A DNA stretch of 20,139 bases from IMG/VR virus record IMGVR_UViG_3300025128_000464, positions 1 through 20,139 of that record. One strand, 5' to 3'. The notes beneath the pieces were generated by a model, which saw nothing but the letters and a program-made list of their open reading frames with translations, ran no database searches and was not told the DNA's origin. Below, piece after piece: positions 1-20,139 of the stretch (positions within the stretch are counted from its first letter, which is position 1; each line of letters opens with the position of its first letter). A program made the translations under genes and the position numbers. Source of the DNA: a virus.

Positions 1-248
1 AATATTCCATCATTTGATTCACCATCAAATGTTACTGCGATATCTGAACCTGCAGTGCCATCACCTATTGTGATTGCAGTTCCAAGTAACTTAGTAATAG
101 GACCACCTTCTGCAGTTGTACCATCGTGAGTGTGTCCTGTGCTTGATGCAAAGGCTGCTAATAACTGATTAAACTCATCATTGGTATGAGCGGCAGTTAT
201 TGTATCTCCATCACTATACGATGATTGTCTAGTGTACGTAGCTCCCAT
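1..248 (-). CDS. Tail fibre / tail structural protein, N-terminal part (runs off the window)
   Basis: This open frame starts with ATG at 248, directly after the TAA stop of the tail nozzle gene, and continues past the left edge, so only 82 residues are visible. A purine-rich AGGAG lies upstream, though farther than usual. The visible part has a polar N-terminus, a short helix-like stretch containing DEFNQLLAAF, then GHTHDGTTAEGGPIT and a region ending VTFDGESNDGI. From memory of marine phage tail proteins, the HTHDGT segment and the TFDGE(S/T)NDG segment mark the start of long beta-rich fibre proteins that bind the host surface. Position after adaptor and nozzle fits a fibre that attaches to the short tail. 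The receptor-binding end is outside the window, so specificity cannot be judged. Confidence 0.72.
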   Translation of the reverse strand, partial: MGATYTRQSSYSDGDTITAAHTNDEFNQLLAAFASSTGHTHDGTTAEGGPITKLLGTAITIGDGTAGSDIAVTFDGESNDGI

Positions 249-1799
249 TTATCTTCTCGCTCCTACTTGATATTCTAACTGAAATCCTTTTAGTGAGTAT
301 GGTGCAGTAGAACCACCATCATTAACTCTAAGTGCAACTGCAAACCCCGATCCCTCTACGGACTGTCTTACTAATGGCTGTGATGCACCACCATATGTTC
401 CAAAACTTGTAGAGCTACTACCATATGTTGTAGTTCCGTATATCGCCGCTATATCTCCTGAATCTAGTTCATAAGCTGCAGGTCTTGACGAATCTTTGGC
501 TTCATAGTCGTATCGTAAGAATAAATCTGCATCTATTGTTGATTCAGGTGCAAAGTTTACAATGACACGTTGCATATGTTTACGTATACCAGCATCACCA
601 AAAGTCATGTCAGGACCTCTATATTTACCTAGTATAGCAGTGCCATCAAAGTCATTGCCTGATTCTTGTCTATACACATATCCACCACTATATGCACCGT
701 GTAGAGCTATTACATCCCCCGCAGATACAAATGTGTCTGTTGATGCAGGTTTTATGCCTCTTAGCTCTGCAAACTCAAAAGTTTGTCCTTTTAGTACACA
801 TATGACACCTTTAGTAGCATTCTCACCTGTACCATCTTTTGTAAAGAATATTCTGTATTGTGTTTTATCAGGTATGACTATTGAATCAAACTCTGAAGCA
901 CTAGATAAGTTAGCATCAAATAAACTTTGTACGTTAGAGCTTATAGTTCCTAATTCAACGTCACCAATTCTTGCAGTACCTGCAATTGTGCGTAATCCAT
1001 CAGGTCCTAAGAATATAAGATCACCTGCAAATTCTTGAACAGTATCTCCGTTTATACAGCCTATATCTCTTGTTACTGCAGTTATTGCAAAGTTACTGGT
1101 TGATGTTCCCGATAATTTAAATATTCTATTTTGACAAAATATAAATAAGTCTTCACGGAAAACTTTAAGTCCTGTTATTTCATCATCAACCTTGATGCTT
1201 CCTGCACCACTGCCTGTAGCAAAATTATCTTCATCAAAAGGTACACTAAACACTAATTCCTGTTTAGCACTTGACATACCTGCATAAAACATATGTTCTT
1301 TAAATGCTACAACAAACTTAGCACCTATTACTGCAGTGCTTACTTCTCCACCACCACCTGAAGATACGTCTGTAGCACTAAATGATGTATTAAAAACTGT
1401 TGGTGCGTTTGTTCCGTCTACTACAATTAATTTATCATTACCATCAAAGTTAAATCTTTCAAAGTTATATTTACCTGCACTTGTTCTGCCACTGTCTATA
1501 GTTGTCCATGAAGATCCACTCGGAGTTGCTTGAAATATATTAGTTCCTCTTGCTGCTACAACTTTACTTGCAAATGTGCAAACCATCAATATTTTTTCTG
1601 AAGCAGAAGATGTTTGAGGAACTACTGCAGATACATACTTACTAAATCCATTTATTCTTCTGTATCCACCCTCTATGTCAGGTTCAAAGTTTTGTAGCTC
1701 TAATGCCTCACCCGGTTTCATCATAAATGTAGAGCGATTGAGAACCAATCCCCCTTCACAGTTAAATGCTACGGGTGTTACTTGTGATAAGTCTGCCAT
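249..1799 (-). CDS. Tail nozzle / hub protein, beta-propeller type (P22 gp10-like or T7 gp12-like role)
   Basis: This 516-residue protein probably forms the distal part of the short tail through which DNA leaves the head. It is rich in beta strands, with repeated short blocks of the kind seen in propeller proteins: VCTFASKVVAARGTNIFQ near 70-85, a RFNFDGNDKLIVVDGTNAP block near 115-133, a VVAFKEHMFYAG block near 163-174, and GLKVFREDLFIFCQNRIFKL near 210-229. The order of such blocks (global readout, 'variable has value', 'position on screen') resembles the P22 gp10 stabilisation protein family in length (about 470 residues there) and style. That assignment is from family resemblance and gene order, not alignment. 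Its ATG overlaps the adaptor stop by one base (TAATG), and the fibre gene follows directly, which supports a tail assembly role. Confidence 0.68.
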   Translation of the reverse strand: MADLSQVTPVAFNCEGGLVLNRSTFMMKPGEALELQNFEPDIEGGYRRINGFSKYVSAVVPQTSSASEKILMVCTFASKVVAARGTNIFQATPSGSSWTTIDSGRTSAGKYNFERFNFDGNDKLIVVDGTNAPTVFNTSFSATDVSSGGGGEVSTAVIGAKFVVAFKEHMFYAGMSSAKQELVFSVPFDEDNFATGSGAGSIKVDDEITGLKVFREDLFIFCQNRIFKLSGTSTSNFAITAVTRDIGCINGDTVQEFAGDLIFLGPDGLRTIAGTARIGDVELGTISSNVQSLFDANLSSASEFDSIVIPDKTQYRIFFTKDGTGENATKGVICVLKGQTFEFAELRGIKPASTDTFVSAGDVIALHGAYSGGYVYRQESGNDFDGTAILGKYRGPDMTFGDAGIRKHMQRVIVNFAPESTIDADLFLRYDYEAKDSSRPAAYELDSGDIAAIYGTTTYGSSSTSFGTYGGASQPLVRQSVEGSGFAVALRVNDGGSTAPYSLKGFQLEYQVGARR

Positions 1800-2740
1800 T
1801 AAACGGTTCTACCTATAATGTTTGTCGTGCTATATGCCCCAACTCTAGGTATAAAAGTTGAACGTACATAGTCATACTTGTTAACTAATAATGTTTGCAT
1901 ATTCTTTATGCCTTGTTCAAATCTCTGAAAGTTTAGTTGATACTGACTAGTTTCGCCTCTGTATTGATAAACAAAAGCAGTTGCACCATCAACTATAATA
2001 GCATCAAATCTAGACGGTATACTTGTTGTATCATCTTGTGCAGATAGATCTGATGGAAATGTGTAATAGTCAAATTTTAAAGAATAGGATCTGTTTGGAA
2101 AAGGGTATAATAAATAATTGTTATCGGGTGTTCTAACAATATTCTCAGGTATACCACCTTGATCAAACTGTGCTACTGTTACACCACTAGCTATAGATGC
2201 TGCAGTTGTACCACCAGCACCCCTCGTACACCCAGTAAAAGTTGTACTACTACCTATTGCAGTATACGTTATTTCTTCGTTACCTATGTGTAATGTTCCT
2301 GAAGCATCAAAACCTGATGTACTAGCCACTGTTATTGTTTCAACAGAATCAGTGTGTGTAGTGCTAGTAGTGGTTGTGTTTATCTCATCTTCTTGATCAC
2401 TAACAGCGTTTATGTATTCATTATAATCTAGCTGTCCTAGTCTATACCCTGAATTACCTAAATCACTGTCTTTAACTAATCTAAAAGTATTATAATCTAC
2501 AGTTTTAGCAGATGTTGGTATACTATACCTTACCACTCCTGCAGTCAAGGTTTTAGTTTCAGTAGCGTGATTAAAAGGATAATTAAATTCTCTTTGATTA
2601 ATGTATCTTATAGATTCATTAACTGCATTTTGTGCTTGTACTTGTATCCCTCTAGCAGTAGTAAAATTAGAAGCAGTAAGCTGTACTTCATTTAATCTAG
2701 ACAAAGTTTTGTTTGTTAATGAGAGATAAGTTCCAGACAT
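1799..2740 (-). CDS. Head-to-tail adaptor protein with an inserted beta domain (T7 gp11 / P22 gp4-type role)
   Basis: At 313 residues this is the usual place and size for the ring that connects portal to nozzle. The N-terminal part (1-115) is helical at first (LSRLNEVQLTASNF, then an ARGIQVQAQNAVNESIRYI stretch) and continues with a strand segment, and the C-terminal part (195-313) returns to that style with IPENIVRTPDNNYLLYPFP and a final helix near 250-290. Between them, at about 133-192, sits a compact beta module: ITVASTSGFDASGTLHIG, EEITYT, TTFTGCTRG and a TTAASIASGVTVAQF end. The T/G-rich module is preceded by a run of threonines (121-128) that looks like a linker. A GGA element lies seven bases before the ATG. 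The gene starts after a strong hairpin, so it may be expressed less than the head genes. Function rests on order and shape. Confidence 0.62.
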   Translation of the reverse strand: MSGTYLSLTNKTLSRLNEVQLTASNFTTARGIQVQAQNAVNESIRYINQREFNYPFNHATETKTLTAGVVRYSIPTSAKTVDYNTFRLVKDSDLGNSGYRLGQLDYNEYINAVSDQEDEINTTTTSTTHTDSVETITVASTSGFDASGTLHIGNEEITYTAIGSSTTFTGCTRGAGGTTAASIASGVTVAQFDQGGIPENIVRTPDNNYLLYPFPNRSYSLKFDYYTFPSDLSAQDDTTSIPSRFDAIIVDGATAFVYQYRGETSQYQLNFQRFEQGIKNMQTLLVNKYDYVRSTFIPRVGAYSTTNIIGRTV

Positions 2741-2756
2741 AATAATTCCATGTAAA

Positions 2757-2786
2757 ATAAGAGAGCAAGTTGCCCTGCTCCCTTAT
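2757..2786 (-). terminator. Hairpin between decoration and tail adaptor genes
   Basis: The minus-strand RNA can fold into an 11-bp stem with one G-U pair: ATAAGGGAGCA, loop GGGCAACT, then TGCTCTCTTAT, followed by TTTACA. It lies 7 bases after the decoration gene stop and before the adaptor start. The stem is strong but the U tract behind it is short, so a partial terminator or an RNA end-protection/processing element is as likely as full termination. It would let the head genes be expressed above the tail genes. Confidence 0.6.
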
Positions 2787-2793
2787 ATAAAAT

Positions 2794-3324
2794 TTAAGCT
2801 AATTGGTCTCTATCGACCTCATCAGGCTTATCATCTAGACCATGACCTGCTAAATCAATAACAGTGGCATACATTCTAAGTCTGCCTGTGGCTGGAGCTG
2901 CACCTGCAATCTTAGCATCAATAGTATCTGTAGTAGTTACAAATTGAGTATAAGTTGAAGCTGCACTTCCGACAATAGTGTTGGTTTGACCATTAGTACC
3001 CGCGGCACAAAAGCCTGTGGATGTAATGTCTGCACCATCAATAATGTCATCACCTGCGGCAAAGTCCATGTCAAGTGTACAACTTGAAGTAAATGCTTTC
3101 ATTACTTCTGCACCTGCATTTATGACTAAAGTATTCGCAGGGATTTCTAACACCTGAAAGATGTCTCCGTCTGAGAAACTACCACCCGCTGCTACTAAAG
3201 CATCAATATCGAGGTAAGCCTCAATATTTCTCATGATGTTAGAGTTTTTAGTAGATGGCATAGCCGCTATAGAATCGGAAAATATACCAGTGGTATCTTT
3301 AGAAGTTAAATCAAAAGTTGCCAT
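2794..3324 (-). CDS. Probable capsid decoration / head-associated structural protein
   Basis: The protein has 176 residues, is acidic and rich in A, G, T and D, and lacks membrane segments. It begins MATFDLTSKDTTGIFS, has a central beta-rich body with IFQVLEIPANTLVINAGAEV and then LDMDFAAGDDIIDGADI, and ends in a charged DKPDEVDRDQLA tail. I recognise similar proteins directly downstream of capsid genes in marine phages, where they are taken to be virion proteins, but no function is proven for them to my knowledge. The start has a clear GGGAG six to seven bases upstream, the best-looking site in this part of the window, in keeping with high expression. The capsid gene ends 11 bases before it. 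A decoration or head-stabilising role is an inference from position and composition. Confidence 0.6.
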   Translation of the reverse strand: MATFDLTSKDTTGIFSDSIAAMPSTKNSNIMRNIEAYLDIDALVAAGGSFSDGDIFQVLEIPANTLVINAGAEVMKAFTSSCTLDMDFAAGDDIIDGADITSTGFCAAGTNGQTNTIVGSAASTYTQFVTTTDTIDAKIAGAAPATGRLRMYATVIDLAGHGLDDKPDEVDRDQLA

Positions 3325-3335
3325 TTATATCTCCC

Positions 3336-4409
3336 TTACGCTACGTTATACTTAGCAGTGGTGATTGCTTCTGGTCGAAGAATCTTTCTGCCATACAAAT
3401 GCATACCACGAACAATATCAGCAAAAGAATCAGGGTCTCTGTAAGTCTCTGTCTTGTTGATTTGCTCTGCAGTAGCTACTGCTGAACTGTGTCCTGCAAC
3501 AATAACACCAAAGTTTGAGTTTTGGTTAGCAGAACCTGATGTTCCCGGACCTGTTCCAACTGCAGGTAAATTGTTTGACATATAAACGTCAAAGCCATGT
3601 ATTCTACCTACAGATAGACCTGCTCTTAATCCACCTGATTCACCGAAGTCTGCATTTAGAAGACGTGAATCTTCATCTTTTAAGACTTCAATAAATGTTG
3701 GATGTAAAACAATCCATCTTCCATCAGTGTCTACAAACTGAGTATCAAGCAGTCTGCCCATTCTTGCAATAATTTGCAATGGTGTAGCAGTGGCTGTTGC
3801 TTGAGCAGTTGCACCACCCATTCTTGGAGCTATTGGAATAGAATGATCTCCAGCACTACTTGTAGTAATGTTACCGAAGTCACCCTTCTTTAGCTTCATG
3901 CTTGTCAACAATTCATCTGAACCTGCAGTTGTTACTGCTTTAGTTCCGTTGACTGTTGAGTTAGCTGAACTTGCCACAGCATTATTAGATGCTTGTGCAA
4001 ATCCTGACAAATAACCAAGAACATCTTGATCAAAGTTATCTTTAAGTCTGTAACCTGCTCTGTCACTTGCTAGTTGAGAGAAGTTTACGTGACTGTGAGC
4101 CTCTTCGATATCGTCTATCTTAAAAGCAAAATAGTTTGCTTTGTCAATAGTCAATGTGAAGTCTTCATCGTCAAGGTCTTGAGGTTGTACGTTTGCACCT
4201 CTAGCATATTCCTTAACGGTGATCTCTGGCTCTTTAATGATTTTTACAGAATCACCCATGTTGGCAATCTCACCGAAATAATCGGAGTTAGTGATTGATT
4301 CAACAACGGATGTTTTTCTGAAGGCTAACTGAACCTGCTTAGAGTAAATAACTGGGGAGAAATTACCATTAGGCAGATTACCATAACCCGCTGCAGTTTT
4401 AAATGCCAT
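3336..4409 (-). CDS. Major capsid protein (HK97-fold type expected)
   Basis: I chose the ATG at 4409 (MAFKTAAGYGN, 357 residues) over an in-frame ATG at 4421, because the four extra codons (ATGGAGATGAAA) contain a GGAG exactly six bases before the 4409 ATG and therefore look like the ribosome binding site. The sequence has the expected capsid style: SPVIYSKQVQLAFRKTSVVE at the N-terminus, GDSVKIIKEPEITVKEYARG, then LTIDKANYFAFKIDDIEEAH, which matches the strand and spine-helix order of podoviral coat proteins, and a WIVLHPTFIEVLKDEDSR segment in the later domain. No protease gene or cleavage site was seen, so a separate scaffold (the preceding gene) probably directs assembly. A promoter-like site and a 210-base leader precede it, which fits the need for hundreds of copies. 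Confidence 0.88.
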   Translation of the reverse strand: MAFKTAAGYGNLPNGNFSPVIYSKQVQLAFRKTSVVESITNSDYFGEIANMGDSVKIIKEPEITVKEYARGANVQPQDLDDEDFTLTIDKANYFAFKIDDIEEAHSHVNFSQLASDRAGYRLKDNFDQDVLGYLSGFAQASNNAVASSANSTVNGTKAVTTAGSDELLTSMKLKKGDFGNITTSSAGDHSIPIAPRMGGATAQATATATPLQIIARMGRLLDTQFVDTDGRWIVLHPTFIEVLKDEDSRLLNADFGESGGLRAGLSVGRIHGFDVYMSNNLPAVGTGPGTSGSANQNSNFGVIVAGHSSAVATAEQINKTETYRDPDSFADIVRGMHLYGRKILRPEAITTAKYNVA

Positions 4410-4415
4410 TTTCAT

Positions 4416-4419
4416 CTCC
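4416..4419 (-). promoter_or_regulatory. Ribosome binding site that fixes the capsid start
   Basis: GGAG six bases before the ATG at 4409. It lies inside the codons of a possible longer reading frame from 4421, so it argues for the shorter protein. Confidence 0.7.
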
Positions 4420-4590
4420 ATTTTTGAAAATAAAACAAATGCACGAATGTGCCATATTTACTCGTCATCGGCTAATAGTTTTTGAGGTTGTATGTCTAAT
4501 AGCTAGTTAAACATAGGCTCACACCATCAGGTAGGCTTCCAAGTGTTTGATTGTGTGTGTGAGTATCTCGCTAAAGGGTCACACTCATAG

Positions 4591-4610
4591 ATATGTATAG
4601 TTATACATAT
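4591..4610. repeat. Perfect AT-rich palindrome overlapping the capsid promoter -10
   Basis: ATATGTATA-GT-TATACATAT: nine-base arms around a two-base centre, with no mismatch. The right half covers the -10 element proposed for the capsid promoter. A dyad at that place is typical of an operator bound by a dimeric regulator, but AT-rich palindromes also arise by chance and could form a weak RNA hairpin. Confidence 0.55.
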
Positions 4611-4627
4611 TTATTCTTTTATGTCAA
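4600..4627 (-). promoter_or_regulatory. Sigma-70-type promoter in front of the capsid gene
   Basis: On the minus strand TTGACA (4627-4622, all six bases of the consensus) is followed after 16 bases by TATAAC (4605-4600, five of six). The site lies just after the scaffold stop codon and about 190 bases before the capsid ATG. It would give the capsid gene its own transcript with a leader of roughly 180 bases. Good -35/-10 pairs can occur by chance in AT-rich DNA, but a six-base perfect -35 in one of the few intergenic gaps is suggestive. Confidence 0.55.
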
Positions 4628-4631
4628 CAAA

Positions 4632-5519
4632 TTATCTAGCTGAACCTGATACGTCATATACAAAGTTGCCAGATCGTATTGCTTCCATTATCATATCTGC
4701 ATTCTTTTCATAAGCAGTAGCAGACATCTTTTGTACATCAGACTCTTTAATCTTCTTTGCACTATCTGCTGTAGGTGTAGATTTTACAGCTTTCGCTTTA
4801 ACTTGCGTAGCAGCACTTTTGCCACTTTCGCTTGTATCCTTCTTGCCGAGTCCTCTATCTGCTTTGTATAGATCGATTGCTCGTGCTGCTGATTTTGCAT
4901 CGTCTTGATTTTCGTATAATGCATTCTGTACCCACTTTGGCTGTTGCTCTGCCCACTCATGAAAGTCATCACTGTCTCTAATCTCATCAAAGTCAGGATG
5001 CAATCGCATAAGTTCAACTTCTGCTCTTTCTTTTACAGTCTCTTCGTTGAACTGATTAATCTCTTTAATTCTTTTTTCCAGTGACTCAGATTGTTCTTTT
5101 GCTTTTTTCATAGCAATAGTTTCTACAATCTTTGCAACATCAGGATATTCTTTTGCCCAAGCCTCTATATCTTCATCAGACTTTGGCAACTTCATTTCTT
5201 TCTGTGTTGCTTTTGATAGCTGAACTTTTAATTCATCAAGTTGCTTTTGGAATTGCTTCTCTTTTTCTTGTGAGTGTCTTCGTAAATCTCCGTAACGCTT
5301 TTTGAAAGTTCTCTCTTCAGCGTTCTTCGGTTCTTCCTCATCCTCTGCTTTCGCTTCTTCAGTAGGTTCGGTTTCACCTTTTTGAGCCTCTATCATCTCT
5401 TTTAGTTCATCTTCATCCTTTTTAATTCTTTCAGCATGATTAGAACGCTTAGTCATGAATGCTTTTTTTTCAGGTGTAGCATCTACCACCATTTCTTCTG
5501 TTTTAGCTTCTTCTGCCAT
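4632..5519 (-). CDS. Capsid scaffolding protein
   Basis: This 295-residue protein is highly charged, dominated by E, K and D, and predicted to be largely coiled coil. Residues 30-110 have long runs of heptad-like charged helix (for example KQFQKQLDELKVQLSKATQK), and 130-190 continue as helix; the C-terminal 60 residues are lysine-rich and end KKIKESDVQKMSATAYEK and a short hydrophobic-polar tail, where scaffolds usually bind the coat protein. Its place immediately before the major capsid gene and its composition are the standard signs of a podoviral scaffold, which fills the procapsid and leaves before packaging. The ATG has AGGAG seven bases upstream. There is no serine protease motif. Confidence 0.82.
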   Translation of the reverse strand: MAEEAKTEEMVVDATPEKKAFMTKRSNHAERIKKDEDELKEMIEAQKGETEPTEEAKAEDEEEPKNAEERTFKKRYGDLRRHSQEKEKQFQKQLDELKVQLSKATQKEMKLPKSDEDIEAWAKEYPDVAKIVETIAMKKAKEQSESLEKRIKEINQFNEETVKERAEVELMRLHPDFDEIRDSDDFHEWAEQQPKWVQNALYENQDDAKSAARAIDLYKADRGLGKKDTSESGKSAATQVKAKAVKSTPTADSAKKIKESDVQKMSATAYEKNADMIMEAIRSGNFVYDVSGSAR

Positions 5520-5580
5520 TTTTTACTCCTAGGGTTATCGTAGCCATCAATCGGGGGATAAGTAGCTAGTATGTGGATAT

Positions 5581-7359
5581 TTATTTAGAAGCTAATCCAC
5601 CTTGCTTCATCTTCTTAGCTTTAGGTCGTTTACGTGTTATAAGTGATCCTTTCGCAGTAAACATACCACCTTGAGTATCAGCTACTGACGCTTGATCTGA
5701 GACATCTTGTTGTTGACTTCCACCAGCAGTTGAATCATCTTGATTTCCACCATCATCACTTGCTTGTTGTTGTGCTTGTGCAAATAATTGAGCAGCTCTT
5801 GCATCTGCTTTAGCTTTTGCTGCGGCAATATTGTCTCTTTCTTTTTTAGTCATCTGTTGCTGTATATCTCTTCGTTGTGCTGCAAGTTTTTGTTTTTCCA
5901 CTACATCTTTTATTCTTTGATCTTTTCTTGCATTTTCAGCTAATTGACGAGTTACCTTATCATCACCAAACACAGTTCTATCTGGAATATTAAATTGTTC
6001 CATTTGCTCTTTAGTAAGATCTTCTAGACCCATGCTTGATATGTTAATATTATCTAATTCTGTTGTTGCGTCATTTGCGTTCTTAATTAGTTGATCTAGT
6101 TTATCTCTGCCCGGTATCTTTACCCCTGCTTTTCTAGCCAACTCAATCGCTAACTTAGCTTGTGGTTGAGCAGCGTACGCTAATTGTGCAATTTGACCTT
6201 TAGTTTGTGTTTTAACCTTATCAGCTATGTCTGGACTTGCAGTTTTAAAATTAACTTGACCAGTGTTTCTATAATCACTTAGACTTTGTAATCCCACTGT
6301 CCCATCAAAGTTATATTGAACAGCGTACTCTACTCCACCTATAGTTGTTCTAGCTCCACCAAGATCTCCTAATTCACTGTCACCATCATCACCACCAGTC
6401 TCTTTTTCTACCCTAGCAGTTTTTGTTTTGGCTGTTTGTATCTTAGTATCTCTTGGATCATCTGTCTGTGGTTTAAAACCTTGTGGCACACTAAAACCTG
6501 TTAGTATCTTTCCATTCTTAAATGGTATCTGTATCTCTGCACCCGCATCGTTTACGTATGTTCTATACTCATCAGGTCCTTGTGTCAACTCCTCACCACC
6601 AAATAAACCTTTAAATGTAGCCTTTTGAGTAGCCTCTATAGGACTTTTATATTGAAACCCACCCGTAGGAGCAACTGTTGCTGTTGGTATTATAGGAGCA
6701 GTATACGCTGTCTTTAATCCTGTTGGTGATGCTGTCATGCTTGATTGTCTTGTTTGTAAAGGATTAGTTGCTGTTGTTGTACCTGCAAAACCATTGGCAG
6801 CTTCTATTACTCCACCCTCTGCCCTTTTCTCTACTTCATCGTCATCATCGTCACCTTCTGCTATCTGTATATCGATTACGCTAAAAGGTATATCATCGGG
6901 TATGGTTGCTTCATCTGCATTACCCATCTGCCCCATCTCTTCCATCATCTTGAGACCCATCTTCGCTTCTTGTCTCATTCTCATTAGATTCTCTAGACCG
7001 ATGTATCTTACAACGTCTGCAGGAAATACAAACTCTCCTTCACTTAATTGTGCTGGTATATCATCTCTCACTTCTTCTTGTGTAGCTCCCGGAGGTACAT
7101 CATTACCTGATACTGGATCTTTTGTGCCACCTTCGTCTTTGAGTCCACCATCTTGGAATAATTCCATTTGTTTTGCTATATTACCACCTTTGGCTTTACC
7201 TGTTATCCTTGCTTTAGCTCTCTTCATTTCATTTTTAACTTCTTGTTGACGAGCTTCTATCTGCAATCCTATCAGTTCAGTTAATTCAGATCTAGTTAAG
7301 CTAGGATATTCCTTTGCTGCTGCATCTAATAATTTTTGCATTGGTAACATATCTGTCAT
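5581..7359 (-). CDS. Probable virion-associated protein with a conserved marine-phage block
   Basis: The protein has 592 residues and no known enzyme motif. Its best-conserved part, as I remember the family from marine phages, is about 69-160: DGGLKDEGG, DPVSGNDVPPG, EVRDDIPAQLSEGEFVFPAD, VVRYIGLENL and a helical KMGLKMMEEMGQMG. A run of five aspartates follows (about 170-174). Residues 190-360 are low-complexity T/G/P-rich, 420-560 are helical and Q/K-rich, and the end is basic with KKMKQGGLASK. Residues 1-60 resemble the N-terminal half of the small basic protein at 17622-17918, including a shared GKAKGG. The ATG follows the metallopeptidase gene stop as TAATATG with GGA upstream, so the two are probably made together. 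A role inside the head or in DNA ejection is inferred from its place between portal and scaffold. Confidence 0.62.
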   Translation of the reverse strand: MTDMLPMQKLLDAAAKEYPSLTRSELTELIGLQIEARQQEVKNEMKRAKARITGKAKGGNIAKQMELFQDGGLKDEGGTKDPVSGNDVPPGATQEEVRDDIPAQLSEGEFVFPADVVRYIGLENLMRMRQEAKMGLKMMEEMGQMGNADEATIPDDIPFSVIDIQIAEGDDDDDEVEKRAEGGVIEAANGFAGTTTATNPLQTRQSSMTASPTGLKTAYTAPIIPTATVAPTGGFQYKSPIEATQKATFKGLFGGEELTQGPDEYRTYVNDAGAEIQIPFKNGKILTGFSVPQGFKPQTDDPRDTKIQTAKTKTARVEKETGGDDGDSELGDLGGARTTIGGVEYAVQYNFDGTVGLQSLSDYRNTGQVNFKTASPDIADKVKTQTKGQIAQLAYAAQPQAKLAIELARKAGVKIPGRDKLDQLIKNANDATTELDNINISSMGLEDLTKEQMEQFNIPDRTVFGDDKVTRQLAENARKDQRIKDVVEKQKLAAQRRDIQQQMTKKERDNIAAAKAKADARAAQLFAQAQQQASDDGGNQDDSTAGGSQQQDVSDQASVADTQGGMFTAKGSLITRKRPKAKKMKQGGLASK

Positions 7360-7360
7360 A

Positions 7361-9151
7361 TTATTTATCCTTACTTAGATCAAGAACTAAACCTTCAGGT
7401 GGCATAGCGTTTTCATAATCAACTAATCTCTCTGCGTAACGTGCTTCTGCCTCTCCACCTTTATTTATGTAGGATTGTTCTGCTATATTATATAATTCAT
7501 CTAATCTTCTTTTCTCTGGTTGAACTATTAAAGTTTGTAGCTTCATATATTCTTTAAAATTTTTATTCCCTGCTAATCTATTAGCTAATGCCTCTTCTAC
7601 TTCTGTGAAATTAGCATCCATTGGATGAAGAGTATCTACCTTTAGATGTATTTTATTAGGTCCTAAACTCTTAACTTGTTGAAATTCTCTTTTAGCTAAC
7701 TTCTCAACCATATCCATAAAAGCCTCTTGTGCAAATACAGATTGTAGATATTGAGATGTAGGATCAGATTGTTCTTGTATGTATACTTTTTTATTACTAG
7801 GTGACATACCTTTTGTTATTGATTCTATGTATTCACTTAATAAATCTATCTGTTCAAATAATTCTTTGTCCATCTTTTTTGAGACTTTATCTAATTTTTT
7901 TCTTCTGCCGATATAGTTTGAATTATTTTCTTTTAATATACCTAGAATACTAGTGCCATTTTCAAATCCCTCTCTAGCTTGAACAGCGTGTTGTATTTCA
8001 TGTATTAGTGATCTTTTAACATCATCTGCATTACCACTAGCTAAATATATCACATCTTCTGCACGATCATAACTTGCTAAAGTTTTACCTCGTGTAAACT
8101 GTTGATCAGGATTTATCTTTTGCTCTTTTATTAATATGTTACCTATTGGTTGAAAGTCCCCATAATATTTTTTTAATGGTGTATTATATGCACGATACAA
8201 ATCTTCATAGTTTAACATATTTCTCAGTCGCATAGGATAGCTATCTAATTTAGAAAAATCTAGAAACTCATTAGGTACTGCATCTCCTTGCACAGCCTCT
8301 CTAGCAAAACTTAAATTGTCTAATTTTAAAGTAGCTTCTTTAGGATTTAATACAGTTCTTAGTTTTCCGTCTGTTCCTCTATATACTTTAAACTCTTCAA
8401 ATAATTTAGTTCTATCTTGCTGACTGAGTTTTTCATAATTAACTCTAGATACAATTCCAGTAGCAAGATCCATATCCTCTTTACCTATTTTATCTAAGTC
8501 AGATCTTAACATAGGTTCTTTTCCAGCATCTTTTAGTAATTTAGTTTCAGCGTCTTGATATGCACGTATCCTTTCCTTACCTACAGAGCTTCGTTCTCCT
8601 ATGATGTTAAAATCTATTTTAGGTTTATTAATATCATCTGTTTGTTTTGTAACATCTACAACTTTTTTTAAATCAGCACCTTCTGTAACAAGATCACTTT
8701 TTACAAAGTCACTCTTAGATAACGTGTCTTTTACTGTGTTATATAAGGTAGTTGCACCATCCGATAACTTATCTATAAATTTTGCAGGAGCTAAAAATGC
8801 ACCAGTAGGTGAAAGTATCTCCCCTACCATTTGATCTGTGTTTTCAGGATTAGAATCAATACCTGTTATTTCTTTGAAACCATCATCAAATGCTTTTCTA
8901 CCATACTGCTTTTCAAAGTTTTGTAAGTTATCTTTTATTAACATAGCTAACGGATTATTTGCATAATCAGCTAAAAAAGTATTTGCTTTCTCTGCTATGG
9001 TTATTGCATCAGAAGGTAATGCCGCAGTTCCTGTTAACAAACCAGTTCCCGTTGCCTTGGCTTTTTCTGCTATTTCATCTATGCTTCTAAACTGTGGTAG
9101 AGCATCAGAGTAAAATGCTTTCTCAGTTTGTTCTCTTAGATCATTCTGCAT
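7361..9151 (-). CDS. Polyvalent-type virion protein with zinc metallopeptidase domain (HEIQH)
   Basis: This 596-residue protein carries a clear zincin signature: SLIHEIQHAVQAREGF at 381-396, where H384 and H388 would bind zinc and E385 would act as base. A GEAEAR motif at 566-571 supplies a likely third ligand glutamate, with the intervening helices typical of the large polyvalent protein (LPD) metallopeptidase domains. Another LPD-style patch, FKVYRGTDGKLRTVLNP, is at 254-270. The N-terminal part (30-130) has GTAALPSDA and a hydrophobic, helix-rich region seen in virion proteins of marine phages. Polyvalent proteins are carried in the capsid and injected with the DNA, where they are thought to act on host defences. 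Location directly after portal fits an ejected protein. Catalysis and target are not shown by sequence. Confidence 0.72.
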   Translation of the reverse strand: MQNDLREQTEKAFYSDALPQFRSIDEIAEKAKATGTGLLTGTAALPSDAITIAEKANTFLADYANNPLAMLIKDNLQNFEKQYGRKAFDDGFKEITGIDSNPENTDQMVGEILSPTGAFLAPAKFIDKLSDGATTLYNTVKDTLSKSDFVKSDLVTEGADLKKVVDVTKQTDDINKPKIDFNIIGERSSVGKERIRAYQDAETKLLKDAGKEPMLRSDLDKIGKEDMDLATGIVSRVNYEKLSQQDRTKLFEEFKVYRGTDGKLRTVLNPKEATLKLDNLSFAREAVQGDAVPNEFLDFSKLDSYPMRLRNMLNYEDLYRAYNTPLKKYYGDFQPIGNILIKEQKINPDQQFTRGKTLASYDRAEDVIYLASGNADDVKRSLIHEIQHAVQAREGFENGTSILGILKENNSNYIGRRKKLDKVSKKMDKELFEQIDLLSEYIESITKGMSPSNKKVYIQEQSDPTSQYLQSVFAQEAFMDMVEKLAKREFQQVKSLGPNKIHLKVDTLHPMDANFTEVEEALANRLAGNKNFKEYMKLQTLIVQPEKRRLDELYNIAEQSYINKGGEAEARYAERLVDYENAMPPEGLVLDLSKDK

Positions 9152-9362
9152 TCACTTCGTCTCTTAACATTTTTAGTCTCTTCAATGCCATTATATATCC
9201 TTGTGCTCTGTGTATGGATATAACGTCATCTGACTGTTCCATTATTTTATGTTGTTCGTCTATCTTATAATCCAAGTAATCATTGAAGGGGTTGATTAGC
9301 TTGGGGTTGTTCACCAACGTCTTGAGTCGGCTGCGTATCTGCTTGTGGTTGTTGTTGTCCAA
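9141..9362 (-). CDS. Small portal-linked protein, TTG start
   Basis: The protein has 73 residues, is helical and charged, and ends with HRAQGYIMALKRLKMLRDEV, a pattern I associate with small proteins just after portal genes in podoviruses; its function is unknown. The start is TTG, not ATG, and is supported by a very strong AGGAAGG (9376-9370) seven bases upstream. Its first 27 codons lie inside the 3' end of the portal gene in another frame (83-base overlap), where the portal encodes a Q/P-rich tail. Its own last 11 bases overlap the start of the metallopeptidase gene. Such tight nesting on both sides argues that it is a real gene. Confidence 0.72.
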   Translation of the reverse strand: MDNNNHKQIRSRLKTLVNNPKLINPFNDYLDYKIDEQHKIMEQSDDVISIHRAQGYIMALKRLKMLRDEVNAE

Positions 9363-11433
9363 CTTGTGACCTTCCTGTAAATCCTTGCTCTTGAGGTGTA
9401 GGTGCTATACCAGTACCTATCGTGCCACCACCTGAACCTGTAGGATCACTAGGATCTACTCCTGCTGGTGGTTGTGGTTGAGCTTGTTCTTGTTGAGGTG
9501 CTCTAAAGTCTTTCATAAGCTCTGCTTGTAAAGCCGCCTCATCCATATTGTTAGTTACTTTATCAGGGTCTAAATCCATAGCTTTTGCTATTTCACGTAT
9601 TATATACTGAAACTTTGCAAAAGGTGCAAGTGCTGGGTTAGAAGATACTTGTAAGAACTGCATAAGTCTTTGTGATCTTACTTCGTTTGCCATGAGACTT
9701 TCTGTGCCTCTAGCCTTAACTTCTAAATCGCCTTTTATCTTTGGGTCGTAGTCGAACTGCATATTAAATTTAAATAGACCCTCTCCTAATGGTTTTAGAA
9801 GATAGTCATCTACATTCTTTATAACAGTTTTAATACTACCAGCCGCTGCATTCATGAGCATGGATATACCCGAAGCAGTTCTGCCTACTCCAGTTATACC
9901 AGTTTGTCCGTGAGCAAATGATGGCATACCTGTACTCTCATCTGCCAACTGTCTTGCTTTATCAAACAACTGCATGTTCTCTGCAGCAACATTAGGAAAC
10001 TTTGTACCAAACAATGCTTGACCCGGAGCACCACCTTGTCTTCTAAACACTTTTCCCGGATAGACAGATAAGTCTTGACCCGGCACTAAGTTAGTCTCAT
10101 CAACTTCTATGAGTAAGTTACCTGACAGTACAGCATTATCCACTGCCATTCTCATGAAACCATTCATCAATGTTTGTGTGTCATCCATATTCTCAGCTAC
10201 ACCCACACCAAAGAAAGAGTATGGATTTAACTCATATGGTGCTGCCATGTATGGTATTCTAGCAGGTTTAAATGGATTAATTACCATTCTTAATAACTTA
10301 CCATTACATATCCATGCATTTATTTGTATCTCATCTAGAGATTGCATTTCTTTTGGTATCTCAATATCTTGTTCAAGTAGTATGTCTACATCACAATTAC
10401 CCCAATACTCAAGAACTTCATATCTCTCTATTTCGTGCTCAGAAGCATAGTCTGCTAAATCATCTTCCCATGATTTCTTTGTGTAGTTCTCTCCTGCAGC
10501 TATTGCATCTTCTATAACTTGCTCTCTAAAATGTGGTCTCTTTTTTAAAGAACGTATCTGTGATCTTGACATCTTATGTCTTTCAATCACGTATTGTGCA
10601 TCATCCATGTTTGTAGAATCAGGGTCAGGATAAAAGTCCCACACTGATACATGATTAACTTGTGGTACTGTTTTGAATGTAGGATCATATTCGCCATCAT
10701 CGCCCCAATTAGGGTACTCTTTGTCTACAGCAAAAGGTCCTTTCATCACACCAGTACCAAACAAAGCCATCTCAAACGCTGTGCTTCTTAAATGTTTATT
10801 AGCACCTGACTCATCTAGTTGATCCATGATTTTCTTTTCCATACCTTTGGCTGCAATCATGGCTGGACTAAATGTAACTGCTGATGGTGTCTTACCTACT
10901 TCTTCTTTAAGTCCTTCAATATTCTGCAACTTTTCTTGCAAAGGACCAAGCCTCTCTTGTAGGCTTTTTTCAGTTGCTCCTTTAGGAAACTCCATACCAT
11001 CGCCACGGAAACCGTAAGGTGACTCCATGCCCATGTCACGGATCTCTTGAGGTTCTTTCGGATCAAAGCTGACATCTTTCGCTACTCCTTCTGGTAACTC
11101 CGTTGGATCAACACTCAACGGAAACTTATTGTTAGCAAACAGTACGTCTACTATTTGACCATACGCCGCTAACGTCTTAGTCTTAGTAACCTTTATAAAT
11201 ACTCTAGATTTTTCTGCTTCTGTAAATTGTACGTCAGAACCATACAATCCTCTGTAGTTTCTGTATGCTCTTAGCCACCTTTGTTCGTCTTGCTCACGAT
11301 AATCGTCTGCACGATAATACTTATCCATAATGTATGGTATTATATTATTAGGTTTTGCATCTGCTATTGTAGAATCATCTGTGTCTTCTAGTGATACTGA
11401 TTCTAACTCTACAGGAATGTCTTCTTCTGCCAT
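9280..11433 (-). CDS. Portal protein
   Basis: This is the ring at the unique capsid vertex through which DNA is pumped in and leaves. I chose ATG at 11433 (717 residues, MAEEDIPVELES) because it follows the terminase stop as TAATATG and a weak GGA lies nine bases upstream; an in-frame ATG at 11454 would add seven residues and overlap the terminase by 20 bases. Length near 720 matches P22-type portals (about 725). Visible segments include QRWLRAYRNYRGLYG near 48-62, a KVTKTKTLAAYGQIVDVLF wing region, a long FYPDPDSTNMDDAQYVIER segment, a GIVAENM-like patch read as GVGVAENMDDTQTLMNGFM, and a helical core with IKTVIKNVDDYLLKPLGEGL. The C-terminal 80 residues are Q/P/G-rich low complexity and contain the start of the next gene. 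Confidence 0.88.
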   Translation of the reverse strand: MAEEDIPVELESVSLEDTDDSTIADAKPNNIIPYIMDKYYRADDYREQDEQRWLRAYRNYRGLYGSDVQFTEAEKSRVFIKVTKTKTLAAYGQIVDVLFANNKFPLSVDPTELPEGVAKDVSFDPKEPQEIRDMGMESPYGFRGDGMEFPKGATEKSLQERLGPLQEKLQNIEGLKEEVGKTPSAVTFSPAMIAAKGMEKKIMDQLDESGANKHLRSTAFEMALFGTGVMKGPFAVDKEYPNWGDDGEYDPTFKTVPQVNHVSVWDFYPDPDSTNMDDAQYVIERHKMSRSQIRSLKKRPHFREQVIEDAIAAGENYTKKSWEDDLADYASEHEIERYEVLEYWGNCDVDILLEQDIEIPKEMQSLDEIQINAWICNGKLLRMVINPFKPARIPYMAAPYELNPYSFFGVGVAENMDDTQTLMNGFMRMAVDNAVLSGNLLIEVDETNLVPGQDLSVYPGKVFRRQGGAPGQALFGTKFPNVAAENMQLFDKARQLADESTGMPSFAHGQTGITGVGRTASGISMLMNAAAGSIKTVIKNVDDYLLKPLGEGLFKFNMQFDYDPKIKGDLEVKARGTESLMANEVRSQRLMQFLQVSSNPALAPFAKFQYIIREIAKAMDLDPDKVTNNMDEAALQAELMKDFRAPQQEQAQPQPPAGVDPSDPTGSGGGTIGTGIAPTPQEQGFTGRSQVGQQQPQADTQPTQDVGEQPQANQPLQ

Positions 11434-11434
11434 A

Positions 11435-12988
11435 TTAATATCCAAATGTTGCATCAGCTATAGGCATACCTTGTGATGGTCTACCCATAGGATCATAATC
11501 AAATATGCTAAATCTAGGTCTAGTCATTACACCATATCTTAACGCATCATAGATATGATCTTCTGCTCTTGTATCCACATCTTCTGGATTCTTCTTATCC
11601 AACGGAATAGCAGGTATTTGTGAGACTGTATTTGTACATGTATTAAAAAACACTAATCTAGGCTCTTCTGTCATCTCATCTATTTGTAATCTTCTATGTA
11701 TCTCATTCTTTCCTGATACACGACTACCTCTACTTCTGTCTGACGGTCTCCATCTGCATCCTCTTTGTATCATCTGCTCTGCTAGTGAAGGTCCTGTATC
11801 TCCACGTTTATGCCAAAGAGAGCTATCTAATACTCCGTATTTAATGTTACCGTCTTCTGCTTCTAACTCATTTATCATATCTGCCAAATCTGTGGCAAGG
11901 ACTTTACTAACGTACAACTCTCTATATACAATAAGTTGCTCACTTGGAGAAACAGCAAACCACAACACAGCACTATAAGAGCCATAACCGTAGTCACAAG
12001 CACGAAACTTAACCCAATTTCGTGGAACATCAAAAGGTTCAATAACGTGATTATCCCTACTAAACTCAGTAAAAGCAGCACCTTCTTTAATATCCCAATC
12101 ACCTTCAAGCAACTGCTTTCGTTGGTGTTCAGGTAAGGAAAGAAGCATCGCTTCGTAATCGCCTTGACTTGACAGATATGGGTTATCAGATAATCTAGCA
12201 GGTATGAATCTTCTTTTAAATAATGCTTGACCTGCTTTATTATGTCCTTCAGGGTATTTAAGGACTTTCCCTGTGTCAATGTTTGTGGCATCGAATGATC
12301 TTCCATAAGGTGCTGGGTCAATAAACATCTTCTTAACCCACTGATGTCCCGGACCTCCGGGGTTCGTTGTTGCTCTCATATACACTGGTAAATCAGGAGC
12401 AGTAGAACGTAATCGTGACCTCATGTAGTTCCAAGCAAACGGTGTTGCCCATTGTGTTAATTCATCAAAGCCTATCCAACTAAAAGCTAAACCTTGATAT
12501 CTTAGTACATCATCATCTCGGTCTAGGTATGACATCCATAGTCTTGCACCCGAAGGTGCTACCCATTGCATCTTTCTTTCCGACCATTTTATCCCTTTGT
12601 ATATAAGAGGATATAATTCTCTTGACTTCCAAACTAGTTCTCTTAGCTCTTCTGTCGTATGTCTTAACAGCAGACCACTAAACTGTGGATGACTCATATA
12701 TCTTAATGGATCTGCCAACATAGCATATGACTTACCACCACCTGCTGAACCACCATACAATACTTCTCTTTCAGGTGATGCCAAGAACTCTGTTTGAGGA
12801 CCTTCATTAGGTTGGAAGACTACATTCTGTTCCTCTACAGGTACTTCCTCAACAGGCTCTATGTCAATGCTTTTATGCTCTTGCTCCGACTCTACCTTCT
12901 TCGATCTCTTTCGCCTTTTGGATTGCTTTCTGGGCATACTCGGACCATTTTCTAAGAGTTCTAGCTTTGTTCTTACGATGTCGCTCAT
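11435..12988 (-). CDS. terL: Terminase large subunit (ATPase and nuclease)
   Basis: All the key motifs are present in order in this 517-residue protein. The ATPase Walker A is GGSAGGGKS at 79-87, Walker B is WIGFDEL at 171-177 with D175 and E176, and a coupling-type ATTNPGG is at 206-212. The RNase H-like nuclease has D332 in CDYGYG, D388 in GVLDSS and D477/D481 in AEDHIYDALRYG, the expected three acidic sites. It cuts and pumps the concatemeric DNA into the procapsid through the portal, which is the next gene. The start is uncertain: the ATG at 12988 gives a basic N-terminus and a 116-base overlap with the upstream gene, while ATG at 12937 (MPRKQSKRRKR) would shorten the overlap to 65 bases. 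Neither has a strong ribosome site. Confidence 0.96.
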   Translation of the reverse strand: MSDIVRTKLELLENGPSMPRKQSKRRKRSKKVESEQEHKSIDIEPVEEVPVEEQNVVFQPNEGPQTEFLASPEREVLYGGSAGGGKSYAMLADPLRYMSHPQFSGLLLRHTTEELRELVWKSRELYPLIYKGIKWSERKMQWVAPSGARLWMSYLDRDDDVLRYQGLAFSWIGFDELTQWATPFAWNYMRSRLRSTAPDLPVYMRATTNPGGPGHQWVKKMFIDPAPYGRSFDATNIDTGKVLKYPEGHNKAGQALFKRRFIPARLSDNPYLSSQGDYEAMLLSLPEHQRKQLLEGDWDIKEGAAFTEFSRDNHVIEPFDVPRNWVKFRACDYGYGSYSAVLWFAVSPSEQLIVYRELYVSKVLATDLADMINELEAEDGNIKYGVLDSSLWHKRGDTGPSLAEQMIQRGCRWRPSDRSRGSRVSGKNEIHRRLQIDEMTEEPRLVFFNTCTNTVSQIPAIPLDKKNPEDVDTRAEDHIYDALRYGVMTRPRFSIFDYDPMGRPSQGMPIADATFGY

Positions 12989-13274
12989 GTATCAATCTTT
13001 TTCTTAATCCTGTATGAGATATATCTCTGCCTGTTTTATTTGTAAGCCAATTTGCAACTTGTCTATAGGAATATTGATTTACGTATTTCCTAGCTAACTC
13101 TATTGCCTCTAGCTCGTAAGGTATTGGATCAAGTAACTCAGAATCCTCTTCATTTATTTTATAGCCAAATGGTATCGTTCTAGCTATGCGTGGTATCTGT
13201 ATCCACTCTTTTTGTTCTTCGTCTTTTAAATCTGTTGGTTGTGGTAACTTCCACTTTCCTAAACTTCTGTCCAT
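12873..13274 (-). CDS. Helix-turn-helix DNA-binding protein between TerS and TerL
   Basis: The 133-residue protein has a basic helix-turn-helix near 55-100: ELEAIELARKYVNQYSYRQV, then NWLTNKTGRDISHTGLRKRL, where helix, turn and recognition helix are easy to see. The style matches resolvase/recombinase-type HTH domains and proteins placed just before terL in marine phages. The N-terminal 45 residues contain KEWIQIPRIARTIPFGYKI. It could recognise the packaging site together with, or instead of, the upstream TerS candidate; that is inference. The start overlaps the stop of the preceding gene (TAATG). The last 116 bases overlap terL in another frame, and both frames encode K/R-rich peptide there. 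Confidence 0.75.
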   Translation of the reverse strand: MDRSLGKWKLPQPTDLKDEEQKEWIQIPRIARTIPFGYKINEEDSELLDPIPYELEAIELARKYVNQYSYRQVANWLTNKTGRDISHTGLRKRLIHERHRKNKARTLRKWSEYAQKAIQKAKEIEEGRVGARA

Positions 13275-13513
13275 TATTTCTTTTTTAGATTATTTACAAT
13301 AGTAACAGGATTAGCGTATTTTTTAGTTGCTAGACCCCCTACATTATAACCCATATAATTTTTTATAATTTCTATTATTTCAGGTTTAGTTATACTTTTT
13401 ATATCGTCATCACTCTCTATCGCACCTGTATCTAAAGCAAATGACCTTAATTTTTTTAAACTTGCTTTTTTATAGCCTTTTTTAAACTCTTCTTCTGTAT
13501 CAAATGTGCCCAT
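13274..13513 (-). CDS. Small hypothetical protein in the packaging cluster
   Basis: I do not recognise a function. The 79-residue product has an N-terminal helical part (EEFKKGYKKASLKKLRSFAL), a KSITKPEIIEIIKNYMG helix that resembles SAP/LEM-like small helical modules only loosely, and a C-terminus GGLATKKYANPVTIVNNLKK. The GGLA element recurs at the end of the 592-residue virion protein. Its start is supported by AGGGGA seven bases upstream, and it is coupled to the HTH gene by TAATG and separated from the TerS candidate by nine bases. Coupling to packaging genes suggests co-expression rather than a shared role. Confidence 0.72.
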   Translation of the reverse strand: MGTFDTEEEFKKGYKKASLKKLRSFALDTGAIESDDDIKSITKPEIIEIIKNYMGYNVGGLATKKYANPVTIVNNLKKK

Positions 13514-13522
13514 TATTTTCCC

Positions 13523-13888
13523 CTAACCATTGTCTTTTTTTGGTGGTAGTATCATGACACCACCCGATGCCTCTACTTGCACTTTCTCAGTTTTAATTAA
13601 TCCAACTCTATCTAATAATTCTTTTGACGCAGATAGTCTATCTCTTATTCCTAGCTGTGTAGGGTCATCTACACCACTTACCATAGCCACAGCAGCCTTT
13701 GGTGCGTTTCTAGCCATATATAATTCTGTAGCTTCCATTATCTCTTTTCTTAGCGAGTTCACAATGTCTGACGTTGATGAGTTCTCTGAATAACCTGCAA
13801 GTATTTTAGCTTGTACTATATCTCCACCTGCTCCGTCAAACAGAACTTGCAAAAATGTTTTTTGTCTTTCTGTTAGTTCTCTGCTCAA
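13523..13888 (-). CDS. terS: Terminase small subunit candidate
   Basis: The 121-residue protein starts MSRELTERQKTFLQVLF and has the TerS-like N-terminal HTH: DIVQAKILAGYSENSSTSD. The middle is helical (KEIMEATELYMARNAPKAAV), and the end IRDRLSASKELLDRVGLIKT followed by EKVQVEASGGVMILPPKK is the usual arrangement of small terminases, in which a C-terminal strand follows an oligomerisation helix. It would bind the packaging initiation site and present DNA to the large subunit. The ATG overlaps the lysozyme stop by four bases (ATGA), and the large terminase lies three genes on. Because another DNA-binding protein sits directly next to terL, the TerS assignment is a strong but not exclusive guess. 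Confidence 0.72.
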   Translation of the reverse strand: MSRELTERQKTFLQVLFDGAGGDIVQAKILAGYSENSSTSDIVNSLRKEIMEATELYMARNAPKAAVAMVSGVDDPTQLGIRDRLSASKELLDRVGLIKTEKVQVEASGGVMILPPKKDNG

Positions 13889-14340
13889 TGTGGTATCCCC
13901 TGTGTTAAAACTCTGTCTATTAGACGTTGTGCTCTGTTTGGAGTTTGTCTAAACCAACGTGAGTCTTCCATTTGATTTGCCATTTCTTGATAGTCTTCAT
14001 TGTGCACAGCAGCAATCATGTTCTTAAATTTACTTAGAGTTGGTCTCCCTAATTGGAAAGACATATTTGCCAACACTCTTTGTATCTCTTCAGGCAAAGA
14101 ATCAAAATTATTGAATATCTGTTTACAGTCATTTATAGAAACACTTATATCTCTTTCAAACCAATCATTAACTTGTTCGTTTGGTACAGGATATCCTATA
14201 GGTTTACCATAATAATCTGTGTCCCACTCTGTAATTAAATGCCCGATGCCCCCGGTCAAATGCCCTTCTGAACATAAATACAACTCGTATTTTATCCCCT
14301 CGTCATCGGCTATTTCATCTTGGAGTTTCATTAAATTCAT
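13885..14340 (-). CDS. T4-type lysozyme (endolysin) with E-C-T triad
   Basis: At 151 residues it is close to T4 gene e (164). The catalytic arrangement E-8-[D/C]-5-T is present: E14 in DDEG, C23 where T4 has D20, and T29, within ELYLCSEGHLTGGIGHL. The GIGH motif follows the threonine as expected. The downstream helices include FDSLPEEIQRVLANMSFQLG and SRWFRQTPNRAQRLIDRVL, the latter matching the conserved T(P)NRA end of the family. It cleaves the NAG-NAM bond of peptidoglycan. There is no signal peptide, so it needs the holin gene encoded just upstream. The ATG overlaps the stop of the 41-residue gene (ATGA). Confidence 0.92.
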   Translation of the reverse strand: MNLMKLQDEIADDEGIKYELYLCSEGHLTGGIGHLITEWDTDYYGKPIGYPVPNEQVNDWFERDISVSINDCKQIFNNFDSLPEEIQRVLANMSFQLGRPTLSKFKNMIAAVHNEDYQEMANQMEDSRWFRQTPNRAQRLIDRVLTQGIPH

Positions 14341-14462
14341 TTTCTAATACCTAGTTCTAGTTGTTGTTTACGTATTTCATTAACATGTTTGTGCCAAAAG
14401 TAATTACCAATTTTACATATGAAAGAAGATAATTTTAAATATATTTGTGCTTTACGTGTCAT
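14337..14462 (-). CDS. 41-residue conserved-looking protein in the lysis cassette
   Basis: A short frame begins ATG at 14462, overlapping the holin stop (ATGA), and ends TGA overlapping the lysozyme start (ATGA). It reads MTRKAQIYLKLSSFICKIGN then a YFWHKHVNEIRKQQLELGI-type helix. Four-base couplings on both sides strongly support it as a real gene despite its size. I recall similar tiny proteins near lysis genes in marine phages but know no function. A longer frame upstream in the same phase runs through the holin gene and has no support. It could be an antiholin-like partner or a small membrane-surface peptide; sequence does not decide. Confidence 0.75.
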   Translation of the reverse strand: MTRKAQIYLKLSSFICKIGNYFWHKHVNEIRKQQLELGIRK

Positions 14463-14851
14463 TTTCTCTTTAACATCTTTGCTGCTTGACCTACACCCTT
14501 TATACCAAAAGATGCAGAGATTGCAATATATAATAAATATTGATACCAATCAGGAAGTGTCGCTAGAATCTCAAATCCATCTTTTACGTACTCTCTCATA
14601 CCCGGAATGAAAACTAGTATTGCTGGAGCTAATAAAACTACTAATGCAAACTCGTCTTTCCAAGAATCCACTGTTGCATCTGCCATCTTACCTTCCCATG
14701 CAACTTCACCTGCTGCAACCTTCTCTGCAACAGTAGCACGAGCTTTTGCCTCTGCAACTTTAGCGAGTCCGTCTGCTTTTGTCTTTTCGACTTTGTTTTG
14801 AAACCATGTTCCTGCGAGATTTGCTATTGGTCCTATTAATGCTTGTATCAT
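14459..14851 (-). CDS. Holin, 3-TM GTA/phage type
   Basis: The 130-residue protein has a soluble, helical and charged N-terminal half (20-65, rich in A, K and E), then hydrophobic segments near 68-83 (FALVVLLAPAILVFIPG) and 101-117 (DWYQYLLYIAISASFGIKG), and a short basic tail (KMLKRK). The W-x-DEFALV junction and this shape match the 3-TM holins associated with gene-transfer-agent release; the first weak membrane-facing segment may be the N-terminal 1-16. It would make pores that let the lysozyme reach the wall. It is followed by the 41-residue gene and the lysozyme gene, both coupled by ATGA. No strong ribosome site is visible at the start. Confidence 0.86.
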   Translation of the reverse strand: MIQALIGPIANLAGTWFQNKVEKTKADGLAKVAEAKARATVAEKVAAGEVAWEGKMADATVDSWKDEFALVVLLAPAILVFIPGMREYVKDGFEILATLPDWYQYLLYIAISASFGIKGVGQAAKMLKRK

Positions 14852-14898
14852 TTGCTAACTTTTCTTTTATCTTCTCTTGCTTTAATTTTTCTTTTAAT

Positions 14899-15159
14899 TT
14901 AGCTGTATTTACGAAATCTTGATGTTTTTTTTGCAACCTTGCGGGGTTGTTTAGAAAATTGTTTACCTTTTCTAGTCGCTTTGCGTTTAGCAGCCGAAGA
15001 GGCGGCGTATTCAGAGGCAGATAAAGCCTTAATCGCTTTTTCAGGTAAATAACGCTCACCCGTTGCCTTTGACCCTTGTGTACTAGGTTTACCTGATTTG
15101 GTTCTCCACTTTTGTTTCCCCCACGCAACTAATGACCTCTGTGATTTTTTAAGTGCCAT
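14899..15159 (-). CDS. Basic protein with KWRTKSG / GERYLP motif (marine-phage family)
   Basis: Starting at ATG 15159 gives 86 residues: MALKKSQRSLVAWGKQKW, RTKSGKPSTQG, TGERYLPEKAIKALSASEY and a GKQFSKQPRKVAKKTSRF end. I chose this ATG because a longer in-frame start at 15177 would overlap the preceding microprotein, while 15159 follows its stop by eight bases with AGAG upstream. The sequence is one I know from many marine phages, often directly joined to the WSARKAQ module; here that module is in a separate gene at 16383-16691. Charge is very high (K/R over 30%), and no membrane part or enzyme motif is seen. DNA or RNA binding is a reasonable but unproven guess. Confidence 0.82.
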   Translation of the reverse strand: MALKKSQRSLVAWGKQKWRTKSGKPSTQGSKATGERYLPEKAIKALSASEYAASSAAKRKATRKGKQFSKQPRKVAKKTSRFRKYS

Positions 15160-15167
15160 ATTAGACT

Positions 15168-15284
15168 CTACATACATAAATCTTCATACTTAGTTGTATG
15201 AAGTCTGTGCCTTGCTAATTCTCTAGCAGAACTTATGCCAATTCTACTGTTATGTCTTAGAATGTTTATCAACCAATTTATCAT
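15168..15284 (-). CDS. 38-residue microprotein
   Basis: This frame from ATG 15284 to TAG 15168 overlaps the end of the DUF1289-like gene and stops eight bases before the next gene. It reads MINWLINILRHNSRIG, SARELARHRLHTTKYEDL and CM, an amphipathic N-terminus followed by a basic helix with RHRLHTTKYE. I recall related short proteins with the same HTTKYE ending from marine phages, so I treat it as real, but I know no function. A purine-rich AGAAG lies near the start. Confidence 0.62.
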   Translation of the reverse strand: MINWLINILRHNSRIGISSARELARHRLHTTKYEDLCM

Positions 15285-15384
15285 ATGCTTCTTTTATTTC
15301 CTCTATAGTTCTTTTACATCCTACACAAATATCGTTTTCAAGTCTACAGACACCTATACAAGGTGTTAAAATTTTCCTGTCCAT
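15250..15384 (-). CDS. DUF1289-like microprotein (four-cysteine)
   Basis: The frame starts at ATG 15384, inside the end of the one-TM gene, and gives 44 residues. After MDRKILT it has PCIGVCRLENDICVGCKRT, which is the C-x3-C-x6-C-x2-C pattern with the GC(K/R)RT end of the DUF1289 family of small bacterial proteins, followed by a helix IEEIKEAYDKLVDKH. The cysteines (C9, C13, C20, C23) could hold a metal. DUF1289 proteins are common in proteobacteria and some phages; their function is not known to me. No strong ribosome site is visible, so expression may rely on coupling to the preceding gene. Confidence 0.72.
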   Translation of the reverse strand: MDRKILTPCIGVCRLENDICVGCKRTIEEIKEAYDKLVDKHSKT

Positions 15385-15809
15385 TTACCAGCAAACCACG
15401 CTAACACCCCTGCAAAGAATAATATTATTATAAATCCTATTCCGTATCCTGCATACTCTATAAGTTCTTGCCTACGCTTTTCTGCCATCTTTTCTTGATA
15501 GCGTCTAGACTTTCTAGCTTCTGCTTGGAATGCCTGCCAATCTTGCCAAAGTCCCGGTCTGCCTAGATAAATCATCATCTTCTTGAGTTCTTCTTCTTTC
15601 TCTCGTATTTGTTCAAGAGCCATGAACTCATCTAAGTCTGCACCACCAACACCCCTAGCTTTTTTCTTTTTTAGGTTTTTCTCTATCTCTTCTTTTGAAA
15701 ATACAAAATCGCTTATATGTTTAGCACACCCACTTAGTTCTTTTCCGTTGGACACGAACTGTTTTATGACACTGAAAGCAGCATTAGCTGCGGCTAGTTC
15801 TGCTAACAT
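15366..15809 (-). CDS. One-TM virion or lysis-associated protein
   Basis: The product has 147 residues: an A-rich N-terminal helix (MLAELAAANAAFSVIKQFV), a SDFVFSKEEIEKNLKKKK stretch, a glycine hinge (RGVGGADLDEF), a long charged helix from 58 to 115 with MMIYLGRPGLWQDWQAFQAE, and a C-terminal membrane segment at about 119-141 (IGFIIILFFAGVLAWFAG). I know this family from marine phages, always without a function. The long charged helix plus one membrane segment near holin and lysozyme genes makes a spanin-like or lysis-regulator role possible, but spanins normally have the membrane part at the N-terminus, so this is only a guess. It starts one base after the stop of the upstream gene. Confidence 0.76.
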   Translation of the reverse strand: MLAELAAANAAFSVIKQFVSNGKELSGCAKHISDFVFSKEEIEKNLKKKKARGVGGADLDEFMALEQIREKEEELKKMMIYLGRPGLWQDWQAFQAEARKSRRYQEKMAEKRRQELIEYAGYGIGFIIILFFAGVLAWFAGKWTGKF

Positions 15810-15810
15810 T

Positions 15811-15993
15811 TTACCTTTTCCTTATGGGTTTACAATATGCAGTTATACGTAAAGTAGGTCCTTCCTCTTGTGGTATGGGTGGCTGTCTATGCAGTCTCTC
15901 TGCGAAATATAAACATCTATCTAAATCTTGGAAGGTTTGTGTTTGGTCTATTACTCTTACTCCCATCATAAACACAAGCACAAACTCAATCAT
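15811..15993 (-). CDS. 60-residue small protein, hydrophobic N-terminus
   Basis: The reading frame begins MIEFVLVFMMGVRVIDQTQT and continues with DLDRCLYFAERLHRQPPIP, a G-T-L-R-I-TAYC part and a basic end KPIRKR. The first 13 residues are hydrophobic and may be a weak signal or membrane anchor. The two cysteines in CLYFAERLH and TAYCKP are spaced like those of related small marine-phage proteins that I recall. The AGGAG seven bases before the ATG is strong and lies inside the coding region of the eight-cysteine peptide, whose stop overlaps this ATG (ATGA). Function is unknown. Confidence 0.76.
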   Translation of the reverse strand: MIEFVLVFMMGVRVIDQTQTFQDLDRCLYFAERLHRQPPIPQEEGPTLRITAYCKPIRKR

Positions 15994-16106
15994 ACTGGTG
16001 CTCCTAACACCTCTTCTTCTTGTTCTTTGTGGCAGTCACAGTTGCATTCCTCACAATCGCAATCATAACATTCACAAGTATCACACCTTTTTCTTTTTTC
16101 GTTCAT
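15990..16106 (-). CDS. 38-residue peptide with eight cysteines (metallothionein-like composition)
   Basis: Frame from ATG 16106 to TGA 15990; the stop overlaps the next start (ATGA) and the first 26 bases overlap the end of the gene before it. After MNEKRKR come eight cysteines at positions 8, 11, 13, 16, 18, 21, 23 and 25, in a C-x2-C-x-C repeat with D and E between them, then a HKEQEEEVLGAPV tail. This alternation of C with acidic residues is like a metal-binding peptide. I do not recognise the family. The ATGA link to the 60-residue gene and the fact that the C-terminal codons carry that gene's ribosome site support it as translated. No clear ribosome site is seen for its own start. Confidence 0.6.
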   Translation of the reverse strand: MNEKRKRCDTCECYDCDCEECNCDCHKEQEEEVLGAPV

Positions 16107-16383
16107 GTGCTTTTTTTAAACTTTCTTTGGCTCTTTTAAAGATATTTACAACTTCAGTCTTGCCCATTACTTTAGCTCTTTGCTCACCGACTGTAAGTAT
16201 CTGTATCTTTCTCGCATATGGCTTATTGATCTTTTTAACTTTTGTAACTGTGTTTCGTGCATCTGTTGGGGTGGCGAACTTGATGCTAACTGTGTCTTTA
16301 GGATTTTCATCTGTGTATAAACGTCTGCCTGAACCTTTGGGTTTTTTACCTGTTCCAACTTTAGGATCTTTCTTTTTAGCCAT
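16081..16383 (-). CDS. Basic conserved marine-phage protein (KKDPKxGTGKKPKGSGRRLYTDE family)
   Basis: The 100-residue protein begins MAKKKDPKVGTGKKPKGSG, then RRLYTDENPKDTVSIKFATP, a KINKPYARKIQILTVGEQRA part and a C-terminal helix ending in a run of lysines. The N-terminal 40 residues are a pattern I know from many T7-like and other marine phages, where it marks a small protein of unknown role. The K/R content is about one third. Its start overlaps the stop of the upstream gene (TAATG). A nucleic-acid-binding role is likely from charge alone and nothing more specific can be said. Confidence 0.8.
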   Translation of the reverse strand: MAKKKDPKVGTGKKPKGSGRRLYTDENPKDTVSIKFATPTDARNTVTKVKKINKPYARKIQILTVGEQRAKVMGKTEVVNIFKRAKESLKKAHERKKKKV

Positions 16384-16691
16384 TAGTTTCTGTAGCCACC
16401 ACCAGCAGCTTTATAGGCTTTAGCCATCATTTGTGCTTTACGTGCAGACCATTGCCCCGGAGCACCACCTTTGCCCCCTGCTTTAATTCTATTAAAGATA
16501 CGTTTTCTCATTTCAGGTTTAGTATAATTACCTGCTTTGTTAACTGTGCTTTTAGACTTCTTCTTTTTTGCAGAACCACCTTTTCTCAATTCTATAGCTG
16601 AAAGAGCTTTTGCTTGACCTGCGTGAGCTTTACTAGCCTTCTTTAATTTTCCTGCTACTTTTTTGATTGTTGCTTTTGCTTTTACTGTCAT
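16383..16691 (-). CDS. Basic protein with GGxPGQWSARKAQ module (DUF5872-like)
   Basis: This 102-residue protein has a lysine/alanine-rich first half (1-50, with ELRKGGSAKKKK) and a conserved C-terminal module at about 55-102: NYTKPEMRKRIFNRIKAGGK, GGAPGQWSARKAQMMAKAYK and AAGGGYRN. I recall this module under the name DUF5872 in phages and algal viruses and often next to the KWRTKSG module that here is encoded alone at 14899-15159. The GQWSARKAQ core with glycine ends suggests a compact helical fold. Role unknown; charge favours contact with nucleic acid. It overlaps the next gene by TAATG. Confidence 0.78.
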   Translation of the reverse strand: MTVKAKATIKKVAGKLKKASKAHAGQAKALSAIELRKGGSAKKKKSKSTVNKAGNYTKPEMRKRIFNRIKAGGKGGAPGQWSARKAQMMAKAYKAAGGGYRN

Positions 16692-16694
16692 TTT

Positions 16695-16973
16695 TTATGC
16701 CATTGGGTTTACTTTTTTAGCCTTACGGGTTCGTCTAAAAGATCTGTTCTTCGATGCAGATTTAGTTGTCAAGTTTGATAATCTATTATCTTTAGGATTA
16801 CCATTCTTGTGTGCTACATCTTTCCCCTTTACATTTACCCCCTTCTTTTTCAGAAGATTACGAGCAGCATTTCTGCTGTCTCGCTTTTTAATTTGTTCAG
16901 GCTTACCATGATAATTCTGATACTCCTTTTTATAATTTCTTTTTGTTTTTCTTTTTCTTGTTGTTTGTGTCAT
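16695..16973 (-). CDS. HNH-endonuclease-like small basic protein
   Basis: The protein has 92 residues: a basic N-terminus (TRKRKTKRNYKKEYQN), KPEQIKKRDSRNAARNLLKK, and at 51-68 KDVAHKNGNPKDNRLSNL, which carries the H...GN..DNR..NL signature of the HNH fold used by homing endonucleases. A typical DHxDGN start is changed to AHKNGN, so the first metal-binding position is altered and activity is uncertain. I know related proteins as widespread in marine phages, usually called hypothetical. It may bind DNA and nick it, or have lost catalysis and serve as a DNA-binding protein. Its start lies inside the upstream gene by 44 bases, in a region where that gene encodes a lysine-rich tail. Confidence 0.75.
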   Translation of the reverse strand: MTQTTRKRKTKRNYKKEYQNYHGKPEQIKKRDSRNAARNLLKKKGVNVKGKDVAHKNGNPKDNRLSNLTTKSASKNRSFRRTRKAKKVNPMA

Positions 16974-17622
16974 CGTATAAATTATTAAAAGTTGTAAAAG
17001 GATCTAAATAAGACTCATGTGCCTCTGCTGAATGTAGCCACTGCGATGGTGCAAAATCAGGAGCACCTTCTCCAGTAACCCATAGTGCTGGACTTGTTGC
17101 TCTAACTCTGTTGTTAGGTAAAGCTACTAAGTTACCAGTCCATTTACCAGCATCTAATAAATACAATACGTGTGATTGCTTATGTTGTGCTGGATCGTCA
17201 GCTATATCACTTTCTGTGTAGTCGACAGTAAATAAATACTTTGCAGTAAAAAATTTATTGTCTATTTTGCATAGCCACGGAGAAGAACTAACTCTATCCA
17301 TAACTATAACTGAATGATGCCTAGCTTCGCAGTCCCACGGTTGACATAGATGATCTTCCATTGGTTCTGCCCATTCGTCTACTGGTATGTCTGCTACGAG
17401 TGCTTGTATAGGCATTCTTGCCCACATTGCACCACCATGAACATTTTCTTTTTCATCGCATCCCGTGAACACAACTTGGAAACTTAGTGACCTATCAGGT
17501 ATTGTGTTAACTGCGAAAGCTAAAGCGTGAAGGAACTCACCATGATACTTAGAGTGATTGCAAGTGAATTCTTTACGTACCCAACACTTAAAATGTGGTA
17601 CGTTACTGATTAGGTAAGACAT
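16930..17622 (-). CDS. Highly conserved marine-phage protein of unknown function (SYLISNxPHFKCWVRKEFT)
   Basis: I recognise this 230-residue protein from many marine phages, always without a function. Its conserved body includes YLISNVPHFKCWVRKEFT at 3-20, KYHGEFLHALAFAV, FQVVFTGCDEKENVHGGAMW, HLCQPWDCEARHHSV, PWLCKIDNKFFTAKYLFTVD, SDIADDPAQHKQSHVLYLLD and APDFAPSQWLH. It has an unusually even mix of aromatic, Cys and His residues with several C and H sites that could bind metal (C13, C21, H22, C93, C98). The last 15 residues are a lysine/asparagine tail. The start overlaps the preceding stop (TAATG). A structural or enzymatic role is open. It is unusually large and well conserved for this block of tiny genes. 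Confidence 0.86.
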   Translation of the reverse strand: MSYLISNVPHFKCWVRKEFTCNHSKYHGEFLHALAFAVNTIPDRSLSFQVVFTGCDEKENVHGGAMWARMPIQALVADIPVDEWAEPMEDHLCQPWDCEARHHSVIVMDRVSSSPWLCKIDNKFFTAKYLFTVDYTESDIADDPAQHKQSHVLYLLDAGKWTGNLVALPNNRVRATSPALWVTGEGAPDFAPSQWLHSAEAHESYLDPFTTFNNLYDDTNNKKKKNKKKL

Positions 17623-17918
17623 TATCTACGTCTTGCCGCACCACCCCTTGACATCATTTTAGACTTTTTCTTCATACCTGCCCCACCCTTAGACATGTAC
17701 TTTGTCTTCTTCATGCCACCTTTGGACATGTATTTAGTTTTCTTTTTCATAGTCACACCACCTTTTGCTTTTCCTATTTTTCTAACAGCTTCATCAGCCT
17801 TCTTAGCTTCCATACCACCCTTAGTTAAAGCATTAAATTCTTTCATACTAAGATTGGGATAAAAGTCTTTTATTAAGGCTCTAAGCTCAGTTAAAGTTAT
17901 ATCAGATTTTTTTGCCAT
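17622..17918 (-). CDS. Lysine-rich protein with KYMSKGG tandem repeats
   Basis: The protein has 98 residues. The first half is a helical domain (ITLTELRALIKDFYPNLSMK and EFNALTKGGMEAKK), and the second half is three tandem units built on K-K-(T/S)-K-(Y/M)-M-S-(K/R)-G-G, at about 57-92. The GKAKGG before the repeats is shared with the 592-residue virion protein, whose N-terminal helix also begins near a YP-S-L motif. The repeats are recent-looking at the amino-acid level and could be a flexible, positively charged spacer or nucleic-acid binder. The gene starts nine bases after the upstream stop with AAGG near the ATG. Function unknown. Confidence 0.76.
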   Translation of the reverse strand: MAKKSDITLTELRALIKDFYPNLSMKEFNALTKGGMEAKKADEAVRKIGKAKGGVTMKKKTKYMSKGGMKKTKYMSKGGAGMKKKSKMMSRGGAARRR

Positions 17919-17927
17919 TTGCCTTAC

Positions 17928-18590
17928 CTATTTCTTTCTAGCTTTAGCCATTGTTACTATTCTATCTTTCATAGCTTTCATTTTGGCTTTTTTCTTCTCA
18001 TCATCTATCTCTTTTAATCTAGCAGACATAGATATTCTACCCCCAGATTTAGATGGGGTAGTTTTTATCGAACTAGTTCTCTTAGACATTATAGGACTAG
18101 CAGATTTCTTTTTCATAAACTTTTGTATAGCAGCTCTTGTACGAGCACCCATTATGCCATCAGCTTTTATTTTTGCTCCCATAGCTATTAATTTCTTCTG
18201 CAAAGCTAAAGTTTTGTTATAGTCTTTTGTATTGGCTGCTGTTGCCCTAACTTTCTTTGTGCCTATGTTAGCATCTTTCTTCATAATGTTAGCAACTTTA
18301 ATTAAGTTAGGCTTCATTTTAGGAAGAGCTTTTAATTCACTTTTTATGGTGTTTTGTGCCTTTTTTAAATTACTAGCAACAGATGCATTGGCTAGTAGTT
18401 TAGCATCCACCTTTTGAATTATATTTTTACTAAGACTTTTAGGCAGTTTAGTTTTATTTAGTTGTGTTTTTAAATTATTAACTATGGCTTTGTTTTTATC
18501 TCTAACATTCTTAGACTTTTCTATTTTCATTTTAACAAGTTGTATTAACTCTTTGTCATCTACACCTGTTAAGTCTAGCTTATTAGCCAT
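17928..18590 (-). CDS. Lysine-rich protein with a peptidoglycan-binding-like repeat
   Basis: The product has 220 residues. Residues 1-115 are helical and lysine-rich. At 127-160 TLALQKKLIAMGAKIKADGI followed by MGARTRAAIQKFM matches the PG_binding_1 pattern (LQ..L...G....DG..G..T..A+..F). The C-terminal 60 residues are basic and unstructured. PG_binding_1 domains attach enzymes to the wall; here no enzyme is fused, so the protein could be a wall-contacting virion protein or a lysis helper. It follows the upstream gene as TAATATG with GGAG six bases before the ATG, a good site. The match is short, so a chance resemblance within a lysine-rich helix is possible. Confidence 0.68.
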   Translation of the reverse strand: MANKLDLTGVDDKELIQLVKMKIEKSKNVRDKNKAIVNNLKTQLNKTKLPKSLSKNIIQKVDAKLLANASVASNLKKAQNTIKSELKALPKMKPNLIKVANIMKKDANIGTKKVRATAANTKDYNKTLALQKKLIAMGAKIKADGIMGARTRAAIQKFMKKKSASPIMSKRTSSIKTTPSKSGGRISMSARLKEIDDEKKKAKMKAMKDRIVTMAKARKK

Positions 18591-18591
18591 A

Positions 18592-18885
18592 TTATTCTCC
18601 CTTTACTGTTTTGCCTTTAGTAATTTTGGCAAATGCTTCAGGACTTGAATTACGTAGTGCTTTCAATCCCGGATTTAGTGTAACAGATCCTCCAGCAACA
18701 TAAAAGTGTTTTTTGCCCATTGCTGTTCCACCATATGCCATCTTAGATTTTTGCATTTTTTCCATTTTTGTATCCTCTATTTTACTTTTTAAAGATGTTT
18801 GAATCACTTCTTTAGCTTTTTCCACTATACCCTTACTATGTTTTTCAGAATCATCTAATATTTTACGTGCTTCTACCAATGTCAT
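18592..18885 (-). CDS. Small protein with GGSVTLNPGLKALRNSSPEAF motif
   Basis: The protein begins MTLVEARKILDDSEKHSKG from ATG 18885 (97 residues). An in-frame ATG at 18897 exists, but the GGAG it contains sits six bases before 18885, and 18885 overlaps the DUF6321-like stop by one base (TAATG), so I take the shorter form. The first 50 residues are helical and charged, then KMAYGGTAMGKKHFYVAGG and VTLNPGLKALRNSSPEAFAK form a conserved block that I recall from marine phages. Function unknown. The GG-T/S elements link it to other GG-rich proteins in this window. Confidence 0.74.
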   Translation of the reverse strand: MTLVEARKILDDSEKHSKGIVEKAKEVIQTSLKSKIEDTKMEKMQKSKMAYGGTAMGKKHFYVAGGSVTLNPGLKALRNSSPEAFAKITKGKTVKGE

Positions 18886-19178
18886 TAACATCTCCATCGT
18901 CTTCTAGCTTGTCTTAATCTACTATTTGGATTTTTTGCTGCTTTAGGGAACTTTTTCATCTGTCCTGCTGATCTAGCACAGAAAGATTTACGTCTTGCAG
19001 CTCTTTTGCCTGTTGGTTTCTTCTCTGTTACTGCTGTTTTAAGTTTACTGCCCGGATTTTGCCTACGATACTTGGCTACACCCTTTGCAGTCATGCCTGC
19101 TCCACTCTTTGTGGATCGCATATCACCACTTTTTTGGGTAAAACCTTTTAATCCACCTTTTTTACGCTTTTCTGCCAT
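18885..19178 (-). CDS. DUF6321-like basic protein (KSFCARSAG / WRC end)
   Basis: The 97-residue product has the signs of the DUF6321 family as I know it from marine phages: KSGAGMTAKGVAKYRRQNPG at 24-43, KKPTGKRAARRKSFCARSAG at 53-72 and a RLRQARRRWRC end. C67 and C97 are conserved places in the family, and the RKSFCARS core is the strongest mark. It is extremely basic. Its first 31 bases overlap the end of the 81-residue gene in a different frame. A role in binding DNA or RNA is plausible from composition; no experiment is known to me. The ribosome site is weak. Confidence 0.84.
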   Translation of the reverse strand: MAEKRKKGGLKGFTQKSGDMRSTKSGAGMTAKGVAKYRRQNPGSKLKTAVTEKKPTGKRAARRKSFCARSAGQMKKFPKAAKNPNSRLRQARRRWRC

Positions 19179-19393
19179 AGTATTTTCATCTTACCTTCAG
19201 GTATATCATCTGATTTGACGCATTTATACTTAACAGCTTCGTAGTTAGGCATCCAATCTGGTAGATCAACTGCTATTTCGTAAGCTCTGACCTCGCATTC
19301 CTTCTTTGTTGCGTATGGTCCTTGTATATCAGATAGCGTATGGCAGATATTTGTGTTGCCAATCAAACACACGAGTACAAATGTCTCAAACAT
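19148..19393 (-). CDS. Small cysteine-containing protein, hydrophobic N-terminus
   Basis: The 81-residue protein starts MFETFVLVCLIGNTNICHTL, which could be a short signal or anchor, and continues YATKKECEVRAYEIAVDLPD, NYEAVKYKCV and a charged end. Cysteines at 9, 17, 33 and 58 are placed as in a group of small marine-phage proteins that I recall having the same CxxRxYEIA and YKC parts. Disulphides in the periplasm would fit if the N-terminus exports it. It is coupled to the 69-residue gene by TAATG. Function unknown. Confidence 0.74.
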   Translation of the reverse strand: MFETFVLVCLIGNTNICHTLSDIQGPYATKKECEVRAYEIAVDLPDWMPNYEAVKYKCVKSDDIPEGKMKILWQKSVKKVD

Positions 19394-19602
19394 TACCCCT
19401 TATCTTTCCAACCTTCAGCTTTCATGGCACGTTCAACATGCTTCAAACTAAATGATTTATTAAAATGAGCATCTACTGCTGCTTTCACGTAGTAGACATC
19501 ACTATGGGGGATATGGATTTTATGTAGTTTATTATTACGGACAGCACGATAGAAACTTTCTAGCGTACTACCTGCATATAGTTTTACGGATTTTTTCCTC
19601 AT
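19393..19602 (-). CDS. First gene of the late block, small DNA/RNA-binding-like protein
   Basis: I chose ATG 19602 (69 residues, MRKKSVKLYAGSTLESFYR) because the in-frame alternative at 19608 is a TTG without a ribosome site. No Shine-Dalgarno is visible for either, and a TATAAC lies eight to twelve bases upstream, so a leaderless message is possible. The body has NNKLHKIHIPHSDVYYVKAA followed by a helix (HFNKSFSLKHVERAMKAEGW). It is basic and shows an alternation of strand and helix but no family that I recognise with certainty; I recall similar first genes in marine phage late blocks. It is followed by the 81-residue gene with TAATG. Confidence 0.72.
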   Translation of the reverse strand: MRKKSVKLYAGSTLESFYRAVRNNKLHKIHIPHSDVYYVKAAVDAHFNKSFSLKHVERAMKAEGWKDKG

Positions 19603-19648
19603 TGTCAAGTTATATGTATATTTACGTGGGAGGCTTATAAGATTTACT

Positions 19649-19698
19649 ACATTGTAAATGTTATTATATTATAACTGTATATAACATTGTAAATGTTA
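19649..19698. repeat. Pair of dyad repeats, TAACATTGTAAATGTTA type
   Basis: ACATTGTAAATGTTA occurs twice, at 19649-19663 and 19684-19698, 35 bases apart. The second lies in a perfect dyad TAACATT-GTA-AATGTTA (19682-19698); the first has one mismatch in the left arm. Spacing near three to three and a half helical turns fits operators for a dimeric regulator, and TATAAT elements (19663-19673, minus strand) lie between them. Confidence 0.65.
19663..19693 (-). promoter_or_regulatory. Possible sigma-70-type promoter for the late block
   Basis: On the minus strand TTTACA (19693-19688, five of six) is followed by two overlapping TATAAT elements (19673-19668 and 19668-19663). Spacers are 14 and 19 bases, both off the ideal 17, so this is weak. 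The -35 lies inside one of the dyads, which would suit repression. Confidence 0.35.
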
Positions 19699-19944
19699 AC
19701 ATTATAATTGTAACTAGTTTTATCATATTTTTATTTAAAAGTCAAATACAGTAGAAGTGTTGTGCCCCGCCCTTTAAAATACATTACTTATGTATAACAT
19801 ATTAACAGTTATCATTGTGGTTTACACCTAAAATACCTAATCTGTGTATATGTACATGATACATACGTGGGTACGGGGGTGTGGCAGTCGCATGGCACGG
19901 CAAAAAATGATAGAAATTTATTGGATTGCGTCAAAAATTGTAAA

Positions 19945-19963
19945 TTTTACCAACTTGGTAAAA
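19945..19963. repeat. Perfect palindrome TTTTACCAA-C-TTGGTAAAA
   Basis: Nine-base arms around one base. As RNA the best hairpin is TTTTACC-AACTT-GGTAAAA with a five-base loop. It lacks a U tract in either direction, so a protein-binding dyad is more likely than a terminator. The TTGG half resembles the start of the nearby 17-base motifs. Confidence 0.5.
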
Positions 19964-20000
19964 AAAAGTTATTGATTTTATTAGATAAATTGAATTAAGA

Positions 20001-20021
20001 AAACTGTTATCGTATCAGTTT
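20001..20021. repeat. Dyad AAACTG-N9-CAGTTT
   Basis: Six-base perfect arms with a nine-base centre, a common spacing for helix-turn-helix regulator sites. It lies 13 bases before the first TTGGCA motif. Confidence 0.4.
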
Positions 20022-20033
20022 ACTTTGTAAAAC

Positions 20034-20050
20034 TTGGCATAAACCTTGCA
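20034..20050 (+). promoter_or_regulatory. Sigma-54-like motif A (rightward)
   Basis: TTGGCATAAACCTTGCA: TGGCA(C/T), five bases, TTGC, the -24/-12 spacing of sigma-54 promoters. Only the C of TGGCAC is changed to T. It shares its flanks (AAAA before, T after) with motif C exactly 81 bases on. Confidence 0.45.
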
Positions 20051-20052
20051 TT

Positions 20053-20069
20053 AGCAAAATCTGTGCCAA
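20053..20069 (-). promoter_or_regulatory. Sigma-54-like motif B (leftward, toward late genes)
   Basis: On the minus strand TTGGCACAGATTTTGCT fits TGGCAC-N5-TTGC without a mismatch. If it is a promoter, transcription would begin near 20043 and cross about 440 bases of leader before the first late gene. It faces motif A head to head two bases away. Confidence 0.45.
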
Positions 20070-20114
20070 CTTGAAAAGTAGGAGCATATAATTATTTTTA
20101 CATGATTTTAAAAG

Positions 20115-20131
20115 TTGGCACGATTCTTGCA
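20115..20131 (+). promoter_or_regulatory. Sigma-54-like motif C (rightward, out of the window)
   Basis: TTGGCACGATTCTTGCA is a full match to the sigma-54 consensus TGGCACG-N4-TTGC(A/T). It points out of the window on the right, which suggests a gene or operon on the plus strand beyond the edge. Confidence 0.5.
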
Positions 20132-20139
20132 TACTATCC

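Follow-up and report, generated by a model that had tools for sequence, protein, structure and literature searches.

A short open reading frame (ORF) on the minus strand of a marine phage sequence is a genuine, translated and strongly constrained gene. It encodes a 38-residue mini-protein with a conserved set of seven cysteines and one histidine (Cys7His) and represents an uncatalogued family of phage mini-proteins, here called family A, with an equally uncatalogued sister family, family B. Judging from composition and conservation, the peptide very probably binds metal, and it would probably hold two ions; overall, we tentatively read it as a metallothionein-like mini-protein, made late in infection, that serves as a metal buffer or donor. 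The window, which is the whole stretch of DNA analyzed here, consists of 20,139 bases of an IMG/VR virus record from an HMO-2011-type marine podovirus. Its large terminase matches its counterparts in Roseobacter phage CRP-1 and Puniceispirillum phage HMO-2011 at 84-85% identity over the 89% that aligns. Phages of the HMO-2011 type rank with the most abundant in the sea, and the majority of their gene families are without an assigned function (PMC9038755).

Translation of the minus strand gives MNEKRKRCDTCECYDCDCEECNCDCHKEQEEEVLGAPV, with cysteines at positions 8, 11, 13, 16, 18, 21, 23, and 25 and a histidine, His26, directly after the last of them; this confirms the length and all eight cysteine positions of a sequence-only reading that had first drawn attention to the peptide. 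The plus strand over the same interval is interrupted by a stop. Cysteine makes up 21% of the peptide and 42% of its core, with both C-x-C and C-x2-C spacing; the net charge without cysteines is -7, and the 38 residues contain no signal peptide. The gene lies among minus-strand genes that overlap or almost touch (Table 1). The end of P100 overlaps its start by 26 nt (16081-16106), and its own end is joined to P60 by the ATGA proposed earlier (15993-15990). The peptide's gene also supplies the ribosome site of P60, as had been suggested: an AGGAG inside the ORF (16005-16001, minus strand) ends 7 nt ahead of the P60 ATG. Stop-free stretches of at least 30 codons with 8 cysteines in 19 residues are rare, with one in the window and one in total among 200 first-order Markov shuffles of it.

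Table 1. Features in and around the mini-protein gene (positions in the window).
Feature	Position	Strand	Remarks
Family A Cys7His mini-protein gene, 38 aa	15990..16106	-	
19-residue core C8-H26, C-x-T-C-x-C-Y-x-C-x4-C-x-C-x-C-H	16029..16085	-	Cys18 variable; 129 distinct versions
C-terminal tail	15990..16028	-	Lineage-variable; holds AGGAG (16001-16005) and the ATGA overlap for the next gene
P100, upstream partner	16081..16383	-	100 aa, basic
P60, downstream partner	15811..15993	-	60 aa, hydrophobic start
P147	15366..15809	-	147 aa, C-terminal membrane segment; PHROG 32327
DUF1289 small Cys4 protein	15250..15384	-	Three genes downstream; Pfam PF06945, E 8.5e-11

Scans of IMG/VR with the neighbouring genes and with a back-translated Cys/His pattern yielded 237 family A loci. 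They sit in the late block of marine phages of the HMO-2011 type, flanked by the same two genes. Because some loci represent overlapping parts of a single contig, we prefer the counts of distinct versions (129 at the nucleotide level, with 72 distinct core peptides). The frame is open in all 237 related loci, and no break was found in close relatives. Ten residues (C8, T10, C11, C13, Y14, C16, C21, C23, C25, and H26) are invariant in 129 of 129 versions, a constancy to be read with the fact that the collection itself required the seven cysteines, the histidine, and Thr10. Among the loci found by synteny only, no family A member lacks a required residue, save at cut contig ends. Position 18 is cysteine in 91 of the 129 versions and otherwise T, V, K, I, P, Y, A, S, M, E, or D. 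The expectation that the cysteines would be kept across relatives thus held for seven of them, but not for Cys18. As Cys18 is free to change, the conserved ligand set is Cys7His, and these eight ligands would suffice for two tetrahedral metal ions.

Selection on the frame is purifying. By the Nei-Gojobori method, pN/pS is 0.10 over the 19-codon core; pN is 0 at the codons for the seven cysteines and the T, Y, and H, where pS is saturated, and the ratio at the remaining core codons is 0.22. Codon-level constraint together with the invariant ligands argues that the family A frame is a translated gene. A spurious ORF within a compositionally biased stretch might be suspected from the short length and from the gene's absence from annotation libraries, but codon-level conservation over 129 versions and the dN/dS pattern already refute it, and the two other forward frames carry stops in 110 of 119 and 119 of 119 distinct members; we regard this explanation as practically dismissed. 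The proposal of a translated peptide of metal-binding type in the late block is supported by purifying selection, the Cys7His set, and ATGA coupling.

The peptide resembles metallothioneins in several respects. It is small and high in cysteine, with C-x-C and C-x2-C spacing, and its conserved cysteines and histidine (seven Cys plus His, pN = 0) are under purifying selection; the earlier description of its composition as metallothionein-like is borne out to this extent, but it understates a core that has seven conserved cysteines, a histidine ligand, and Thr10 and Tyr14. Few or no aromatic residues are expected of a metallothionein, and here family A departs, with Tyr14 invariant, though the rule is not absolute for bacterial members. 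Classical metallothioneins have spacers rich in lysine and serine, unlike the acidic spacers of this peptide. Since profile matches fail and family A does not conform in its aromatics, the peptide cannot be assigned to a known metallothionein family. Histidine often serves as a ligand in the metallothioneins of bacteria and plants (PMC10612145), and the closest working principle is that of the one-cluster metallothioneins of these two groups. Like SmtA, PmtA, and related bacterial metallothioneins, the peptide is small, has C-x-C/C-x2-C spacing and an extra histidine ligand, and probably forms a Zn-thiolate cluster; however, SmtA holds a four-zinc cluster, whereas the phage peptide has 38 residues and a Cys7His set, and it differs from these proteins in its invariant Tyr and Thr, its strongly acidic character, its phage origin, and the lack of a detectable sequence match. 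One-cluster domains such as the wheat Ec-1 gamma domain (Zn2Cys6) likewise place closely spaced cysteines around two ions in about 20-25 residues, but the phage peptide is Cys7His rather than Cys6, with other spacing and no sequence match, in a comparison made from the literature only (PMC10612145).

Searches of reference collections placed neither family among known proteins. Family A had no match in Pfam at E <= 1, and hence none to the metallothioneins there, none in NCBIfam at E <= 10, and none in PHROGs or the PDB by sequence or profile. Family B had no Pfam match at E <= 10 and nothing beyond chance in PHROGs and the PDB. Among 50,697 phage records, family A found no match, subject to possible masking of the query by the BLAST low-complexity filter, and family B reached only a chance-level match in cultured phages. 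In phages CRP-235 and CRP-738, the equivalent slot is filled by an unrelated lysine-rich ORF. Across 84,980 genomes of bacteria and archaea (257 Gb), a scan for the family A spacing pattern returned 103 stretches; every one that was translated proved repetitive or due to chance, and none of these had the family A signature. Within 385 genomes of one class, the family A profile matched nothing and the family B profile gave four weak matches, two of them interrupted by stops; known phage contigs included as a positive control were detected. We found no report of phage metallothioneins in the open-access literature. AlphaFold2, run on family A with 62 relatives and without metal, gave a mean pLDDT of 61 and no informative fold.

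Family B (C-D-S-C-x-E-C-x-C-[DN]-P-x-V-C-[KR]-C-x-C-H; 101 loci, 47 distinct cores) was retrieved with a pattern in which the third cysteine is shifted by one position. It shares with family A a 19-residue core with cysteines at 1, 4, 9, 14, 16, and 18 and His19, as well as the same late block. The third cysteine occupies core position 7, against 6 in family A, a constancy that follows in the family B set from the construction of the pattern, and it is absent in a few members; Pro and Val replace C18 and E20. The set constant across the superfamily is therefore Cys 1, 4, 9, 14, 16, and 18 plus His 19, with the third cysteine at 6 (family A), at 7 (family B), or missing. The family B core is without aromatic residues and has near-invariant Asp, Ser, and Glu. 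Family B peptides, unlike those of family A, often have an additional cysteine immediately ahead of the core or a C-x-C...C-x-C arm at the N-terminus. Profile comparison of the two families (hhalign probability 73%, E 3e-5, scores of a kind that cysteine composition inflates) is no more than suggestive of common ancestry. The two never share one locus. Family B loci (L534-L649, e.g., L537, L568, and L597) follow the order P230-P102-B-P92-P130 in 33 cases and B-P102-P92 in 24.

A HesB/IscA-type Fe-S carrier (Pfam PF01521, E 1.6e-15) immediately adjoins 18 of the 101 family B loci, on either side, mostly downstream of the mini-protein gene but upstream in L597. Such a neighbor occurs in 0 of 237 family A loci and 0 of 224 others. 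Conversely, a scan that started from HesB turned up 26 close relatives (>=75% identity); 23 of them are accompanied by a B-type peptide encoded in the same orientation, within about 1.4 kb and mostly within 350 bp. Many of these contigs were already among the family B loci, and common descent may account for some of the linkage. Among the HesB-linked B-type peptides, those of L683, L684, and L687 are without the third cysteine. Through this neighborhood, the superfamily is linked to the handling of metal or Fe-S. The neighborhood also raises an alternative that we consider unlikely, in which the peptide is itself a partner in Fe-S or iron handling that binds either Fe(II) or a small Fe-S cluster, or exchanges metal with the HesB/IscA carrier. 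For family A, the DUF1289 gene three genes away could be cited in the same sense, but relatives without the family A gene still have DUF1289, no family A locus has HesB, and most family B loci are without it; the linkage is in part explicable by lineage ancestry. The Fe-S_biosyn domain that defines HesB/IscA proteins is missing from the peptide and present only in the family B neighbor, and it is from this neighbor only that an Fe-S reading derives.

DUF1289, which lies in the same operon, was considered as a functional partner of family A, a candidacy weakened by its persistence in relatives without the mini-protein. For a 230-aa gene upstream (16930-17622, minus strand), the best label comes from PHROG 3704 (E 2e-29), 'ferredoxin'; it looks doubtful, as the protein has no Pfam ferredoxin domain, and we set it aside. 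Farther away, among head and tail genes, lies a 596-residue ORF with an HEIQH motif (7361-9151, minus strand). The suggestion that the peptide could supply metal to this HEIQH peptidase found no support: the two have only one genome as common ground, and the type B relatives adjoin an Fe-S carrier, not a zinc peptidase.

Family A precedes P60 in nearly all loci, mostly in the order P102-P100-A-P60-P147. In L362, L374, and L381, its frame extends into P60 in another frame, giving a tail that ends ...YRQMPVFC and a longer overlap. Loci found by synteny with P100 and P60 adjacent revealed a clean absence of the gene in nine relatives, where the P100 stop overlaps the P60 start and P60 is kept and coupled. 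On a tree of P147, which served as both synteny anchor and tree marker and gives a rough tree of few columns, the loci without family A need three changes, at least two of them forced by supported branches, and the C-terminal tail types (GVPV/GAPV, EKGND, QLELDFVN, HNDRV...) are scattered. These absences and scattered tails indicate that family A is an accessory cassette subject to loss and exchange.

The same loci bear on whether the ORF could act in cis, as a leader peptide whose cysteine codons sense cysteine or redox state and control the coupled downstream gene. Eight cysteine codons in 38 and the ATGA coupling to P60 would fit such a role, and a proposal of this kind exists for mycobacteria, where cysteine-rich upstream ORFs are likewise short and translationally coupled to the gene that follows (PMC4633059). 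In the mycobacterial ORFs, however, the cysteine codons cluster toward the C-terminus, with a presumed action in cis, whereas the phage peptide keeps its ligand spacing exactly, along with His26, Thr10, and Tyr14, while codons vary. Further, there is no unusual RNA structure (z -0.6), family A stands in mid-operon, families A and B precede different genes, and relatives without family A keep the downstream gene coupled to the preceding one. We therefore consider a leader function very unlikely.

A more serious, though still doubtful, alternative is that the peptide is a zinc mini-domain working as a protein-protein interface, with the Cys7His core as scaffold and either the Thr10/Tyr14 face or the variable tail binding a protein of the host or of the virion, for instance as a host-takeover factor. 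The invariant non-ligand residues Thr10 and Tyr14 of family A and the near-invariant Asp/Ser/Glu of family B are consistent with this, as are several C-terminal tails that recombine over the P147 tree and in part look like clamp-binding motifs. Tails of this group end in QLELDF or QLDLDF in family A (L086, L098, L112, L282, L289, and L294), and family B tails of L615, L634, and L641 belong with them, QLDFW being the family B form; we take these endings to resemble the hexapeptide that binds the sliding clamp. Clamp-like motifs occur, however, in a minority of tails, there is no conserved surface beyond two or three residues, and the predicted model is uninformative.

Between a metallothionein-like buffer or donor and an interaction domain held by zinc, we narrowly prefer the former, based on variable capacity, a movable third cysteine, and patchy occurrence. 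The optional eighth cysteine and the extra arms of family B fit a capacity-type metal binder, a third cysteine that is shifted or lost between subfamilies fits the tolerance of a loose thiolate cluster, and patchy presence with exchange fits an accessory gene. Against a buffer, Tyr14 and Thr10 are invariant, yet they are not typical ligands and would be needless for a pure buffer. On this reading, the seven cysteines and one histidine would wrap around probably two divalent ions, most likely zinc, held as Cys4 plus Cys3His or as one small cluster, with copper(I) also possible. The bound ions would give a fold to an otherwise unstructured acidic peptide. Produced late, with packaging and lysis proteins, the peptide might act as a metal buffer or donor in the cytoplasm of the infected cell, a role we propose tentatively, as an accessory function gained, lost, and swapped among phage lineages.

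That a conserved 38-residue peptide is absent from every searched library implies that gene callers and profile libraries overlook phage mini-protein families. Provided that the peptide binds metal, phages would have a metallothionein-like protein of their own, and phage effects on cellular zinc, copper, and iron in the metal-poor ocean would become directly testable; at 38 residues, the peptide is short enough for chemical synthesis. A broader idea, to which we give a small chance, is that the Cys7His superfamily of families A and B works with phage Fe-S or metal-handling proteins (HesB in family B) as a late metal-trafficking module of abundant ocean podoviruses. Lastly, small cysteine-rich ORFs with differing patterns lie near P100/P102 in a few other loci (L202:2473-2635, L214:2966-3119, L192:4334-4459, L239:3374-3448, and L039), and those of L202 and L214 are alike, each with 8 cysteines.

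Follow-up and report, generated by a model that had tools for sequence, protein, structure and literature searches.

Genes and motifs at the right end of the window

The sequence analysed, called the window throughout, is a 20139-bp IMG/VR record of an uncultured marine phage, classed as a virus and possibly a fragment. Every main gene lies on the minus strand, within a structural, packaging and lysis module whose leftward operon begins with a 71-aa ORF (Table 1). Between 19609 and the right end of the window no ORF reaches 60 aa. Over 89% of the query, the terminase shares 84-85% identity with those of CRP-1 and CRP-345 (Roseobacter) and of Puniceispirillum phage HMO-2011. Homologous terminase, portal and coat genes, together with the structural gene order, satisfy the criteria for an HMO-2011-type phage, and the window phage is of this type. 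In CRP-1, CRP-345 and HMO-2011 the structural module runs leftward and the early genes (primase, helicase, polymerase) run rightward. Because the related genomes show this layout, we place the three sites described below (A, B and C) in the divergent junction between early and structural genes. The record stops 9 bp beyond site C, therefore the right side of the junction was read from relatives. The main paper on HMO-2011-type phages makes no mention of promoters or sigma factors (PMC9038755).

The initial annotation had reported three sigma-54-type motifs near the right end, two rightward and one leftward, two of them exact, and direct reading confirmed all of this. All three sites fall in the last 106 bases of the window; B and C match TGGCAC-N5-TTGC exactly and A differs from it by one change (C to T). 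The criterion for a sigma-54 promoter, GG (-24) and GC (-12) at a fixed spacing of 10 bp, is satisfied by the three sites. Transcription from sigma-54 promoters starts 12 nt past the C of the -12 element, and the starts in Table 1 were inferred by this rule, without transcript data. The predicted start of B is 434 nt ahead of the 71-aa ORF.

Regarding the specificity of the motifs, B and C are the only 2 exact matches to TGGCACN5TTGC in the record, the reversed pattern used as a control gave 0, and allowing one mismatch adds only A. With up to two mismatches there were 27 matches in the window against 14.4 expected (maximum 22 among 100 shuffles). We also built a scoring matrix from 29 ChIP-verified sigma-54 sites of Salmonella (S. 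Typhimurium; PMC3844500), which themselves score between 16.6 and 23.3 bits with a median of 19.6. The top three sites of the window on this matrix were C (22.2 bits), B (20.6) and A (19.8), and the fourth and fifth were isolated (18.1 at 15223 and 16.2 at 18142); the best score of shuffled windows (n=30) had a mean of 12.3 and a maximum of 21.8. Sites A, B and C score like genuine sigma-54 sites. They resemble the bacterial sigma-54 promoters of glnA, pspA and rpoH (PMC3844500) in the 16-bp element, the GG-N10-GC pattern, the preferences at free positions and the score range. Nevertheless, they differ from them in being clustered, in including a facing pair and in having no activator gene or shared enhancer that we could find.

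Two further features were observed in the leftward leader. The leftward operon has three ACATTGTAAATGTTA-like palindromes in its leader, possible operators, and two of these lie a short way upstream of the 71-aa ORF. The predicted leader of B also contains a noncoding stretch, GTGGGTACGGGGGTGTGGCAGTCGCATGGCA, which is strongly conserved in most of the clade; Rfam gave no match anywhere in the window, this stretch included.

Table 1. Coordinates of the features of the window (starts are predicted)
Feature	Position	Strand	Remarks
Structural, packaging and lysis module	249-19393	-	terminase, portal, coat, lysozyme, others
71-aa ORF	19393-19608	-	starts with TTG; opens the leftward operon downstream of B
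ACATTGTAAATGTTA-like palindromes	19648-19666, 19683-19701, 19934-19952		possible operators
Noncoding stretch GTGGGTACGGGGGTGTGGCAGTCGCATGGCA	~19866-19898		inside the predicted B leader
Palindrome TTTTACCAACTTGGTAAAA	19945-19963		candidate operator of a phage-encoded regulator
Inverted repeat AACTG-TTATCGTAT-CAGTT	20002-20020		just upstream of A; candidate site of a regulator or bending protein
Facing pair A and B, TTGGCAY-N5-TTGC-N4-GCAA-N5-RTGCCAA	20034-20069		36 bp; gap of exactly 4 bp
Site A, -24/-12 element TTGGCATAAACCTTGC	20034-20049	+	toward the early side; start ~20061
Site B, -24/-12 element TTGGCACAGATTTTGC	20054-20069	-	toward the structural side; start ~20042
Site C, -24/-12 element TTGGCACGATTCTTGC	20115-20130	+	rightward; start ~20142, just beyond the window

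Conservation and position of the sites in relatives

In 12 aligned members of the clade the -24 and -12 columns of A, B and C vary by 2-3% per column, whereas the spacers of A and B vary by 23-25%, the stretch separating B from C by 24% and the left flank by 19%. The spacer of C is likewise conserved (4%). Indels of 7-10 bp displace the sites among these relatives but leave the -24 and -12 letters intact. The initial annotation had set in advance that the sigma-54 reading would be refuted if the GG/GC doublets and their spacing were not conserved in related phages, and the reading passed this test, given that both are kept in the 12 relatives, in contrast to the spacers of A and B and to the flanks, which drift. 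As judged from the alignment, this pattern is the footprint of a bound element.

The same pattern bears on the suspicion that the motifs are an artefact of chance or low complexity, or that a hairpin (terminator) has been mistaken for paired promoters. The arrangement of A and B is actually an inverted repeat, and the single match to the pair in bacterial genomes is a perfect hairpin. However, the spacers of A and B are complementary at only 2 of 5 positions, there is no terminator-like site, and among 153 pairs most spacers have 0 to 2 complementary positions out of 5. Furthermore, conservation and counts far exceed the controls. The artefact or hairpin reading is refuted by the conservation pattern and we give it practically no credit.

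The subclade bearing the sites comprises L004, L005, L007, L010, L026, L131, L143, L164, L170, L180, L202, L203 and L208; L007 is cut at its end and only the pair is visible there. The cluster is absent from the cultured relatives tested (HMO-2011, nine CRP phages and HTVC033P), from eight long uncultured relatives, and from the Vibrio and other relatives tested. As the nearest cultured relatives (HMO-2011, CRP) have none, a junction of the HMO-2011 type can work without sigma-54 sites. The window phage has the divergent layout and the junction inverted repeat in common with HMO-2011 and the CRP phages, and these cultured members lack its sigma-54 cluster. The repeat itself, AACTG-N9-CAGTT, lies also at ~13765-13785 of L083, and it is present even in HMO-2011, which has no sigma-54 sites.

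What lies to the right of the window, where the initial annotation had advised looking for a plus-strand gene, could be seen in the relatives, and early genes do follow the rightward sites there. In five longer relatives all the sites except B aim at the early genes, five of them rightward and B alone leftward. The extra single sites of these relatives lie 42-71 nt ahead of early start codons and are aimed at them, the start codons being mostly 42-46 nt past TTGC. At the gene-near sites TTGC is followed by a palindrome, a purine-rich ribosome-binding site and the start codon, in this order, and at most of them the palindrome is 10-28 nt from TTGC. The criterion that promoters should be upstream of genes, point to them and be at promoter distance is satisfied in the window clade. 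Order and distances match those expected of a sigma-54 promoter with its start around 12 nt past the -12 C, although transcription itself is inferred. Early genes of one relative (L010), at 382-1626, 3895-4698 and 4708-5091 (-), code for a C5 cytosine methylase and for homologues of mycobacteriophage L5 gp82 and of GP88.

The sites, their conservation, geometry, position and distribution in the clade can be read directly from the DNA, and at this level there is little doubt that A, B and C are real, conserved and sigma-54-like. Promoter function in the window clade is likely.

The facing pair and its distribution in viruses

The spacing between A and B is identical in all the relatives of the clade, and their predicted starts are divergent and 19 bp apart. 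In E. coli and Salmonella, the divergent starts of bidirectional promoters are 7-25 bp from each other, 18 being the commonest distance, and polymerase uses their pseudo-symmetric core in both orientations, one binding event excluding the other (PMC12825309, PMC10268837). The pair in the window would be close to the bidirectional promoters of Warman and Grainger in the distance between starts, mostly 18 bp there and a predicted 19 bp here. However, the symmetry of their type resides in the sigma-70 -10 element, whereas the window pair consists of two whole -24/-12 elements. A text search found no mention of sigma-54 in either paper (PMC12825309, PMC10268837). The A/B pair can be likened to a bidirectional promoter that uses another sigma factor, and it is not a member of the -10-symmetric class. 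We propose it as the sigma-54 version of such a promoter; with start sites that are only predicted, its bidirectional use is plausible. RNA polymerases are probably not bound at A and B at the same time.

The exact 36-bp pair was found in at least 119 viral contigs. It is equivalent to about 21 fully specified bases, and we estimate that fewer than 0.1 occurrences would be expected by chance in the collection. Among 84,980 bacterial and archaeal genomes (257 Gb) there was one match, the perfect hairpin mentioned above; it is located between convergent genes, and for these reasons it gives no host. The facing pair has thus no true match among the genomes scanned. In a mixed-gap scan of the contigs listed, 4 bp was the commonest facing gap, with 32 pairs against at most 10 at any other, and counted by lineage it made up 35 of the 70 counts of the face-to-face 3-8 class. 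Around 10 of the 119 contigs listed (L088, L089, L099, L140, L146, L189, L190, L192, L200 and L203), as well as the window, end less than 100 bp from the pair. This was counted by eye and is seemingly above expectation; assembly may have broken at variable or repeated sequence, or the genomes may end there.

Loci with at least two sites fall into around 94 groups by shared proteins (related arrangements included), and phage genes, that of terminase among them, are found in the main groups. In 51 whole records, 30 of which had been selected for bearing the pair, we counted about 200 matches to the site pattern against 1 for the reversed control. The free positions of 969 unique clustered sites show R after TGGCAY in 96%, R again at the next position in 77% and W after TTGC in 89%. 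The spacer from TTGGCAY to TTGC is 5 in 1032 clustered sites, and any other length occurs in at most 28. The sigma-54 reading of the initial annotation is supported by these free positions (R, R and W) and the single spacer length, together with the match to verified sites and the position before early genes. Recurrent families of neighbouring genes are transcribed away from the pair without exception (39/39, 38/38 and 22/22).

In other lineages the sites are arranged in ways that are more difficult to understand. Tandem arrays of sigma-54-like sites were found with units of ~52 bp (L129:5836-6038), 26 bp (L163:12100-12273) and 54 bp (L184:10300-10443), and tandem arrays of sites or of facing pairs with periods of ~52-54 or 26 bp occur also in L124, L134, L181 and L185. 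The gaps between back-to-back sites fall into classes of 3-8, 13-19 and 24-29, with lineage counts of 26, 20 and 18 respectively, against 0 at 9-12 and 1 at 20-23. These classes are around 10.5 bp apart (p<=5e-5 against uniform gaps), as though neighbouring sites kept a helical phase, and this unexplained phasing suggests organised or simultaneous occupancy. Both the phasing and the tandem arrays count against simple independent promoters, because such promoters predict neither. Furthermore, unpaired sites between codirectional genes of other lineages point along the genes in 50 cases and against them in 60; this lack of preference also counts against simple promoters, although the ORF calls are crude.

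The arrays, the classes of back-to-back gaps and the missing orientation preference in the mixed lineages would be better understood if the sites were iterated operator or origin boxes of a phage DNA-binding protein with sigma-54-like specificity, the junction then being a control or replication-origin locus. This was the alternative raised in the initial annotation. Nevertheless, an asymmetric site stays constant over around 94 lineages, whereas the palindromic operators of the window clade vary by genome (see below), the likeness to verified sigma-54 sites extends to the free positions, and no common phage protein would explain the sites. We regard such boxes as unlikely overall. In the window clade they lose ground to the sigma-54 reading, given the single directional sites close before start codons and the non-complementary 5-bp spacers, and they are not excluded for the lineages with tandem arrays.

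Binding factor, regulation and implications

Regarding the factor that binds the sites and its partners, three possibilities were tried and rejected. First, the search for a gene of an enhancer-binding protein, advised in the initial annotation, came out empty: neither PF00158 nor PF04552 was present in the 33 records examined, which include fragments and come from relatives or from similarly equipped phages, and a six-frame search of the loci collected showed no RpoN-box-like motif, so that no phage-encoded sigma-54 or activator was found. Second, no universal phage DNA-binding protein was found, as only hallmark genes (terminase, polymerase, portal) recur and no family is common to all the lineages examined. 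Third, no enhancer palindrome near the pairs is shared between lineages. With one consensus everywhere, no phage sigma-54 or activator domain and no common protein family, a host factor, sigma-54, is favoured. The host is not known and the presence of rpoN in it is assumed.

Sigma-54 closed complexes are stable without an activator. It is conceivable, then, that host sigma-54 holoenzyme remains on the sites as silent closed complexes, acting as roadblocks or as a sink, while transcription comes from nearby sigma-70 promoters. Besides this stability, the empty searches for an activator gene and a shared enhancer motif would agree with silent binding, and so would the frequency of TTGACA, around 3 times higher near arrays than elsewhere, and a sigma-70-like promoter (TTGACT...TATAAT) downstream of the L184 array. 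However, a handful of sites makes a poor sink, the order of site, palindrome, ribosome-binding site and start codon in the window clade resembles that of productive promoters, and at the window junction sigma-70 matches are only partial (9 or 10 of 12 letters). Silent binding seems to us very unlikely.

We prefer the reading in which the host sigma-54 (RpoN) RNA polymerase uses A, B and C as promoters where the structural (left) and early (right) genes diverge. A and C, with two or three more sites just past the end of the window, would fire rightward into the early genes, and B leftward into the structural operon. As A and B overlap with a gap of 4 bp, one polymerase at a time would bind in either orientation, and the transcripts would diverge from the predicted starts. 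A host AAA+ activator would open the promoters, and it would have to come from the host because the phage seems to have no gene for sigma-54 or for an activator. In relatives, TGTCA-N6-TGACA dyads lie to the right of C, approximately -91 to -146 from B; they are almost restricted to the window clade and are only candidates for enhancer sites.

A phage-encoded regulator acting on TTACCAASTTGGTAA-type palindromes near the early starts would probably modulate these promoters. The 15-17-bp core of the palindrome at 19945-19963 recurs just downstream of the early sigma-54 sites of relatives, and there are up to eight copies of the TTACCAASTTGGTAA type per genome across the early region of site-bearing relatives (L482, L483, L484, L462 and L143). 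No copy of it turned up in relatives that have no sigma-54 sites, and in contrast to the window clade it is missing from HMO-2011 and CRP-1. The palindrome is uniform within a genome and differs between genomes, being TTACCAAGTTGTTAA in one and TTAACCAAGTTGGTTAA in another, and such concerted change is expected of a phage-encoded regulator and its operators. Thus, these palindromes are likely to be operators of an unidentified phage-encoded regulator, although the regulatory role is inferred. Taken as a whole, the explanation by host sigma-54 promoters is in our opinion probable, with binding, transcription, starts, host activator and the role of the palindromes all deduced from the sequences.

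In the full-text literature searched, which was open-access only, clusters of sigma-54 promoters in phages are not described, although absence is not proof. A sigma-54-like factor has been proposed in Pectobacterium phage Q19 from a weak HHpred match (94% probability, E 0.67; PMC7693777); that link is through a protein, whereas the window phage has the DNA sites and no such protein. The sigma-54 regulon has also been mapped in a Salmonella strain that carries prophages (PMC3844500).

More tentatively, and with more doubt than conviction, we suggest that many unrelated, mostly uncultured phages may have converged on a virus-specific sigma-54 bidirectional promoter, a facing -24/-12 pair with a peak gap of 4 bp, often in helically phased arrays, which would make the early/structural split depend on host RpoN together with its nitrogen or stress activators. 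If this is true, a large number of phages, marine and other, rely on an alternative sigma factor that is unable to start transcription without an ATP-driven activator, and infection would be gated by the nitrogen or stress signalling of the host and limited to hosts bearing rpoN. The bidirectional promoters would also gain a sigma-54 counterpart, its layout being virus-specific and present in dozens of lineages, and the pair would offer a sequence handle for predicting the host physiology of uncultured phages.
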